From the NCBI RefSeq assembly GCF_937425535.1, contig NZ_OW485601.1, positions 2,773,501-2,837,500 on the forward strand: 64,000 bases of DNA. The letters run 5' to 3'. The DNA is from Rhodovastum atsumiense (GTDB taxonomy: Bacteria; Pseudomonadota; Alphaproteobacteria; Acetobacterales; Acetobacteraceae). Of this stretch, positions 1 to 64,000 are shown piece by piece (within the stretch, counting starts at the first letter, position 1; each line of letters begins with the position of its first letter). The notes under the pieces are model-generated. The model saw nothing but the letters and a program-made list of their open reading frames with translations. It did no database searches and was not told the origin of the DNA. A program made the translations under genes and the position numbers.

Positions 1-2
1 CG

Positions 3-554
3 CTGACCTCGGGTGACGTGGACGGGTCCTTCGGCGGCGTGGAGCTGTTCGAGCTGCGCCGGCGCGGCGTGGTCGACATCGCCTACACCACCAAGGGCGA
101 CGACCCGACCTTCGGCCGCAATGCCGCGCTGTTCGTCACCGAGGCATTCGAGCGCGCGCATCCCGATCTGGTGCAGCGCGTGGTGACCGCCTTCGTGCGG
201 GCGGCCCATTACGCCGCCGACGAGGCGAACCGCGAGGCGGTGATCGCGCTCTGGACGAAATCGGGCCATCCGGCCGAGAGCTTCCGTGCCGATTTCGAAA
301 ACGAGCCGTTGGCGCGCCGGCTGACGCCGCTGCTCGACGAGTACGTGCTCGCCCGCTATCGCGACCAGGCGGCGCGGGCGCGGGAATACAACCTGATCCG
401 CAAGGACGCCGATATCGACGGCTGGGTCGAGCGCAAGTATCTCGATCGTGCCCTGGTCGAACTCGGGCTGAAGTCCTATTGGCCGCAGTACGACGCCGCC
501 GGCCACAAGGTCACGACCGGGGAGGTCGAGCGCACCCGGGCCGCGGCGCAGTGA
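3..554 (+). CDS. ABC transporter substrate-binding protein, SsuA/TauA/NMT1-like (5' truncated by window edge)
   Basis: This is the C-terminal part of a periplasmic solute-binding protein; the reading frame is open to the left edge, so the signal peptide and first lobe lie outside. The visible part includes the segment 'ELFELRRRGVVDIAYTTK' and a helical C-terminus. The assignment rests mostly on context: its stop overlaps the start of a BPD_transp_1 permease, followed by a second permease and an ATPase, the layout of sulfonate/taurine/nitrate importers. It should deliver an organic anion, perhaps a sulfonate or other sulfur compound, to the permeases. The ligand cannot be read from sequence. 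Confidence 0.7.
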   Translation: MTSGDVDGSFGGVELFELRRRGVVDIAYTTKGDDPTFGRNAALFVTEAFERAHPDLVQRVVTAFVRAAHYAADEANREAVIALWTKSGHPAESFRADFENEPLARRLTPLLDEYVLARYRDQAARAREYNLIRKDADIDGWVERKYLDRALVELGLKSYWPQYDAAGHKVTTGEVERTRAAAQ

Positions 555-1375
555 CGCTGCGCTTCCAGCGCGCGCTGCGGACGAGCAGCCGCAGGCCGGT
601 AGTCCTGCGGCTGCTCACGCGGCTTTTCATGCCGGTGGCGGCTCTGCTGGTGCCGCTGGTGCTGCTGCTCGCCTGGAGTCTCGCCGCGCGGCACGGCCTG
701 CTGCCCGACCAGATCCTGCCCGATCCCCGCGTGGTGCTGCAGACCTTGCGGGAATCAGCGGCAAGCGGCGAACTGCTGGAACATACCCTGGTCAGCCTGC
801 AGCGCGTGGCCGTGGGCTTCGCCGCGGGGGCGGCGGCGGGGCTCGCGCTCGGCACAGCGCTCGGCCTGTCACGGACCCTGCGCGGCCTGCTGGACGGCAG
901 CTTCCTCGCCCTCGCGCAGATTCCGGTGCTGGGCTGGCTGCCGCTGATGATCCTGCTGGTCGGGCTCGACGAGGAATTGAAGGTCATCGTCATCGGCTGG
1001 TCCGCCTTCGTGCCGGTGGTGTTGAACACCACGCAGGGCATGCGTGACGTGCCCCCGGCCTTGCGCGAAGTGGGGCAGGTGCTGACCTTCGATCCCTGGT
1101 CGATGTTCACGCGCATCGTGCTGCCCGCGGCTCTGCCCGCCATTTTCACCGGGCTGCGCGAAGGCCTTGCCAATTCCTGGCAGACCCTGGTGGCGGTCGA
1201 GCTGTTCGCATCGTCCGAGGGGCTCGGCTTCCTGATGTCCTGGGGACGGCAGTTGTTCCAGCTCGATCTCGTGCTGGTGGTGGTGCTGGTGGTCGGCAGC
1301 ATCGGCTTCGTGCTCAACTGGTCGCTCGGCCGCGTCGAGCAGCGCCTGCGCCGCTGGCAGGTGAGCGCGGCATGA
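551..1375 (+). CDS. ABC transporter permease, SsuC/TauC family
   Basis: This is an inner-membrane permease of about 274 residues with five or six hydrophobic segments. The cytoplasmic coupling-loop region reads 'ALREVGQVLTFDPWSMFTRIVLPAALPAIFTGLREGL', of which the EVG...PAALPAI pattern is typical of SsuC/TauC permeases. I chose the GTG at 551 because it overlaps the preceding TGA (GTGA), a translational-coupling arrangement; a longer upstream frame would overlap the binding protein by 70 bases. It pairs with the next gene to form a heteromeric channel, which is unusual because Ssu/Tau systems normally use one permease as a homodimer. Confidence 0.85.
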   Translation: MTLRFQRALRTSSRRPVVLRLLTRLFMPVAALLVPLVLLLAWSLAARHGLLPDQILPDPRVVLQTLRESAASGELLEHTLVSLQRVAVGFAAGAAAGLALGTALGLSRTLRGLLDGSFLALAQIPVLGWLPLMILLVGLDEELKVIVIGWSAFVPVVLNTTQGMRDVPPALREVGQVLTFDPWSMFTRIVLPAALPAIFTGLREGLANSWQTLVAVELFASSEGLGFLMSWGRQLFQLDLVLVVVLVVGSIGFVLNWSLGRVEQRLRRWQVSAA

Positions 1376-2145
1376 TCCTTCCTTCCCGCGCCGCGGTGCT
1401 GCGCCGTCTCCGGCCCTGGCTGGTGCCTTTGCTCGCGCTGGCGCTGTGGGATCTCGGCAGCCGTGCCGGATGGTTCGACCCGCGCCTGCTGCCGTCGCCC
1501 GAGGCGATCCTGGCACGGTTCCGGGCCGAGGTGGCGAACGGCGATCTCGGCGGCGACGTGGCGGCGAGCCTTTCGCGCGACCTTGCCGGCTTCGCCATCG
1601 GCGCCAGCACGGGCGTGGCGCTCGGCCTGCTGCTGGGCCTGTCGCACCTGGCCGAGCGGTTGCTCGGGCCGCTGTTCCTGGCCTACCGGCAGGTGGCGCT
1701 GTTCGCCTGGGTGCCGCTGCTGTCGATGTGGTTCGGCGGCAACGAGGTGGGCAAGATCGCCTTCATCTCGCTGGCGGCACTGGCACCCGCGGTGGTCAAT
1801 ACCTGGCGGGGCACGCGCGAAATTCCGCGCACGCAGGTGGAACTCGCGGCGGTGCTGACCTTTGGCCGGCTCGATTTCATCCGCTTCATCGCCCTGCCCG
1901 CGGCGCTGCCGGCGATCGCCACCGGCCTGCGCACGGCACTGATCTATGCCTGGCTCGCCACCATCGGTGCCGAGCTGTTCCTCAACATCGCGCCGGGCCT
2001 GGGCGGGCGGATGAACGAGGGGCGCGAAACCTTCCAGATGGATCTGCTGCTGACATGCCTGATCGTGCTCGGCGTGCTCGGCATCGTCTTCGCCCGGGCC
2101 GCGACCGCGGCCGAGGCTGCCCTGCTGCGACGGAGGATGGCATGA
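1372..2145 (+). CDS. ABC transporter permease, SsuC/TauC family (second subunit)
   Basis: A second permease of 257 residues, overlapping the first by four bases (ATGA). It has the same architecture, with hydrophobic segments, the TWRGTREIPRTQVELAAVL stretch and a PAALPAIATGLR coupling loop. The two permeases are paralogous along their length but clearly diverged, so they probably form a heterodimer. It is followed by the ATPase gene, again with ATGA overlap. Family membership is secure; the transported compound is inferred from neighbours only. Confidence 0.85.
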   Translation: MILPSRAAVLRRLRPWLVPLLALALWDLGSRAGWFDPRLLPSPEAILARFRAEVANGDLGGDVAASLSRDLAGFAIGASTGVALGLLLGLSHLAERLLGPLFLAYRQVALFAWVPLLSMWFGGNEVGKIAFISLAALAPAVVNTWRGTREIPRTQVELAAVLTFGRLDFIRFIALPAALPAIATGLRTALIYAWLATIGAELFLNIAPGLGGRMNEGRETFQMDLLLTCLIVLGVLGIVFARAATAAEAALLRRRMA

Positions 2146-2987
2146 CGCATATCGGACGCATCGGCGGCTTCGCCCTGGAGATCGAAGGCGTCAGCAAGAC
2201 CTTCCACGTCACCGGCAAGCCGCTGACGGTGCTGCGCGACGTCTCGCTGGTGATGCCGCGCGGCGAATTCGTCGCCATCGTCGGTGCCTCGGGCTGCGGC
2301 AAGTCAACGCTGCTGCGGCTGATCCTTGGCCTTGATACCGACTACGAAGGCGAGATCCGCGTCGACGGGCAGCGCGTGCGCCGGCCGGGCCTGGATCGCG
2401 CCATCGTCTTCCAGGAGCACCGGTTGCTGCCCTGGCTGACCGCCGAGGGTAACGTGGCGGTGGCGCTGCGACGCAGCGGCCTGCCCCGGGCGGAGCGGCG
2501 GCAGCGTGTCGCCGAATTGCTTGATCTGGTCGGCCTGTCCGCCTTCGCCGGTGCCTGGCCGGCGCAGCTCTCCGGCGGCATGGCGCAGCGCGTGGCGATC
2601 GCGCGCGCGCTGGTCAACCGGCCGCGCTTCCTGCTGATGGACGAGCCACTGGGGGCGCTGGACGCGCTGACCCGGTTGCGGCTGCAAGGCGAACTGGCGC
2701 GCATCGTGCGCCACCAGGGCAGCACGGCCCTGCTGGTGACGCATGATGTCGACGAGGCGGTGTTCCTCGCCGACCGCATCGTCATCATGCATCCGCATCC
2801 GGGGCGGGTGGCGACGGTGCTGACGGTCGGGCTCGGCGCGGCGCGCGACCGCTCCGCCCCGGCCTTCCTTGCCATCCGCGACCAGGTGCTGGACCTGCTC
2901 GGCGTGACGCCGGCCGCCACCCGGGCGGAGCCGCCGCCGGGATCGGTGGTGCGCCACTTTCCGGTGCTGGCGTCCTTCAACTGCTGA
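2142..2987 (+). CDS. ABC transporter ATP-binding protein, SsuB/TauB family
   Basis: This 281-residue ATPase should energise the two preceding permeases. Walker A reads GASGCGKST, the Q-loop lies in VFQEHRLLPWL, the signature is LSGGMAQR, Walker B is FLLMDEPLGALD and the switch histidine lies in LLVTHDVDEA. All catalytic motifs are intact. The ATG at 2142 overlaps the stop of the permease by four bases, so three transporter genes are translationally coupled. The C-terminal extension after about residue 235 carries no recognised domain. Fifty-two bases separate it from the radical SAM gene. Confidence 0.9.
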   Translation: MTHIGRIGGFALEIEGVSKTFHVTGKPLTVLRDVSLVMPRGEFVAIVGASGCGKSTLLRLILGLDTDYEGEIRVDGQRVRRPGLDRAIVFQEHRLLPWLTAEGNVAVALRRSGLPRAERRQRVAELLDLVGLSAFAGAWPAQLSGGMAQRVAIARALVNRPRFLLMDEPLGALDALTRLRLQGELARIVRHQGSTALLVTHDVDEAVFLADRIVIMHPHPGRVATVLTVGLGAARDRSAPAFLAIRDQVLDLLGVTPAATRAEPPPGSVVRHFPVLASFNC

Positions 2988-3039
2988 TGTCCCATTGCCC
3001 CCGCTGCATCGACAAAGACCACGAGACGAGGATTGATCC

Positions 3040-4272
3040 ATGTCGGCACCGAGCCGCATCCCTGACCTCAAGCGCCGCCTGTGGGAGGAGCTCGCCCTCA
3101 AGGCGGAGCTGGTGACCGACGGCGTCGCCATCACCCAGGCGGCGCTGGACCTGGCCCAGCCCGGCGTGGTGGCGCAGGAGCAGGTACACAACCTGTTCGA
3201 GATGGATTTCGACGTCCATGACTTCGAACTGCCATCGGGCTTCGACCTGCCGCTCGGCCTGTCCGTCGGCTTCCGCTGGAACCAGCGCTCGGCCAATGTC
3301 ATCACCGCCGATGGCGAGCGCACTATCCTGGTGCGCGACGGGCGCGAGTTGGGCGAGGTGAAGTTCCACAGGCGGCCCGGCTTCTACGGCCTCACCACCT
3401 CTGACGGCCAGACGATGGGCAATGTCGCCGCGCTGTATCGTCACCGCGCCCTGTTTGTCGCCTACAGCAACGAATGTTCGTACAAGGATCGCGGCGAGGA
3501 CTGCGCCTTCTGCAACATCAACCACACCAAGGACGTCTACGGCGAGAAGAAGGGCATCTTCTGGAAGACGCCGAAGCAGATCGGCGAGGTCGCGGCCGCC
3601 GCCTTCGCCGAGGACGCCATCGACCACGTCACCATCAGCGGCGGCGTGATCCCGGAGCGGCGCGAGCTGGAATACTACCTCGACGTCGCCGAGGCGATCC
3701 AGGCCCATACCGGGCGCCAGGACTTCAACGGCACCGCCGTGGTCGCCGCCCCGCTCGACCTGCGCCACATCGATCGCTTCAAGGAAGCCGGGTACCGCAC
3801 CACGGCGATGAACATCGAAATCTGGGACAGCGGCTACTACGACACCATCTGCCCGGGCAAGGCGCGTGGCGGCGGCGGCTGGGAGCACTGGGTGAAGGCG
3901 CTGAAGCACGCCGGGCAGGTGTTCGGCCACGGCAACGTGCGCTCCAACATGGTCGCCGGGCTGGAGCCCAAGCGGAAGACGCTGGAGGGGCTTGAATACC
4001 TCGCCGCGCATGGCGTGGTCGGCACCTTCTCGGTCTGGTGCCCCAATCCGGGCTCGGAACTGGAAGGACACCGCGCGCCGCAGCCGGGCTGGTACCTCGA
4101 TCTGGCCGAGAAGACCACGGCGATCTGGAAGAAGGCCGGCTTCACCTTCCAGCAGGTCTGCGACTGCAACGCCTCCAACGACACGCTGCAGCACGACATC
4201 TGGCGCATCCAGGACGAACTGCTGCCGGTGTTCGCCGAGGCACGCGAACCGGAAGCGGCCCATGCGGCCTGA
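3040..4272 (+). CDS. Atypical radical SAM protein (CX8CX2C) of the nitrogenase-like cluster
   Basis: This 410-residue protein has a radical SAM core but not the usual CX3CX2C motif. The probable cluster cysteines are C146, C155 and C158 (ECSYKDRGEDCAFC), giving CX8CX2C. The following 'ITISGG'-like stretch (VTISGGVIPERRE) fits the SAM-binding GGE-type motif. An N-terminal region of about 140 residues precedes the core, and the C-terminus holds a CDC pair. It is not NifB: there is no NifB motif set or NifX tail. It lies between the importer and the NifH/D/K-like genes. A role in cofactor maturation, or as an enzyme acting on the same substrate, is an inference. Confidence 0.7.
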   Translation: MSAPSRIPDLKRRLWEELALKAELVTDGVAITQAALDLAQPGVVAQEQVHNLFEMDFDVHDFELPSGFDLPLGLSVGFRWNQRSANVITADGERTILVRDGRELGEVKFHRRPGFYGLTTSDGQTMGNVAALYRHRALFVAYSNECSYKDRGEDCAFCNINHTKDVYGEKKGIFWKTPKQIGEVAAAAFAEDAIDHVTISGGVIPERRELEYYLDVAEAIQAHTGRQDFNGTAVVAAPLDLRHIDRFKEAGYRTTAMNIEIWDSGYYDTICPGKARGGGGWEHWVKALKHAGQVFGHGNVRSNMVAGLEPKRKTLEGLEYLAAHGVVGTFSVWCPNPGSELEGHRAPQPGWYLDLAEKTTAIWKKAGFTFQQVCDCNASNDTLQHDIWRIQDELLPVFAEAREPEAAHAA

Positions 4273-4394
4273 CCGTCCCGTCCTGCCCCATGGGCGCTGA
4301 GGCGCCGATGGACGGGCACCCTGCCGCCGCGCGCGTTTGCCCCACGCCGGGCGCGGCGGCAGGGGAAACCACCCCCTGCGAGGAGGCACCCTCC

Positions 4395-5636
4395 ATGCCC
4401 GCTTTCCTGCATCCGGGGACGCTGGCCAGGTTCCTGGTGCTGAGTGGCGCCAGCGGCATCTCGATCGGCGTGCTCGCCGTGGCGGTGCCGCTCTATGCGC
4501 TCGGCCTGCCGGCGAGCGCCGCCGAGGTCGGGCTGATCCGCGCCGCCGGCGGACTCGGCCTGCTGCTCGCCGCCATTCCCGCGGGGTTCTGCGTCGATCG
4601 CTTCGGCCCGCATCGCAGCTTCCATGCCGGCAGCATCGTCAGCATCGCCAGCATTGTCGGCTTCGCCTTCGCGCCCACCCCCGCCGCGCTGGCGCTGCTG
4701 GTGTTCTGCGACGGCGCGGCGCGGGCACTGCAGCTCAATGCGCTCGGCGCCATCTATTTCGAGGCGCTGCCCTGGCTCGGGCCGCGCCGGCTGGGCTGGC
4801 ACAAGGCATCGCTGTCCACCGGGCTCAGCTTCGCCGGGCCGCTGCTCGCGGGGCTGCTGCTGGGCTCGGTCGGCTTCGGCGTCACCTTCGCGACGGTGGT
4901 GGCGCTGGTGCTGCTGCCGAACCTGCTGATCCGGCGCATCGCCGCACCCCGGCCGAGCCAGGGGCATGGCGGGCCGGGGACGACGCTGCGTGACCATCTC
5001 GATGGCTCCCGCGCGCTGCTGCAGCATCCTCGCGTGGTAAGCAGCCTGCTTACCGAGGCGGTCGTCAGCGGCAGCTTCGCCGCCTTCACCAGCTTCATGG
5101 TGGTGCGCGCGGTGACCGAGCTGGGCCAGGGCGCCGGTATCACGGCGCTGCTGGTGGGGTTGGAAGGGGCCGCCTTCATTGTCACCGTGTTCCGCGGCGG
5201 GGAACGGGTCGCGCGCCGGACGCATCGCGCGGCCGCGCTCGGCGGCATCGCCCTGTCGGCGGTCAGCTTCGTCGGCCTGGCGCTGGCCACCTCGCTGGTG
5301 CTGCTGGCCGAATTCGCGGTGACGCTCGGCGTGGGGCTGGGCGTGCTGAACCTGGTGACCACGGCGCGGGCGGCCAGCCTGCCCGGCGAGAAGGGGCGCG
5401 TCACCGCCCTGTTCATGACGGCCGCCAGCCTGGGGGGGGCGCTGGGCCCGGCCTTCGCCGGCGTGCTGGCCGGGACGCTCGACACGCGCGCCGCCTTCAT
5501 CGGCTTCGTGCCGCTGTACCTGCTGCTGGCCGTTCTGGTGCTGGCGCCGGCCCGCCCGCGCCCGCTTGCCGGCGGCTTCACCCCGTTGCGGGACGACGCG
5601 CCCGCCCCATCAGAGTTGAGGACGGAAACACCGTGA
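4395..5636 (+). CDS. MFS transporter
   Basis: A major facilitator protein of 413 residues with about twelve hydrophobic segments and the loop 2-3 signature as [13 protein letters not shown] (G-x-x-x-D-R-x-G). The ATG at 4395 has a good ribosome binding site (GAGGAGG) eight bases upstream. Its stop overlaps the GTG start of the NifH-like gene (GTGA), which ties it to the reductase operon. It may export a product or import a substrate of the pathway; the direction and compound are unknown. The 122-base gap before it contains a short hairpin around 4290-4313 but no obvious promoter. Confidence 0.8.
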
Positions 5637-6508
5637 GCGAACGGACGGCCAAACACATCGCGATCTACGGCAAGGGCGGCATCGGCAAGTCCACCACCAC
5701 CTCCAACATCAGCGCGGCCCTGGCCGCCGAGGGCTACCGCGTCATCCAGGTCGGCTGTGATCCCAAGGCGGATTCCACCACCATCCTGCGCGGCGGCGAC
5801 GATCTGCCGACCGTGCTGGACACGTTGCGCGAGCAAGGGCGGGTGACGCTCGCCGACATCTCCGCGACCGGCTTCGGTGGCGTGCTTTGCATCGAGGCGG
5901 GCGGACCGGTGCCGGGCGTGGGCTGCGCCGGGCGCGGCATCAGCGCCGCGGTCGACCTGCTGCACGAGCTGGAGGTGTTCGAGCAGTTCAAGCCGGACGT
6001 GGTGCTGTATGACGTGCTCGGCGACGTGGTCTGCGGCGGTTTCGCCGTGCCGATCCGCGACGGCATCGCCGAGCGTGCCTTCGTGGTCACGTCGTCCGAT
6101 TTCATGGCGGTGTTCGCCGCCAACAACCTGTTCAAGGCGATCAGCAAATACGCACCTTCCGGCGGGGCGCGGCTCGGCGGCATCATCGCCAACGGGCTGC
6201 AGGCGCCCTACGCGCGGCCCCTGGTCGATGACTTCGCCGCGCGCACCGGCACGCGGGTGATCGGCTACGTGCCGCGCTCGCTCGCGGTGGCGCAGGGCGA
6301 GCTGTATGGCCAGACCGTCATCCAGTCGGCGCCGCAGTCCGAGCAGGCCGCCATCTACCGCGCGCTTGCCCGCGTCGTCGTCGGCGACGAGGACACCACG
6401 ATCCCGCGCCCGCTGAACGGTCCGGCGCTGAAGGGCTGGGCCAAGAGCTGGGGCGACCGCATCTTCACCGAGGAAGCCGCCCTGGTCGAGGCCGGGGGAG
6501 GGGTCTGA
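5633..6508 (+). CDS. NifH-like ATP-dependent reductase (nitrogenase-like component 2)
   Basis: This 291-residue protein is a homodimeric iron-sulfur ATPase that passes electrons to a component-1 partner. The P-loop GKGGIGKS spans residues 13-20, the GCDPKADST switch is at 41-49, and the two inter-subunit [4Fe-4S] ligands are present as C98 (GVGCAGRG) and C134 (GDVVCGG). R101 matches the arginine that is ADP-ribosylated in NifH. The CAGRG context is nitrogenase-type rather than BchL-type. It starts with GTG overlapping the MFS stop, and one base separates it from the component-1 genes that should be its electron acceptors. Confidence 0.88.
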
Positions 6509-6509
6509 C

Positions 6510-7880
6510 ATGGCGCGCCGTCCGGTCCTGCCCACCCGCGAAAAGCGCCTGCAGGCGATCAGCGCCTGGCTCGGCACCGCCGATGCGCTGAGCGCGGAAT
6601 TCGCCGCCGGCACCCCGCCGCAGCGGGTGCGCACCTTCTCGCAGGCCGCGCCCGATGATCTGGCGGCGGCGCTGGCCTTCCTCGGTGGCATCGCCGGCGT
6701 GGGCATCGTCGTGCACGGCCCGCGCGGCTGTGCCGCGGCGCTGGTGGAAAGCGCGCCGGCGGCGCACTGGGCGGTCACCGGGCTCGACCAGCGCGATACC
6801 ATCATGGGCTCGGAGGGCGCCCTCTCGCGCAGCATCCTGGCGCTGTACCGGCGCCACCATCCCTGGGCCGTGTTCGTGGTCACCACCCCTGTCGTCGCCA
6901 TCAACGGCGACGACGCGCGCGCCACCGCCGACGCGCTGTCCGCCGAGCTCGACATCCCTGTCGTCGTGGTCGCCGTGGACGGGTTCCGTTCGCGCGTCGC
7001 CGCCACCGGATCCGATGCCGCCAGCGACGCGGCGCTGCGGCTGGTGCCGCCGCCCGCCGGGCCGGTGGGGGATTTTGTCAACCTGCTGACGCTCGATGCC
7101 GGCCGGGCCGCCGAGGCCGCCGCGCTGCTCGCTTCCCTGGGGCTCGGCGCCAACGTGCTGCCGGCCGGCGCCGATGCCGGGCGGTTCGTGCTGGCCGCGC
7201 GGGCGCGCTTCAGCGTGGCGCTCGACCCGGATGCCACCGAACGCTTCGGCCTCGGGCTGGAGGCCGCCCATGGCGTGAAGTTGCTGCGTCAGGCGCTGCC
7301 GATCGGCCTGGAGGCGACGCGGCACTGGCTGGAAGTGGTGGCCGCGGGCGCGGGCCATCCGCCGCCGGAGCGCCGCCTGCACGAGGCGCGGCTGGAGGCG
7401 CTGGGACAGCCGCTCGCGGGGCTGCGCGTCCATCTTGCGCTGCCGCCCGCCGCCGCCTTTGCCGGCGCGGTGCTGGTGGGCGAACTGGGCGGCACCGTCG
7501 CCCGCCTCAGCGTCGATCACGTCGATGCCGGGCACGTGGCGGCGCTGCGCCGCTTCGCCGAGGACCATCCGGGAGCGGTGCTGCACGTCGCCCATGGCCA
7601 GCCCTTCGAGCACGCCAACCTGCTGGGTGCCCGTGCCGCCGATCTGTTCATCGGCAGACCGGAGCTGGCGGCGCTGGCGGCGCGGCTCGGCGTGCCGGCG
7701 GTGGGCATCGCCGCGGCGGCGCTGGTCGGTTACCAGGGCGCCGAGTATCTGGTGCGGCAGGCGCGAAAGGCGCGGGCCAATCCCGCCTTCGTGCGTCGTC
7801 TGGCGGCGACCGCCCCGACCTACAGCGCCGCCTGGCTGCGGCGCAGCGCCGACTGGCATATCAAGCAGGAGGTCCGGTGA
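6510..7880 (+). CDS. Nitrogenase component 1-like protein, subunit with a single cluster cysteine (NifD/E-like)
   Basis: This 456-residue protein has the segment GIVVHGPRGC (C74), matching the HGPxGC cysteine of NifD/NifE, and a later TTPVVAINGDD where NifD has CPxxxIGDD. I see only one cysteine in the whole protein: the positions of NifD C62 and C154 are S44-like and T. No residues resembling the FeMo-cofactor ligands (NifD C275 and H442) are evident. It therefore cannot build half of a normal P-cluster or hold FeMo-co as NifD does. Together with the next gene it would form the heterotetramer that receives electrons from the NifH-like protein. Confidence 0.75.
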   Translation: MARRPVLPTREKRLQAISAWLGTADALSAEFAAGTPPQRVRTFSQAAPDDLAAALAFLGGIAGVGIVVHGPRGCAAALVESAPAAHWAVTGLDQRDTIMGSEGALSRSILALYRRHHPWAVFVVTTPVVAINGDDARATADALSAELDIPVVVVAVDGFRSRVAATGSDAASDAALRLVPPPAGPVGDFVNLLTLDAGRAAEAAALLASLGLGANVLPAGADAGRFVLAARARFSVALDPDATERFGLGLEAAHGVKLLRQALPIGLEATRHWLEVVAAGAGHPPPERRLHEARLEALGQPLAGLRVHLALPPAAAFAGAVLVGELGGTVARLSVDHVDAGHVAALRRFAEDHPGAVLHVAHGQPFEHANLLGARAADLFIGRPELAALAARLGVPAVGIAAAALVGYQGAEYLVRQARKARANPAFVRRLAATAPTYSAAWLRRSADWHIKQEVR

Positions 7881-9292
7881 TGGCGGTGTCCTCGGAGCGT
7901 CCAGGCACCGGCTGCGCCCTGCACGGCGCGCTGCTCAGCGCTGCCGCGGTGCCCGGCGTGGTGCCGATCCTGCACGCGACCGCCGGCTGTGCCGTTCAGG
8001 CCGGGCATGGCGGCACCGCCGGTGCGGCGGGATGGAGCGGCGGCCTCGGCGTGCCTGCCACCAACGTGTTCGAGAAGCAGGTCGTGTTCGGGGCCACGGC
8101 GCGGCTGCGCGAGCAGATCAAGAACGCCGTCAAGATCCTCGATGGCCAGCTCTATGTCGTGCTGAGCAGTTGTGCCACCGAGATGATCGGCGACGACATC
8201 CCCGCCATGGCGAAGGAAGCGCGCGAGCAGGGGCTGCCGGTCATCGACGTCGCCACCGCCGGCTTCCGCGGCCCGGCCCACGAGGGCTACACGCTGTTCC
8301 TCAAGGGCGTGCTGGCGCAGGCCGGGCGGCTCGGCGCACCCGGGCCGCGCGATCCCGCCCTGGTCAATCTGCTCGGCATCGTGCCGGGACAGGACGTGTT
8401 CTGGGAAGGCGAACTGGCGGAATGGTCGCGTCTGCTCGCCGGCATTGGCCTGCGGGCCAATCCGCTGTTCGGCCCCGATGGTGGCGTCGACGGCCTGCGC
8501 GACCTGCCGCGCGCCGCGATCAGCCTGGTGTTTTCGCCCTGGGGGCTGGAGGTGGCGCGCGGCCTGGAGCAATCCGCCGGGGTGCCCTGGCTCGATGCCG
8601 GCGGCCTGCCGGTGGGCGTGGAGGCCAGTGCTGAATTGCTGCGGGCGCTGGCGGCGCGGCTCGGCGCCGATGCCGCCCCGGTCGAGGCCGTGATCGCCGC
8701 CGAGCGCCGCCGCGAGGACCATGCCCTGTTGCGGCTGGCCGAAGCTTGGCACCGCCTGGAGCTGCAGCGCGAATTCGCCCTGGTGGCCGGCAGCCTGCAG
8801 GTGCCGGGGCTGGTGCGCTTCCTGGTCGGCACGCTGGGCTGGCTGCCGCGCACGATCGTGGTGACGGACGCCCTGCCGGAGCCGGCGCGTGCCGCGCTGG
8901 AAGCGACCCTGGCGGCAACGACGGAAGGCTTCGAGGCGCGCGTGTTGTTCAGCGACAACGCGGCCGAGATCGCCGATGCCGTGCTGGCGCAGGGCGCGGA
9001 AATCGTGCTCGGGCGTGCCTTCGAGCGCGACGTGGCCGAGCGCCTCGGCGTGCCGTTGGTCGAGCTGGCCTTTCCCGTCGCCGACCGGCTGGTGCTCGAC
9101 AGCTTCTATTCCGGTCCCCGTGGGGCGCGGCGGCTGATCGAGGAGATCGGGCGGGCGGCCCTGGCCGGGGGCCGCGCTCCCGCCGAGGACACGCAACCAG
9201 CCCTTCCAACCCCCGTTGTCGTGCCCGCCCAGCCGATCGCTTCCTCCGCTCCGGCCACGGCGGGCCGAACCGCACCGCTTCCTGCAACCTGA
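7880..9292 (+). CDS. Nitrogenase component 1-like protein, subunit with three cluster cysteines (NifK/N-like)
   Basis: This 470-residue protein carries three cysteines placed as in NifK: C12 (GTGCALHGA), C37 (LHATAGC, exactly 25 residues later as in NifK C70-C95) and C98 ([12 protein letters not shown], matching the NifK C153 context). I chose ATG 7880 because AGGAGG sits seven bases upstream; a GTG three bases earlier overlaps the previous stop. The last 45 residues are a Pro/Ala-rich tail. With one cysteine from the partner it could supply four ligands for a [4Fe-4S] cluster at the interface, as the NB-cluster of DPOR does. Confidence 0.78.
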
Positions 9293-9305
9293 GAAAGACC
9301 CGACC

Positions 9306-10304
9306 ATGTGCCGCCTGTTCGCCCTCGTCCTGATCGCGCTGTCGGTCAGCTCGGCTGCCCTGGCGCAGACGACGCTGCTGAACGTCTCCTACGATCCGAC
9401 GCGTGAGCTTTACGCCGCTTTCAACAAGGCCTTCACCGAAGTCTGGAAGCGTCAGACCGGCGAAACCGTCCAACTGCGGGCGTCGCATGGTGGATCAGGG
9501 GCGCAGGCCCGCGCGGTCATCGACGGGCTGGAGGCGGACGTGGTGACGCTTGCCCTGGAACCCGACATCGACGCCATCGTCGACCGGTCCGGGCTGATCG
9601 CGCCGGGCTGGCGGGGGGAACTGCCAAATCGCTCGGTGCCCTATACCTCGACCATCGTCTTCCTGGTCCGCAAGGGCAACCCGAAGCAGATCCGCGACTG
9701 GCCCGACCTGATCCGTCCGGGCGTGGCCGTCATCACTCCCAATCCCAAGACCTCCGGCGGCGCACGCTGGAACTACCTCGCCGCCTGGGGCTATGCGCTG
9801 CGCGCCAACGAAGGGGACGAGGCCAAGGCGCGCGCCTTCGTGGCCGAGTTGTTCCGCCACGTGCCGGTGCTGGACAGTGGCGCGCGCGGTGCCACCAACA
9901 CCTTCGCGCGGCGCAACCAGGGCGACGTGCTGCTGGCCTGGGAGGACGACGCCATCCTGGCGGTGCGGGAAATCGGCAGCAACCAACTGGAAATCGTCTA
10001 CCCGTCGCTGTCGATCAAGGCCGAGCCGGTGGTCGCCGTCGTCGACAAGGTGGTGGATCGCCGCGGCACGCGCGCGCTGGCGGAAGCCTATCTGCGCTAC
10101 CTGTACACGCCGGAGGGGCAGGATCTGGTGGCCCGCCACTACTACCGCCCGATCGACCCGGCGGTGGCGGCGCGGCACACCCAGACCTTCCCGCCGATCG
10201 CCACCTTCGCGCTGGAGGATCTGTTCGGCGACTGGCGGACGGTGCAGGCGAAGCACTTCTCTGATGGCGGCATCTACGACCAGATCCATCAGCCGGGCCG
10301 CTGA
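9306..10304 (+). CDS. Sulfate-type periplasmic binding protein (Sbp/CysP family)
   Basis: A 332-residue secreted protein with a typical signal peptide ending near SSAALAQ. The mature start '[18 protein letters not shown]' and the later [24 protein letters not shown] region are characteristic of sulfate/thiosulfate-binding proteins. I chose ATG 9306, which puts the signal sequence at the N-terminus; the frame is open upstream but overlaps the preceding gene. It lies 13 bases after the NifK-like gene on the same strand and has no CysT/W/A genes beside it. That suggests it was recruited to this operon, or works with a sulfate permease encoded elsewhere. Confidence 0.85.
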
Positions 10305-10313
10305 GCAAGCGTT

Positions 10314-10374
10314 GGCGGACTATGTCCGCCCTACATCAGCAAGTGTAGGGCGGATAAGCGCAGCGCCATCCGCC
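10314..10374. terminator. Triple hairpin between convergent operons
   Basis: Three consecutive perfect stems lie between the convergent sbp-like and hydG genes. They are GGCGGAC/GTCCGCC (10314-10330, TAT loop), CCCTACA/TGTAGGG (10329-10350) and GGCGGAT/ATCCGCC (10349-10374), the last with an inner GCGC-A-GCGC. The position suggests a bidirectional transcription terminator. The GTAGGGCGGAT...ATCCGCC unit resembles REP-like elements common in proteobacterial genomes. Confidence 0.55.
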
Positions 10375-10387
10375 ATCGCAAGGCGCC

Positions 10388-11785
10388 TCAGCGGAACACG
10401 TCGCGCTTTCCCTCGTGCACCTTGCGGATCATCGTTTCCGAGTAGTGCCGGATCTTTTCAGGCATCCGCTCGAGTTCCGCCTGGATCGCCTGGTTGCCGG
10501 CCCGCACCGTCGCCGGTGAGGCATAATCCTCGAGGTATTCGACGAAGGTGGAGAGCCCGTTCGGGCCGCACATCTCGCGGATCAGGCCGGGCTTGGCCAT
10601 GTCCATGAAGTCCTTGCCAGTGCGGCCGCGGCGGTAGCATGCGGTGCAGAAGGACGGCAGGAAGCCCGCTTCGGCGACATCGTGCACCACCTCGTCGAGC
10701 GAGCGGTGGTCGCCGCGCTGGAACTGGCTGGCGTCCTCGGCATCGGTCTCCGTGTAGCCGCCCGGATTGGTGCGACTGCCGCCGGAGATCTGCGAAATCC
10801 CGAGCAACAGGCTTTCCCGCCGCATCGCCGGGGTTTCGCGCGTGCTCATGATCATCCCGGTATAGGGAACAGCGAGGCGCAGGATGGCGATGAGCTTGCG
10901 GAAATCGTCGTCGGAGACGGCATAGGGCGGCGCTTCCGACATCGCCGAGCCGACGGCGGGCTCGATCCGCGGCACGCTGATCGTGTGACAGCCGACGCCG
11001 AAGCACTGTTCCAGATGGGCGATGTGCTGCATCAGCGCCAGGATCTCGAAGCGCCAGTCGTACAGGCCGAACAGCACGCCGAGCCCGACATCGTCGATGC
11101 CCGCTTCCATGGCCCGGTCCATCGCCGAGACGCGCCAGGCGAAATCGGTCTTGGGGCCGGCGACATGCACCTCGGCATAGGTCGGGCGGTGATAGGTTTC
11201 CTGGAACAGTTGGTAGGTGCCGATGCCGGCGGCCTTGAGCGCCCGGAATTCCTCGACGGTGAGCGGCGCGACATTGACGTTGATGCGGCGGATCTCGCCA
11301 CGATCGCGGTGCACGCCGTAGATCGTGGCGATGGCATCGAGCAGGTAGGAAAATCCCTTGCCGGGAAACGCCTCGCCGGCGATCAGCAGCAGCCGCTTGT
11401 GTCCCTGTTCGACCAGCGCGGCGGTTTCCTGCGCCACTTCCTCAAGCGTCAGGAACCGGCGGGACAATTCGTGATTATTCTTGCGGAAGGCGCAGTAGAC
11501 GCATTCGTTCTGGCAGATGTTGGAGAAGTAGAGCGGCGCGAACAGCACCACGCGCCGTCCGTAGATCTCGTCCTTGACGGTGCGGGCGGCGTCGAAGACC
11601 TCCGCCAGCAGGTCGGGCGACGTGACCGTCGACAACACCGCCACCTCGGCAAGGCCCAGCCCCGTCAGAGTCCTGGCCTTGTCGAGAATGGCCCTGACCT
11701 GCCCCGGGTCGTCGCGGGCCGGCGACCCGAGCGCCCCGGCAATGGCAGCCTCGTCGATCCAGTCGATCGGGCTTTGCTGTTTCAT
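10388..11785 (-). CDS. hydG: [FeFe]-hydrogenase H-cluster maturase HydG
   Basis: HydG is a radical SAM tyrosine lyase that makes the CO and CN ligands of the H-cluster. The 465-residue product has the SAM cluster motif CQNECVYC (CX3CX2C). It also has the diagnostic C-terminal second-cluster motif CTACYRRGRTG...C, spaced CX2CX22C, which separates HydG from the paralogue ThiH. Length is normal for the family. It is the third gene of the - strand hydrogenase operon, 43 bases after hydA. HydE and HydF, the other two maturases, are not in this window and would have to be elsewhere. Confidence 0.93.
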   Translation of the reverse strand: MKQQSPIDWIDEAAIAGALGSPARDDPGQVRAILDKARTLTGLGLAEVAVLSTVTSPDLLAEVFDAARTVKDEIYGRRVVLFAPLYFSNICQNECVYCAFRKNNHELSRRFLTLEEVAQETAALVEQGHKRLLLIAGEAFPGKGFSYLLDAIATIYGVHRDRGEIRRINVNVAPLTVEEFRALKAAGIGTYQLFQETYHRPTYAEVHVAGPKTDFAWRVSAMDRAMEAGIDDVGLGVLFGLYDWRFEILALMQHIAHLEQCFGVGCHTISVPRIEPAVGSAMSEAPPYAVSDDDFRKLIAILRLAVPYTGMIMSTRETPAMRRESLLLGISQISGGSRTNPGGYTETDAEDASQFQRGDHRSLDEVVHDVAEAGFLPSFCTACYRRGRTGKDFMDMAKPGLIREMCGPNGLSTFVEYLEDYASPATVRAGNQAIQAELERMPEKIRHYSETMIRKVHEGKRDVFR

Positions 11786-11828
11786 GCCGGGACCTTTGCC
11801 GGGAAGGAGGTCTTATTTCAACGCGCTT

Positions 11829-13742
11829 TCACGAGATGAACTTGCCGCGCCGTGTGTAGTCGGTGTGCAGCAGGTGGTGCGACTGATGGCCGCAGGGACC
11901 GTCGGTCAGGAAGTCCTCATAAAGTTTCAGCACCACCGGGTTTTCGTGCGATTTGCGCAGGGCATAGCCGGCATCCGCTTCGTAGATCGCCTGGGCGCGT
12001 TTGGCGCGGATTTCCGGGGTGGTGGGGATCGGCTGGCCGCCGCCGCCGAGGCAACCGCCCGGGCAGGCCATGACCTCGATGAAGTGGCATTCGCTGAACG
12101 GGCCGCCGGCCTTGATGTCCTCGACCACCTGGCGGGCATTGGCGATGCCGTGTGCGACGCCCACTTTCAGGGTCACCCCCTTCAGCCATTCCCAGTCCGG
12201 CACCAGCGCCTTGAGCAGGTCGGGCACCGGCCCGACCTCGGTGATCGGGATCTCGATCAGCCGCGCGCCCTCGAAGCCGCGCACCGGCACGATGTTGGCG
12301 TGGTCGAAGAAGTTCTCCACTTTCTGGCCGGTGACCAGCTCGATCACCGTGCGCAGCGCCGCCTCCATCACGCCGCCGGTGGCACCGAAGATCATGCCGG
12401 CGCCGGAGGCTTCGTAGAACGGCTCGTCGAAGCCCGATTTCGGCATGTTCGGCAGGTCGATGCCGGCCTCGGAGATCATCTTGGCGAGTTCGCGGGTGGT
12501 GACGACGAAATCGACGTCCTTGAAGCCGCTGTCGCACATCTCCGGCCGGTTGCACTCGTATTTCTTGGCGGTGCAGGGCATTACCGACACCACCACCATG
12601 TCCCTGGGATCGATGCCGCGCTGCTGGGCGTAATAGGTCTTCAGCAGCGCCCCGAACATCTGCTGCGGGCTCTTGGCGGTGGAGAGGTTGGGGATCATGT
12701 CGGGATAGACGTGCTCGACATATTTCACCCAGCCCGGCGAGCAACTGGTGAACTGCGGCAGGGCGACGTCGTTGTCGCGCTTGGCCAGGGCGTTGTAGAG
12801 CCGCAGGATCAGCTCGGTCCCTTCCTCCAGGATGGTCAGGTCGGCGGTGTGGTTGGTGTCGAACACGCCGTCGAAGCCCATACGGCGCAGCGCGGTGTTC
12901 ATCTGCCCGGTCATCGAGGTGCCGGGCGGCTGGCCGAAGCATTCCCCGATCGCCGCGCGCGGCGAGGGCGCGGTCTGGATCACCACGTGCCGGCTCGGGT
13001 CATCGAGCATCCGCCAGACCTCGTCGGTCTGGTCGAGCGCGGTCAGCGCGCCGGTCGGGCAGCGATTGATGCACTGGCCGCAATTGATGCAGACCACCGC
13101 GGCGAGCGACTTGTCGCCGAAGGTGGTGATCATCGACCGCGCGCTGCGGTCCTTCACCGTCAGGCAGCCGATCGCCTGCAACTCCGCGCAGGTGCGCACG
13201 CAGCGGCGACAGAGCACGCATTTGTTCATGTCGCGCACGATGGCGTCGCTGGTGTGGTCCACCGGGTAGCGCGGCTCGGTCGGATGGCCGAAGCGGAAGA
13301 AATCCACCCCGTATTCCTTGGCCAGCGACTGCAGCTCGCAATTGTTGTTGCGCTTGCAGGCGTAGCATTCGCCGTAGTGGTTGGCGAGCATCAGGTCGAC
13401 GATGTGCCGGCGTGCCGTGCGCACGGCGCGGGCCTTGGTGTCGATGGCGATAGGCTGCAGGATCGGGGTGGTGCAGGCGGGCTGCAGCGCGCGCATCCCT
13501 TCGACCTGCACCACGCAGATGCGGCAGACCCCGGCCGGGCGCAGGTCCGGATGGTCGCACAAGGTGGGGATGTGCACGCCGATCTCGCGGGCGGCCTTGA
13601 GGATGGTGGTGCCGGATGGCACCTCGACCGAGATGCCGTCGATGGTGGCGCTGACCATGACGGGGGCGGACGGTGCCTCGGACGCGCCGGCATCGCCGGC
13701 GGGGGCACACGGGACGACGACGTCGCGCGGATGATGATGCAT
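11829..13742 (-). CDS. hydA: [FeFe]-hydrogenase catalytic subunit, NAD(P)-linked multimeric type
   Basis: A catalytic subunit of about 637 residues. In order it has a ferredoxin-like [2Fe-2S] domain (CDHPDLRPAGVCRIC...C), a NuoG-like segment with His/Cys ligands (HYGECYACKRNNNC), a two-[4Fe-4S] domain (CVLCRRCVRTC and CINCGQCINRC) and the H-cluster domain. L1 reads TSCSPGW (C334, S335), L2 MPCTAKKYE and L3 EVMACPGGCLGGGGQP, followed by the small-subunit-like tail. The ATG at 13742 has GGGAG about ten bases upstream; a longer frame would overlap the NuoEF gene. The TSCCP motif of well-studied enzymes is altered at its second cysteine. Confidence 0.92.
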   Translation of the reverse strand: MHHHPRDVVVPCAPAGDAGASEAPSAPVMVSATIDGISVEVPSGTTILKAAREIGVHIPTLCDHPDLRPAGVCRICVVQVEGMRALQPACTTPILQPIAIDTKARAVRTARRHIVDLMLANHYGECYACKRNNNCELQSLAKEYGVDFFRFGHPTEPRYPVDHTSDAIVRDMNKCVLCRRCVRTCAELQAIGCLTVKDRSARSMITTFGDKSLAAVVCINCGQCINRCPTGALTALDQTDEVWRMLDDPSRHVVIQTAPSPRAAIGECFGQPPGTSMTGQMNTALRRMGFDGVFDTNHTADLTILEEGTELILRLYNALAKRDNDVALPQFTSCSPGWVKYVEHVYPDMIPNLSTAKSPQQMFGALLKTYYAQQRGIDPRDMVVVSVMPCTAKKYECNRPEMCDSGFKDVDFVVTTRELAKMISEAGIDLPNMPKSGFDEPFYEASGAGMIFGATGGVMEAALRTVIELVTGQKVENFFDHANIVPVRGFEGARLIEIPITEVGPVPDLLKALVPDWEWLKGVTLKVGVAHGIANARQVVEDIKAGGPFSECHFIEVMACPGGCLGGGGQPIPTTPEIRAKRAQAIYEADAGYALRKSHENPVVLKLYEDFLTDGPCGHQSHHLLHTDYTRRGKFIS

Positions 13743-13765
13743 GGGCCTGCTTCTCCCGAGATCCG

Positions 13766-15475
13766 TCAATGGCCCTGGATCGGACGCGCCAGGATCTCTT
13801 CCTTGAAGTGCGCGTTCAGTGCCACGATGACATTCGGGCTCGCCTGGCCGAGTCCGCATTTGGAGGTGAGCTTGATCGTCTCGCTCAGGCCGATCAGGTC
13901 ATTGAGGTAGCGGTTGGAGCAGGTGCCGCGCTTGAGCAGGCGGATGCCCTCCAGCAGCTTGACGTTGCCGTCGCGGCAGGGCGTGCACTGGCCGCAGGAT
14001 TCCTCGATGAAGAATTCCAGGTAGTTCTCGGCCACTTCCAGCATGTCGCGGTCCGGGCCGTAGATGATGATCGAGCCGCCGATGCCCAGGTCCTCGTAGG
14101 CGATCTTGCGGTCGAACTGCCGCGCCGGCACCAGTTGCCCGGTATAGCCGCCCACCTGCACCGCCTTGGCGCCCTTGCCGCCGACGGTTTCCAGCAACTG
14201 ATCGACGGTGATGCCCCAGGGCAGCTCGTAGACGCCGGGATGGGTGCAGTCGCCGGAGACACTGAACAGCTTGAAGCCCTTCGACCGCTCGGTGCCCATG
14301 CTGGCGAACCACTTGGCGCCGCGGTCGAGGATGCAGCAGGCCGAGGCGAGCGTCTCGACGTTGTTGACGATGGTCGGGCAGTTGTTGAAGCCGCGTTCCA
14401 CTGGATAGGGCGGGCGGTTGCGCGGTTCGCCGCGCCGGCCTTCCAGGGATTCGATCAGCGCGGTTTCCTCGCCGCAGACATAGGCGCCGGCGCCCATGTG
14501 GATGCGCACGTCGAAGCAGAAGCCTGGCCGGCCGAGGATGTCCTTGCCGAGCAGGTTGGCGCGGCGGCGCGCTTCCAGCACCGCTTCCAGATGCGGGCGG
14601 AGGTGGCTGTACTCGTAGCGCAGATAGACGATGCCTTCGCGCGCGCCCACGACATAGGCGGCGATGGTCATGCCTTCGAACACCATGTCGGCGTGCTTGC
14701 CGAGGATGATGCGGTCCTTGAAGGTGCCGGGTTCGCCTTCGTCGGCGTTGCAGACCATGTATTTCGGGTCGCCCTTGGCCGCGGCGCCGAACTGCCATTT
14801 CAGCCCGGTCGGGAAGCCGGCGCCGCCGCGCCCGCGCAGGCCGGAGGCGGTCAGTTCGGCGATCACCTCGCGGGGCGACATCGCCACCACCTTGGTCAGC
14901 GCGGCATTGGCCTGGTGGTTGGCGTAATTGAGGGTGTTGGAATAAGTCTCGCCGACATTGCCCACGGGCTTGCGATGGGCGTTGTACTCCTGCCGGCAGT
15001 CCTCGATGATCCGGTGCACCTTGGGCGCGGTGAGATTGGAGAACACCTCGTTGTTCACCATCATCGCCGGCGCCTGGTAGTTCATGCCGATGCAGCTGGT
15101 CCATTCCAGCGTGAACATGCCATCCGGCGTGGTTTCGCCAAAGCGAATGCCAAGGTCATTCTGCAACTGTTGGGCGACCATCTTCGCGCCCTTCATCATC
15201 GACGACATGTCGCGGCTGAGCCGGATGATGAAGCGCCCTTTCGGACGGGTGTTCACGAAATGGTAGAAGGTGGCGACCCCGTACACCTCGGCGGCGGACA
15301 TACCCATCAGGTCGGCGATGTATTGCATCGCAAATTCAGAAATATAGCCGCACTCTGTTTGCAGTGCCTGAAGTATAGGTATCAGAGCGGAGCGCTTTTG
15401 CAATCTTTCAATGATGTATTTCTTGGCGAGGTCGGCGATCAGGTCTTTTTCTTTATCTTGTAGCGTCAACAGCAT
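13766..15475 (-). CDS. NuoE-NuoF fusion, NAD(P)H-oxidising diaphorase subunit of the hydrogenase
   Basis: This 569-residue protein fuses a NuoE thioredoxin-like domain (residues 1-150) to a NuoF domain. The NuoF part has the FMN/NADH motifs GLRGRGGAGFPTGLKW, NADEGEPGTFKDR and GAGAYVCGEETALIESLEG, and a complete C-terminal [4Fe-4S] site (SCGQCTPC...SKCGLG). The NuoE part is degenerate: the CX4C pair is SX4S (SRDMSS) and the second pair CLGAC reads CIGMN, so three of four [2Fe-2S] ligands are gone. It would exchange electrons between NAD(P)H and HydA, whose gene follows after 23 bases. Upstream, GAGAGAGG lies a few bases before the ATG. Confidence 0.9.
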   Translation of the reverse strand: MLLTLQDKEKDLIADLAKKYIIERLQKRSALIPILQALQTECGYISEFAMQYIADLMGMSAAEVYGVATFYHFVNTRPKGRFIIRLSRDMSSMMKGAKMVAQQLQNDLGIRFGETTPDGMFTLEWTSCIGMNYQAPAMMVNNEVFSNLTAPKVHRIIEDCRQEYNAHRKPVGNVGETYSNTLNYANHQANAALTKVVAMSPREVIAELTASGLRGRGGAGFPTGLKWQFGAAAKGDPKYMVCNADEGEPGTFKDRIILGKHADMVFEGMTIAAYVVGAREGIVYLRYEYSHLRPHLEAVLEARRRANLLGKDILGRPGFCFDVRIHMGAGAYVCGEETALIESLEGRRGEPRNRPPYPVERGFNNCPTIVNNVETLASACCILDRGAKWFASMGTERSKGFKLFSVSGDCTHPGVYELPWGITVDQLLETVGGKGAKAVQVGGYTGQLVPARQFDRKIAYEDLGIGGSIIIYGPDRDMLEVAENYLEFFIEESCGQCTPCRDGNVKLLEGIRLLKRGTCSNRYLNDLIGLSETIKLTSKCGLGQASPNVIVALNAHFKEEILARPIQGH

Positions 15476-15549
15476 TGTCGACCTCTCTCGCCATGCGATC
15501 CCACGGGTCTCCGCCCCGAGCCCGCTTCAATGGTCGCAATGTGCAATTC

Positions 15550-15564
15550 TTGATAATGTATCAA
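15550..15564. promoter_or_regulatory. Perfect palindrome TTGATA-N3-TATCAA upstream of the hydrogenase operon
   Basis: The sequence TTGATAATGTATCAA is a perfect 6-bp inverted repeat with a 3-bp centre, in an AT-richer patch 75 bases before the NuoEF start. It looks like a dimeric-regulator operator. The half site resembles the FNR/FixK half site TTGAT, but the FNR spacing (TTGAT-N4-ATCAA, 14 bp) is off by one base here, so an FNR assignment is not secure. Confidence 0.4.
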
Positions 15565-15716
15565 ATGTAGCGTTCTGACAACGTGGTGTTCATGAGCGCC
15601 GTGATGCCGTGCCCTGGTCGGAATGATCGATGACGAGGGGGCGGTTATGAGAGAAAAAGACCGTTCGCACCCGGGACGGCGGAGCCGCTGCCGGCGGGGC
15701 GTTACCCCGCGCCCCA

Positions 15717-15780
15717 CCAGGGCTTCGCCCTGGACCGACCAAGGGCTTCGCCCTTGGAACCCATTCTGTGCCGCGCAGCG
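15717..15780. repeat. GC-rich palindromic intergenic repeat, copy 1
   Basis: Two perfect palindromes lie side by side: CCAGGGCTTCGCCCTGG (15717-15733) and CCAAGGGCTTCGCCCTTGG (15739-15757). A core TCTGTGCCGCGCAGCG (15765-15780) follows. The same building blocks recur at 32518-32665, where the core is in the opposite orientation. The rest of the 415-base gap 15476-15890 holds the hydrogenase promoter region and nothing coding that I can support. Confidence 0.65.
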
Positions 15781-15890
15781 CCCTCGCCTTTTCCTGACGC
15801 GAATGTCGACAGGGTGATGACGCGTTTCCATTGCATCACTGTCCCGGACCGACCATCTGCGAGACCGCGAAAGGGCGAAGCGAGGGATCC

Positions 15891-16754
15891 ATGACCACCG
15901 GCAGCGACACCGCGGGCGCCTCGCCCGGTTTCCGTCCCCTGACCGCCCGGCGGATCTATGCGTTCCTCTCCACCAATGCCTTCACCGCACGCGGGCTTTA
16001 CCTGAACCTGGGCTATTGGCCCCGGGCGGGCGGCATCGACGAGGCCTGCGAGGCCCTGGTCGAACTGATCGGGGAAACCGCCGGGATGGGGCCCGGCGAC
16101 GAGGTCGTCGATGTCGGGTTCGGCTTCGCCGACCAGGACATGTTCTGGCTGCGGCGCTTCGCCCCCCGCCGCATCATCGGCTTCAACGTGACCCCCGCCC
16201 AGGTGCGGATCGCACGGGCCCGGCTGCGCCGGATGGGGCTTGCGGGCCGGATCGACCTGCGGGAGGGCTCGGCGACGCAGTTGCCGCTTCCGGATGCAAG
16301 CTGTGACGTGGTGACCGCGGTCGAATGCGCCTTCCACTTCGACACGCGCGAACGCTTCTTCGCCGAGGCGTTCCGGGTGCTCCGGCCGGGCGGGCGGCTG
16401 GTGCTCGCCGACGTGATCCCCGCCGCGCCGCCGCCGGGTCCGCTGCGGCGCCGGGGGCGGGATTTTCTCTGGAATGCCGCCGCGATCTCGTTCGCGATCC
16501 CGGCCGCCAACGCCTATCCCCGCGACATCTACCGCGACAAGCTCGCGGCACCGGGGTTTGGCAATGTCCAGGTCACTTCGATCCGCGACCAGGTCTTCCC
16601 TGGCTGGCATCGCGCCGTGATGGAGGATGCGGCGCTGCGGCGGCGGCTGCGCCTGTCAGGATGGCTGGCGGATTTCCTGCTGCGCCATCTCGACGAAGAC
16701 GCCATTTACCGGGCGTTCGATTACGTCCTGGCCTCGGCCCGCAAGCCGGCATGA
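15891..16754 (+). CDS. Class I SAM-dependent methyltransferase
   Basis: This 287-residue protein has a Rossmann-type methyltransferase core. Motif I is VVDVGFGFADQD, a variant of the usual DxGxGxG, followed by the acidic-end equivalent IIGFNVTPAQV, a GSATQLPLPDASCD motif and the post-motif FRVLRPGGRLVLADV. It resembles small-molecule methyltransferases of the UbiE/sterol-MT type. ATG 15891 has GAGGGA six bases upstream; the frame is open about 60 bases further. It stands alone, divergent from the hydrogenase operon, and its substrate is unknown. Confidence 0.8.
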   Translation: MTTGSDTAGASPGFRPLTARRIYAFLSTNAFTARGLYLNLGYWPRAGGIDEACEALVELIGETAGMGPGDEVVDVGFGFADQDMFWLRRFAPRRIIGFNVTPAQVRIARARLRRMGLAGRIDLREGSATQLPLPDASCDVVTAVECAFHFDTRERFFAEAFRVLRPGGRLVLADVIPAAPPPGPLRRRGRDFLWNAAAISFAIPAANAYPRDIYRDKLAAPGFGNVQVTSIRDQVFPGWHRAVMEDAALRRRLRLSGWLADFLLRHLDEDAIYRAFDYVLASARKPA

Positions 16755-16837
16755 CCGTTCGGTGCGGGAGGGCTTCCGGCCGGATGGCGCAGCCAAGGGT
16801 ACGCGTCGGGGCGGACGCGGTTTATGACCCTGGGAAC

Positions 16838-16883
16838 ACGAGAGCGCCTTCCGGCTGACCGCCAGCGGTCACAGCGCTCTCGT
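16838..16883. terminator. Nested hairpin between convergent genes
   Basis: A perfect 10-bp stem ACGAGAGCGC/GCGCTCTCGT (16838-16847 with 16874-16883) encloses a second perfect 6-bp hairpin TGACCG-CCAG-CGGTCA. It sits between the methyltransferase and the convergent cold-shock gene and probably ends transcription on one or both strands. A T-tract is weak (CGTTCT). Confidence 0.5.
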
Positions 16884-16941
16884 TCTGTGGCCTGACGCGG
16901 CCCCTGACCGTCGGGCCGTCGTCAGTCAGGCCGATGCGACC

Positions 16942-17577
16942 TCAGGCGAGGCTGATCGAACCGGCCTCGGGTCCCTTGGCGCCCTGCAGCACCGACAGCC
17001 GCACCGACTGGCCTTCCTGCAGCGAGCCGATGCCGGCGCGTTCCAGGGCGGTCGCGTGCACGAAGATGTCCTTGCCGCCGCTTTCGGGCGTGACGAAGCC
17101 GAAGCCCTTGGTGGGGTTGTACCACTTCACCACCCCGGACGTCTCGACGGCGCTGTCGAGGTCGAGCGGGCGCCGTGGCGCGCCACCTTGCGGACGGGGG
17201 CGTGCAGCCTGCGGCCGGCGCGGGGCGGGGGCCTCGGCCGTGCTCTCGTCAACGGAGAGAACCTGGCCAACCTGCCGGCCCTTCTGTCCGTTGCCGACGC
17301 GCACCTGCAGCGTCGCGCCCGGGCTCACCGTCTGGACCCCGGCGGCCTGCAATGCGTTGACATGCAGGAACACATCCCCCGAGCCATCGGCCAGGGCGAC
17401 GAAACCGTAGCCCTTCTCGGTGTTGAACCACTTCACCGTCGCCTGCACCTCGGGTCCTGCAATCGGGGACGCGAAAGAGGGCAGGGGCGTCGGGGACCGG
17501 GTGTTACCGTAGAAGTTGTCGTCGTCGAACCCGCGCTGGCGAGTCTGCCAAGGCCGGTTGCTTTTCGTTGAGCGCAA
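16942..17577 (-). CDS. Cold-shock protein with two cold-shock domains
   Basis: A nucleic-acid-binding protein with two CSD modules: ATVKWFNTEKGYGFVALADGSGDVFLH and GVVKWYNPTKGFGFVTPESGGKDIFVH. Both have intact RNP1 (KGYGFV/KGFGFV) and RNP2 (DVFLH/DIFVH) motifs, joined by an Ala/Pro/Arg-rich linker. Double-CSD proteins of this kind are typical of alphaproteobacteria. I chose a TTG start at 17577, which has AGAGGA nine bases upstream and precedes the family-like 'RGFDDDNF' N-terminus. ATG 17625 is an alternative with a weaker site. It is likely an RNA chaperone under stress or low temperature. Confidence 0.82.
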   Translation of the reverse strand: MRSTKSNRPWQTRQRGFDDDNFYGNTRSPTPLPSFASPIAGPEVQATVKWFNTEKGYGFVALADGSGDVFLHVNALQAAGVQTVSPGATLQVRVGNGQKGRQVGQVLSVDESTAEAPAPRRPQAARPRPQGGAPRRPLDLDSAVETSGVVKWYNPTKGFGFVTPESGGKDIFVHATALERAGIGSLQEGQSVRLSVLQGAKGPEAGSISLA

Positions 17578-17925
17578 GTAGCGTAGTCCTCTGGGATTCT
17601 GGTCAGGATTTTTAAAGCGCCACATCCTACACCGGATGGCTGCGCGTTGATAGCTTTTATCGGGCCTCGGGACGATGCCATCCCGGGCCTTGCCGGCGCA
17701 CCTGCCCAGGTCGCCGCCTCTTTCACAAGCCACTGGCTTATAAACCAAATTTTGCCAGGAGGACAGGGGGGAGTGACAGGGGGATGACAGGTTTGACGGC
17801 GCGCCGTCCCCCTGGCCTGCCGTGTCGTCACACGGTCCCGGCATGCCTGCCGCGACGGGCACGATCGCTTGATCGGCGCTCCCGCGTCACGCGGTGGGGC
17901 CGGAGCCCCCGTCGCGATCGGACAT
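17578..17925 (-). promoter_or_regulatory. Long leader/promoter region of the cold-shock gene
   Basis: These 348 bases lie upstream of the cold-shock gene and downstream of the OsmC gene. An AT-rich patch near 17738-17758 (CTTATAAACCAAATTTTG on the + strand) is a plausible promoter. A long untranslated leader would fit the family. I see no supported gene in it, although the cold-shock frame is open across most of it. Confidence 0.35.
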
Positions 17926-18429
17926 TCAGGGCGTTTCCACCGTGATCCGTGGCGGCTGCCGCAGAGTCTGCAGGATCACGCAATATCGCTCGGTTGTCTC
18001 GATCAGGCGCGCCAGCCGGTCGGGGGCCGCGTCGGCCTCCAGCTCGAAGCGCAGCGTGATGTCGGTGAGCCCGATCGGCACGGCGCGGTCGATGCCCAGC
18101 GTGCCCCGGGCATCCCAGGTCCCCGTGGCGACGATGCGGCCGCCACGGACCTCGATGCCCATCGCCGTGGCCACGGCGCGCAGCGTCACGCCGGCACAGG
18201 CCACGATCGCTTCCAGCAACATGTCCGCCGAGCAGGCCAGTTCGCCGGTGCCGCCAGCCGCCGCATGCAGGCCGGCGATGGTCTCGCCATGCCAGGACGC
18301 GATCCGGCAGGCAATGCCGTCGGCGTTCAGTTGGGCTTCGGCCCGTGCCGGGATCCGCGCCGCGTCCGGCGTCTCGCGGTAGCGTTGCTTGAGGGGAGCC
18401 TGCAAGGCCCGGAGCTGGTCTGCGTTCAT
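17926..18429 (-). CDS. OsmC family protein
   Basis: This 167-residue protein belongs to the OsmC/Ohr superfamily of thiol-dependent peroxide-detoxifying proteins. The family core is seen as GGTGELACSADMLLEAIVACAGVTLRAVA, with both conserved cysteines (one in LACS, one in VACAG), followed by RGGRIVATGTWDARG. ATG 18429 has a strong GGGAGGA site seven bases upstream; a frame-open extension of 30 residues is not needed. The gene stands alone on the - strand between the cold-shock gene and topB. A stress role fits the neighbours but is an inference. Confidence 0.82.
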   Translation of the reverse strand: MNADQLRALQAPLKQRYRETPDAARIPARAEAQLNADGIACRIASWHGETIAGLHAAAGGTGELACSADMLLEAIVACAGVTLRAVATAMGIEVRGGRIVATGTWDARGTLGIDRAVPIGLTDITLRFELEADAAPDRLARLIETTERYCVILQTLRQPPRITVETP

Positions 18430-18715
18430 GGTGGGTCCTCCCTGAATTATCTGGCCTGGGCCATGCGGGTTTCCGCAGCGGCATGTTATGGCGTGATGAT
18501 GTTCGTTGCCATGGGCCACCGCATGGCATGACCCGGCGTCGCCATCGGGGGCGCGAGGCCCCGTGGCAGCCTATCTCATGACGACAGCGAAACCAGTTTC
18601 GGGCGCGGCAAAACCGGCCTGTCCGGAGACTGCGCCCGCGCATCCCATCGGATTGACCGCCACGGCGCGGCGGTGGCATGCCGGCTCCGGCTTTTGCGGA
18701 ACAGCCGGGGCGCGG

Positions 18716-20911
18716 GTGGCCGACCAGATCGTCATCACGGAGAAGACCAGCCAGGCCAGGGATGTGCGTGCGGCGGTGGGCAACCGCTATGGTCCGATCC
18801 TGCCGGCCGAGGGGCACCTGTTCGATCTGGTGGAACCGGAAGACGTGGTGCCGGAATGGAAGCGCTGGGCGCCGGTGCTGCTGCGGCCGGAGGGACTCTA
18901 CGCCACGCGGCCGGCGGCGGGCGGCAACAAGCCATCGAAGCTGAAGGCGATCCGCGAGGCGTTGCGGACGGCGAAGCGGGTCTGGCTGGCCACGGATTGC
19001 GACCGCGAGGGCCAGTTGATCGGCCAGGAGATCCTGGAGCACTACCGCTACCGCGGCGTGGTGATGCGGGTGATGTTCACGGCCCAGGACCCGCAATCGA
19101 TCCGCGACGCCTTTGCCCGGGCAAAGCCGAATGCCGAGTACGCCCGGCTTTATGCCGCGGCGGTGGCGCGGCGCCAGGCCGACCAGATCTACAACCTGTC
19201 GCTGACCCGCACCGCCACCGTCACCTTCGCTCGTGGCGCGCGCAGCGTCATCGGCGTCGGGCGGGTCAAGACCCCGACCCTGGCCATCGTCTGCCGGCGC
19301 GAGCTGGAGATCCGCGCCTTCGTCCCGCAGGCCTATTACGAGGTGGTCGCGACCGCGCAGGCCGAAGCCGGGCCGGTGCGGCTGCGCCATGCCCCGAAGG
19401 AGCGGATCCTCAAGCGCGCGGAAGCCGAGGCGATTGCGGCCCTTGCGGAAGGCTTCACCGGGCCGCTCGTGCTGCGGGTCGAGGACAAGCGGCAGGCGCC
19501 GCCGCGGCTGTTCGACCTGCCGTCGCTGCAGAAGCTGTGCGGTGCCCGCTTCGCCTGGTCGGCGGCGCACACGCTGGAGGTGGCGCAGGAGCTGTATGAC
19601 GGCCAGGGCAAGAAGATCATCACCTATCCCCGTGCCGAGACCCGCTATCTGCCGGAAAGCCTGATCCCCGACGTGCCGCGCATCGTCGCCGGGCTGCGGG
19701 TCGGGCGCGCCTTTTCCGCCATCCCGGTGCCCGAGCCGCCGCTGGTTCGTCGCGGCGCCGCCGGTCCCTTCCATGACAAGGGGCTCGCCGGGGCCAGCCA
19801 TCACGCCGTCATCCCCAACGTCAACACGGTCGGGGACCTCCCGCAGGTCTGGCCGCGCCTGTCGGGCGACGAGCGCCGGCTGTTCGACATCATCGCCCGG
19901 GCCTATCTGGCGGCGATGATGCCGGATTTCCGCTACCGGCAGACCACTGTCACGCTGGATGTGCGGGGCCACCTGTTCGGCGTCACCGGGCGCCAGCCCA
20001 TTGAGCTGGGCTGGCGGGCCGCCTTCCCGGACTGGCAGCCGCCCGGGGAAAAGGGCGAGGAGGCGCAACTGCTGCCCGCGCTCCGGGATGGCGAGACGGT
20101 CACGCTGCGCGACGCCGCGGTCGAGGACAAGGAAACCCGCCCGCCGCCCCGCTACAACGAGGGCACGCTGATCGAGGCGATGCAGAATGCCTGGCGCTTC
20201 GTCGCCGACGAGGCGCTGCAGGCAAGGCTGAAGGAGGCCAAGGGGATCGGTACCCCGGCTACCCGCGCCGAGATCATCCGTGGGCTCAAGGCGCAGGATT
20301 TTCTGGTGGCCGACGGCAAGGCGATCGTGCCCACCGAGCGGGGCCTGGCGCTGTTCGCCGTGTTGCAGCGGGCCGATGCCGCCCTGGTCGATCCGGGCGT
20401 GACCGCGCAGATGGAATGCCTGCTCGACCAGGTGCTGACCGGCCAGCAGGAGATGATGCAGGCGATCGATGCCGTCTGCACCCAGGCCAGCCGCATCATC
20501 GGCCGGTTATGCCAGGGCCTGCCCCAGGGGGTGGCATCGCCCGATGCCGCCCTGCTTGCCACCGTGGCACCCGGCGCCGGCACGGCCGGATCGCCGCGCG
20601 CACGCAAGCCGCGCCGGCGGCGGGTGAAGGCGGATCAGGAAGCCACCGCGGCGCCGCCCGCCCGGAAGGCAAAGCGGGCAACGTCGCGTGCAAGGCGTCC
20701 CGGTCCCGCCGGCACCGTCCCGGCGCCGGTGGCAAATGCCCCGACACCGGAGACGAGCGATGCCGAGACACCGCTGCGTATCCCCTTCGGCAACAAGGAG
20801 ATCGCCTTCCGGCTCGGTGCCCGCTACCGCGCCGGCGGCTGGTATGCGCCGCCCGGCGTGGATCTGGCCGGCTTCCGTGAGCGCGGATGGCTGGGCGCCC
20901 CGTCGGGTTAG
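18716..20911 (+). CDS. topB: DNA topoisomerase III (type IA) with C-terminal DUF5710-like module
   Basis: A type IA topoisomerase of about 731 residues that relaxes and decatenates DNA by single-strand passage. The TOPRIM domain begins with IVITEKTSQARDV and has the acidic DxD motif as ATDCDREGQ. The catalytic tyrosine lies in IITYPRAETRYL, and later motifs include KEAKGIGTPATRAEII. No zinc fingers follow; instead there is a basic Ala/Arg linker and a short C-terminal module (IPFGNKEIAFRLGARYRAGGWYAPPG) seen on plasmid-type proteins. I prefer GTG 18716, which places the start at the TOPRIM domain; ATG 18578 would add 46 residues without family similarity. Confidence 0.85.
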   Translation: MADQIVITEKTSQARDVRAAVGNRYGPILPAEGHLFDLVEPEDVVPEWKRWAPVLLRPEGLYATRPAAGGNKPSKLKAIREALRTAKRVWLATDCDREGQLIGQEILEHYRYRGVVMRVMFTAQDPQSIRDAFARAKPNAEYARLYAAAVARRQADQIYNLSLTRTATVTFARGARSVIGVGRVKTPTLAIVCRRELEIRAFVPQAYYEVVATAQAEAGPVRLRHAPKERILKRAEAEAIAALAEGFTGPLVLRVEDKRQAPPRLFDLPSLQKLCGARFAWSAAHTLEVAQELYDGQGKKIITYPRAETRYLPESLIPDVPRIVAGLRVGRAFSAIPVPEPPLVRRGAAGPFHDKGLAGASHHAVIPNVNTVGDLPQVWPRLSGDERRLFDIIARAYLAAMMPDFRYRQTTVTLDVRGHLFGVTGRQPIELGWRAAFPDWQPPGEKGEEAQLLPALRDGETVTLRDAAVEDKETRPPPRYNEGTLIEAMQNAWRFVADEALQARLKEAKGIGTPATRAEIIRGLKAQDFLVADGKAIVPTERGLALFAVLQRADAALVDPGVTAQMECLLDQVLTGQQEMMQAIDAVCTQASRIIGRLCQGLPQGVASPDAALLATVAPGAGTAGSPRARKPRRRRVKADQEATAAPPARKAKRATSRARRPGPAGTVPAPVANAPTPETSDAETPLRIPFGNKEIAFRLGARYRAGGWYAPPGVDLAGFRERGWLGAPSG

Positions 20912-21330
20912 CGGTCGAGCACCGAACGGTCGTTCTTGCGGGCCAGGGTGCGGAAATGCGGCTCGATCTCGGCTTCGGCGAGGCCGAACGCCTGGGCGAA
21001 GTCGATGATCAGCCGCTGCTCGCCCGGCTCGGCGTCGCCATCGGACATGGCGCTGTCGATCATGTTCAGCAGGATGCAGAGCTTCTGGTCCGGCCGCAGC
21101 TGCGGTGCCACGGTAGCGAGGAACTGCGCCGGCTGGGTCACGCGCACATAGCGCAGGCAGGCATCGAGCTGGTCACGGCTGGCGCCACGCCCGAGCACCG
21201 AGGTGAGATGCCCGACTTCCTCGGGGTCGATCTCTCCGTCCGCCCCCATGCAGTAGATGAGGGATATGACGAGGCAGTTGCGCGGCGTGAGATCGAGTTG
21301 CGCAGACTGCGACCTGAACATTCCGAACAT
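20908..21330 (-). CDS. TerB-family protein
   Basis: This 140-residue, all-helical protein resembles TerB (tellurite resistance/DUF533 fold). Two acidic metal-binding-like loops are visible, GADGEIDPEEVGHL and SDGDAEPGEQRLIIDF, spaced as in the TerB repeats. Its last four bases overlap the end of topB on the other strand. No other ter genes are nearby, so tellurite resistance itself is not implied; stand-alone TerB proteins have varied, poorly known roles. Confidence 0.75.
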   Translation of the reverse strand: MFGMFRSQSAQLDLTPRNCLVISLIYCMGADGEIDPEEVGHLTSVLGRGASRDQLDACLRYVRVTQPAQFLATVAPQLRPDQKLCILLNMIDSAMSDGDAEPGEQRLIIDFAQAFGLAEAEIEPHFRTLARKNDRSVLDR

Positions 21331-21493
21331 GCGAGAGCCCTGATTGGTTGGTGGTCCGTCCCCGTGGGGGAGCGGGCGCGCGACACGTGGGAAAGTTTCG
21401 TGCCGACTGCAACGGCCAACCGGGTAGCGAACTGTTACTCGCCATCGCGATCCTTTGCGGCGGGGCCGCGCGTGGGGCGCGACCCCGTGCCGC

Positions 21494-21826
21494 TCAGTGA
21501 CTGATCATCCAGGGACGCTTGCCGGGAAACCCCTTGGCCGGGCTGACCGCCTCGGCTTTCCGTCCGGTGCCGGCCGAGCAGCAGCCGCAGCCGCGTGGGT
21601 GCCGCCCGGCGCTGCTCGCCAGCTTCGGGGCATGGGCGCTCTGTTCATTGGTGGCGAAGGCTTTCCGCTGGGACGCCTCCATCCGTCCCAGGGCCGGTCC
21701 GCGCAGCAGGGCGCGGGGAGCGTCGGCGCCGCACCCCGGACAGGGATGCGGCGCGTTGAACATGGCCATCGGCCGGTTCTCGGTGAACGGGCCGCAGCGC
21801 TCGCACAGGTAATCGTAGTCGGGCAT
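21494..21826 (-). CDS. fmdB: FmdB-type zinc-ribbon regulatory protein
   Basis: A 110-residue protein with an N-terminal zinc ribbon: MPDYDYLCERCG and CPGCGADAPR form the CX2C...CX2C knuckles of the FmdB family. The rest is low-complexity with a CGCC near the end. It starts 13 bases after the formamidase stop and is cotranscribed with it, the classic fmdAB arrangement in which FmdB is thought to regulate or assist amidase expression. The start at MPDYDY matches the family; the longer open frame overlaps fmdA. Confidence 0.82.
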   Translation of the reverse strand: MPDYDYLCERCGPFTENRPMAMFNAPHPCPGCGADAPRALLRGPALGRMEASQRKAFATNEQSAHAPKLASSAGRHPRGCGCCSAGTGRKAEAVSPAKGFPGKRPWMISH

Positions 21827-21839
21827 GGCGTCGCCCGGC

Positions 21840-23069
21840 TCAGGCGTCGGGGGCGATGGGGATGTCGGTGCCGGGCTGCACGCCGGCGATCGGCCCGGCG
21901 GCACCCGGCCTGATGTCGAAGTCGAAGATCTCGGTGGGCAGCCACAGCGTGGCGCAGGCATTGGGGATGTCGACCACGCCGCTGACATGGCCCTGCACGG
22001 GGGCCACGCCGAGGATGGCATAGGCCTGGGCGCGGGTGTAGCCGAACTTGCTGATGTACTCGATGGCGTTCAGGCAGGCCTGGCGGTAGGCAACAGTCAC
22101 GTCCAGGTAGTGTTGGGCGCCGCTCTCGTCGACCGAGATGCCTTCGAAGATCAGGTAATCGCGGTATTCCGGCTTGATCGGGCTGGGCCGGAAGATCGGG
22201 TTCCGGATGCCGTACTTCGCCATGCCGTCCTTGATCAGCTCCACCTTCAGGTGAATCCAGCCGGGCATCTCGATGGCGCCGCAGAAGGTGATCTCGCCGT
22301 CGCCCTGGCTGAAATGCAGGTCGCCCACGGAAAGCCCGGCGCCGGGGACATAGACGGGGAAATACACGCGGGCGCCGCGCGAGAGATCCTTGATGTCGCA
22401 GTTGCCGCCATGCTCGCGCGGCGGCACGGTCCGGGCCCCGGTGGCGGCCGCGGCGTCGCGTGCCTCGCCCCGCAGCCGGCCGAGATGCGCGGTGGGCGCA
22501 AAGGGCGGATTGGCCAAAGGCGGCACGCGGGTCGGGTTGGTGCCGATCAGCGCCGTCTCCCGCGCGTTCCAGGTTTCCAGCAGGGAATGCGACGGCAGGC
22601 AGCCGATCAGTCCGGGATGGATCAGCCCGGCGAAGCGCACCCCCGGCACGTGGCGCGACGTGGTGAACAGGCCGTGGAAATCCCAGATGGATTTCTGCGC
22701 CTGCGGGAACTGATCGGTCAGGAAGCCGCCGCCATTCTGCTTCGAAAAGAACCCGTTGAATCCCCACGCATTGGACGGGAAGGCGCCGATGTCGAGGAAG
22801 TCCACCACCAGCAGGTCGCCCGGTTCCGCGCCCTCGACGCCGACCGGGCCGCTGAGGAAATGCACGATGCTCAGGTCGATGTCGCGAACGTCGGCGGCGG
22901 AGTCGTTGTTCTTGATGAAACCGCCGGTCCAGTCATAGCACTCGATGATGAAATCCTGGCCGGGTCTGACCGTCGCCACCATCGGGATGTCCGGATGCCA
23001 GCGATTGTGGATCGTATCATTTTCATAGGGAGACTGCGACAGATCGACCTTGATCAAGGTGTCCGGCAT
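21840..23069 (-). CDS. fmdA: Formamidase/acetamidase
   Basis: This 409-residue enzyme hydrolyses formamide, and probably other short amides, to ammonia and the acid in the cytoplasm. Family landmarks include the N-terminal MPDTLIKVDLSQSP, HNRWHPDIP, DFIIECYDWTGG and the substrate-channel region HGGNCDIKDLSRGARVYFPV. Its length is normal. ATG 23069 has GAGGGGAAG a few bases upstream. The gene is followed by fmdB and preceded, on the same strand, by an amide/branched-chain-type binding protein, so the three probably form an amide-scavenging nitrogen module. Confidence 0.93.
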   Translation of the reverse strand: MPDTLIKVDLSQSPYENDTIHNRWHPDIPMVATVRPGQDFIIECYDWTGGFIKNNDSAADVRDIDLSIVHFLSGPVGVEGAEPGDLLVVDFLDIGAFPSNAWGFNGFFSKQNGGGFLTDQFPQAQKSIWDFHGLFTTSRHVPGVRFAGLIHPGLIGCLPSHSLLETWNARETALIGTNPTRVPPLANPPFAPTAHLGRLRGEARDAAAATGARTVPPREHGGNCDIKDLSRGARVYFPVYVPGAGLSVGDLHFSQGDGEITFCGAIEMPGWIHLKVELIKDGMAKYGIRNPIFRPSPIKPEYRDYLIFEGISVDESGAQHYLDVTVAYRQACLNAIEYISKFGYTRAQAYAILGVAPVQGHVSGVVDIPNACATLWLPTEIFDFDIRPGAAGPIAGVQPGTDIPIAPDA

Positions 23070-23227
23070 ATTGCTTCCCCTCTCTGACAGACCGGACGCA
23101 GACTGCCAAGTCACCGCGATTTTGTCCTGGTTGATCTTGGTTCGACACTTCTCGTGCTGGCGGTGCCGGCCAGCAGCCATGACGTGCCCGCGAGGACGAC
23201 GCCATGGCCCTGCGCCAGGACGAAGGA

Positions 23228-24460
23228 TCAGCTCTTGACCAGGCTGCAGCCGCCCTCGCTCATCGGCCGGAAGGCAGCGTCCGCCGGTGTCGTCGCTACG
23301 ACCTTCAGCACGTCGATAGGGCTTTTGCTCTCTGCCGGCTTCTTGACCTGCAGCAGGTAGGACGGATGAATCTTGCGCCCGTCCTCACGGATCTGGCCGG
23401 CACCGAAGCAATCGTCATCGGTGGGCATCGCCTTCATGTGCGCGACCGCGCCCCGTCCGTCCGCCTTCGCCGCGGCCACGCCCAGCGCGGCCACGGTCTT
23501 CAGGTAATGCAGCGTCGCCGCGTAGCATCCGGCCTGGATCATGTTCGGCGGCTGCGTCGGCGTCTTCGGCCGCACCCGTTCCCAGAAGGCGCGGGTGCGG
23601 TCGTTCAGGTCCCAGTAGAAGCTTTCCGTCATGACCAGGCCTTGCGATTCGGCCAGCCCGACTGCACGCACGTTGCTGTCGTACATCAGCATCGCGGCGA
23701 TCCGCATCGAGCCGGTCAGCCCGAACTCATGCGCCTGCTTGATGCAGTTCACCGTATCGGTGCCCGAGTTGCACAGGCCGAGTACCTTGGCGCCCGAGGC
23801 CTGCGCCTGCAGCAGCAGGGCACTGAAATCCGTCGTCTCCGGGAAGGGGTAGGTCTGCGCGCCGAGGACCTTGCCGCCGGCTTCCTGCACGAAGCGGGCG
23901 GTGTCACGCTGTAACTGCTGGCCGAACACATAGTTGGCCGTGATGAAGAACCACGTATCGCCGCCCGATCGCACCATCGCGCCGCCGGTCGACTTCGACA
24001 GCATATAGGTGTCGTAGGTCCACTGGATCGTGTTCGGGCTGCACTGCCCGCCGGTGAGATCGGTCGTAGCGGCGCCGGAGTTCAGGAACACCTTGTTTTT
24101 GTCTCGGCAGATGGTGTTCACCGCCAGCGCCACCGAGCTGGTCGGCACGTCGATGATCGCGTCCACGTCCGCCTCGTCGAACCAGCGGCGGGCGATGCCG
24201 GCGCCGGTGTCGGGACGGTTCAGGTGATCGGCCGACAGCACTTCGACCTTGATGTCGGGACGCTGCCGGGCGAATTCCTCGACGGCCTGTCGTACGCAGG
24301 TGACCGACAGCGGGCCGGTGTCGTCACGGTAATTGCCCGACTGGTCGTTCAGGACGCCAAGGCGGATCACGGGCGTTTGGGCGGCGGCACGACGGATCTG
24401 GCCGGGCAACAGGAAGGACGCGGCAGCGGCGCCCAATGCGGAGCGGCGTGTGACGGTCAT
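23228..24460 (-). CDS. Type I periplasmic binding protein (amide/urea/branched-chain amino acid type), orphan
   Basis: A 410-residue exported protein with a twin-arginine-like leader (TRRSALGAAAASFLLPG) and a Leu/Ile/Val-type binding fold (IRLGVLNDQSGNYRDDTGP...). The gene is 158 bases upstream of fmdA on the same strand, so formamide, urea or a related amide is a likely ligand. No LivH/LivM/LivG/LivF-type permease or ATPase genes are beside it, so it must share a transporter encoded elsewhere or act alone. The family assignment is good; the ligand is inferred. Confidence 0.82.
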   Translation of the reverse strand: MTVTRRSALGAAAASFLLPGQIRRAAAQTPVIRLGVLNDQSGNYRDDTGPLSVTCVRQAVEEFARQRPDIKVEVLSADHLNRPDTGAGIARRWFDEADVDAIIDVPTSSVALAVNTICRDKNKVFLNSGAATTDLTGGQCSPNTIQWTYDTYMLSKSTGGAMVRSGGDTWFFITANYVFGQQLQRDTARFVQEAGGKVLGAQTYPFPETTDFSALLLQAQASGAKVLGLCNSGTDTVNCIKQAHEFGLTGSMRIAAMLMYDSNVRAVGLAESQGLVMTESFYWDLNDRTRAFWERVRPKTPTQPPNMIQAGCYAATLHYLKTVAALGVAAAKADGRGAVAHMKAMPTDDDCFGAGQIREDGRKIHPSYLLQVKKPAESKSPIDVLKVVATTPADAAFRPMSEGGCSLVKS

Positions 24461-24672
24461 GGACGTTCCTCTCTTGGTACCGGTTCTGCGCCGGTGCGGA
24501 AAGTGTGCGGGGGAAGATCCCCGGGTTCAAGGGGGGCGTTCAGGCCAACCGGGTTTCTCGCGCCGGTATCGCGGCTGTGACCGCATGTCGCGATGCATCC
24601 TCACGGAAGCAGGAATGCAGGCGTATCCCAAGCGTACATTCTCTTCCGTCATGAAACTGCTATGCTGGCTCG

Positions 24673-25185
24673 ATGATGCAGCAGGATCCGACAGGCCCTT
24701 GGCGGGCGATGACGGCGGCGGACCTCGATGAGGTGGAGCGGGTCGGCGACCGCGTGCATCCGGATTATCCCGAAACGGCCGCGGTGTTCGGCGAGCGCCT
24801 GCAGCGCTATCCCGCCGGGTGCCTGGTGTTCCAGGGACCGGGCAGCATCCTGGGCTATACGATCAGCCACCCGTGGCGGCTCGGGCAACCGCCGAAGCTG
24901 AACGTCGTGCTGGGATCCCTGCCGGAGCGGCCGGACACGTTCTACATCCACGATGTCGCGTTGTTGCCCGAGGCCAGGGGATCGGGGGCCGGCGGCGCGG
25001 CGGTGGCATTGCTGACCCGGCAGGCCGTGGCGAGCGGCCTTGGCAACATGTCGCTGGTTGCCGTCAGCGGCGCATCCGGGTTCTGGCGCAGGCACGGTTT
25101 CGACGTGCTTGAGACGCCCGAGATCAGGGCGAAGCTGGCCGAGTACGGCGAGTCGTCCCGGTTCATGGTACGCTGGTTGCGATAG
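24673..25185 (+). CDS. GNAT family N-acetyltransferase
   Basis: A 170-residue protein with the GNAT fold. The acetyl-CoA-binding motif A is seen as FYIHDVALLPEARGSGAGGAAVALL, with the RGSGAG pyrophosphate loop. It ends with a FWRRHGF motif typical of the GNAT C-terminal half. It stands alone, divergent from the amide-binding protein, and could start at either of two adjacent ATG codons. Substrate unknown. Confidence 0.8.
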   Translation: MMQQDPTGPWRAMTAADLDEVERVGDRVHPDYPETAAVFGERLQRYPAGCLVFQGPGSILGYTISHPWRLGQPPKLNVVLGSLPERPDTFYIHDVALLPEARGSGAGGAAVALLTRQAVASGLGNMSLVAVSGASGFWRRHGFDVLETPEIRAKLAEYGESSRFMVRWLR

Positions 25186-25341
25186 AAGACCGACTCCGTC
25201 CTGGTCTTGTGTTGCAACCTAGCAATGAAACGGATTAGATCGCGGGCGCCCCCGGACCGGTCGAACCGGATCAATCACCGTGGCGGAGGTCCCGGCCTGG
25301 CGTGACAGCCATGCCCGCAGTTCCGCCGGCAGGAGGCGTTC

Positions 25342-26106
25342 ATGCCAGTGTCGATCGTTGCGCGCCGTCGTGTCCTTCGCCAGGTTCCGCTGTTGGGAGG
25401 CCTGGCATTGCTGGTGAGTGCCTGCGCGACGCATGTGCGCAGCACCGGCACCTACGGGGCGGTGGCGACCGGGGCGCCATTGCAGCGGCCCGAGATCGTG
25501 CTGGTGGAGGAATTCGCCGTCGACCCGTCGGAAGTGCACCTGGACACCAGCCTGCGCGCCCGGCTGACCCGCGGCCTGGAAGGGACGCAACCCGACACGC
25601 GCCGCGCCCAGGAAGCGGCCCGGGTGCGGGGCGTCGCCGCGGCGACGCTGGTCGGCCGGATCCAGGCCATGGGCCTGCCGGCGGCCGTGGTCGCGATCGG
25701 CACGACGCCGCATGAGCGCGCGGTGCTGGTGCGCGGCCAGGTGGTGGATATCGATGAAGGCAACCGGACCCGCCGCACCCTGATCGGCTTCGGCGCCGGC
25801 AAGAGCGTGGTCGGGGCCGACGTGCAGGTCTACTACGCGGCGCCCGGGCAGCGTCCGGCGCTGTTGCAGACTTTCGAGGCCGATGTCGACAGCGGCCGCA
25901 TGCCGGGCATGGCGACCACCATGGGCGTGGGGGCCGCGGCCGGTCATCTGGCGACCTCCGCCGCCGTTTCCGGCGGGTTGCACGTGGCATCGGAGAACCG
26001 CAAGGCGGATCCGGAGGACCAGGCGAAGAAACTGGGGAACTGCGTGGCCGATGCGCTCGGGGCGGTGTTCCGGCGCGAGGGCTGGATCGCCACGACCGGC
26101 GGCTGA
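25342..26106 (+). CDS. DUF4410-type lipoprotein
   Basis: This 254-residue protein has a Tat/Sec-like leader ending in a lipobox (LLVSAC), so it is probably an outer-membrane or periplasmic lipoprotein. The body has an alternating strand-helix pattern and ends in a segment (DAQAKKLGNCVADALGAVF-like) that I assign to DUF4410. ATG 25342 follows AGGAGG by eight bases. It is 43 bases upstream of the antiporter gene on the same strand. No experimental function is known for the family. Confidence 0.65.
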   Translation: MPVSIVARRRVLRQVPLLGGLALLVSACATHVRSTGTYGAVATGAPLQRPEIVLVEEFAVDPSEVHLDTSLRARLTRGLEGTQPDTRRAQEAARVRGVAAATLVGRIQAMGLPAAVVAIGTTPHERAVLVRGQVVDIDEGNRTRRTLIGFGAGKSVVGADVQVYYAAPGQRPALLQTFEADVDSGRMPGMATTMGVGAAAGHLATSAAVSGGLHVASENRKADPEDQAKKLGNCVADALGAVFRREGWIATTGG

Positions 26107-26149
26107 GGCCGCGACGAACAGGGCAGTCGCACCCCACGGAGAGCGTGCG

Positions 26150-27355
26150 ATGATGGCGACGGCCCACCTGCTGATCCTGGCGATCGGGGCAACCGGCCTG
26201 CTGAGCATTCTCGCGGGCCTGCTGTCACGGCGCATCGGGGCGCCGTTGCTGCTGGTGTTTCTCGGCATCGGCATGATCGTCGGCGAGGCGGCACCCGGGC
26301 TGGTGTACGCCGATTTCCGCTCGGCCTACGTGATCGGCAGCGTGGCCCTGGCGGTGATCCTGTTCGATGGCGGGCTGTCGATCTCGCCGCGGCTGTTGCG
26401 GCTGGCATGGGGGCCGGCGCTGCTGCTGGCGACTGTGGGGGTGGCGCTGACGGCCGGCGTGGTCGGGGTTGCGGTCAAGCTGCTGATGGGCGCGCCGTCC
26501 TGGCCGGTGGCATTGCTGGTGGGGGCGACGATGGCGCCGACCGACGCGGCCGCGGTCGGCGCGCTGCTGCGCCGCGCCGGGGCGGTGCTACCCGAGCGGG
26601 TCCATGCCACGCTGGAACTGGAATCAGGGTTGAACGACCCGGCCTCGGTGTTCCTCACCCTGCTGCTGATGATGCTGATCCATCGTCCGGAATCGGTCGG
26701 CGCCGCCGATGGGATGCTGATGTTCCTGCAGCAGATGGGCGGGGGCGCGGCGCTGGGGGCGGGCGGCGGCCTGCTGCTGGTGGCCTTGCTGCGGCATGTA
26801 CCGGCCGAGGCCTCGCTGGTCATGGTGCTGGCGCTGGCCGGGGTGCTGACATTGTTCGGCCTGGCGCAGGTGCTGGACACCAGCGGCTTCCTGGCGGTCA
26901 CCGTGGCCGCGCTGATCGTCGGGCCGGCACATTTCCCGGCACGACCCGCCTTCGCGGCGTTCTTCGGCGGGCTGGCCTGGCTGGCGCAGGTAGTGCTGTT
27001 CGTCATGCTCGGACTGCTGGTCACGCCGGCACAATTGCTGCCGCTGATCGGCCCGATGGCGATGATGACGGCGGTGCTGATCCTGCTGGCGCGACCGGTG
27101 GCAGTGCTCGCCTGCCTCGCACCCTTCGGCTTCGCCGCGCGGGAGGTGGCCTTCATCTCCTGGGTGGGGCTGCGCGGCGCGGCGCCGATCTACCTCAGCA
27201 TCGTGCCGGCGATCGCCGATCCCCGCGGGCTGCGGCTGTTCGACAGCGTGTTCGTCGTCGTGGTCGCATCGCTGCTGGTGCAGGGCTGGACCATCGGTCC
27301 GGTCGCCCGCCTGCTTGGCTTCGGCCAGAGGGGCGGTCGTGGCGCGTGCGATTGA
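26150..27355 (+). CDS. CPA1-type cation/proton antiporter (NhaP2/CvrA-like)
   Basis: This 401-residue membrane protein has about twelve hydrophobic segments and the CPA1 core motifs GMIVGEAAPG, DGGLSI, TDAAAV and ESGLNDP; the last holds the ion-binding aspartate. It exchanges K+ or Na+ for protons in the inner membrane. It lacks the C-terminal TrkA_C/CorC domains of full-length NhaP2 proteins, so it may be less regulated. The start is the first of two adjacent ATGs. Confidence 0.83.
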   Translation: MMATAHLLILAIGATGLLSILAGLLSRRIGAPLLLVFLGIGMIVGEAAPGLVYADFRSAYVIGSVALAVILFDGGLSISPRLLRLAWGPALLLATVGVALTAGVVGVAVKLLMGAPSWPVALLVGATMAPTDAAAVGALLRRAGAVLPERVHATLELESGLNDPASVFLTLLLMMLIHRPESVGAADGMLMFLQQMGGGAALGAGGGLLLVALLRHVPAEASLVMVLALAGVLTLFGLAQVLDTSGFLAVTVAALIVGPAHFPARPAFAAFFGGLAWLAQVVLFVMLGLLVTPAQLLPLIGPMAMMTAVLILLARPVAVLACLAPFGFAAREVAFISWVGLRGAAPIYLSIVPAIADPRGLRLFDSVFVVVVASLLVQGWTIGPVARLLGFGQRGGRGACD

Positions 27356-27448
27356 TTGTACTACGAAACATTTCACTGTTCAGGAAGTCAGCATAATCCT
27401 ACACTCATAAGGAATGTTCCCTGATCAGATGAAGAAGGGGGCCACGCC

Positions 27449-28153
27449 TTGCGAGCACTTGCTGCCCTGGTTGCCATTCCCCTCATGCTGGCCGGCTGCG
27501 CGGAGCAGAAGGCGCCGCCGGCCCTGAGCGACGGTCTGGCCATGCAGCCCGCCAAGACCGACAGCGCGGCGGGCGACAACGCCAGCAACACCATCATCTA
27601 TCGTGCGCCGGATCTGGACGCCCGGCGCTACCGTGGCTTCGTCGTGCTGCCGGCCACCGTCTATGATGGCCCGGATGCCGAGTTCGGTGGCACCACCGAG
27701 GCGGAACGGCAGGAACTCGCCGGGGTGCTGACCTCCGAGTTCAAAAAGGCCCTGAGCCAGCACCGCCGGGTGGTCGACCGGCCGGGTCCCGACACCGTCA
27801 CCCTGCAGCTCACGCTCGGTGGCGTCGGCAAGACCAATGCCATCGGTGGTCTGACCCGGCTCACCCCGGTCGGCTTCGGGCTGATGGTGGTCAAGTCGGC
27901 GGCTGGCTTGCCGGCCAATTTCGTCGGTTCAGTGACCATCGGCGGCAAGCTGACCGAATCCGCCGGCGGCAAGGTGCTGGCCGGGTTCGTCACCAAGGAG
28001 AGCCCGCAGGCCTATGATCTGCGCACGGAGGCCGGCACGGTGATGACGGCGCGCCTGGCGATTGCCAAGGCCGCCCGGGATTTCGCCGCCGCCGCCGATC
28101 GGGTCGTCGAGGAGTCGCACCAGAAGACATCCGCGCGCGCCCCGGCCAGGTAA
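27449..28153 (+). CDS. DUF3313-type lipoprotein
   Basis: A 234-residue predicted lipoprotein with a lipobox-like LMLAGC close to the N-terminus. The body begins NTIIYRAPDLDARRYRGFVVLPATVYDG, which I associate with the DUF3313 family. A TTG start at 27449 is used, with GAAGAAGGGGG eight bases upstream; the nearby ATG 27429 is out of frame. It lies 50 bases upstream of the RND efflux genes on the same strand and may belong to their envelope-stress context. Confidence 0.7.
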   Translation: MRALAALVAIPLMLAGCAEQKAPPALSDGLAMQPAKTDSAAGDNASNTIIYRAPDLDARRYRGFVVLPATVYDGPDAEFGGTTEAERQELAGVLTSEFKKALSQHRRVVDRPGPDTVTLQLTLGGVGKTNAIGGLTRLTPVGFGLMVVKSAAGLPANFVGSVTIGGKLTESAGGKVLAGFVTKESPQAYDLRTEAGTVMTARLAIAKAARDFAAAADRVVEESHQKTSARAPAR

Positions 28154-28205
28154 CGTCGTCGCCATCGGCGGCGGGCCGGAGTCGTGGACCGGAGGGAGCC
28201 GTAGC

Positions 28206-29354
28206 ATGATGCAAGTCACCGTCCGCCTTGTCGGCGCGACCGGCCTGGCACTCCTGGCGGTGTTGCCCGGCGGCTGCAAGGACCGGAACCACTATGTTCC
28301 GCCGCCGCCGCCGAAGGTGACGACGATGCTGCCGGTGCAGCGCGAGGTCATCCAGTACCTCGAGGTCAACGGCTCGGTGGAAGCGGTCAATTCCGTCGAT
28401 CTGATGGCGCGGGTCACCGGCTTCCTGCAGGAGATCAACTACGCCGACGGCGCCATGGTGGCGCGCGGCACCTCGCTGTTCACCATCGAGCCCGAGCCGT
28501 ATCGCGCCAAGCTGCTGCAGGCGCAGGCGCAGGTGCAGGCCTCCGAGGCGGTGCTGAAGCACGCGCAGGAGGAATACCTGCGCCAGTCCACCCTGGGGAA
28601 GGACCAGTTCGCCTCGCAATCCAAGGTCGACGAGGCGATCCGCAACCGCGACCAGAGCAGCGCCGACCTGCAGAACAGCCGGGCGAGCCTGGAACTCGCC
28701 GCCATCGATTATTCGTACACCCATGTGCTGGCGCCGTTCGATGGCATCGTCACCCGCCATCTTGCCTCCATCGGTGCGCTGGTCGGCGGTGCCACCCCCA
28801 CCAGGCTGGCCAGCATCATCCAGCTCGACCCGATCTACGTCACCTTCAACGTCTCCGAGCGCGACGTGCTGCGCATCCGCCAGTCGATGGTCGAGCGCGG
28901 CATCAAGGTCACCGACCTCAGCAAGGTTCCGGTCGAGGTCGGGCTGGCCAACGAGACCGGCTATCCCCACGCCGGCGCGCTGAACTATGTGGCGCCCCTG
29001 GTCGATCCCGGCACCGGCACGCTGACCATGCGCGGCGTCTTCGCCAATCCCGAGCACACGCTGCTGCCCGGCTATTTTGCCCGGGTGCGCATCCCCACGC
29101 GCCGCGACGCCGCCGGGTTGCTGGTGCCTGACACCGCGCTCGGTGCCGACCAGGGCGGGCGCTACGTGCTGGTGGTCGGCGCGGATGGCGTCGTGGCACA
29201 GCGCTATGTGCAGACCGGCGCGCTGTCCGACGGATTGCGGGTGATCGAGACGGGGCTGCAGCCAGGTGACCGGGTGGTCGTTGCCGGGCTGCAGGCGGCC
29301 ATCCCCGGCAGCAAGGTCGAGGCCGTTCCCGGCACCGCCGCAACCGCTCGCTGA
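28206..29354 (+). CDS. RND efflux periplasmic adaptor subunit (membrane fusion protein)
   Basis: This 382-residue adaptor links an RND pump to an outer-membrane channel. It has a lipobox-like LPGGC near residue 22, a proline run, a biotinyl-lipoyl segment (VTGFLQEINYADGAMVARGTSLFTIEPEPYRAKL), a helical hairpin with repeated QAQA/Q, and a C-terminal beta-barrel region. It ends 27 bases before the pump gene. No TolC-like channel is encoded in the window. The start at ATG 28206 (two adjacent ATGs) has GGAGGG upstream. Confidence 0.9.
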   Translation: MMQVTVRLVGATGLALLAVLPGGCKDRNHYVPPPPPKVTTMLPVQREVIQYLEVNGSVEAVNSVDLMARVTGFLQEINYADGAMVARGTSLFTIEPEPYRAKLLQAQAQVQASEAVLKHAQEEYLRQSTLGKDQFASQSKVDEAIRNRDQSSADLQNSRASLELAAIDYSYTHVLAPFDGIVTRHLASIGALVGGATPTRLASIIQLDPIYVTFNVSERDVLRIRQSMVERGIKVTDLSKVPVEVGLANETGYPHAGALNYVAPLVDPGTGTLTMRGVFANPEHTLLPGYFARVRIPTRRDAAGLLVPDTALGADQGGRYVLVVGADGVVAQRYVQTGALSDGLRVIETGLQPGDRVVVAGLQAAIPGSKVEAVPGTAATAR

Positions 29355-29381
29355 GCGCGTCCTCCAGCCAGGGAGATCGCC

Positions 29382-32300
29382 GTGATCTCGAAATTCTTCA
29401 TCGAGCGCCCGGTGCTCGCGAACGTGCTGGCGATCGTGATGATGCTGCTTGGCGGCGTCGGCCTGTTCAGCCTGCCGGTGGCGGAATATCCCGACGTGGT
29501 GCCGCCGACCGTGCAGGTCACCACGCGCTATCCCGGCGCCAGCGCGCGCACCGTCATCGACACCGTCGCCCTGCCGGTCGAGCAGCAGGTCAACGGCGTC
29601 GAGAACATGCTCTACATGCAATCGACGGCGGCGTCCGACGGCACCTACACGCTGACCGTGACCTTCGCCATCGGCACCGACCTCAACTTCGCCCAGGTGC
29701 TGGTGCAGAACCGCGTCTCGGCGGCGCTGGCCGCGCTGCCGCAGGCGGTGCAGGCGCAGGGCCTGACGGTGCAGAAGAAATCCACCGCCATCCTGGAGAT
29801 GGCGACGCTGACCTCGACGGATCCGCGCCACGACAGCCTGTTCCTGGCCAACTACGCCACCATCAACCTGCATGACGAGCTGGCCCGGCTGCCCGGCGTC
29901 GGCAACGTCACCGTCTTCGGCGCCGGCCAGTACGCCATGCGCGTCTGGCTCGATCCCGACCGGCTGCAGGCGCGTGGCCTGAGCGCCAGCGACGTGGTCA
30001 GCGCCATCCAGCAGCAGAGCCAGGAAGTCACCGCCGGCCAGGTCGGTGCCCCGCCGGTGCCCACGGGCCAGGCGTTCCAGTACACGCTCGACATCAAGGG
30101 CCGGCTCGACGATCCGGCGCAGTTCGAGAACATTATCCTCAAGACCGGCCCCTCCGCGAGCGGCGTGCAGGTGACCCGGCTGCGCGATGTCGGCCGCGTC
30201 GAGCTGGGGGCGCAGACCTACAGCCAGTCCTTCACCGCCGACGGTCGGCCGGCTGCGGGCATCGCTATCTTCCAGACTCCCGAGGCCAATGCGCTCGACG
30301 TGGCGCGGCGCGTACAGGCCAAGCTGGATGAACTGGCACGCGCCTTCCCGCCGGGCATGCAGGTGACGATCCCGTTCAACACCACGAAATTCGTCAGCGC
30401 CTCGATCGACGAAGTCTACATGACGCTGATCGAGGCCGGGTTGCTGGTGCTGCTGGTGATCATGGTGTTCCTGCAGGACTGGCGCGCCACGCTGGTGCCG
30501 GCGACCACCGTGCCGGTCACCATCCTCGGCGCCTTCGCCGCCATGGCGGCGCTCGGCTTCAGCGTCAATCTCTCGACCCTGTTCGCCATCGTGCTGGCGA
30601 TCGGCATCGTGGTGGACGACGCCATTGTGGTGGTGGAAGGCGCCGCCCGCCACATCGAGGCCGGACTGCCGGGCCGCGAGGCGGCGACCAAGGCCATGAC
30701 CGAACTGTTTGGCCCGATCATCGGCATCACCCTGGTGCTGATGGCGGTGTTCCTGCCATCGGCCTTCCTGCCGGGGCTCACCGGCCGGCTCTACGCGCAG
30801 TTCGCGCTGGTGATCGCGGCGACCGCGCTGATCAGTGCCGTCAACGCCGCCACGCTGAAGCCGACGCAATGCGCCCTGTGGCTGCGCCCACCGGTGCCGC
30901 CGGAACGGCGTAACCTGTTCTATCGCGGCTTCAACCGCGTCTATGACGCGCTGGAGCGGGCCTATGCCGCGCTGATCGGGCGCATGGTCCGGCGCAGCCT
31001 GGCCATGGTGCTGGCCGCCTTCGTGCTGATGGGCGTCGGCTTCTACGGCTTCGCCCGCCTGCCGACCGGCTTCCTGCCGGTGGAGGACCAGGGCTATCTG
31101 CTGGTCGGCGTGCAACTGCCCGACGGCGCCGCGCTCGCGCGCACCGAGGCGGTGCTGCGGCAGGTGCAGCAGATCGCGCACGCCGTACCGGGTGTCGATC
31201 AGGTGATCAGCATCGCCGGCATCTCCGTGCTCGACAACAACGCCACCCTGGCCAATGGCGGCCTTGCCTATGTGGTGCTGAAGGACTGGTCGGTGCGCGG
31301 CGAGAAGCAGGGGTTGCGCGCGGTCTACGCCCAGCTCAGCCAGGGGTTGCAGGCCGTGGACGAGGCCGCGACCTTCATCCTGGTGCCACCGGCGATCCAG
31401 GGCATCGGCAATGCCAGCGGCCTGACCCTGCAACTGGAACTGCGCGACGGCAGCTTCGATCTCGGCAAGCTGCAGGGGCTCACCCGCACGGTGATCGCCA
31501 ACGCCCAGACCCAGTCCGGCCTGACCCATCTCGCCAGCCCCTTCCGCGCCGGCGTGCCGCACCTGGAAATCGAGGTCGACCGGGTCAAGGCGGAAAGCCT
31601 GCACGTGCCGGTCGGATCGGTGTTCCAGACGCTCGCCACCTATGTCGGGTCGTCCTTCGTCGACCAGTTCACCCGCTTCGGCCGCAGCTTCCAGGTCTAT
31701 GCCCAGGCGGACTCGACCTTCCGCCTGCGGCCCGCCGATATCGAACGACTCAGCGTGCGCAACGAGGCAGGGGAGATGATCCCGCTGGGCACGCTGGTGC
31801 ATATCCGTCCCTCGGTCGGGCCGGCGCTGATCAGCCTGTACAACCTGTATCCTTCCAGCACGATCATCGGCAGCCCGGCCCCGGGCTTCAGCACCGGTGA
31901 GGCGATGGCGCTGATGGAACAGGTCGCCACCGCGTCGCTGCCGCGCGGCGCCGGGTTCGAATGGACCGCGATGTCCTACCAGGAGAAGGCAGTCGGCAGC
32001 AGCATCCTCTACGCCTTCGGCCTGTCCATCCTGCTGGTCTATCTTGTGCTCGCGGGACAGTACGAAAGCTGGCTCGCACCGGTGTCGGTGATCCTGGCGG
32101 TGCCGCTGACCCTGCTGGGGCCGGTCTCGGTGCTCTCGGTGCTCGGGCTTGACAACAACCTCTACACCCAGATCGGGCTGATGCTGCTGATCGCGCTGGC
32201 CGCCAAGAACGCGATCCTGATCGTGGAGGTCGCCCGGCACGCCCGCCTGGTCGAAGGCAAGCCGATCCTGGACGCCGCGGTGGAAGGGGCGCGCACCCGC

Positions 32301-32510
32301 CTGCGGCCGATCCTGATGACCTCCTTCGCCTTCATCCTCGGCGTGCTGCCGCTGGTGCTGGCGACCGGGGCGGGGGCGAATGCGCGTATTTCCATCGGGC
32401 TCGCGTCATGCAGCGGCATGCTGGCCTCGACCTGCCTCGCCGTGCTGCTGGTGCCGTCGTTCTTCGTGGTGATGCAGCGGCTGGAGGAGCGGCGGCGCGC
32501 AGGCAAATAA
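29382..32510 (+). CDS. RND efflux pump inner-membrane subunit (HAE1/AcrB family)
   Basis: This 1042-residue pump is the usual AcrB length. It starts with MISKFFIERPVLANVLAIVMML, has twelve predicted membrane segments, and carries the proton-relay residues in GIVVDDAIVVVEGAARH (the DD pair of TM4) and in LAAKNAILIVEVA (the TM10 lysine). It should export hydrophobic or amphiphilic compounds using the proton gradient, with the upstream adaptor. Very large open frames on its opposite strand are codon-usage shadows. Confidence 0.94.
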   Translation: MISKFFIERPVLANVLAIVMMLLGGVGLFSLPVAEYPDVVPPTVQVTTRYPGASARTVIDTVALPVEQQVNGVENMLYMQSTAASDGTYTLTVTFAIGTDLNFAQVLVQNRVSAALAALPQAVQAQGLTVQKKSTAILEMATLTSTDPRHDSLFLANYATINLHDELARLPGVGNVTVFGAGQYAMRVWLDPDRLQARGLSASDVVSAIQQQSQEVTAGQVGAPPVPTGQAFQYTLDIKGRLDDPAQFENIILKTGPSASGVQVTRLRDVGRVELGAQTYSQSFTADGRPAAGIAIFQTPEANALDVARRVQAKLDELARAFPPGMQVTIPFNTTKFVSASIDEVYMTLIEAGLLVLLVIMVFLQDWRATLVPATTVPVTILGAFAAMAALGFSVNLSTLFAIVLAIGIVVDDAIVVVEGAARHIEAGLPGREAATKAMTELFGPIIGITLVLMAVFLPSAFLPGLTGRLYAQFALVIAATALISAVNAATLKPTQCALWLRPPVPPERRNLFYRGFNRVYDALERAYAALIGRMVRRSLAMVLAAFVLMGVGFYGFARLPTGFLPVEDQGYLLVGVQLPDGAALARTEAVLRQVQQIAHAVPGVDQVISIAGISVLDNNATLANGGLAYVVLKDWSVRGEKQGLRAVYAQLSQGLQAVDEAATFILVPPAIQGIGNASGLTLQLELRDGSFDLGKLQGLTRTVIANAQTQSGLTHLASPFRAGVPHLEIEVDRVKAESLHVPVGSVFQTLATYVGSSFVDQFTRFGRSFQVYAQADSTFRLRPADIERLSVRNEAGEMIPLGTLVHIRPSVGPALISLYNLYPSSTIIGSPAPGFSTGEAMALMEQVATASLPRGAGFEWTAMSYQEKAVGSSILYAFGLSILLVYLVLAGQYESWLAPVSVILAVPLTLLGPVSVLSVLGLDNNLYTQIGLMLLIALAAKNAILIVEVARHARLVEGKPILDAAVEGARTRLRPILMTSFAFILGVLPLVLATGAGANARISIGLASCSGMLASTCLAVLLVPSFFVVMQRLEERRRAGK

Positions 32511-32517
32511 GGGAAGG

Positions 32518-32665
32518 CAAGGGCTCCGCCCTTGACCCGCCAAGGGCCACAAGGCCCTTGGATCCCATTCTCGCTGCGCGGCACAGAGTATCGGGTTCCA
32601 AGGGCAACGCCCTTGGTGGAGGTCCAGGAGGCGAAGCCTCCTGGTGGGGCTCGGGGCAACGCCCC
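32518..32665. repeat. GC-rich palindromic intergenic repeat, copy 2 (compound)
   Basis: Five palindromes are packed between the RND pump and azlD: 32518-32534 (CAAGGGCTCCGCCCTTG), 32540-32561 (arms CCAAGGGCC/GGCCCTTGG), 32598-32616 (CCAAGGGCAACGCCCTTGG), 32624-32644 (arms CCAGGAGGC/GCCTCCTGG) and 32653-32665 (GGGGCAACGCCCC). CGCTGCGCGGCACAGA at 32572-32587 is the exact reverse complement of the core at 15765-15780. It probably also ends transcription between the convergent genes. Confidence 0.65.
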
Positions 32666-32671
32666 GACGCG

Positions 32672-32977
32672 CTATCCGCCCAGCATTTGCCGCAGCAGGG
32701 CCACCGTCGCCACCCCCACAGCCACGGTCGCCAGCAGCGGCAGCCGGAACGCCGCGAGCACGACGATGCCGCCGGCCAGCGCCTCGGCCGGGCCGGCGGC
32801 GAGGGCCGGCGCGATCACCGCCGTCAGCACCGCCGGTGGCAGGGCGTCGAGCGCCCGGCGCACCGGCCCGCTGTGCGGCAGCCGGGCCGCGACGAACAGC
32901 CCGGCGATCCGGGTCGCATAGGTGGCCGCGCCCATCAGCACGATCGCCGGCAGGGTCCAGGGATCACCGACCATCAC
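32672..32977 (-). CDS. azlD: Branched-chain amino acid export small subunit AzlD
   Basis: A 101-residue membrane protein with three or four hydrophobic segments and the family-like start TLPAIVLMGAATYATRIAG. With AzlC it forms the two-component exporter of the AzlCD/YgaZH type, which expels branched-chain amino acids or their analogues. Its ATG overlaps the AzlC stop by four bases (ATGA), giving tight translational coupling. Confidence 0.85.
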   Translation of the reverse strand: MMVGDPWTLPAIVLMGAATYATRIAGLFVAARLPHSGPVRRALDALPPAVLTAVIAPALAAGPAEALAGGIVVLAAFRLPLLATVAVGVATVALLRQMLGG

Positions 32978-33675
32978 CGTCGTGCCTTCTCAGGACCGAG
33001 CACGACGGCAGTGGCAATGCCGGCCAGGGCGCCGGCCGGGACATGCCAGCCGCCCGGCAGCGCCGCATGCGCCAGCACCGCGGTGATGCCGGCCGCCGCG
33101 ACCACCGGCCCGGTACGCCAGCCCTTCCAGAAGCTCAGGGCGAGGCCGAGGAACATCGCCGGAAAGGCGAAATCGAGGCCGTAGCGCGCCGGATCCTGGA
33201 TGGTGGCCCCCAGCACGGCCCCGAGCACGGTGGAAACCTGCCAGCAGAAGAACAGCAGCAGGCCCGCGCCAAACCAGAAGGCCGGGGTCAAGGGCTGCGA
33301 CAGCGCGCGGCGCTCGGCGACCGCCCAGATCTCGTCGGCCATCAGGTGCACCGCGACGAAGCGCAAGGGCCCGAAGGGACGGATGCGCCCGGCGATCGAA
33401 GCCCCCATCAACACGTGCCGCAGGTTGATCAGCAGCACCGTGCAGGCCAGCACGAGCAAAGGCGGCGGCGATTCCCACAACCCGATGGCGACGAACTGGG
33501 CCGAGCCGGCGAACACGATCGAGGACATCGCCAGCACGTCCATCGGCGTCAGTCCCTTGGCGACCGCCTGCTGCCCGAGCATCAGCCCGAACGGACAGGC
33601 CGCCAGCGCTGCCGGCAGGATGGCGAAGGCGCCGGCGTGCAGCTCGGCGAGGGGCGGGGCGGCGCGGCGCATCAC
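32974..33675 (-). CDS. azlC: Branched-chain amino acid exporter AzlC
   Basis: A 233-residue inner-membrane protein of the AzlC/YgaZ family with about five or six hydrophobic segments. Recognised stretches include LAACPFGLMLGQQAVAKGL, MSSIVFAGSAQFVAIGLW and NLRHVLMGASI. It overlaps the AraC-type regulator gene by four bases upstream and azlD downstream. The regulator-azlC-azlD order suggests local control of export. Confidence 0.88.
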   Translation of the reverse strand: MMRRAAPPLAELHAGAFAILPAALAACPFGLMLGQQAVAKGLTPMDVLAMSSIVFAGSAQFVAIGLWESPPPLLVLACTVLLINLRHVLMGASIAGRIRPFGPLRFVAVHLMADEIWAVAERRALSQPLTPAFWFGAGLLLFFCWQVSTVLGAVLGATIQDPARYGLDFAFPAMFLGLALSFWKGWRTGPVVAAAGITAVLAHAALPGGWHVPAGALAGIATAVVLGPEKARR

Positions 33676-34544
33676 GCGCGATAGCCGCCCGGCGCGACGC
33701 CGACGCGGGCACGGAAGGCGCGGTTGAGATGGCTCTGGTCGCAGAAGCCGCAGGCGGCGGCGACCTCGGCCGGTGCCTGTCCGCGGGCGAGCATCTGGCG
33801 GGCGGTGCGGATGCGGCGGTCGGTCTGCCAGGCATGCGGGGTGAGGCCGGTGGCCCGGCGGAAGGCCCGCACCAGATGGGTGCTGGAGAGTCCGGCGACC
33901 GCCGCCAGGGTGGCGAGGTCCACGCGCTCGGTGTGATGGGCGTCGAGCCAGTCGCGGGCGCGCGCCACCGCGTCGGGGGCGGAGGGCAGCCGTGCCGTGG
34001 GGCCGGCATCCTCGGCATGGCGGGCGACGATCCAGCCATAGGCTTCGAGCAGCGCCTCGTCGGCGGCGAGCGGCGGGGCGGCGGCTTCCAGCAAAAGATG
34101 GGCACGGCGCAGCAGCGCGTAGCCCTGCGGGTCCTGCACCACGGCGTCGCGGAAGCGCGGGATGGCCATCCGCCGCCCCTGCCGTTCGGAGGCGACGGCG
34201 CGCAGCAACTGCTCGGAGGGATAGGTCATGCGATAGGCGTAGCCGTCCTCCGCGGGGGCGCCGTCATGCACCTCGCCGGGATTGACCAGGCAGAGGCTGC
34301 CGGCGGTGGCGAGATGGCGCACGCCGCCGAGATGGAACGCCTCGCAGCCGGCCTCGATGACGCCGATCACGAAGGTGTCGTGGGTGTGCGGCAGGTAGCG
34401 GTGGCGGCGGAACAGCGCGGTCAGGCATTCCAGGCTGCCATGGCGCTGCTCGCGCCAGAGGCGGGCGCGGTCGGTGGCGGCGAGCGTGCCCCCGGCACCG
34501 ACCGCGCCGTGCTGGTCCGTCAGGTGCTGGATCCTTGCCGACAT
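33672..34544 (-). CDS. AraC family transcriptional regulator (AraC_N cupin type)
   Basis: A 290-residue regulator with an N-terminal cupin-like effector domain (HTHDTFVIGVIEAG) and a C-terminal double helix-turn-helix. HTH1 reads LATLAAVAGLSSTHLVRAFRRATGLTPH and HTH2 reads PAEVAAACGFCDQSHLNRAFRARVGVAPGGYR, the AraC signature. It is the first gene of the azlCD operon and probably controls it in response to an amino acid or analogue. The start is supported only by frame and length. Confidence 0.85.
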   Translation of the reverse strand: MSARIQHLTDQHGAVGAGGTLAATDRARLWREQRHGSLECLTALFRRHRYLPHTHDTFVIGVIEAGCEAFHLGGVRHLATAGSLCLVNPGEVHDGAPAEDGYAYRMTYPSEQLLRAVASERQGRRMAIPRFRDAVVQDPQGYALLRRAHLLLEAAAPPLAADEALLEAYGWIVARHAEDAGPTARLPSAPDAVARARDWLDAHHTERVDLATLAAVAGLSSTHLVRAFRRATGLTPHAWQTDRRIRTARQMLARGQAPAEVAAACGFCDQSHLNRAFRARVGVAPGGYRA

Positions 34545-34723
34545 GCGGCGGAGATTAGGCCGGGTGGCGGCACCCGGTCTTGGACGAAATTGCGCGCCGG
34601 GCGCGGGGCGGCCACCGCGGCGGGCAGTGCATATGACAGATTGCTGAAGCGACCAGCCGATGGATCGACGTTCCCTGCTGGCATCGTTACAGCTTGTTAC
34701 GATCAGAACGGAGGGCAGGACCC

Positions 34724-34984
34724 ATGACTGACAACGACCGTCGGTTGCTCGAGGCCACCGCTGGCGCGATCAAGCTGTTGCTGGACGCCGTGGTGCGCAA
34801 TCGCATCACCCTGGTCGATCAGGTCCAGGCGCAGGCGCTCAGCGCGGAGATCGCCGCCGTGCTCACACGTGCGCATGCGGTTCCTGAAGCGGTGCCGCTT
34901 CCTCCGCCCGAGTTGCCACCAGCGCCCCCCGCCTTCGCCCGCTGGCGGGTGGGGGCCTGGATGTTCCATCGGCTGCGGGGATAA
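34724..34984 (+). CDS. Small hypothetical protein with proline-rich tail
   Basis: An 86-residue reading frame starting MTDNDRRLLEATAGAIKLLLDAVV, with a well-placed GGAGGGCAGG about five bases upstream of ATG 34724. The first half is probably helical, and the second half is proline-rich (PLPPPELPPAPPAF) and ends WRVGAWMFHRLRG. I do not recognise a family. It stands between the divergent regulator and a convergent TerB-like gene. Confidence 0.5.
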   Translation: MTDNDRRLLEATAGAIKLLLDAVVRNRITLVDQVQAQALSAEIAAVLTRAHAVPEAVPLPPPELPPAPPAFARWRVGAWMFHRLRG

Positions 34985-35012
34985 GGCCGGGCGCGCGCGC
35001 CGGCGGGGTGCC

Positions 35013-35789
35013 TCAGGTGGCCGGACGCGATGCCGCGTCGGCCTGCCGGTCGAGATGCGCCACCAGGGCGTCGGGCAATTTCAACCGGTGCGCGAGCGCC
35101 TGCAGGTAGGCGCGTTCGGACAGTTCGTCTGGATTCACCGCGAGGCGGGAGATCAGGTAGAGTTCGGCGGCCTGTTCGGGGGTGCGGGCGGCCGCGGCGA
35201 CCTCGCTGACCCCGATGGGGGCGTCCAGCGTGTCGAAGACGAAGGCCTTCGCCTCGGCGTCCAGCCCGGCCTTTTCCACCTGTTCGAAGATGCGGGCCCG
35301 TTCCTCGGCGTCGATATGGCCATCCGCGCGGGCGGCGCCGATCATGGCCCGGATCAGCGACAATTCGAATGGCTCGCCGCCGGCCGCCTGGGTGGTGGCC
35401 GGCAGGAAACGCGGCTCAAGGGTTTCCACGTCGCGCGCGGTGGCCGGGGCGGCGGTGCCGGGGGCCTGGCCGGCCTGCCAGTTCTGCCAGGCACGGTGCG
35501 CGAGGGCGCCGAGCACCGCGGCACCACCGTGGCTCAGCAGTCCCTTGGTGCGCTTGCCGGTCTTTTTGCCGAGCAGAACGCCCAGCAACCCGCCGGCCGC
35601 GGTGCCGCCGACGAAGCCACCTCCGCTGCCGAGTACCTGCTTGGCGAGATCCGCCAGTCCTCCGCCCGTGCCCGTGGCGGGTGCTGACGGAGTTCCCCAG
35701 GGAGAAGGGGGCTGGGCAGGGCGGCCCGGGACGGCGCCGGTCCCGCCGGGGCCGAGAAAACGGTCGAGGAGGGCTTTCGCGTCGATCAT
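35013..35789 (-). CDS. DUF533/TerB-like protein with glycine-rich membrane-associated segment
   Basis: This protein of about 258 residues has a Gly/Pro-rich N-terminus, a hydrophobic glycine-rich stretch (GGGFVGGTAAGGLLGVLLGKKTGKR) and a C-terminal TerB-like acidic helical domain (ARADGHIDAEERARIFEQV). This is the YebE/DUF533 architecture. Function is unknown in general. The start could be ATG 35798 or 35789; the second begins MIDAKALLDRFLG as in DUF533 proteins and is used here. A second TerB-fold gene lies at 20908. Confidence 0.75.
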   Translation of the reverse strand: MIDAKALLDRFLGPGGTGAVPGRPAQPPSPWGTPSAPATGTGGGLADLAKQVLGSGGGFVGGTAAGGLLGVLLGKKTGKRTKGLLSHGGAAVLGALAHRAWQNWQAGQAPGTAAPATARDVETLEPRFLPATTQAAGGEPFELSLIRAMIGAARADGHIDAEERARIFEQVEKAGLDAEAKAFVFDTLDAPIGVSEVAAAARTPEQAAELYLISRLAVNPDELSERAYLQALAHRLKLPDALVAHLDRQADAASRPAT

Positions 35790-35979
35790 GCCCGGCATAT
35801 CGGGGCGGGCCCGATGCGCTGCAAGCGGGCCGGTGCGCGCGATCGCGTCAGCCTGCCGAAAAGCGAACCGGGCGGCGAAGGTGACGGCATGGCCGTCCCC
35901 CTCGTCGCCCGGCTGGCCCTGCCCGTGACAAGCAGGGTCCGGATCCGGTCGGGCACGCGTCCTCGCGTCGCGGCAGCGC

Positions 35980-37560
35980 TCAGGCTGCCGCCGCGAGGTT
36001 GGCGGGCACGGTTCGGATCAGATGATCGAAGGCCGACAACGCAGCCTTCGCCCCTTCCCCCAGGGCGATCACGATCTGTTTGTAGGGAACCGTCGTTGCG
36101 TCCCCGGCGGCGAACACGCCGGGCACCGAGGTTTGGCCGCGCGCATCGATTTCGATCTCGCCGCGCGGGCTGAGTGCCAGCGTGCCCTTCAGCCATTCGG
36201 TATTGGGCACGAGGCCGATCTGCACGAAGATGCCGTCGAGGTCCACCCGGTGCAGGTTACCGCTGTTGCGATCCTTGTAGGACAGGCCGACGACCTTGCT
36301 GCCGTCGCCATGCACCTCGGTGGTCTGGGCCGAGGTGATGATGGTGACGTTGGCCAGCGAGCGCAGCTTGTTCTGTAGCACCGCGTCGGCCCGAAGCGCC
36401 GCATCGAACTCGATCAGCGTGACATGCGCGACGATGCCGGCCAGGTCGATGGCCGCCTCGGCGCCGGAATTGCCGCCGCCGATCACCGCGACGCGCTTGC
36501 CCTTGAACAGCGGGCCGTCGCAATGCGGGCAATAGGCGACGCCCTTGTTGCGGTATTCGGCCTCGCCGGGGACGCCCATCTGCCGCCAGCGCGCGCCGGT
36601 GGAAAGGATGACCGTGCGGGCCTGCAACGTCGCGCCGCTGGCCAGCTTCACCCGCGCGAGCCCGCCCGGGATCGCCGCCGGTTCCAGCGCCACCGCGGTC
36701 TGCAGCGCCATGATATCGACGCCGTAGTCCCTGGTGTGCTGTTCCAGCGCCGCGGCCAGCTTCGGGCCTTCGGTATGCGGCACCGAGATGAAGTTCTCGA
36801 TCGACATGGTGTCGAGCACCTGTCCGCCGAAGCGTTCCGCCACGACGCCGGTGCGCACGCCCTTGCGCGCGGCATAGACCGCCGCCGCGGCGCCGGCCGG
36901 GCCGCCGCCGACCACCAGCACGTCGAAGGCGTCCTTGGCCGCAATCTTCTCCGCCTCGCGCCGGGCCGCGCCGGTATCGAGCTTTTCCAGGATCTGGGCG
37001 AGGCTCATGCGCCCCTGGGCGAAGGGTTCGCCATTGAGGAAGATGCTCGGTACCGCCATCACCTTGCGCGCCTCGACCTCGTCCTGGAACAGCGCACCGT
37101 CGATGGCGACGTGCCGGATCCGGGGGTTGAGCACGCTCATCAGGTTCAGCGCCTGCACCACGTCCGGGCAGTTCTGGCAGGAGAGCGAGAAATAGGTCTC
37201 GAAATGATAGGTGCCGTCGAGCGCCTTGACCTGCTCGATCACTTCCGGCGTCTCGCGCGGCGGATGGCCGCCGACCTGCAGCAGCGCCAGGACCAGCGAG
37301 TTGAATTCATGCCCCATCGGCAGACCGGCGAAGCGCACGCCATGATCGGTGCCGGCGCGGACGATGGCGAAGGAGGGCTTGCGGGCGTCGTCATCGCGGC
37401 GCACCAGCGTGATGCGCTCCGACAGGCCGGCGATGTCCTGCAGCAGGCCGAGCATTTCCTGCGACTTGGCACCGTCATCGAGCGAGGCGATCAGTTCGAC
37501 CGGCTGGGTGATGCGGTCGAGATAGGCCTTCAGTTGGGTCTTCAGCGTGGCGTCCAGCAT
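35980..37560 (-). CDS. ahpF: Alkyl hydroperoxide reductase subunit F
   Basis: AhpF, 526 residues, is the NADH-dependent flavoprotein that re-reduces AhpC. An N-terminal thioredoxin-fold domain has the CQNCPD redox pair. An FAD domain ([19 protein letters not shown]) and an NADH domain ([17 protein letters not shown]) follow, and the catalytic CPHCDG pair is present. The gene is 120 bases downstream of ahpC on the same strand. A transcribed intergenic spacer with inverted repeats near 37615-37680 may modulate the AhpC/AhpF ratio. Confidence 0.95.
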
Positions 37561-37680
37561 GCGATGTCTCCCGATGGCGGTCCCCGGAATGACTCCGGAC
37601 CACGTGAAGCAACCCGGGTGGGGCGGACCCGGAGGGCGCCCCGGGGCCGGCAGGGCCGGTCCCGGGGCAGCCGGGTAGGC

Positions 37681-38244
37681 TCAGATCTTGCCGACCAGGT
37701 CCAGCGACGGGGCCAGGGTCTTCTCGCCTTCCTGCCACTTGGCCGGGCAGACCTCGCCGGGATGGGCGGCGACGTATTGCGCGGCCTTGACCTTGCGCAG
37801 CAGCTCGGTGGCATCGCGGCCGATGCCGCCGGCGGTGATCTCGACGATCTGGATCTTGCCCTCGGGATCGACGACGAAGGTGCCGCGGTCGGCGAGGCCG
37901 ACGTCTTCGATCAGGACCTCGAAGTTGCGGCTGATGGTGCCGGTGGGATCGCCGACCATCGTGTACTCGATCTTGCCGATCGCGGCCGAGGTGTCATGCC
38001 AGGCCTTGTGGCAGAAATGCGTGTCGGTCGAAACGCTGTAAATCTCCACGCCGAGCTTCTGGAAAGCCGCGTAGTTGTCCGCCAGGTCCTCGAGCTCGGT
38101 CGGGCAGACGAAGGTGAAGTCCGCGGGATAGAAGAACACGACCGACCACTTCCCCTTGAGATCGGCGTCGCTGACCTCAACGAACTTCCCGTTCTTGAAG
38201 GCCGTCGCCTTGAACGGCTTAATCTCGGTGTTGATCAAGGACAT
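37681..38244 (-). CDS. ahpC: Alkyl hydroperoxide reductase subunit C (peroxiredoxin)
   Basis: This 187-residue typical 2-Cys peroxiredoxin reduces organic peroxides, H2O2 and peroxynitrite. The peroxidatic cysteine sits in [11 protein letters not shown] and the resolving cysteine in GEVCPAKW. It starts [16 protein letters not shown], the AhpC signature N-terminus. ahpF follows. Peroxide-responsive control (OxyR-like) would be expected, but I cannot confirm an operator upstream, and no oxyR gene is adjacent. Confidence 0.96.
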
Positions 38245-38494
38245 GAGTCTGCACTGCCTTCAATGATAACGTTGTGGTTTCCCGGATCTTCGGCCGTGCC
38301 CGCGGATCTTGTCTGGTCCGCACCGGCCCGTCTTCCGCCAGGGGTTGCTTGCCGTCGCCGGCCGCTTGACCACACTGGAGATAGCCAACCCCGATGTGAA
38401 TAAAAAACGAAAAAAACCGATTTCGATGATAGAAGGAATCGATTGAAACGAGATGGTCATCGTCCCGGCGAATACCACTCCGGGCGATCAGGCC

Positions 38495-38728
38495 GGGGGG
38501 GGGGCGGCTTTATCATACAATTGTATTGCATGATTGCGGGCAGCCATGACCAGGCCGGGCTGCGCCGGGACTGCCCCACGGGGCGCAAAGCAATACGGCA
38601 AGCAAAAGGAATTGATCCCGCACCAACGCGGGCGGGGGACTAAGAACGCCGCTGGTCATGGAGGCGCGCGAGACGTGGCATTCAGGAACACCTGGCGTAG
38701 GTCTTGCCGGCCCTCCTGCGGGGGGGGG
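38495..38728 (+). repeat. Poly-G tracts and a palindrome before the polysaccharide polymerase gene
   Basis: The 492-base gap between ahpC and the polymerase gene holds a run of ten G (38495-38504), a perfect 12-bp palindrome ATACAATTGTAT (38515-38526) in an AT-rich patch that may be a promoter or operator, and a run of nine G (38720-38728) ending eight bases before the ATG at 38737. The second tract lies where the ribosome binding site should be. Long homopolymer G runs are unusual in this window. No gene is supported in the gap. Confidence 0.55.
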
Positions 38729-38736
38729 CGGGCGAC

Positions 38737-40149
38737 ATGAGCATCACCGTCTTCGGCATGATCCTGCTGCCGATCAGCCTGTGGCTGGCCTATCGCCCGA
38801 TCCGCCTGCTGCAACTGGCGCTGCTGGTGGCGGCCTTCGAAGCCGCCGCCGCCCTGATCTTTGGAAATTTCGGCCTGCAGCCGGCGATGGTGCCGGGGTT
38901 GCTGTTCGTGCTCTACATGGTGTCGCAATACGCCATCGGCATGCGCTACCCGGGCGAGGGCGGCGTGCTGTGGGCGATGCTGCCGCTGCTGCTGCTGCTG
39001 CTCTACGCGGTGATGTCGGCCTGGCTGTTGCCGGACCTGTTCGCCGGACGCGTCATGGTGGCGCCGCAGAAGGCCGATCCGCTCGCGCCGGACGCCTTCG
39101 TGCCGTTGCAGGCCGGCTTCGGCAACGTCACGCAGACGCTGTATCTCGCGTTCAATGTGCTGCTTGCCACGGTGGTGGCCATTTTTCTCACCCGCGCCCG
39201 GATTCCCTGTGAGAGCCTCATCGCGGCCTATCTGCTGAGCGGCTACGTGGTGGTTGCCCTGGCGCTGTGGCAATTCGCCAGCCGTGTCGCCGGCCTTCCG
39301 TTTCCGGACACCTTGCTGCATTCGAACCCGGGGTGGGCCATCGTCGAACAGGAAGTGGGCTCGGTCCCGAGAATCCAGGGACCGTTTTCCGAACCGGCGG
39401 CGCTGGCCGGCTACATGTCCGGGATCGCTTTCTGCAGCCTGTGGATCACCTTGCGCGGCTACCGGACCATGTGGCCCAACGTGCTGTTCCTCCTGTCGCT
39501 CGGCACGATCCTGCTGTCGACCTCCACCACCGGCATCGTTACCGTCGCCGTCGGCCTGCCGTTCACCTTCGCCCTGGCCCTGGCCGGGGGCGGCCGTGCC
39601 GCGGTGGGGCGGATCGGCCGGACGGCCGGCGTACTGGTCCTGGGCGGGGTGATGCTGGGCGCCCTGATCTTCGCGACCAGGCCGAGCCTGTTCGATTCGG
39701 TGCAGACCGTCGTCGAGGCGACCCTGAGCAAGGGCGAAAGCGAATCGTTCCAGGAACGCTCGGAATGGGATGCCGGCGCGCTGGAGACGCTGGCGCCGAC
39801 CTACGGGCTGGGCGTCGGCTGGGGCAGCTATCGCAGCTCGAGCCTGATCCCCGGACTGCTCGCCAATGCCGGGGTCTTCGGCATCGCCATGGTGATATGG
39901 CTGCTGCTGCGCCTGCGGCGTCTCAGGGTGCAGGGGCGCGTCGTCTCGCGCGGCCATGCCGGGCAGATCCTGGTGGACGGGTTCACGGCGGCGCTCTGCG
40001 GCCAGTTGGCCGCGGCGGCGGTGGCATCGCCGATGATCACGGCTCCGGTCTTCTTCCTGCAGCTTGGCTGTGTCGTCGGCATCCTCGTGCGCATGGTGAT
40101 CGAGCCAAGGCTGTCAGCCGGCGTGACCACCGCCCCGGCCAGCGCCTGA
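38737..40149 (+). CDS. O-antigen ligase/polymerase-like membrane protein
   Basis: This 470-residue protein has ten or more hydrophobic segments and a large loop (about residues 290-370) typical of Wzy/WaaL-type polymerases and ligases. A segment RIQGPFSEPAALAGYM and a periplasmic 'GVGWGSYRSSSLIPGLLANAGVFG' stretch resemble the O-antigen ligase motif region. ATG 38737 directly follows a poly-G run; a TTG 33 bases earlier is in frame. It probably joins or extends a surface polysaccharide. No other polysaccharide genes are beside it; a Wzx-type flippase lies at 60980. Confidence 0.65.
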   Translation: MSITVFGMILLPISLWLAYRPIRLLQLALLVAAFEAAAALIFGNFGLQPAMVPGLLFVLYMVSQYAIGMRYPGEGGVLWAMLPLLLLLLYAVMSAWLLPDLFAGRVMVAPQKADPLAPDAFVPLQAGFGNVTQTLYLAFNVLLATVVAIFLTRARIPCESLIAAYLLSGYVVVALALWQFASRVAGLPFPDTLLHSNPGWAIVEQEVGSVPRIQGPFSEPAALAGYMSGIAFCSLWITLRGYRTMWPNVLFLLSLGTILLSTSTTGIVTVAVGLPFTFALALAGGGRAAVGRIGRTAGVLVLGGVMLGALIFATRPSLFDSVQTVVEATLSKGESESFQERSEWDAGALETLAPTYGLGVGWGSYRSSSLIPGLLANAGVFGIAMVIWLLLRLRRLRVQGRVVSRGHAGQILVDGFTAALCGQLAAAAVASPMITAPVFFLQLGCVVGILVRMVIEPRLSAGVTTAPASA

Positions 40150-40401
40150 ACTGCGGCCGCCGGCCTGCCGGCGGGCGGCGGCATCATGCGCGCGCGGTTC
40201 CCATGACGGATTACGGCTTGCCTTCCGGGCCGTCACGCTGCTCTGACTTGGCGGCACTGTGCGGGCGCAGCTTCGGGGGTCATCATGCCGGCCATCATCG
40301 CCTCTGCGGACGGGGGCCCGTCGGGACGCGGTGCCGGCGCGCGCATGGCGCGTCCCCGGCGGATGCGTGCGCCTTGTCGCGTGAACCGGACACCCCATCA
40401 G
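40150..40401. other. Gap without a supported gene upstream of mogA
   Basis: Between the polysaccharide polymerase and the hairpin at 40402 I find no reading frame with convincing codon use, start signal or family similarity. Short frames here are interrupted or lack ribosome binding sites. I see no promoter I would defend. Confidence 0.3.
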
Positions 40402-40449
40402 GCATTCGTGCCGCGACGGCAGGTTTCATCGCTGCCGCGGCACGAATGC
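40402..40449. repeat. Hairpin repeat upstream of mogA
   Basis: A perfect 14-bp stem GCATTCGTGCCGCG/CGCGGCACGAATGC encloses a 20-base loop containing GGTTTCATCGC. An inverted, related copy lies downstream of mogA at 41092-41131 with the loop element GCGATGAAAC. Arms share TCGTGCCGCG. Confidence 0.6.
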
Positions 40450-40524
40450 CGCCTCGCCGAGGAGCCGAGCATGGACATCTTTTCCAACCACCTCATCGCC
40501 ACCCCTTGCGCCGGAGCCTGAGCG

Positions 40525-41058
40525 ATGGACGCGGTGCCGATCGGCGTGGTCACCGTCTCTGATCGTGCCAGCCGGGGAATTTACGAGGACAAGGGCGGGC
40601 CGGCCATCGAGGCCGTGCTTGGCCGCATCCTGACGACCCCCTGGCACGCGAAGCGTCGTCTGGTTGCCGACGAGCGGCCGGCGATCGAGGCCGCGTTGCG
40701 GGAACTTGCCGATGACGAGGGCTGCCCGCTGATCGTGACGACCGGCGGCACCGGCCCGGCGCCGCGCGACGTGACGCCGGAAGCGACCGAGGCGGTCTGC
40801 GAGCGCATGCTGCCAGGCTTCGGCGAACTGATGCGCGCGGTTTCGCTGCGGGTCGTGCCGACCGCCATTCTGTCGCGGCAGACGGCGGGCACGCGCGGAC
40901 GCAGCCTGATCGTGAACCTGCCGGGCAAGCCGAGCGCGATCTCCGACTGCCTCGACGCGGTCTTCCCGGCCATTCCGTACTGCATCGATCTCATCGGCGG
41001 GCCGCGGCTGGAAACCGACCCGGCCGTCTGCGTCGCCTTCCGGCCGAAAGGGAGCTGA
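40525..41058 (+). CDS. mogA: Molybdopterin adenylyltransferase
   Basis: MogA, 177 residues, adenylates molybdopterin during molybdenum cofactor synthesis. Landmarks are IGVVTVSDRASRG, the substrate motif VTTGGTGPAPRDVTPEAT and the C-terminal NLPGKPSAI. Its length is normal. No other moa/moe genes are adjacent. A nearby upstream ATG in another frame is ignored. The gene sits between two related inverted hairpins, which suggests a small independently moving or terminated unit. Confidence 0.92.
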   Translation: MDAVPIGVVTVSDRASRGIYEDKGGPAIEAVLGRILTTPWHAKRRLVADERPAIEAALRELADDEGCPLIVTTGGTGPAPRDVTPEATEAVCERMLPGFGELMRAVSLRVVPTAILSRQTAGTRGRSLIVNLPGKPSAISDCLDAVFPAIPYCIDLIGGPRLETDPAVCVAFRPKGS

Positions 41059-41091
41059 ACGAGCCAGGCTGGCCGCTGCTCGTTCCGTGCT

Positions 41092-41131
41092 TCGTGCCGC
41101 GATGGCGATGAAACATCCCGTCGCGGCACGA
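41092..41131. terminator. Hairpin downstream of mogA, inverted relative of 40402-40449
   Basis: A perfect 11-bp stem TCGTGCCGCGA/TCGCGGCACGA with an 18-base loop lies between the convergent mogA and ynfA-like genes. It probably acts as a bidirectional terminator, and it shares arm and loop sequence, inverted, with the hairpin upstream of mogA. Confidence 0.5.
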
Positions 41132-41144
41132 GGCGTGCGCAGGA

Positions 41145-41471
41145 TCAGGCGGGACGGGGACCAAGAAGGATGATCGCGGTGCCGGCCAGGCAGACCAGGG
41201 CGCCGGTGATGTCCCAGCGATCCGGTCGAACGCCTTCCATGGCCCACAGCCAGAGCAGCGACGCGCAGATATAGACCCCGCCATAGGCCGCGTAGGCGCG
41301 CCCCGCGGCGTCGCTGTCCACGCGTGTCAACAGCCAGGCGAAAAGGACCAGGGACAGCAGGCCCGGCATCAGCCAGAGCGGCGACCGGTCCAGCCGCAGC
41401 CAGGCCCAGAACGCGAAACATCCCGCGATCTCGGCCAGGGCGGCCGCCACATAGACGAAAACTGTCTGCAT
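41145..41471 (-). CDS. ynfA: YnfA/UPF0060 family small membrane protein
   Basis: A 108-residue protein with four hydrophobic helices, the UPF0060/YnfA pattern: [20 protein letters not shown], then [20 protein letters not shown] and [18 protein letters not shown]. The family resembles small multidrug resistance transporters. ATG 41471 has GGAGGGATC directly upstream, which decides the start over a longer frame. Confidence 0.88.
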
Positions 41472-41592
41472 GATCCCTCCATTGCCGGTCGAATACGCCA
41501 ACCGGCAACGGAAATCCTGCTGGCGGTGATCATGGCCGCCAGATCGCGATCGAAAGTGCACCTGTCCGGCCGGCAGGTCGGATCGGACGGGC

Positions 41593-42114
41593 TCAGGCCG
41601 GCACGCCGTCGCAGTCGAAATCGGCGAAATCGGCGAAATCGGGCATCGACCAGAAAACTTTCAGCTCCGGCGCGGTGTCGGCGAAGTCGAAGGCTTCGTC
41701 GTCGAAATGCGCCAGCGGTCCCAGCGCCCCGATCGTTTCCAGCAGGTCGTCGCGGGCGGCGGCGGCGGCATCGGTGAGTCGTCCCGTCGCGCTGTCGGGG
41801 CCGAGCGTCAGCACATGGCCTTCGAGCACCGTGTCGATCAGGGTGGAGAGATGTCCGCCCTCGGCCAGTCCCAGGACCAGGTCATCGAGGCTGGCGCCGC
41901 GCGGGATCAGGAAGCGCAGCACGACACCGTCGCGGATCAGCGACGGAACCTCGCCGTTCACATCATGGCGATCCGCGAAGGTCACGCAGACGCCGTGCAT
42001 CCGGCCAATCGTCAAATAAGCGTAAATGCCGCTGCGGCCGGCGGAAAATGTGGGGTCGCACGCGTCCAGGGCGGTCTGCGTGATCCCGGCCAAGGCATCG
42101 GTGTAATCGGTCAT
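41593..42114 (-). CDS. Hypothetical protein with acidic DFA-repeat tail
   Basis: A 173-residue protein starting [26 protein letters not shown], with GAGGCGG seven bases upstream of ATG 42114. The composition is acidic, and the C-terminus contains the repeat DFADFADFD, encoded by three tandem copies of a 9-bp unit near 41620-41640. No signal peptide or membrane segment is evident. I do not recognise a family. It is convergent with nothing nearby and divergent from the aldehyde dehydrogenase. Confidence 0.55.
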
Positions 42115-42488
42115 TGTCCGCCTCACTCACGAATCTGTGAACTGGCGGTATTGAGACAAATATTCTCGTCCAGGCAAAGCAGGGAATTGCGTGGAATTGT
42201 TGAGCTTTCTTGTTGATTTCTGAATGCCTTTCAAAATCTACCTTTGGGATAGACGGGCCGGGCGGGGGCGGGCGGCCCGACGGATCGGCCCGGCCTGGTC
42301 CGGCAGGTGTCCGGTCGCGTGCTTGGCAGAACAGACCGCGTGTGGTACGCGCGTTATACCCACGGTGACATCGCGCGAGCCGCGCCTCCTGGTCGCAGGC
42401 CGGCGCGGCATCTCCGGTCCCGGTAGAACAACGAAACCAAGACCGCCCCGGGCAACACCCCAGGGGCAGCATTCGGGAGGAAGAACAA
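42115..42488 (+). other. Intergenic region upstream of the aldehyde dehydrogenase
   Basis: This 374-base divergent region has an AT-richer stretch at 42140-42240 that may hold promoters, and a G/C-rich block at 42255-42295. The sequence TGGTACGCGCGTTAT near 42341 looks superficially like a sigma-54 site but lacks the conserved GC at -12. GGGAGGAAG before the ATG is the ribosome binding site. No gene is supported. Confidence 0.35.
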
Positions 42489-44009
<1,521 letters not shown>

Positions 44010-44074
44010 TCAGGCGGGGCACCGCGCGAGGCGGGATGGCCCGCCCGCCTCGCCGGCCGGGGGAGAGAGAGGAC

Positions 44075-44470
44075 ATGGTCGAGCGTGTGGTCGCGACCGA
44101 GGCCGCGGAGGCCCTGATCGCGAAATTGCGGGACCTGCACGGCGAATTGCTGTTTCACCAGTCAGGGGGCTGCTGCGACGGCAGCGCGCCGATGTGCTAT
44201 CCGCGCGGCGAGTTCCGCGTCGGCGGGCAGGATGTGCGGCTCGGCAGCATCGCCGGCTGCGCCTTCTTCATCGGCGCCGCGCAGTTCACCTATTGGGAGC
44301 ACACCCAGCTCGTCATCGACGTGGTGCCAGGCCGCGGCTCGGGGTTTTCCCTGGAAGCGCCGGAGGGTCTGCGCTTCCTGACCCGCAGCCGCGTGTTCAC
44401 CGATGCGGAACTGGCGGAGCTGCAACAGGCCGGGCCGCCGCCGCGGGGCGAGGTGCCAGTGCCGTCCTGA
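44075..44470 (+). CDS. DUF779 protein, partner of ExaC-type aldehyde dehydrogenase
   Basis: A 131-residue protein of the DUF779 family, recognised by LLFHQSGGCCDGSAPMCYP and GCAFFIGAAQFTYWEHTQLVIDVVPGRG. ATG 44075 has a GAGAGAGAGG site. It lies directly after the aldehyde dehydrogenase gene, a conserved pairing. The CC..C motif suggests metal binding. Its 3' end overlaps the end of the convergent GlxA-type regulator by 74 bases. Confidence 0.88.
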   Translation: MVERVVATEAAEALIAKLRDLHGELLFHQSGGCCDGSAPMCYPRGEFRVGGQDVRLGSIAGCAFFIGAAQFTYWEHTQLVIDVVPGRGSGFSLEAPEGLRFLTRSRVFTDAELAELQQAGPPPRGEVPVPS

Positions 44471-45482
44471 TCGTTGCCGGGCCGAAGCGAAGCCGGTACT
44501 CGGCCGGCGCCACGCCGAGCCCGCGCAGGAAGGCGCGGCGCATGCGCTCGTCATCGCCGAAGCCGCAGCGCGTGGCCACCACTGCGACCGGCATGTCGGG
44601 CTCGCTGGTCAGCAGGCGGCGGGCCGCTTCCAGCCGCAGCGCCTCCACCGCCCGCGCCGGCGTCGTCCCGGTCCGGGCCACGTAGAGCCGCGCGAAGCTG
44701 CGCGGCGACATGCCGGCGCGCGCGGCCAGTTGCTCCACGCGTAAATCGGCGGTCAGGTTCTCCGCCATCCAGCCGTGCAGCGCCTCGAAATCACCGGCAT
44801 GGTCGGCGGACTGGGCGGCGAGGGCGCGGCTGAACTGCGCCTGCCCGCCAGGGCGCTTGAGGAACACCACCAGCCGCTGCGCCACCTCCAGCGCGACGGC
44901 GTGGCCGAGATCTTCCTCGACCAGCGCCAAAGCGAGGTCGATGCCGGCGCTCACGCCAGCCGAGCTCCAGACTGTGCCGTCGCGCACGAAGATCGGTTCC
45001 GCCTCGACGCGCAGGTCCGGGTAGCGAGCCTGCAACTGCTCGCAGTAATGCCAGTGCGTGACGGCGCGCCGTCCCCGCAGCACTCCCGCCGCGGCCAGCA
45101 GGAAGGCGCCGAGGCAGACCGAGGCGACACGCCGCGCCTGCCCCGCTTCCGCCGCGATCCAGCCGAGCAGCGCGGCATTGCCTTCCTCCACCCAGACCGT
45201 GCCGCCGCCCGGCACCAGCAGCGTGTCGGCCCGGCCCGCCGCGTCGCGGCCGAGCGTGGCGATGACGATGCCGGTATCGGTGGCGATGTCGCCGCCCTGC
45301 AGGGATACGGTCACCACCTCGTAGGCGCGGCTTCCCTGCCGTTCCGCGGTGATGCGGGAGGCGGTCTCGAACACCTGCGCAGGGCCGGCGATATCCAGCA
45401 GCAACGCCCCGGGAAAGGTCAGGATCAGCACGCGGCGTGGGCCGGCCGCCTTGGCAGGAAAGGAGGGCATGTTGTCCTTCAT
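44397..45482 (-). CDS. GlxA-family transcriptional regulator (DJ-1/PfpI + AraC HTH)
   Basis: This 361-residue regulator has an N-terminal DJ-1/PfpI-like domain (VLILTFPGALLLDIAGPAQVFE...CLGAFLLAAAG) and a C-terminal AraC-type double HTH (LAARAGMSPRSFARLY and AVVATRCGFGDDERMRRAFLRGLGVAPAEYR). An Ala/Pro-rich tail follows. ATG 45482 and ATG 45470 are both possible. It is divergent from the isochorismatase fusion and likely controls it. Its 3' end overlaps the DUF779 gene on the other strand. Confidence 0.82.
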   Translation of the reverse strand: MKDNMPSFPAKAAGPRRVLILTFPGALLLDIAGPAQVFETASRITAERQGSRAYEVVTVSLQGGDIATDTGIVIATLGRDAAGRADTLLVPGGGTVWVEEGNAALLGWIAAEAGQARRVASVCLGAFLLAAAGVLRGRRAVTHWHYCEQLQARYPDLRVEAEPIFVRDGTVWSSAGVSAGIDLALALVEEDLGHAVALEVAQRLVVFLKRPGGQAQFSRALAAQSADHAGDFEALHGWMAENLTADLRVEQLAARAGMSPRSFARLYVARTGTTPARAVEALRLEAARRLLTSEPDMPVAVVATRCGFGDDERMRRAFLRGLGVAPAEYRLRFGPATIRTALAPRPAAAARPVAAPPVPHR

Positions 45483-45536
45483 GCCACGCCGTGTGTCCGG
45501 CAGGCTATGGCCGTTCCGCTGCCGAGGAGACATGCC

Positions 45537-46310
45537 GTGACCGAACCCGCCTTGTCCGCCCCGATCAACGCGACCTGCCCCTGGTCCGGCGACCCGGTCC
45601 GGCCCGACAGCCTGACGCGCTATCGCGGCCACAGTGTCGGTTTCTGCAATCCGGGCTGCCGCGACAAGTTCGCCACCGCGGTCGCGCAGTTCGACGCGAT
45701 CATCGCCGGCGAGGCCGGGCCGACCCTGCTGCGGCGTGCCGACCTCGATCCCACCCCGGCGCGGCTGGCCGAGGCGGCGCTGGTGATCATCGATGCGCAG
45801 GAGGAATATCGTTCGGGGGCCTTGCCGCTTTCCGGCATCGAGGCGGCCGTGGAGCGGCTGGGGGCGCTGCTCGCGGCGGCGCGCGCGGCGGGCTCGCCGG
45901 TGATCCATGTCGTGCATCGCGGCCGGGCCGGCGGCCTGTTCGATCTGGCGGGGCCGGGCGGCGCCATCCTGGCGGAGTTGCGTCCTGTGCCGGGGGAGGC
46001 GGTGATCGAGAAGGATTTGCCCAGCGCCTTCGCTGGCACGTCGCTGCATGAACAGTTGCGCGCGGCCGGTCGGCCCGACCTGCTGCTGGCCGGCTTCATG
46101 ACGCATATGTGCGTCAGCACCACGGCGCGGGCGGCGCTGGATCTGGGCCACCGCGTCACCCTCGCCGCCGATGCGACGGCGACACGGGCGCTGCCGGATC
46201 CGCTCGGCGGGCCGGCGCTGGCCGCGGCGGAGGTGCAGCGTGCCGCGCTGGCCTCGCTGGCCGACCGCTTCGCCATCGTCGTCCCCACCGCCGCGCTGCT
46301 GCCGGCCTGA
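45537..46310 (+). CDS. Isochorismatase/nicotinamidase-like hydrolase with N-terminal YHS/TRASH-like metal-binding module
   Basis: A 257-residue fusion. Residues 10-50 (CPWSGDPVRPDSLTRYRGHSVGFCNPGC) form a YHS/TRASH-like treble-clef metal-binding module. The rest is an isochorismatase-like domain with the catalytic Asp in LVIIDAQEEY, an active-site lysine in VIEKDLPSAF and the nucleophilic cysteine in GFMTHMCVSTTARAAL. A GTG start at 45537 has GAGGAG eight bases upstream. The pairing with a divergent GlxA-type regulator suggests amide, nicotinamide or arylamide hydrolysis; the substrate is not known. Confidence 0.8.
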   Translation: MTEPALSAPINATCPWSGDPVRPDSLTRYRGHSVGFCNPGCRDKFATAVAQFDAIIAGEAGPTLLRRADLDPTPARLAEAALVIIDAQEEYRSGALPLSGIEAAVERLGALLAAARAAGSPVIHVVHRGRAGGLFDLAGPGGAILAELRPVPGEAVIEKDLPSAFAGTSLHEQLRAAGRPDLLLAGFMTHMCVSTTARAALDLGHRVTLAADATATRALPDPLGGPALAAAEVQRAALASLADRFAIVVPTAALLPA

Positions 46311-46400
46311 GCCGGCCCCGGTTGCCGGCGGAGCGGTCCGGCCTACATCCTGTGGCGGTGGTCGCGGCAGGAACGGCGTGGCCCGCAGGAAAGGGCCGCA

Positions 46401-47036
46401 ATGGTCAGGCACTTCACGACGGGATCCCCGTCCGGGCATCTGCTCCGGCGCGCGCTCTCGCCCTTGCTGGTCGCGGTGGCCGTGGTCATCGTGCTGCTCG
46501 AGGCGACGGTCTGGCGCTGGCTGACGGCGCTCGGGCGGGTGCTGGGGCGTTTCGCCGTCTTCACGGCGCTGGAGCGGCTGGTGGCACGGCTGAGCCCGGG
46601 CGCGGTCGTGGCCGTGTTCGTGCTGCCCTTCATCCCGATCGTGCCCTTGCTGAAATTCGGCGAGCTGTGGCTGATCCGGCATCACCACTTCGTCTGGGCC
46701 GCCATCGTCATCATCGGCGCCAAGGTCGTCGGGGCCGCGTTCTCGACCCGTGTCTTCGCCATCGCCCGGCCAAAGATGCTGCAGGTCCGCTGGTTCGCGC
46801 GCTGCGACGCCACGGTCGCCCAGCTGCTCGACCTGGGCCACCAGGCGCTGGAACGGCTGCCGGGCTGGCGGGCCGCGCGCGAATACGGGCATCGCCTGCA
46901 TCTGCGGGCCCGCGGCGCGGTCCTGGCGGCATGGCGCCGCTTGCGGCAGCGGACCACCCGTGCCGGGGCGGGGGGCCTCGGGCGGCGCCTGGCCGCCGCG
47001 CTCCGCCGGGAACGAAGGGAAGGGGCCTCCTGGTGA
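46401..47036 (+). CDS. Hypothetical membrane protein with basic C-terminal tail
   Basis: A 211-residue protein with about three hydrophobic segments (LLVAVAVVIVLLEATVW, GAVVAVFVLPFIPIVPLL and FVWAAIVIIGAKVVGAAF), followed by a long Arg/Ala-rich cytoplasmic tail. I do not recognise a family, and no catalytic motif is visible. It follows the isochorismatase fusion by 90 bases on the same strand and may be cotranscribed. Confidence 0.6.
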   Translation: MVRHFTTGSPSGHLLRRALSPLLVAVAVVIVLLEATVWRWLTALGRVLGRFAVFTALERLVARLSPGAVVAVFVLPFIPIVPLLKFGELWLIRHHHFVWAAIVIIGAKVVGAAFSTRVFAIARPKMLQVRWFARCDATVAQLLDLGHQALERLPGWRAAREYGHRLHLRARGAVLAAWRRLRQRTTRAGAGGLGRRLAAALRRERREGASW

Positions 47037-47091
47037 ACGGAAGGTTCGGCTACCCTAACGGGGACCTTGCAGGATCGGAAGGATCATCCCC

Positions 47092-47469
47092 GTGCGCCCT
47101 GGCATTTTCGTCTGGAACGAGCTGCTGACACCCGATGTCGAGGCCGCAAAGCAGTTCTACGCCACCCTGGCCGGCTGGAGCTTCAGGGGCACGCCCTGTG
47201 CCGAGGGCACCTACTGGGTCGCCGAGCTGGAGGGAAAGCCGGTCGCCGGCATCATGACCATGCCGCGGGACCTGCCGCCGCACGTGCCGCCGCACTGGTT
47301 CCAGTATCTGCAGGTGGACGATGTCGATGCCAGCCTGGAACAGGTCACGCAGTCCGGCGGGACCATCCTGCGCCCGCCTTTCGACGTGCCCGATGTCGGG
47401 CGAATTGGTTTCATCACGGACAGCACCGGCGCCGCCCTGGGGCTGATGGCGCCGCTGGCAAGACCCTGA
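47092..47469 (+). CDS. VOC/glyoxalase-like family protein
   Basis: A 125-residue protein with the vicinal-oxygen-chelate fold: FVWNELLTPDVEAAKQFYATLAGW at the N-terminus and a second half beginning QYLQVDDVDASLEQV. A GTG start at 47092 has GGAAGG nearby. It resembles the fosfomycin-resistance/glyoxalase-type hydrolases and glyoxylase-like proteins paired with secondary metabolism. Its substrate is unknown. Confidence 0.75.
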   Translation: MRPGIFVWNELLTPDVEAAKQFYATLAGWSFRGTPCAEGTYWVAELEGKPVAGIMTMPRDLPPHVPPHWFQYLQVDDVDASLEQVTQSGGTILRPPFDVPDVGRIGFITDSTGAALGLMAPLARP

Positions 47470-47556
47470 AGGCATTGGTCTGCTCTGCACGGCCGGGCCA
47501 CCGCACGCGTCATCGCGTCATTGTCGCGTCCCGGCCGGGGCGCGACACTCGCGGCC

Positions 47557-49128
47557 ATGATCACCCCGTCTTCGTCCTCCCTTCGCCTCGATCACGTCCT
47601 CAGGACCTTGCCGCGCCATTATCCGGGGCCGGGCGGGGCGATCGCCGTGCTGCGCGCGGGCGAAGTGCTGGTGCGCCACGCCTGGGGCTGGGCCAATGCC
47701 GAGCGCCGCATCCCCTTCACGCCGCGCACGCTGTTCCGCATGTGCTCGATCACCAAGCAGTTCACCTGCGGGCTGGTGCTGGACGCATTCCCCGACCCCT
47801 CGGTGCTGGATGGCGACATCGCCGCCCGACTGCCGTTGCTGCGGCAGCCGGCGCCGGGGGCCTTGCACCTGTGCCACAACCAGTCCGGATTGCGGGATTA
47901 CTGGGCCGTGGCGATGCTGCACGGCGCCCCCGTCGAATCGCCGTTCGGGGATGCCGAGGCTGCCCGCCTGATCGGCGCGACCCGCACGCTGCACTTCGCG
48001 CCGGGCACCCGGTTTTCCTACGTCAACCAGAATTACCGCCTGCTCTCCGACATCCTGCAGGCGCGCACCGGCCGCACCCTGGCGGAGTTGTTGCGGGATC
48101 GCATCTTCGCCCGCGCCGGCATGGAGGGGGCCTGCCTGGTCGCCGACACCCGCGCCATGCCGGACGGCACGGAAGGCTACGAGGGCACGCAGGCCGGCGG
48201 CTTCCGCGCCGCCGAGAACCGCATCCTGTGGACCGGCGATGCCGGCATGGGGGCCAGCCTCGATGACATGATCGCCTGGGAGCGCCATCTCGACGCGACC
48301 CGCGACGATCCCGATGCGCTGTATTCCCGCCTGACTGCGCCGGTCAGCTTCGCCGATGGCAGCCCGGCCAGCTATGGTTTCGGCCTGTGGCGGTCCACCG
48401 AGTTCGGCCGCGCCGTCACCAGTCATGGCGGCGCCTTGCGCGGCTGGCGCAGCCATCGGCTGTACGTGCCCGCCGAGCGCGTCTCGGTGGTGGTGATGTT
48501 CAACCACCTGACCGATGCCCAGGCCGCCGCGCTCGATCTGCTCGCCGCGGTGCTCGGGGAGGAACGGACGCGGCCTGACGCGGCCCTGCCGCCGCCGGAC
48601 TGGCTGGGCGCCTATGTGGAGCCGGAAACCGGGCTGGCGGCGCGCATCGAGGCGGCTGCCCCGGGGCAAGTACGGCTGCGGTTCGGCCATGCGCCGGAAC
48701 TGCTCGACCTGCGTCCCGACGGCAGCGCCGGCAATTCCCGTGGAACCCGGCTGCGGCCCGGCCCGGGCGGCCTGTGGATGGACCGCCCGCAGGAAAACCA
48801 GAGTTCCTGCCTGCATCCCCGCGCGGGCGTCTCCGCCAGCGACCTCGCCGGCCAGTATCGCTGCGGCGAACTCGATGCCGGGCTCACCGTGGTCGATGCC
48901 GGCGGCATGCTGTACGGTGGGTTTTCAGGCTTCCTGGGGCAGGGGCGGATGGAACTGCTCGATCCGATCGGGCCGGATCTGTGGGCGCTGCCATGCCCGC
49001 GCGCGCTCGATCACACGCCACCGGGCGACTGGACGCTGGCCTTCCGCCGCGACGCGGCGGGCCGGGCGGTGGGCGTCACGCTGGGCTGCTGGCTGGCGCG
49101 GCGCCTGGACTACGCCAGGATCGACTGA
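47557..49128 (+). CDS. Serine hydrolase, D-aminopeptidase-like (penicillin-binding protein fold)
   Basis: This 523-residue cytoplasmic-type hydrolase has the SxxK nucleophile motif SITK (S64, K67) in RMCSITKQFT, a YxN motif (YVN) near residue 155, and HGGALRG in place of KTG. Motif positions and length match the Ochrobactrum D-aminopeptidase (DAP) type, with two C-terminal lipocalin-like beta domains suggested by the DWLGAYVEPETG and DLAGQYRCGELDAG stretches. It should remove N-terminal D-amino acids or hydrolyse related esters. No leader peptide is seen. Confidence 0.8.
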   Translation: MITPSSSSLRLDHVLRTLPRHYPGPGGAIAVLRAGEVLVRHAWGWANAERRIPFTPRTLFRMCSITKQFTCGLVLDAFPDPSVLDGDIAARLPLLRQPAPGALHLCHNQSGLRDYWAVAMLHGAPVESPFGDAEAARLIGATRTLHFAPGTRFSYVNQNYRLLSDILQARTGRTLAELLRDRIFARAGMEGACLVADTRAMPDGTEGYEGTQAGGFRAAENRILWTGDAGMGASLDDMIAWERHLDATRDDPDALYSRLTAPVSFADGSPASYGFGLWRSTEFGRAVTSHGGALRGWRSHRLYVPAERVSVVVMFNHLTDAQAAALDLLAAVLGEERTRPDAALPPPDWLGAYVEPETGLAARIEAAAPGQVRLRFGHAPELLDLRPDGSAGNSRGTRLRPGPGGLWMDRPQENQSSCLHPRAGVSASDLAGQYRCGELDAGLTVVDAGGMLYGGFSGFLGQGRMELLDPIGPDLWALPCPRALDHTPPGDWTLAFRRDAAGRAVGVTLGCWLARRLDYARID

Positions 49129-49132
49129 AGCG

Positions 49133-50014
49133 TCACTGGAACGCCCAGCGCAGGGTGCGGGCGATGCCGAGCGTGCCGGCGCGGGCCAGTGGGCGACCCA
49201 GCGCCGCCGCGGGCAGCCCGTGCAGGCGCCGCGCCCAGACCGGCAGCAGATCGACCGCCGCCTGCATGGTGAGGCGCTGCAACGGCTCCATCAGCCGGTT
49301 GGGCGCCGGCTGGGCAAGAACGAACCGGGCCACTTCCTGGGTGCGCGCGTCGCAGAGTAGCTGCGGCCGCATCGCCCGGATCAGCTCCTGGGCCTCGGCG
49401 CGGCTGCGCGGGATCGGGTCGGCGCCCAGCGCCGCGGCGATGCGCGCCATCTCCTGGACGTAGCGGTCCTGGTCCACCGCGGACATGGCGGGTTCGGCGT
49501 AGCGGATCCAGGCGTCGAGGAAGCTGGTCGTCTCGGTCACGTGCACCCAGGCGAGCAGCGCCGGATCATTCGCCGCGTACGGCCGTCCGTCCGGCAAGGT
49601 GCCGCGGACCTGGTCATGGATGCGGCGCACGCGGGCAATGGTGGCCATCGCCTCGGCCTCGCCGCCATAGGTGGTGAGCGCGATGAAGCGGGCGGTGCGC
49701 CGCAGCCGGCCCTGCATGTCGGTGCGGAACCGCGAATGGTCCCACACGCCCGCGAGCACCGCCGGGTGCAGCATCTGCAGCAGCAGCCCGGTGATGCCGC
49801 CGACCATCATCGAAGTGACGTCGCCGTGCACCCGCCACGCCACGGCCTCGGGCCCGAACAGCCCGTCCGGGCGGGGTGTGACCGGCTTTTCCCCGCGGGA
49901 GCGGTCGTTGAACAGGGCGACAACCTCGGCGGTGATCGCGCGCCGGAGCGGCTGCAGGACCAGGCTGTCGAGCGGCGACGATGGCGCAAGGACTCGCATG
50001 CGGGACTGGCGCAT
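49133..50014 (-). CDS. Oxygenase MpaB family/DUF2236 protein
   Basis: A 293-residue protein of the DUF2236 family, seen by the conserved WRVHGDVTSMMVGG, MLHPAVLAGVWDHSRFRTD and TTYGGEAEAM segments. Members include MpaB-type and latex-clearing oxygenases that bind haem through conserved histidines. The gene is convergent with the D-aminopeptidase-like gene, with a 4-base gap. Function here is unknown. Confidence 0.85.
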   Translation of the reverse strand: MRQSRMRVLAPSSPLDSLVLQPLRRAITAEVVALFNDRSRGEKPVTPRPDGLFGPEAVAWRVHGDVTSMMVGGITGLLLQMLHPAVLAGVWDHSRFRTDMQGRLRRTARFIALTTYGGEAEAMATIARVRRIHDQVRGTLPDGRPYAANDPALLAWVHVTETTSFLDAWIRYAEPAMSAVDQDRYVQEMARIAAALGADPIPRSRAEAQELIRAMRPQLLCDARTQEVARFVLAQPAPNRLMEPLQRLTMQAAVDLLPVWARRLHGLPAAALGRPLARAGTLGIARTLRWAFQ

Positions 50015-50156
50015 GGGGGCTTCACTGCTGCAGGGGATGAATGGGACGCCGGAGCGTGGATACCGGACATGGGGACGCGGCCGGTATTTCCAAGGTCAGG
50101 CCGGGGTTTCGACGGTAACCGGTCCGGCAGGTTGCCCCGCCCGGAGATTATTCCCG

Positions 50157-50182
50157 AAATCACAAGCATTTTCTTGCGATTT
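50157..50182. promoter_or_regulatory. Imperfect inverted repeat in the deacetylase upstream region
   Basis: AAATCACAAG and CTTGCGATTT form a 10-bp stem with one mismatch around a 6-base loop. It lies in an AT-rich island (50150-50240) about 100 bases upstream of the polysaccharide deacetylase and divergent from the DUF2236 gene. It could be an operator or a promoter element; a terminator is less likely at this position. Confidence 0.3.
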
Positions 50183-50283
50183 GGGTTGGATGCTTGGCCT
50201 GTCTCTCCTATAAGTGGATATCCCATAATATTCAGCAACCGGGCGAGGCGGGTGCAAGCCTGCTGCCCGCAAGGCGCCTTGCC

Positions 50284-51192
50284 ATGATTTTCCCCCGTCT
50301 TCCTGGTGCTCTCCTGGCCCTGTGTCTTTGCTTCGGCCAGGCCGGGGCCGCCGTCCCGGACCCGGGTGCCGCGCCCCGCGTGGGCGAGGGGATCCAGCCG
50401 GCCTCGCATGTTCACCACGGCCGGCCGGTCGCGAAGCCGTCCGCCGAGCCGAGGGTGCCGCAATTCGACCGCTACCTGCATCCCGCCGGGCCGGTCGCCT
50501 ATTCGGCGGGGAACTACCTGACCGCGGACGGGCGCAATCTGGTGGCGCTGACCTTCGATGATGGTCCGGATGTCGTCAACACGCCGAAAGTGCTGGATAT
50601 CCTGCACGAAGCCGGGGTGCACGCGACTTTTTTCCTGATCGGGCTGCATGTGGAGCGCCATCCGGACGGCGCCCGGCGGGTCCTGGCCGAAGGGCATGAG
50701 ATCGGGCCGCACGGCTACTGGCATCGCCGCATGTCGCGCATGACCGACGAGGTGCTGCGCGCCGACATGACGCAGGCGATGGCGGCGTTGCGGGCGGTTG
50801 CGCCGGAGGCCGCGATCACTTGGTTCCGCCCGCCCCAGGGGGCCTGCGACGCGCGCGTCCTGGCCGAGGCTGCCCGCTTCCAGCTCGACACCATCCGCTG
50901 GACCGTGGATCCGGCGGACTGGAAGCCCGGCCGCACCTCGGCGGAGATCACGGATGCGGTGCTGTCGCGCCTGCGTCCCGGCGGGGTCGTGCTGCTGCAT
51001 TCGGTGCACGCCGCCACGGTGGAGGCGCTGCCGACCATCCTGCGCGAAGGTGCGGCCCGCGGCTTCCAGTTCGTGACCGTCAGCGAGTGGTGGGCGGCGA
51101 CGCATCCGACGACACCGACGGTCGCGGCCCAGAACGGCCCGCCGCGCCCGGAGCGCGACGGCGCGACGCTGCTTCCGGCCGTTGCCCGCTGA
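50284..51192 (+). CDS. Secreted polysaccharide deacetylase (NodB domain)
   Basis: A 302-residue exported protein with a signal peptide (FPRLPGALLALCLCFGQAGAA). The carbohydrate esterase 4 motifs are in order: VALTFDDGPD (metal-binding Asp), EIGPHGYWHRRMSR (the HxxxH-type zinc site), WFRPPQGACDARV and a C-terminal GGVVLLHSVH. It removes acetyl groups from a polysaccharide or peptidoglycan in the periplasm or at the surface. ATG 50284 follows the AT-rich intergenic island; an upstream frame extends but lacks a signal peptide. Confidence 0.88.
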   Translation: MIFPRLPGALLALCLCFGQAGAAVPDPGAAPRVGEGIQPASHVHHGRPVAKPSAEPRVPQFDRYLHPAGPVAYSAGNYLTADGRNLVALTFDDGPDVVNTPKVLDILHEAGVHATFFLIGLHVERHPDGARRVLAEGHEIGPHGYWHRRMSRMTDEVLRADMTQAMAALRAVAPEAAITWFRPPQGACDARVLAEAARFQLDTIRWTVDPADWKPGRTSAEITDAVLSRLRPGGVVLLHSVHAATVEALPTILREGAARGFQFVTVSEWWAATHPTTPTVAAQNGPPRPERDGATLLPAVAR

Positions 51193-51220
51193 TACCGGCA
51201 GCCCAAAGGGCTGACCGGTA
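51193..51220 (+). terminator. Hairpin directly after the polysaccharide deacetylase
   Basis: Arms TACCGGCAGCCC and GGGCTGACCGGTA pair over 12 bp with one bulged A and an AAA loop, starting at the base after the stop codon. It probably ends the transcript. A T-tract is absent. The rest of the 311-base gap has no gene; GTATAAAGAATAG near 51432 could be a -10-like element for the next gene. Confidence 0.55.
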
Positions 51221-51503
51221 GGCACGCGGGGATGGTGGGGCGGCCGCGCGCAAAAACAAAGACATACCGGCCGGCCGCACCGAATGGGTCAATGCTTCGG
51301 CACTGCGGCCGACTGGCATGAGGTGCAGGCGCCGTCGTCCCCACGGACGTTCGCCCCGGATGACATTCGCGCAGGTCCGGGGCAAGGTCCTTTCAAATGG
51401 AAATCCCAATCCGCTACGCTACAGGGGTGGCGTATAAAGAATAGTGCATGCGCCACTAAGTAGAATCGGGTCGATCGGGGTGTTCGGGAGCGGGGAGAAG
51501 CCC

Positions 51504-52007
51504 ATGAACAGAGCGGGTGGCAATGCTGCGCCGGCAACGCATGGCGGGTCGATCACATACACGCTCACCGGCAATCTGACCGGCACCCTGCAGGATCACG
51601 CCGGCCACACCATTACTTTCGCGCATACTCCGTTCCGTTGGGACGTGGTCGGTGACATCCGGAGCGGAACCAGCCTGTTGGGGCTGGCTCCGGTGCCCGT
51701 CTTCGAGGTGCCGGCCCGCTCGGACCGGATCGCCATCGGGCATCGGGACCTGTCGCCGACCATCCCGACCGTGTTCGCGGTTGCCACCGTGCCGGGCGCC
51801 CATCCGTTCGGCATCGCCGGGTTCTCGGAGCGGGCCACGAACCACGGATTGGCATGGCGATCGCCGCGCCTCGCCGGCTATGACGGCGTCTCGGCGATCC
51901 CGTCCCTGCCGGTCAGCTTCGACAACGCGGCATCGCTGCCGACCAATGGCGGGGATCTCCGGATCACCACCGCCTCGGACCTGCACTTCCGGGCCGTGAC
52001 CGGCTGA
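51504..52007 (+). CDS. Hypothetical protein, beta-rich
   Basis: A 167-residue protein starting MNRAGGNAAPATHGGSITYTLTGNLTGTLQDHAGHTITF, with GGGGAGAAGCCC upstream. Many Thr/Gly strands suggest an all-beta, perhaps extracellular protein of the kind seen in PEP-CTERM-type contexts, but there is no clear signal peptide and no sorting motif. I do not recognise a family. It is convergent with the HerA-type ATPase, with 16 bases between them. Confidence 0.5.
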   Translation: MNRAGGNAAPATHGGSITYTLTGNLTGTLQDHAGHTITFAHTPFRWDVVGDIRSGTSLLGLAPVPVFEVPARSDRIAIGHRDLSPTIPTVFAVATVPGAHPFGIAGFSERATNHGLAWRSPRLAGYDGVSAIPSLPVSFDNAASLPTNGGDLRITTASDLHFRAVTG

Positions 52008-52023
52008 TCCGCCGGGCCGCGCG

Positions 52024-55000
52024 TCAGCCGGCCGTCCGGGTCTGGGCGGCCCGCGCGAGCACCTCCTCTTCCGAGGGCGGGTTGGCCGGATGCCAGCTCA
52101 GGCATAGCGGCGCCAGCAGCTTCTGCGGCCGGTCCGCGCCTTCCGTGGTGAGATAGAACTGCCCGCGCGGCAGCCGGCCAAGGTCCTCGCCCCCACCGCC
52201 GCGGCTGCGCAGCAGTTCGCGCACGGCGTCCAGGGCCGCCGGGGAATTGGTCAGGCCGAACAGCTGCGTCGTGCAGTTGGCGACGATGTTGTGGTCGATC
52301 GCCTTCGGGGCCTGGGTCGCGAACACCATGCCGAGCCCGTATTTGCGCGCCTGCCGCACCAGGGCGACGGTCGCGGCGCGGCTCGGCGTGCCGCGGTCGG
52401 AGGGGGCGATGGTCTGGGCCTCGTCCATGACCAGCAGCCCGCAGGCCGGTCGGCCGGCCCCGGCCGGGTGACGGCGGACGTGGCTGAACAGCGCCATCAG
52501 CAGACGGCCCACGAAATCCTGCCGCGCTTCCTCGCCGGGCAGCCCGGCAAGGTTGACCACGGAGATGCGCACCCGCCCGTCCGTGCCGCCCAGCAGCACC
52601 GCCGGGTCGAGGACGGTGCCCTCGCCTTCCAGCAGGGGATTGCGTGAGCGGGCGGCCAGCAGGGCGTCGGCGACCTCGGCGGCGAGCTTCGGCGCGCCGC
52701 CGATATCGGAGGCTTCCGCCGGCAGGTCGCGCAGCAGCGTCACCAGGTCCTGCAGCCGGCCGCCGCCGGCGCGGGCGAAGTGGCGCAGCGCATCGACCAG
52801 CACCCCCATGCGCAACTGGCCCTTGGCGCCGCCGGCGGGGATCAGCGGCTCCAGGGTCGCCGCCGCCACCCCGACCGCCATGTCGCGCTCCTCGGCGTCT
52901 TCGCCCAGCGCGGCGAAGTCCGGCAGCGGCGCCAGGGACAGCGGATTGCCCCGCGCCCGGCCGGGGGTCCACACCACCACCTCCGTCCGGCGGAAGAAGG
53001 CGGCGGCCCTGGCCGCGTCGTCGTCGGTGAAGCCGAGGGGCGGCCCGGGCCAGGGATCGGCCAGCCGCACCAGGTCGTTGTTGCTGTCGAGCACGATGGC
53101 GGGAATGCCGGCGAGGGCGGCTTCCTCGACCAGCCGCCGCAGCAGCACCGTCTTGCCCGAGCCGGCCCCGGCCACCACCGCCACATGGCGGGGCAACAAA
53201 CTGAGCGGCAGCCGCACCGGCGTGCGGTCCCCTGCGCGCAGGCCCAGGGGAATGAACGAGGCGCCCGTCCCGCCGGCAGTGCCGGCGGGGGCCACGGGGG
53301 CGGACGGGGGAGATGGGATGGCGGCGGGCACCGGCGCGGCATCACCCAGGCCGAGCGCACGGAAGAACGCCGACTCCGCGAGCGGCCGGCGGCGGCGCAG
53401 CCAGTCGTCGAGGCCGGGCGGCGCCTCGGTCAGCAGCGCCTGCAGGGCGGCGAAGCGGGCGAAATCGGCCGCATCGGGCGCCAGCACATCGCCGCCGCGC
53501 AGCTCGAACTGGCGCACCAGGGCGGCGGTCTTCGGCCCGCCCGGCCAGGGGCCGCGACGCAGGATGATCAGACGGCGGAACGGCAGCTCGCGGTCGATGC
53601 CCGAGCCGGTGATCGCCTGTTGCAGCCGCGTCTGCACCGCCAGCGCATTGGCATGCGGGATGGCGCGGAAGCCATGGTGGCGTTCCTGCCCCCCGGCCGC
53701 GTGGTCGATCAGCCGCAGCCTTGCGTGCAGGCCCGGGATGTCCTGCTCGATCAGCAGGTCTTGCGTGGGGGGCAATTGGGTCTGCCGCTCCAGTGCCCGC
53801 AACCCCGCCAGCAGCAACTCGACCACGCGGGCATCGTCGCCGCCGAGTTCGAGCAGCCCGGCTGGGGGCGGCAGGGCGCAGAGGGCGTCGTAGCGGGCAT
53901 CGAGCGGCGCGCCGTCCCCGGCGGGGGCAACTGGGGCGGCAACTGCCGGGGGCGTTGCCGGCATCGGCGCGGCACGCGGCGGCGGGACGGGGGCCGCCGT
54001 GGCATTGGCAAAGCCCGCCAGTTCCGTCACCTCGCCGGTGGCGAGGCAGGTCTCGACATGCTGGCGGCAGGCCTGCAGCAACTGGCGCGGGCTGAACAGC
54101 GTGACGCCGGCGAAGGCTTCCGGGCGGAACGGCCAGGTCGGGTAGGGCGGGGCGTAGCCCGCCTCGGCCCAGGCGGCCGCCAGGCGCCGCTCCACCAGCC
54201 GCGCGGCGATCTCCGCCTGGCCCAGATGGGCCAGCCGCACCGGCCGGAACCGGTCGCGGAACGCCGCGATCGCCCGCGTGCACAGCGTCTCCCAGGTCGC
54301 TTCCAGCGAGGCGACCACCGGAATGGTCCGGCGCGTCACTTCCCGCAGGTCCATCAGCCCGCCGGCCAGCTCGTCGATCACGGCGAGGGCGCGGTTCTGC
54401 ACCTTGTCCTCGGAGGGCGCGCCGGTGCCGGCCGAGGCATGCGCGACGCTGACGATGGCGTCGATCTGGTCGAGCGCGCACAGCGTCGGCCCCCCCAGCG
54501 CCATCAGCCAGGACAGGCCCTCCACCGCCTTGCGCGGGGGAATGGCCGAACGCATCACCCGCAGCCGCTCGCGCCCGGTCGCCTCGATATCGGTGCCGAT
54601 CAGCCAGGCGCGGGCGAAGTCCTGCAACTCCGGATCGGCGGACAGCAGCGCCAGCAGCACCGGCACGACGTCGCGATGCGCCAACGCGCCGCGCGAATCC
54701 TCGCGCCGGATGGCGGCGGCGAGGGCGCGCGTGATCTGCGTCCAGCCCGCCTCGTCCGCGTCCGCCAGGGTCGCGGCCATCGGTTCCAGGCCGAAGCGGG
54801 CGCAGAGCCGGTCGAGCAGCGCATGGCCCTGGCTCGGCTGGCCCGGCATCGGCCGGGTCAGGGAGTCGACGAAGCCGAGCGCGGTGGTGCCCCAGAAATC
54901 GTTCACGTCCAGCAGGTCGAGCAGCACGAACCAGCCGCCCGCATCCCAGACCTGCCGGCGCAGCGCGCCGAGCAGATGCGTCTTGCCGGCCCCCGCCGTG

Positions 55001-55206
55001 CCGATCACCGCCCAGCCGAGCGGCCGCTCCGGCGCGTCGGGCCGGGTGCCACGGACGAATTCGTCGCCGAGCCGGCGCAGGATGTCGCCGTTCAGCTCGG
55101 GCACGTGGCCGGGGCTGTCGGTCCAGATGCTCTCCAGGTCGCGGGTGTAATGGAACTCGGCCCGGCCGAGCGCCGCCAGGGCGGCTGGGTCTACCGGTCG
55201 AGCCAC
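52024..55206 (-). CDS. HerA/FtsK-type ATPase with an additional N-terminal P-loop domain
   Basis: A 1060-residue protein with two nucleotide-binding regions. Near residues 69-76 is a Walker A (GTAGAGKT) in an AAA/Orc1-like domain. Near 679-686 is a second Walker A (GAGSGKT) followed by VLDSNNDL, a Walker B at about 925 (GLLVMDEAQTIAP) and the sensor segment VFATQAPKAIDHNIVANCTTQLFG. The last pattern is that of HerA-type hexameric DNA translocases. A Pro/Ala-rich linker joins the halves. Its start overlaps the end of the preceding winged-helix gene by 16 bases. DNA pumping coupled to the upstream nuclease is the likely role. Confidence 0.75.
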   Translation of the reverse strand: MARPVDPAALAALGRAEFHYTRDLESIWTDSPGHVPELNGDILRRLGDEFVRGTRPDAPERPLGWAVIGTAGAGKTHLLGALRRQVWDAGGWFVLLDLLDVNDFWGTTALGFVDSLTRPMPGQPSQGHALLDRLCARFGLEPMAATLADADEAGWTQITRALAAAIRREDSRGALAHRDVVPVLLALLSADPELQDFARAWLIGTDIEATGRERLRVMRSAIPPRKAVEGLSWLMALGGPTLCALDQIDAIVSVAHASAGTGAPSEDKVQNRALAVIDELAGGLMDLREVTRRTIPVVASLEATWETLCTRAIAAFRDRFRPVRLAHLGQAEIAARLVERRLAAAWAEAGYAPPYPTWPFRPEAFAGVTLFSPRQLLQACRQHVETCLATGEVTELAGFANATAAPVPPPRAAPMPATPPAVAAPVAPAGDGAPLDARYDALCALPPPAGLLELGGDDARVVELLLAGLRALERQTQLPPTQDLLIEQDIPGLHARLRLIDHAAGGQERHHGFRAIPHANALAVQTRLQQAITGSGIDRELPFRRLIILRRGPWPGGPKTAALVRQFELRGGDVLAPDAADFARFAALQALLTEAPPGLDDWLRRRRPLAESAFFRALGLGDAAPVPAAIPSPPSAPVAPAGTAGGTGASFIPLGLRAGDRTPVRLPLSLLPRHVAVVAGAGSGKTVLLRRLVEEAALAGIPAIVLDSNNDLVRLADPWPGPPLGFTDDDAARAAAFFRRTEVVVWTPGRARGNPLSLAPLPDFAALGEDAEERDMAVGVAAATLEPLIPAGGAKGQLRMGVLVDALRHFARAGGGRLQDLVTLLRDLPAEASDIGGAPKLAAEVADALLAARSRNPLLEGEGTVLDPAVLLGGTDGRVRISVVNLAGLPGEEARQDFVGRLLMALFSHVRRHPAGAGRPACGLLVMDEAQTIAPSDRGTPSRAATVALVRQARKYGLGMVFATQAPKAIDHNIVANCTTQLFGLTNSPAALDAVRELLRSRGGGGEDLGRLPRGQFYLTTEGADRPQKLLAPLCLSWHPANPPSEEEVLARAAQTRTAG

Positions 55207-55817
55207 AGGATATGTCGCATCTGCGTCCCCACCGCGATGGCGGCCGCGTGATCGGCGGCGCCGATCTCGGTGGGATCGTCGAGCGGCAGCAGCCCGGCGC
55301 CGCCGTCCTGCGCCAGCGCCAGCAGCGCCGTGTCCAGTTCCGCCCGCGGCACCTCGGCCAGCCGCGCCCGCAGCGCCGCCAGCCGCACCCGCCGGTTCAC
55401 GCTGCCGCCGCTCTCGGCGAGGTAGGCGGCGCGGATGCGCCCGGCGAGATCGGCATCCCCCGGTGCCTCGACGGGCGGATGGATGATGTCGGCCAGCGCC
55501 ACGTCGCGCGCGGCCATGTAGGCGCCCAGCCGCCCCAGCAGGCCGGACAGCACGGCGGTACCGGCCGTGCTGCCGGCGGGCAGCGGGGCCGCCGTGTTGG
55601 CGGCCGCCCAGGCCCAGCCGGCGTCGGTCAGTTCCAGTGACACCGCCCGTCCGGCCTTGCCGGCGCGCAGCAGCCGCGCGCGCACCAGCGCGTCCCGGTC
55701 GGACTTCTTCGGCTCTGGCCGCAAGTCCTTCTGCAGCGCGGTGCCGCCGCGGGCGAGCAGGGCCCAGAGAATCAGTGTCTGCAAGGGGGACGGCGCGGCG
55801 GCGCGATCATCGGACAT
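55191..55817 (-). CDS. Winged-helix-like protein of the HerA/nuclease unit
   Basis: A 208-residue protein whose N-terminus (LQTLILWALLARGGTALQKDLRPEPKKSDRDALVRARLL) looks like a winged-helix domain, with the wing-like segment LELTDAGWAWA. The C-terminal half is helical. It shares one base with the stop of the nuclease gene (TGATG) and overlaps the ATPase gene by 16 bases, so the three are translationally coupled. It may recognise DNA or bridge the nuclease and ATPase. I do not recognise a named family. Confidence 0.6.
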   Translation of the reverse strand: MSDDRAAAPSPLQTLILWALLARGGTALQKDLRPEPKKSDRDALVRARLLRAGKAGRAVSLELTDAGWAWAAANTAAPLPAGSTAGTAVLSGLLGRLGAYMAARDVALADIIHPPVEAPGDADLAGRIRAAYLAESGGSVNRRVRLAALRARLAEVPRAELDTALLALAQDGGAGLLPLDDPTEIGAADHAAAIAVGTQMRHILWLDR

Positions 55818-56950
55818 CACCCGTGCTCCTGCATTTGATTGCCCTGTCGAAACTGAACCGCGTCCCGCAACTTGTCCAGCGACAGCCACGGATCGGCCAG
55901 TACCTCCTCGGCGGTCAGGCGCAGCACGAGATAGCCGCTGATGGCAAGCTCGTAATCGCGCTGGCGGTCGCGGCGGAAGGCCTCGCGCGTGGCGTGGTCG
56001 GCATAGCCGTCGATCTCTACCACCAGCCGGCCGGCCTGCCATAGCAGGTCCACGCGGGGGTGCCCGCCGCGCCGCGTGGGCACGGTCTGGTTGAAGGCGA
56101 ACAGCGGCCGCAGTTCCGCATCGGCGGCGAGCGCTGCGGCCAGGCGCTGCTCGGCCGCGCTGGCCCAGTGCGGCCGCCCCTCGATCGGGCCGACCCAGGG
56201 GGCATCCGCGTCCGCTGCGGCTTTCGCGATGGCGTCAGCGGGCGGTTCCGGCCGGACCAGCCCGGCGCAGGGCAGGCGGTCGATCCAGGCCGGCACCGTG
56301 GCCGGTGCCTCGGGCAGCAGGGCCACCACGGCGCATCCGCTCTGGCGCGCCAGCCATTCCAGGCCGCGCTGCGCCGCCCCCGCGGCGGCCATGTCGGGCA
56401 GGTCCGGCAGCACCGGGACCAGCGTCAGCGATCCCGCGGCGAGGGCGAGCGCCAGTTGGCGTAGCTCCATCGCCAGCGTCAGCTCGCCGACGCGCGGTGG
56501 CCGGCCGGCGGCGGCGCGCGGGATGGCGTGGCGCGCCCACAGCGGCGACAGCTCCGGCAGCGCATCGAGCCGGCGGCGCAGGTGCTGCTCCAGCAGCGTC
56601 AGCTCCATGCCGGCGACCGCCTGCGGCACCGTGCCGCCGAACCAGTGCGGGAAGGCGGCGAGTGCCGCCCTGGCCAGGGCGGCGGCCGCGCTGTCCGCGA
56701 TCGCGTCCGCCGGCGTGGCGAGGGGCAGCGGGAACAGGGCTCCCTGCCGGCCATCCGGCGGCACTTCGGCCGCGGCCAGGGCGGCGCGCGCCATGGCGGC
56801 GTTGGCGCCGGCCAGGCACAGTGCCGTCCCGCGTGGCCGGGACAGCAGCCAGGGGCCGAGTTCGGCGGGCGCAATGCGGAGGGTAGGGAGGTTCGCATCG
56901 AGGCACGCCGCGGCAGGACCGGGCGGAGGCGGCCAGCGACGGACGGGCAT
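55817..56950 (-). CDS. DUF559/Vsr-like endonuclease domain protein of the HerA unit
   Basis: A 377-residue protein. The first 270 residues are helical and Ala/Leu-rich with no known domain. The C-terminal 90 residues match the DUF559/VSR-type endonuclease: RVDLLWQAGRLVVEIDGYADH, then FRRDRQRDYELAISGYLVLRLTAEEVL. The Asp, Glu-x-Asp and His arrangement fits that PD-(D/E)XK-related fold. It is the first gene of the three-gene - strand unit. It probably cuts DNA delivered or scanned by the HerA-type ATPase. Confidence 0.7.
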   Translation of the reverse strand: MPVRRWPPPPGPAAACLDANLPTLRIAPAELGPWLLSRPRGTALCLAGANAAMARAALAAAEVPPDGRQGALFPLPLATPADAIADSAAAALARAALAAFPHWFGGTVPQAVAGMELTLLEQHLRRRLDALPELSPLWARHAIPRAAAGRPPRVGELTLAMELRQLALALAAGSLTLVPVLPDLPDMAAAGAAQRGLEWLARQSGCAVVALLPEAPATVPAWIDRLPCAGLVRPEPPADAIAKAAADADAPWVGPIEGRPHWASAAEQRLAAALAADAELRPLFAFNQTVPTRRGGHPRVDLLWQAGRLVVEIDGYADHATREAFRRDRQRDYELAISGYLVLRLTAEEVLADPWLSLDKLRDAVQFRQGNQMQEHG

Positions 56951-57041
56951 GGCGACACCTGACCAGACTGGTCAAAAGATAAAGCCCGCCAGTGCCAGCC
57001 CGGCAAGTCCGGCGCCAGGGCCGGGCGCTTATTTCGCGACG

Positions 57042-57593
57042 TTATCGCGACGACAATCCGGCCTGCGACCTGCCCAGGAGGTTACCCGCATTCCGGAAGG
57101 GTTCCAGCAAGGCCAGGAGCAGCCTGTCAATGCGTGATTTCATCCCTGTTCCGGCGGGCGTTGCCGGAAAGACGACCACTGCTTCGGTCACGTCCTGGTT
57201 GCGCCTCAACAATGCTACGCCGTGACAGGGGGCTGCGAGACCGGCGATCGACGCCATGGTGTCGGCAGCGCGGCTGTCCTCGAGCAGCGCCCAGCCATTA
57301 TCGTGAACCGACAGCACGGTCGAGCCGTCCTGTTCGATGAGCGAGACGTCGATCCGCCCCTGCCGCAGCATCGCCATGCCGTGTTCGACCGCATGGCGAA
57401 GCATTTCCTGTGCGATGGGAAGAATGACGTCACGCAGGGACGCAAAGCTGCCGCCGGTGACCACGACGCTGAGGGAAATCTGCTGATCGGCAGACCCGAA
57501 CGTCGCAATGGCCCGATCGCCCAGGATGCGGAGCTGCTGCTCGATCGGTGCCCCTGCCGCCATGGCGCCTGGCTGGTTGGACATGTCTGGCAT
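57042..57593 (-). CDS. Degenerate HATPase/histidine-kinase-type protein
   Basis: A protein of about 183 residues with a GHKL-type ATPase pattern (EMLRHAVEHGMAML, LSVHDNGWALLEDSRAA). The conserved N-box asparagine seen in its upstream neighbour (HEFVGNAVRHG) is replaced by histidine here (EMLRHAVEHG), and there is no phospho-acceptor histidine box. It looks like a decayed or signalling-only paralogue. The start is uncertain (57593 or 57584). It follows the kinase gene by about 60 bases on the same strand. Confidence 0.5.
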   Translation of the reverse strand: MPDMSNQPGAMAAGAPIEQQLRILGDRAIATFGSADQQISLSVVVTGGSFASLRDVILPIAQEMLRHAVEHGMAMLRQGRIDVSLIEQDGSTVLSVHDNGWALLEDSRAADTMASIAGLAAPCHGVALLRRNQDVTEAVVVFPATPAGTGMKSRIDRLLLALLEPFRNAGNLLGRSQAGLSSR

Positions 57594-57655
57594 CCGGCGG
57601 AATCGAATTCCCGGTGGTACGGCCATGGCAGGCGCGGGTCCGCGGGCCGTGGCGG

Positions 57656-58414
57656 TCAATCCGCCGCGTCCCTGCGACCACGCGGCGGAAGGTCGAGGGT
57701 TGCCAGCGTGCGGTTTCCGTGACGTTCCAGGGCGACGGTTCCGCGTTCCCGGGCCGCGAGCCGCCGTACCAGGGACAGGCCCTCGCCGGGCAGGGGCGCC
57801 CCCCCACAGCCCCATCCGTCATCACTGACGGCCAGCCGGATGCCGCCCTGCCACGCGAGCAGCCTGACCTCGAGCCGCCCGGCGATGCGGACGTGCAGCC
57901 CGTGCCTGACGGCATTGCCGACGAATTCGTGTGCCGCCCGCAGCACCACGTCCCGCAGCGCGGAGGGGCAATGGACAGTCGCCGTGACGTCGAGCCGGAT
58001 GTCCTGGCTGGGCCCCCGGAGCAGCGTGACAACACCTTCGCACAGCGAGGTGAGTCGCGCATTAAAGGAAGAATACGTCGAAGAAACATCAAACAGGGCA
58101 TCCGATACTGTCGCGAGTGCGATTCGCATTTGCAGTTCCGGCAAAATCCTTCGTTCCGTATCGACGTCCCGGAGTTCCGGATAGTCCGTCGTGATCGAGG
58201 TTATCCGCCGCAGCGTGTTTCTGGTGTCGTGGCGGAACTGCCGGAGATCGGCAAGGAAGCTGTCATTGACCGCCTGAAGGCTACGGATCGCACGCAAGGC
58301 GGATATGCCGTCGATCCGGCCAAGGGGCGCGGATGCGGACAAGGCAATCCTGGAAAAGGTGGTCACGGGCGGGATGTCCTGACCTGTGGGCGAGGAGGGC
58401 CTCTCTGCCGGCAT
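57656..58414 (-). CDS. Sensor histidine kinase-like protein
   Basis: A 252-residue soluble protein. A dimerisation/phospho-acceptor-like helix reads LADLRQFRHDTRNTLRRIT, with H in an 'HDxRN' context as in HisKA_2-type kinases. The GHKL ATPase follows: N-box HEFVGNAVRHG, G1 VSDDGWGCGG and G2 EGLSLVRRLA. There is no membrane segment or recognised sensor domain, and no response regulator gene is adjacent. It is divergent from the DUF6502 gene and preceded by the palindrome pair. Confidence 0.72.
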   Translation of the reverse strand: MPAERPSSPTGQDIPPVTTFSRIALSASAPLGRIDGISALRAIRSLQAVNDSFLADLRQFRHDTRNTLRRITSITTDYPELRDVDTERRILPELQMRIALATVSDALFDVSSTYSSFNARLTSLCEGVVTLLRGPSQDIRLDVTATVHCPSALRDVVLRAAHEFVGNAVRHGLHVRIAGRLEVRLLAWQGGIRLAVSDDGWGCGGAPLPGEGLSLVRRLAARERGTVALERHGNRTLATLDLPPRGRRDAAD

Positions 58415-58420
58415 GGTTAT

Positions 58421-58466
58421 GTGGGAAAATTTCCCACGTCAATTTGTTTGTGGGACTTTTTCCCAC
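58421..58466. promoter_or_regulatory. Two 17-bp palindromic operators in the kinase/DUF6502 divergent promoter
   Basis: GTGGGAAAATTTCCCAC (58421-58437, 8-bp arms and one central base) and GTGGGACTTTTTCCCAC (58450-58466, 6-bp arms) share the outer GTGGGA...TCCCAC and lie 29 bp apart centre to centre. They occupy the 135-base divergent region, the first only seven bases from the kinase start. A dimeric or tetrameric repressor or activator is likely; its identity is unknown. Confidence 0.65.
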
Positions 58467-58549
58467 GAACGGGATGGTCTAAGAAGGATGGCGTTCCTTC
58501 AGGACCACTCCCCATTCCGACGCAGCGGCCAGATTTCCCGAGCGTTCCG

Positions 58550-59368
58550 ATGCAGAACCGGCTTCTGGAGCCATTCGCCCGGTTGCTGCGCCCTTTGGTG
58601 CGCCTGCTCATCAGCAGTGGCGTGACATTTCCCCTGCTCGTCGACCTGCTGCGGGAGCTGTACGTGGATGTGGCGCGTCATGATCTGTTGTCCGACCCGA
58701 AGATGCGCACGGACCGCCGGGTCAGCCGGATGACCGGTGTTCACCGCAAGAACCTCCGGCGCCAGCGCCTGGCCGGCGCGTCCGAGGCTGCGGCGCCGCT
58801 GACGGCGAGTGCCCAGATCGTCGCCCATTGGCTGGGCCTGCCCACCTATACGGATACCAGCGGCCATCCACGCCCCCTGCCATGCAGCGGCGATGCCGCA
58901 TCCTTTGAGGGACTCGTTGCCATGGTGGCCCGGGACCTGCGGCCTCATGCCGTGCTGGAGGAATGGGTCAGGCAAGGCCTCGTGACCCTCGACGCGGAGG
59001 GCCGGGTCCATCTTCAGGTAATGGCCTTCCTGCCCGGGCATGGGAGCGAAGCGCAGCTTTTCTATTTTGCGCGGAACCTGCACGACCATGCCGCCGCGGC
59101 CGTTGCCAACGTGCTTGCCAGCGGAATCCCGCCTTTCCTGGATCGCAGCGTGCATTACGACCGGCTTGGCGCCAGGGCAGCCGCGGCGCTGGTGGCGGAG
59201 GGACGAAAGGCCGCGCAGCAGATGCTGCTGGAGGTCAACCGCAAAGCCCTTGCCCTGCTCGAAGCCGATGATCCGGCTGTGGCCGCGCCGGAACAGGGCG
59301 TGACCCGGCGGGTCAATCTCGGTGTCTATCTGTTCGTCCAGGATGAGAACGCCGATGCGCCCGGGTGA
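58550..59368 (+). CDS. DUF6502 family protein
   Basis: A 272-residue protein beginning MQNRLLEPFARLLRPLVRLLISSGVTFPLLVDLLRELYVDVA, which I assign to DUF6502; the rest includes RRVSRMTGVHRKNLRRQRLA, a possible helix-turn-helix-like segment. The start ATG is 9 bases after a weak purine stretch. It overlaps the next gene by about 14 bases. Proteins of this family often sit upstream of DUF5666 genes, as here. Function unknown. Confidence 0.7.
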   Translation: MQNRLLEPFARLLRPLVRLLISSGVTFPLLVDLLRELYVDVARHDLLSDPKMRTDRRVSRMTGVHRKNLRRQRLAGASEAAAPLTASAQIVAHWLGLPTYTDTSGHPRPLPCSGDAASFEGLVAMVARDLRPHAVLEEWVRQGLVTLDAEGRVHLQVMAFLPGHGSEAQLFYFARNLHDHAAAAVANVLASGIPPFLDRSVHYDRLGARAAAALVAEGRKAAQQMLLEVNRKALALLEADDPAVAAPEQGVTRRVNLGVYLFVQDENADAPG

Positions 59369-60740
59369 CAAAGGGCTGCGTCATCTCATCGGGCTGCTCA
59401 TGCTGGTCCTGCCGGTGGCATGTGCGCCGCAGGCCCGGCGGGATGTGCCCGCGCTGCAGGACGGCCCGACCGCTGCCCGCGTCTGCCGGGTCGGTCCCGA
59501 TGACGGTCCGCCGGTGGCGGGCGGTACTGCCGGTGATGCCAGGACGGTCCGCCAGGCCGAGCGGGGGATCGGTGGCACCGGCCTGTCTTCCGATGCCACG
59601 CTGCAGGCGGAGCGTGGCATCGGCGGCACGGGAATCGTTGCCGTGATCACCGGCTTTGCCAGCGTTTGCCTGGGCGGGCGCGAGGTCATGCTGGATGACG
59701 ACACCGTGGTGTCGATGGACGGCGCGGCTGCTTCGACCCCCGCTTTGCGCGCCGGCCAGTTGGCAATCGTGGAAGCCACCGGAGCCGGCACGGAGCTGCG
59801 GGCGCGCCGGGTGCAGGTCCGCCACGAGGTGTCGGGGCCCGTCGAGGGCCTCGATGCCGGGAACATGCTTCGGGTTGCGGGCCAGCAGGTGGCGGTGACC
59901 GCGGACACGCTCGGCGAGCGGTCCCCGGCGGCAGGATGGTGGGTGAGGGTGAGCGGCCTGCGTCGGCCGGATGGCAGTGTGCTGGCGACGCGCGTGGACC
60001 GGATGGAGCCGGGGCCGGTGACGGTGCACGGTCCGTTGCGGCAGGTTGGCCGTACCTTGCGGATCGGTACCCTGACGCTGCGACCAGAAACGGCTGCCAT
60101 CCCCGGCCATGCTGTGATCGCCTCGGGGCGGTATATCGACGGTGTCCTGCACGCCGACACGCTGGCGCCCGATCTGCTGGTGACCGATCCGGCCGCGTAT
60201 TTCAGGCCGGACACGCGGCACGTCCTGTTCGAAACCTATGTCACCGGTCTTGGTGGCACCCTTGAGTTCGGGGCAGGCACCCGGGTGGCCGCCTCGCCGG
60301 GACTTGGTATCGGCTGGCCGCAACGTGCCATCGTACAGCTTGACCGGCATGAGGACGGCAGTCTGCGGGCAACACGCCTGCATGAAAGCGGTGCCGGTTC
60401 CGGCGATGGGAAAAATCCGGCAGTGTCAGCCGGGGACAACCACCGTCCCCGTTCGCAGAGGGGGCAGGCTGCGCCAGGCAATCATCCTGGCAGGCCATCC
60501 GATGCGGCCGTCGCACGGTTTGAACCGGCGCCCGTGCCGAACCGCATGCCTAGCCTTGATGGTTCCAGCGGCAGCCTTGGTGAGCGGCAGGGCAGGCAAG
60601 GGACCTTGCCAGGTGAACGGCAGGGCGAGCGCGCAGCCTCTGGTCCGGGCTTCGGTTCGTTCGCGGCAGACCCCCTCGTGGGCGCGCCCGGAAGCCCCGG
60701 AGCCGCAAGCGGGGGGCGGATGCGGTCAAACTTGCCTTGA
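59355..60740 (+). CDS. DUF5666 domain lipoprotein-like protein with GIGGTG repeats
   Basis: A 461-residue protein. It begins with a hydrophobic leader and lipobox-like VACAP, then a duplicated motif QAERGIGGTG (twice within 45 residues), followed by several DUF5666-type beta repeats (VSGPVEGLDAGNMLRVAGQQV, VTVHGPLRQVGRTLRIG). The last 110 residues are a low-complexity Gly/Ser/Arg tail. The start is ATG 59355 or the nearby 59343. It overlaps the DUF6502 gene and is probably translated with it. An extracytoplasmic role is inferred. Confidence 0.65.
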   Translation: MRPGDKGLRHLIGLLMLVLPVACAPQARRDVPALQDGPTAARVCRVGPDDGPPVAGGTAGDARTVRQAERGIGGTGLSSDATLQAERGIGGTGIVAVITGFASVCLGGREVMLDDDTVVSMDGAAASTPALRAGQLAIVEATGAGTELRARRVQVRHEVSGPVEGLDAGNMLRVAGQQVAVTADTLGERSPAAGWWVRVSGLRRPDGSVLATRVDRMEPGPVTVHGPLRQVGRTLRIGTLTLRPETAAIPGHAVIASGRYIDGVLHADTLAPDLLVTDPAAYFRPDTRHVLFETYVTGLGGTLEFGAGTRVAASPGLGIGWPQRAIVQLDRHEDGSLRATRLHESGAGSGDGKNPAVSAGDNHRPRSQRGQAAPGNHPGRPSDAAVARFEPAPVPNRMPSLDGSSGSLGERQGRQGTLPGERQGERAASGPGFGSFAADPLVGAPGSPGAASGGRMRSNLP

Positions 60741-60804
60741 TGTGAAAGGCGTCGATCTGAAGCCCCGATATAGTCTGCGTGCATCTGGTGCGTCGTAATA
60801 ATCT

Positions 60805-60895
60805 CGCAGATTTTATAACGATAAAATAGCGTTTTGGAATTTTTTGTTTACATAAAAACAATATTCGTATTGGTTGAAATGCGTCCCCGGGGACG
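60805..60895. promoter_or_regulatory. AT-rich promoter island and CGTCCCCGGGGACG palindrome before the flippase
   Basis: An unusually AT-rich stretch (60805-60880) contains the inverted repeat TTGTTT-N6-AAACAA and several T/A runs, then a perfect 14-bp palindrome CGTCCCCGGGGACG at 60882-60895. It lies 84 bases before the flippase start and is the only such island nearby, so it probably holds the promoter and an operator. Confidence 0.45.
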
Positions 60896-60979
60896 TCTGT
60901 CGGACAATCATGATGCCGACACGGTCGGTCCGGTCGGTCCGGAACCACGGCCGGGTCATGCCCGGAGTGAGGATCGTCG

Positions 60980-62449
60980 ATGCAACTGCGCCGTGCCCTG
61001 CTGATCAGCACTGCCGACCGCTATGTCGGCATGGTGGTGAACTTCGCCCAGCTCGCCATCATCGCCCGCCTGATGACGCCGGATGAATTCGGTGTTGCCG
61101 TCATCGGCACCGCCATCACGTCCATTGCCATCGCGGTACGGGAATTCGCGTCCCAGGTCTATCTGATCAACCGTCCCCGGCTCAGCCTGACGACGATCCG
61201 GGCCTGCTTCACATTGATGATGCTGACGACGCTGCTGATCGTGGCGGTGATCCTGGCAATGGCCCCCTGGATGGAGGCCTGGTACGACCGGCCCGGCCTT
61301 GCCCTGTATCTTGGCCTCATTGGCGTCGCCCTGCTGCTGGAACCCTTCTCGCAGATGATCGTGGGGCTGCTGCGCCGTGATCTTGCCTTTGGCAAGGTGG
61401 CGGTCGTGAACATCGTCAATGTCGTGGTGAATGCCGCCATGCTGGTGGTCCTGGTGGGCCACGGGGTGGGTTTCACCGCCTTCGGCTGGGCCTGGGTCGC
61501 CTGTGCCCTGGCGAGCGTGCTGGTGGCCATCGCATTGCGGCCGGACCTGTCGGTGTTCCGCCCCAGCCTGCGCGGCCTGCGGGATGCCGTGCGTTTCGGC
61601 GCCTATAACGGCGCCGCCGCCTTGCTCTATCGCGTCTACGAAGCGGGACCTTTGTTCGCGCTGGGGCAGATGCTCAGCTTCAACGAACTGGGGCTGTTCT
61701 ACCGGACGCTGACCCTCGCGCAGTTGCCGGACAAGGTCGTCCTGAGCGGCGTGACGGCCGTGGCGCTGCCGGCCTTTTCCCAGGCGGCCCGCGAAGGCCG
61801 CGATCTGACCACCGCATACCTGCGCGCGGTGACGCTGATCACGGCCGTGCAATGGCCGGCCCTGGCCTGCATGGCGACCATGGCGGAAGGGGTGGTGCAT
61901 GTCGTGCTCGGCGACACCTGGATGGCGGTGGCGCCCTTGCTCCGCATCATGGCCGTCGCCTCGCTGTTCGCCTTCACCAGCGAGCTGAACTATCCGGTGC
62001 TGGTCGCCACCGGCGCCATGCGCCAGAACCTCCGGCGGGCCTTGATTGCCTGGCCCGGTTCGGCGGCCATCATCATGGGCTTCGCCGTGTTCGGCCTGCA
62101 CGCCGTGGTGCTGAGCTTCCTGGTCGTCATTCCATTCCAGGCACTGGTCTCCGTGCTGGCGGTGCGCCACAGCCTGTCCCTGTCGACGCGCAAGCTGTTC
62201 GGTGCCGTCGGCCGCAGTGCGGTGGTGACGGGGATCACCGTGCTGGGGCCGCTCACGGTGATGGCCCTGCAGCCGACCCATACGGTGATGTCACCCTGGG
62301 CCCTCTTCGTTTCCCTGCTGCTGGCGATGCTGGCCTGGCTGGCGGCGTTGCGGTTGACCCGCCATCCGGCCTGGCAGGAAATCCTGCGGCTGCTGCCGGC
62401 ACGTGCCCCGGCCGGCCGTCTGGTGGCCGTTGCCGGGGCACGAGACTGA
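60980..62449 (+). CDS. Polysaccharide flippase, Wzx/RfbX-like (MOP superfamily)
   Basis: A 489-residue protein with about twelve to fourteen hydrophobic segments. The N-terminus (RRALLISTADRYVGMVVNFAQLAIIARLMTPDEFGV) is typical of oligosaccharide flippases and lipopolysaccharide biosynthesis proteins (Polysacc_synt family). It should move lipid-linked sugar chains across the inner membrane. Together with the polymerase-like gene at 38737 it suggests surface polysaccharide production, though the two are 21 kb apart. Its own promoter island precedes it. Confidence 0.85.
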   Translation: MQLRRALLISTADRYVGMVVNFAQLAIIARLMTPDEFGVAVIGTAITSIAIAVREFASQVYLINRPRLSLTTIRACFTLMMLTTLLIVAVILAMAPWMEAWYDRPGLALYLGLIGVALLLEPFSQMIVGLLRRDLAFGKVAVVNIVNVVVNAAMLVVLVGHGVGFTAFGWAWVACALASVLVAIALRPDLSVFRPSLRGLRDAVRFGAYNGAAALLYRVYEAGPLFALGQMLSFNELGLFYRTLTLAQLPDKVVLSGVTAVALPAFSQAAREGRDLTTAYLRAVTLITAVQWPALACMATMAEGVVHVVLGDTWMAVAPLLRIMAVASLFAFTSELNYPVLVATGAMRQNLRRALIAWPGSAAIIMGFAVFGLHAVVLSFLVVIPFQALVSVLAVRHSLSLSTRKLFGAVGRSAVVTGITVLGPLTVMALQPTHTVMSPWALFVSLLLAMLAWLAALRLTRHPAWQEILRLLPARAPAGRLVAVAGARD

Positions 62450-62469
62450 CGCAGGTCGCCGGCCCTGCC

Positions 62470-63999
62470 TCAGGTCACCGGGCCGGGGTTGAACAGCGTC
62501 AGCGCGTTGCGCAGGCCCCACTGGTCGGACCAGGTCTGCTTGCGGCCGCTGGCGACGTCGAGGATCAGGTGGAACAGTTCCCAGCCGACCTCTTCGATGG
62601 TTGCCTCGCCGGTGGCGATGCGGCCGGCATCGATATCCATCAGGTCGTGCCAGCGCGCGCTCAGGGCCTTGCGGGTGGCCATCTTGATCACCGGGGCGGC
62701 GGCGAGGCCATAGGGCGTGCCGCGGCCGGTGGTGAACACCTGCAGGGTCATGCCCGAGGCCAGTTGCAGCGTGCCGCAGATGAAGTCGCTGGCCGGGGTG
62801 GCGGCGAAGATCAGCCCCTTGCGGTCCACCTGCTCGCCGGGCGCGAGCACGCCGGCGATGGCGCTGCTGCCCGACTTCGCCACCGAGCCGAGCGCCTTTT
62901 CGACAATGTTGGCGAGCCCGCCGCGCTTGTTGCCCGGCGTGGTGTTGGCGCTGCGGTCGGAGGCGCCTTCCTGCAGGTAATCATCGTACCACGCCATTTC
63001 CCGCACCAAGGCGCGGCCGACCTCCTCGTCCGCCGCGCGCGGCGTGAGCAGGTGGATGGCGTCGCGCACTTCGGTAACTTCGGAGAACATCACCGTGGCG
63101 CCGGCGCGCACCAGCAGGTCGGTGGCGAAGCCGACCGCGGGGTTGGCGGTGACGCCGGAGAAGGCGTCGCTGCCGCCGCATTGCATCCCGACGACCAGGT
63201 CGGCGGCGGGGCAGGTGGTGCGGGTGCGGCGATTCAGCTCCGCCAGTCGCTTTTCCGCCATCTCCATGATCGAGGCGAGCATGGCGCCGAAGCCGACATG
63301 GCTTTCGTCCTGCAGCCGGACGATGCTGTCGGTGTTGCCGGGGCCGGGCGCCGGGCGATCATCCGACAGCACCCATTCGGGGAACATCTTCTCGCAGCCG
63401 AGGCCCACCACCATCGGCGCGCCGCCGAAATTCGGGTTGCGGGCGATGTTGCGCACCGTACGGATCGGCACCGCGGCGCCGGGGGCATTGATCGCCACGC
63501 CACAGCCATAGGTGTGAGTCAGCGCCACCACGTCGTCCACGTTGGGGAAGCGCGGCAGCAACTCCGTGCGGATGCGCTGCGCCGCGTACTCGACCACGCC
63601 GGCCACGCATTGCACGCTGGTGCTGATGCCCAGCAGGTTGCGGGTGCCGACGCTGCCATCGGCATTGCGGTAGCCCTCGAAGGTATAGCCTTCCAGCGGC
63701 GGCTGCGGCGGCGGGACGGCGGTGGCGAGCGGCAATTCATCGAGACGCGGCGCCGGTGGCAGGCGGACCAGCGATTCCTCGATCCAGCTGCCGCGCGGCA
63801 CCGGGCGTTGCGCATGGCCAATCACCTCGCCGTAGCGGCGGATCGGCTCACCTTCCGCGAGATCGACCAGGTTGACCTTGTGGCCCTGCGGCACGTGCTC
63901 GCGCAGCGTCAGCCCGGAGGGGAATTCGGTCCCCGCCGGCAGGCCGTTCGCGTTGACGACGATGGCGACGTTGTCGTCCGGGTGGACCTGGATGGTGAG
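62470..63999 (-). CDS. garD: UxaA/GarD-family sugar-acid dehydratase (5' truncated by window edge)
   Basis: This gene encodes a hexarate/hexonate dehydratase. The visible part starts before residue [15 protein letters not shown] and includes the SAF-like N-terminal segment ([29 protein letters not shown]), then [38 protein letters not shown] and SEVTEVRDA. These are the iron-site and active-site regions of galactarate dehydratase-type enzymes. The reading frame is open to the right edge, so only about 10-30 residues are missing. D-galactarate or D-altronate dehydration is the likely reaction; substrate choice within the family is uncertain. Confidence 0.85.
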
Positions 64000-64000
64000 C

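Follow-up and report, generated by a model that had tools for sequence, protein, structure and literature searches.

An IsrBHDK-type gene run, probably for isethionate assimilation, in the purple bacterium Rhodovastum atsumiense

Organization of the gene run

Which reduction is served by nitrogenase-like genes that lie beside a sulfonate-type importer? The question is raised by positions 3-10304 of a 64,000-nucleotide stretch of the Rhodovastum atsumiense contig NZ_OW485601.1 (the window), where an ABC importer of the sulfonate type, a radical SAM protein, an MFS transporter, NifH-, NifD- and NifK-like proteins, and a sulfate-family binding protein (Sbp) are encoded in succession on the + strand (Table 1). 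Reading the sequence at the junctions, we found ATGA at 1372 (between the permease genes) and at 2142 (second permease and ATPase), GTGA at 5633 (MFS and NifH-like), and GTGATG at 7877 (NifD-like and NifK-like), while a single base separates the NifH-like from the NifD-like gene. Elsewhere, gaps of 52 bases between the ATPase and radical SAM genes, 122 bases between the radical SAM and MFS genes (MFS ATG at 4395), and 13 bases between the NifK-like stop codon and the Sbp gene (ATG at 9306) were found. The gene set proposed by the initial annotation, on one strand with GTGA and ATGA overlaps, is thus borne out by the junctions and by family matches far above chance.

The run extends one gene upstream of the SsuA-type gene, which is cut by the window edge so that only its 3' half (183 of 368 amino acids) lies inside. 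In the coordinates of our locus L009, the full SsuA-type gene spans 15448-16554 and is preceded, at a distance of 19 bases, by a TauD-family gene (14481-15428). The genes from the TauD-like one to Sbp would be co-transcribed.

Table 1. Genes of the run in the window, with the best family evidence for each.
Feature	Start	End	Strand	Evidence
SsuA-type sulfonate-family binding protein, 3' half	3	554	+	Full-length protein: TIGR01728 SsuA_fam 120.5 bits (below cut-off of 163.5); Pfam NMT1 5.1e-18
ABC permease, SsuC/TauC type	479	1375	+	PF00528 3.7e-25; best NCBIfam SaoP 147 bits (cut-off 295) and SsuC 138 bits (cut-off 347), both under cut-off; start is the first start codon listed, the real one may be further in
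Second ABC permease, SsuC type	1372	2145	+	PF00528 4.1e-18; SsuC 161 bits (under cut-off of 347)
ABC ATPase, SsuB/TauB type	2142	2987	+	PF00005 3.4e-33; best NCBIfam SaoA 240 bits (under cut-off of 360)
IsrB-type radical SAM protein	3040	4272	+	Radical_SAM 9.3e-10; NF045502 variant_rSAM 422 bits (cut-off 125)
MFS transporter	4395	5636	+	MFS_1 3.4e-26
IsrH, NifH-like reductase	5633	6508	+	Fer4_NifH 7.7e-94; groups with other IsrH, sister to MarH
IsrD, NifD-like	6510	7880	+	Oxidored_nitro 9.6e-45; one Cys overall; clade sister to MarD
IsrK, NifK-like	7877	9292	+	Oxidored_nitro 9e-70; Cys columns; clade sister to MarK
Sulfate-family periplasmic binding protein (Sbp)	9306	10304	+	NF008022 487 bits (cut-off 288); TIGR00971 440 bits (cut-off 155.5)

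Probable assignment to the isethionate reductase system

The nflBHDK genes of Rhodobacter capsulatus (rcc02237-02234) and the SsuCAB importer were assigned in 2024 to the anaerobic assimilation of isethionate, on genetic evidence, and the reductase genes were renamed isrBHDK (Morimoto 2024, PMC11423573). IsrB is essential in that species, and no substrate other than isethionate has been shown for the Isr family (PMC11423573). Isr is a system known since 2024, of which the run in the window is probably an added instance, one that would extend the recently described enzyme to an acetobacterial purple bacterium. The initial annotation had regarded the run as none of the characterized systems and had named a neighbourhood with an assigned function as evidence to the contrary; the isr locus of R. 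capsulatus, with isrBHDK and SsuCAB, is such a neighbourhood (PMC11423573).

We consider it likely, judging from sequence, that the run is an operon of the IsrBHDK type serving anaerobic assimilation of sulfonates, with isethionate as the most likely substrate. This reading is based on the published genetics, the cysteine pattern, the clades, the radical SAM protein of a lineage other than NifB, the importer beside isrB, the SsuA-type gene of another Isr locus (L020), and the induction of an Sbp gene by isethionate in R. capsulatus. The assignment itself used gene order, families, cysteine pattern, and clades, the reference being the published features of R. capsulatus. The points that we count against it are an importer below the model cut-offs, three Isr loci (L018, L019, L021) with no importer among the ORFs listed, the extra MFS and TauD-like genes, an aspartate (Asp49) at the place of a published arginine in our alignment, and the rarity of Isr in the genome draws.

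The order B, H, D, K in the window matches that of Isr, isrB being near isrHDK with the MFS gene between B and H. As in R. capsulatus SB1003, the radical SAM gene precedes H, D, and K, IsrD has Cys74, IsrK has three cysteines, cofactor ligands are lacking, the clade lies beside Mar, and a sulfonate-type importer is nearby; the single Cys74, the three IsrK cysteines, the position of the IsrD and IsrH clades, and the non-NifB-like radical SAM partner are all published Isr features (PMC11423573). The two loci differ in that the importer, isrB, the MFS gene, isrHDK, and Sbp form one TauD-headed run in the window, whereas R. capsulatus has ssuCAB at a distance of some genes, an Sbp gene without linkage to the locus, and no MFS gene among the locus genes listed (PMC11423573).

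Two other systems share part of this description. The isethionate lyase IslAB also releases sulfite from isethionate anaerobically, but is a glycyl-radical enzyme and not nitrogenase-like, and in DPOR (BchLNB) one [4Fe-4S] cluster is likewise held across two subunits, by three cysteines and one aspartate, with no nitrogenase cofactor (both accounts in PMC11423573). DPOR belongs to another clade and acts on a tetrapyrrole. It is not known to have a radical SAM partner.

Importer and substrate

None of the importer proteins reaches the cut-off of a sulfonate-transport model, and this holds for the binding protein at full length with SsuA_fam as well. This leaves some room for the same enzyme family and mechanism acting on another physiological sulfonate (e.g., ethanesulfonate, sulfoacetate, or taurine), with the importer and residues specific to each clade determining which one, as do the strong divergence of IsrD (42% identity between the clade of the window and that of the verrucomicrobial locus) and the fact that, as far as we found, a single species has been tested in the literature. 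We nevertheless regard it as unlikely, given that isethionate is the sole substrate shown for the family and that taurine use in R. capsulatus is independent of isr (PMC11423573).

It is very improbable that the reductase catalyses an unrelated reduction and that the transport genes are adjacent by chance. Among the ORFs listed at L018, L019, and L021, isrB, H, D, and K do occur with neither a recognizable sulfonate importer nor an MFS gene, but the tight gene spacing in the window, the SsuA-type gene that follows isrK at L020 (TIGR01728, 196.5 bits, above the cut-off), and the published genetics tying importer to reductase (PMC11423573) all argue for a connection.

Relative to the minimal set published for R. 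capsulatus, the leading TauD-family gene, the MFS gene, and Sbp are extra. An MFS gene adjoins isrB in a verrucomicrobial locus too, and the window protein is 36% identical to the MFS protein encoded directly before isrB in L022. For the roles of these three genes and for their regulation we infer the following. Sbp would be compatible with a sulfur-starvation regulon; in R. capsulatus, an Sbp gene is up about 4600-fold on isethionate (PMC11423573). The TauD-family dioxygenase is a candidate for the same sulfonate task under oxygen. It may thereby represent the type of oxygen-dependent counterpart of Isr that was sought in R. capsulatus without being found (PMC11423573).

Family models, trees, and relation to Mar

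None of the ten genes scanned reaches the cut-offs of the nifB, nifE/N, bch, or cfb models, in agreement with the absence of such genes in the initial annotation. Among nitrogenase models, the H protein scores 365 bits with nifH (cut-off 394, weak by itself since a Mar-type H exceeds it at 401), D scores 68 with nifE (505), and K scores 85 with nifE (505) and 71 with nifK (427). The scores are also under the cut-offs for DPOR, COR, and CfbCD, both for H (BchL 229/345, BchX 179/331, CfbC 321/402) and for D (BchN 35/420, CfbD 31/268) and K (BchB 81/490). IsrB, judged by its NF045502 score and by the lack of NifB models among its matches at E values up to 0.001, belongs to a lineage other than NifB/MarB. 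It has no PDB match at 0.01, and its structure model is poor (mean pLDDT of 53.9).

The initial annotation had suggested a nitrogenase-superfamily tree as a check. In our D/K and H trees, which contain no R. capsulatus or NfaD rows, the window proteins fall outside the Mar clade: IsrD and IsrK form supported clades that are sister to Mar and not nested in it, separate at 100/100 (D) and 100/99 (K), and IsrH groups with the other IsrH in a clade sister to MarH. The verrucomicrobial IsrH could be placed in the H tree once BchL and BchX were removed; their inclusion had given long branches. The earlier proposal, which connected a reductase of the nitrogenase superfamily with the uptake of organosulfur compounds, stands in its placement, below the Nif, Bch, and Cfb cut-offs and next to but outside Mar, though not in its label of uncharacterized.

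The window IsrD has a single cysteine, Cys74, among 456 residues, and this position is a cysteine in all six aligned IsrD. IsrK has Cys13, Cys38, and Cys99, in columns that are cysteine in 7/7 IsrK (numbering from the GTG start; with the ATG at 7880 each is one lower). Of the two P-cluster cysteines lost in IsrD, published as Arg (first position) and Pro/Ser (PMC11423573), the third position is Pro in 6/6 of our alignment, and the first is Asp (Asp49), not Arg, in 6/6, with Arg39 and Arg41 upstream. The position of the FeMo-co Cys275 type is also Asp in 6/6 (Asp239 in the window), preceded two residues ahead by a cysteine in four of the six, the window's not among them, and that of MarD His429 is Arg, Thr, or Ser. 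IsrH has the P-loop GKGGIGKST, Cys98, and Cys134. In IsrB, the cluster motif is CX8CX2C (Cys146/155/158), with no CX3CX2C; these cysteines and Cys271 are invariant in 5/5 aligned sequences.

MarBHDK of Rhodospirillum rubrum shares with Isr the H plus DK architecture and the reductive cleavage of C-S bonds for sulfur, and is its sister clade, but it has a NifB-like MarB, and MarD has three P-cluster cysteines plus Cys270 and His429 for [Fe8S9C] (PMC12552129), whereas IsrD keeps a single one of these cysteines. The identity is 29% between IsrD and MarD and 37% between IsrK and MarK. That the run is a Mar variant acting on thioethers is extremely improbable: Mar is the sister clade and, among solved structures, the closest in both sequence and fold, but the clades are separate, 6/6 IsrD lack two of the three MarD P-cluster cysteines as well as the [Fe8S9C]-anchoring Cys270 and His429 (both present in 5/5 MarD-type proteins), the run has no gene for a NifB-like partner, and genuine Mar-type genes lie elsewhere in the genome.

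Proposed mechanism

Substrate, cluster, and sulfite release are inferred from sequence as follows. The SsuABC-like importer would take up a short alkanesulfonate, for which isethionate is the best candidate. IsrDK would then be reduced by the IsrH dimer at the expense of ATP; the probable ligands of its [4Fe-4S] cluster are Cys74 of IsrD and Cys13, Cys38, and Cys99 of IsrK. IsrDK, together with the radical SAM protein IsrB, would cut the C-S bond and yield sulfite for assimilation. Very probably, this gene cluster allows sulfur to be taken from sulfonates such as isethionate in the absence of oxygen.

The cysteine census sharpens the published question of the Isr cofactor. With one cysteine in the window IsrD and no Mar cofactor ligand, the enzyme should work without [Fe8S9C]. 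Tentatively, and with a good deal of doubt, we propose that Isr cleaves sulfonates with no nitrogenase-type cofactor, using one four-cysteine [4Fe-4S] cluster and a carboxylate-lined site, suggested by the invariant Asp49 (at a MarD P-cluster cysteine) and Asp239 (at the cofactor cysteine). IsrB might give a radical, or else a small different cluster or a modification. Mar and Isr would thus have come from one ancestor and yet have evolved reductive C-S cleavage by two distinct chemistries.

Distribution and genome context

One scan of genome contigs revealed six loci, of which five are acetobacterial and the sixth is verrucomicrobial. Few genomes in the draws have Isr (1/385, 1/200, and 2/7 genomes), and in the class-level draw the IsrD sequence matched only the window's own genome among 385. 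IsrD had matches in 0 of 298 genomes in the family of genome G012 (75% BchB identity; probably not the family of Rhodobacter) and in 0 of 394 genomes in the family of G022, the one genome among 133 that stood out by its GroEL, with 86% identity to that of Paracoccus (PDB 1iok). In 295 genomes of the latter family, no BchB exceeds 77% identity to the R. capsulatus protein 3aek_B, so that this draw most likely contained no member of the genus Rhodobacter; the zeros in both families carry no information on R. capsulatus. In plasmids, IsrD has no match at 1e-10, and IsrB matches 508 records, all below 60% identity, the 20 matches listed being other radical SAM proteins.

In the window's genome, Xsc has 11 matches, none above the cut-off. 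The same genome encodes three nitrogenase types, DPOR- and COR-type genes, and several Mar-type genes, including four Mar-type D proteins. The presence of Isr and Mar in one genome makes two sister C-S-cleaving enzymes comparable in one cell.

A probable operon of the published isethionate reductase type

The initial annotation had read the genes as lying in order on one strand, and family matches, together with junctions (overlaps and gaps) taken directly from the nucleotide sequence, bear this out: all are on the + strand, at 3-10304. The window (bases 2773501-2837500 of contig C1, in a 7.42-Mb genome) cuts the SsuA-type gene, which is complete (368 aa) when the sequence upstream of the window's edge is included. 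A TauD-family gene ends 19 bases before it (PF02668, 1.4e-57; 235.5 bits with the taurine dioxygenase model, under the cut-off of 313). With these two genes, the run therefore reads tauD-like, ssuA-like, two permeases, ATPase, isrB, mfs, isrH, isrD, isrK and sbp, probably as a single transcript. [FeFe] hydrogenase genes adjoin it on the opposite strand, and genes for 2-aminoethylphosphonate use lie upstream.

The same annotation had taken the system to be none of those characterised. This did not hold, since the cysteines, clades and neighbourhood fit IsrBHDK of R. capsulatus, renamed from NflBHDK. According to that study (Morimoto et al. 2024, PMC11423573), isrBHDK and ssuCAB are required for anaerobic growth with isethionate as sole sulfur source, an isrDK mutant is rescued by isethionate lyase, and these seven genes confer the trait on R. 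sphaeroides. A literature search by names, and wider from 2024 on, gave no second experimental study of Isr; of the other papers it returned, one made models for Isr and two further ones cite the 2024 study.

PMC11423573 states that IsrD, unlike other NifD homologues, retains one P-cluster cysteine, Cys74, and IsrK three. In the window, Cys74 is the sole cysteine of the 456 residues of IsrD; those of IsrK number three (Cys13, Cys38 and Cys99). Aligning 15 D-type proteins shows Asp, Cys and Pro at the P-cluster positions of all six IsrD, and Cys at all three in the five MarD-type proteins. The Arg published for the first of these positions in IsrD (PMC11423573) was not reproduced: we obtain Asp49, with Arg39 and Arg41 upstream. 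The [Fe8S9C] cluster of MarD is anchored by Cys270 and His429, according to PMC12552129. Both residues are conserved in 5/5 MarD-type proteins, and the six IsrD have Asp at the former position and Arg, Thr or Ser at the latter. Four of the six IsrD have a Cys two residues ahead of this Asp, so these four could keep a ligand nearby; this Cys is absent from the IsrD of the window and of the Spartobacteria locus.

Features and loci, with scores in bits and, in brackets, the cut-off (curated family-model threshold)
Feature	Location	Strand	Content or evidence
Isr operon	window 3-10304	+	3' half of SsuA-type binding protein, two permeases, ATPase, radical SAM, MFS, NifH-, NifD- and NifK-like proteins, sulfate-family binding protein
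HydG	within window 10388-15475	-	535 (312)
HydA, NADH-dependent group A6	within window 10388-15475	-	787 (765)
NuoE/NuoF-like fusion	within window 10388-15475	-	beside HydG and HydA
PhnS2 binding protein	within L009 6648-13949	-	484 (393)
PhnW	within L009 6648-13949	-	477 (401)
PbfA-type lyase	within L009 6648-13949	-	615 (525)
Isr, three uncultured Rhodopila	L018, L019, L021		
Isr, one Acetobacteraceae MAG	L020, L023		two loci
Isr, Spartobacteria MAG	L022		
Nitrogenase K-type protein	L022 19754-21154	-	groups with Fe-only nitrogenase K of the window's genome
V nitrogenase	L015		VNFD 966 (823)
Fe-only nitrogenase	L012		ANFD 1085 (874)
NifDKEN set, Mo type	L016		gene order and tree place
DPOR	L010		BchB by PDB match
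COR-type genes, putative	L011		by reading, without family scan
Mar-type genes	L025/L026, L038, L039		MarD/MarK likeness
Lone MarD-type gene	L038 8251-9774		
O-acetylhomoserine sulfhydrylase	with Mar genes near 225-270 kb		542 (495)
NifB-like protein	with Mar genes near 225-270 kb		272 (344; under cut-off)
Alkanesulfonate monooxygenase	with Mar genes near 225-270 kb		577 (518)
Two activase-type ATPase sets	L024 1462-4771 and 7438-10871 (genome 226-236 kb)		TIGR00241 216.5 (125.4), the one scanned

Phylogeny and distribution

Placement of the NifH-, D- and K-like proteins in trees, as the annotation had proposed, puts them outside the Mar clade but not in isolation. Several of the sequences in a tree of 35 D and K proteins, including the window's IsrD, are flagged by the program for biased composition. 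In this tree the six IsrD group together (100/100) with MarD as their sister (95/94); the seven IsrK do the same (100/99), with MarK as sister (100/100). Without the Bch and NifN rows the values are 100/100 and 93/92 for IsrD, 98/96 and 100/99 for IsrK. IsrH likewise forms a clade (98/98) sister to MarH (100/100) when Bch is left out; including BchL and BchX leaves the verrucomicrobial IsrH unplaced. These trees were built without R. capsulatus, NfaHDK and CfbCD. IsrD is 29% identical to R. rubrum MarD. MarK and MarD are the top PDB matches of IsrK (4.3e-73) and of the IsrD profile (4.8e-61), and no Isr structure is among the 60 matches listed for the two. When IsrD was modelled with AlphaFold from six sequences (mean pLDDT 75.6), the first fold match was again MarD (9fmg_A, E 2.4e-23, TM 0.59, rmsd 9.6).

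A scan of genome contigs gave six Isr loci in five genomes of relatives. From the named relatives, uncultured Rhodopila and Acetobacteraceae, the window's genome probably belongs to an acetobacterial purple bacterium close to Rhodopila. IsrB is encoded at four of the six loci; the remaining two lie on short contigs beginning within or past isrH. The Spartobacteria locus has an MFS gene directly 5' of isrB (36% identical to the window's MFS) and a nitrogenase K-type gene about 7 kb from isrK. No MFS or sulfonate importer is among the ORFs listed at the Rhodopila loci. In L020, isrK is followed by an SsuA-type gene, which scores 196.5 bits with TIGR01728 (cut-off 163.5), and by a nitroreductase gene; L023 has similar genes, judged from their first residues. 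As isrK and an SsuA-like gene thus occur on two contigs of one MAG, it probably has two Isr copies, or else is a mixed bin. Isr was found in 1/385, 1/200 and 2/7 genomes of class, family and genus draws (own genome counted), and in 0/298 and 0/394 genomes of two other families. Since the draws hold few genomes per genus and thresholds ranged from 1e-10 to 1e-80, Isr looks patchy and these ratios are no frequency estimate.

Proposed function

By analogy with R. capsulatus, the importer would take in a C2 sulfonate, presumably isethionate. IsrH would pass electrons, driven by ATP, to a [4Fe-4S] cluster which, following the reasoning of PMC11423573, may be ligated by one cysteine of IsrD and three of IsrK; IsrDK with IsrB would then cleave the C-S bond, releasing sulfite for assimilation. 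All four importer proteins score under the cut-offs of the sulfonate models, so the sequence does not by itself settle which compound is imported. The MFS protein might export sulfite or the carbon product, or be a second importer, and the TauD-family enzyme, as a guess from where its gene lies, might be used under air. The adjacent Sbp would suit sulfur starvation, because an Sbp gene of R. capsulatus rose about 4600-fold on isethionate (PMC11423573).

Other nitrogenase-superfamily genes in the genome

The genome has nine Fer4_NifH matches, eight near full length, and a very full superfamily set: nitrogenases of three types, genes of DPOR and COR type, Isr, and four MarD-type proteins, which share 53-65% identity with R. 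rubrum MarD. It also encodes three MarK-type proteins (64-69% identical). These Mar-type genes occupy loci of their own, hence Isr and Mar are separate within one genome. No Xsc over cut-off was found genome-wide. In the Mar-type cluster near 225-270 kb, the H, D and K genes are present twice each. At L038 a MarD-type gene stands alone, its product 65% identical to R. rubrum MarD; an aldo/keto-reductase-like gene, named by eye, follows it, and no K or H gene is among the nearby ORFs listed. Beside the Mar genes lie two sets of acyl-CoA dehydratase activase-type ATPases with partner proteins; the partners have no NCBIfam match at 1e-20, and these sets are reminiscent of double-cubane-cluster proteins.
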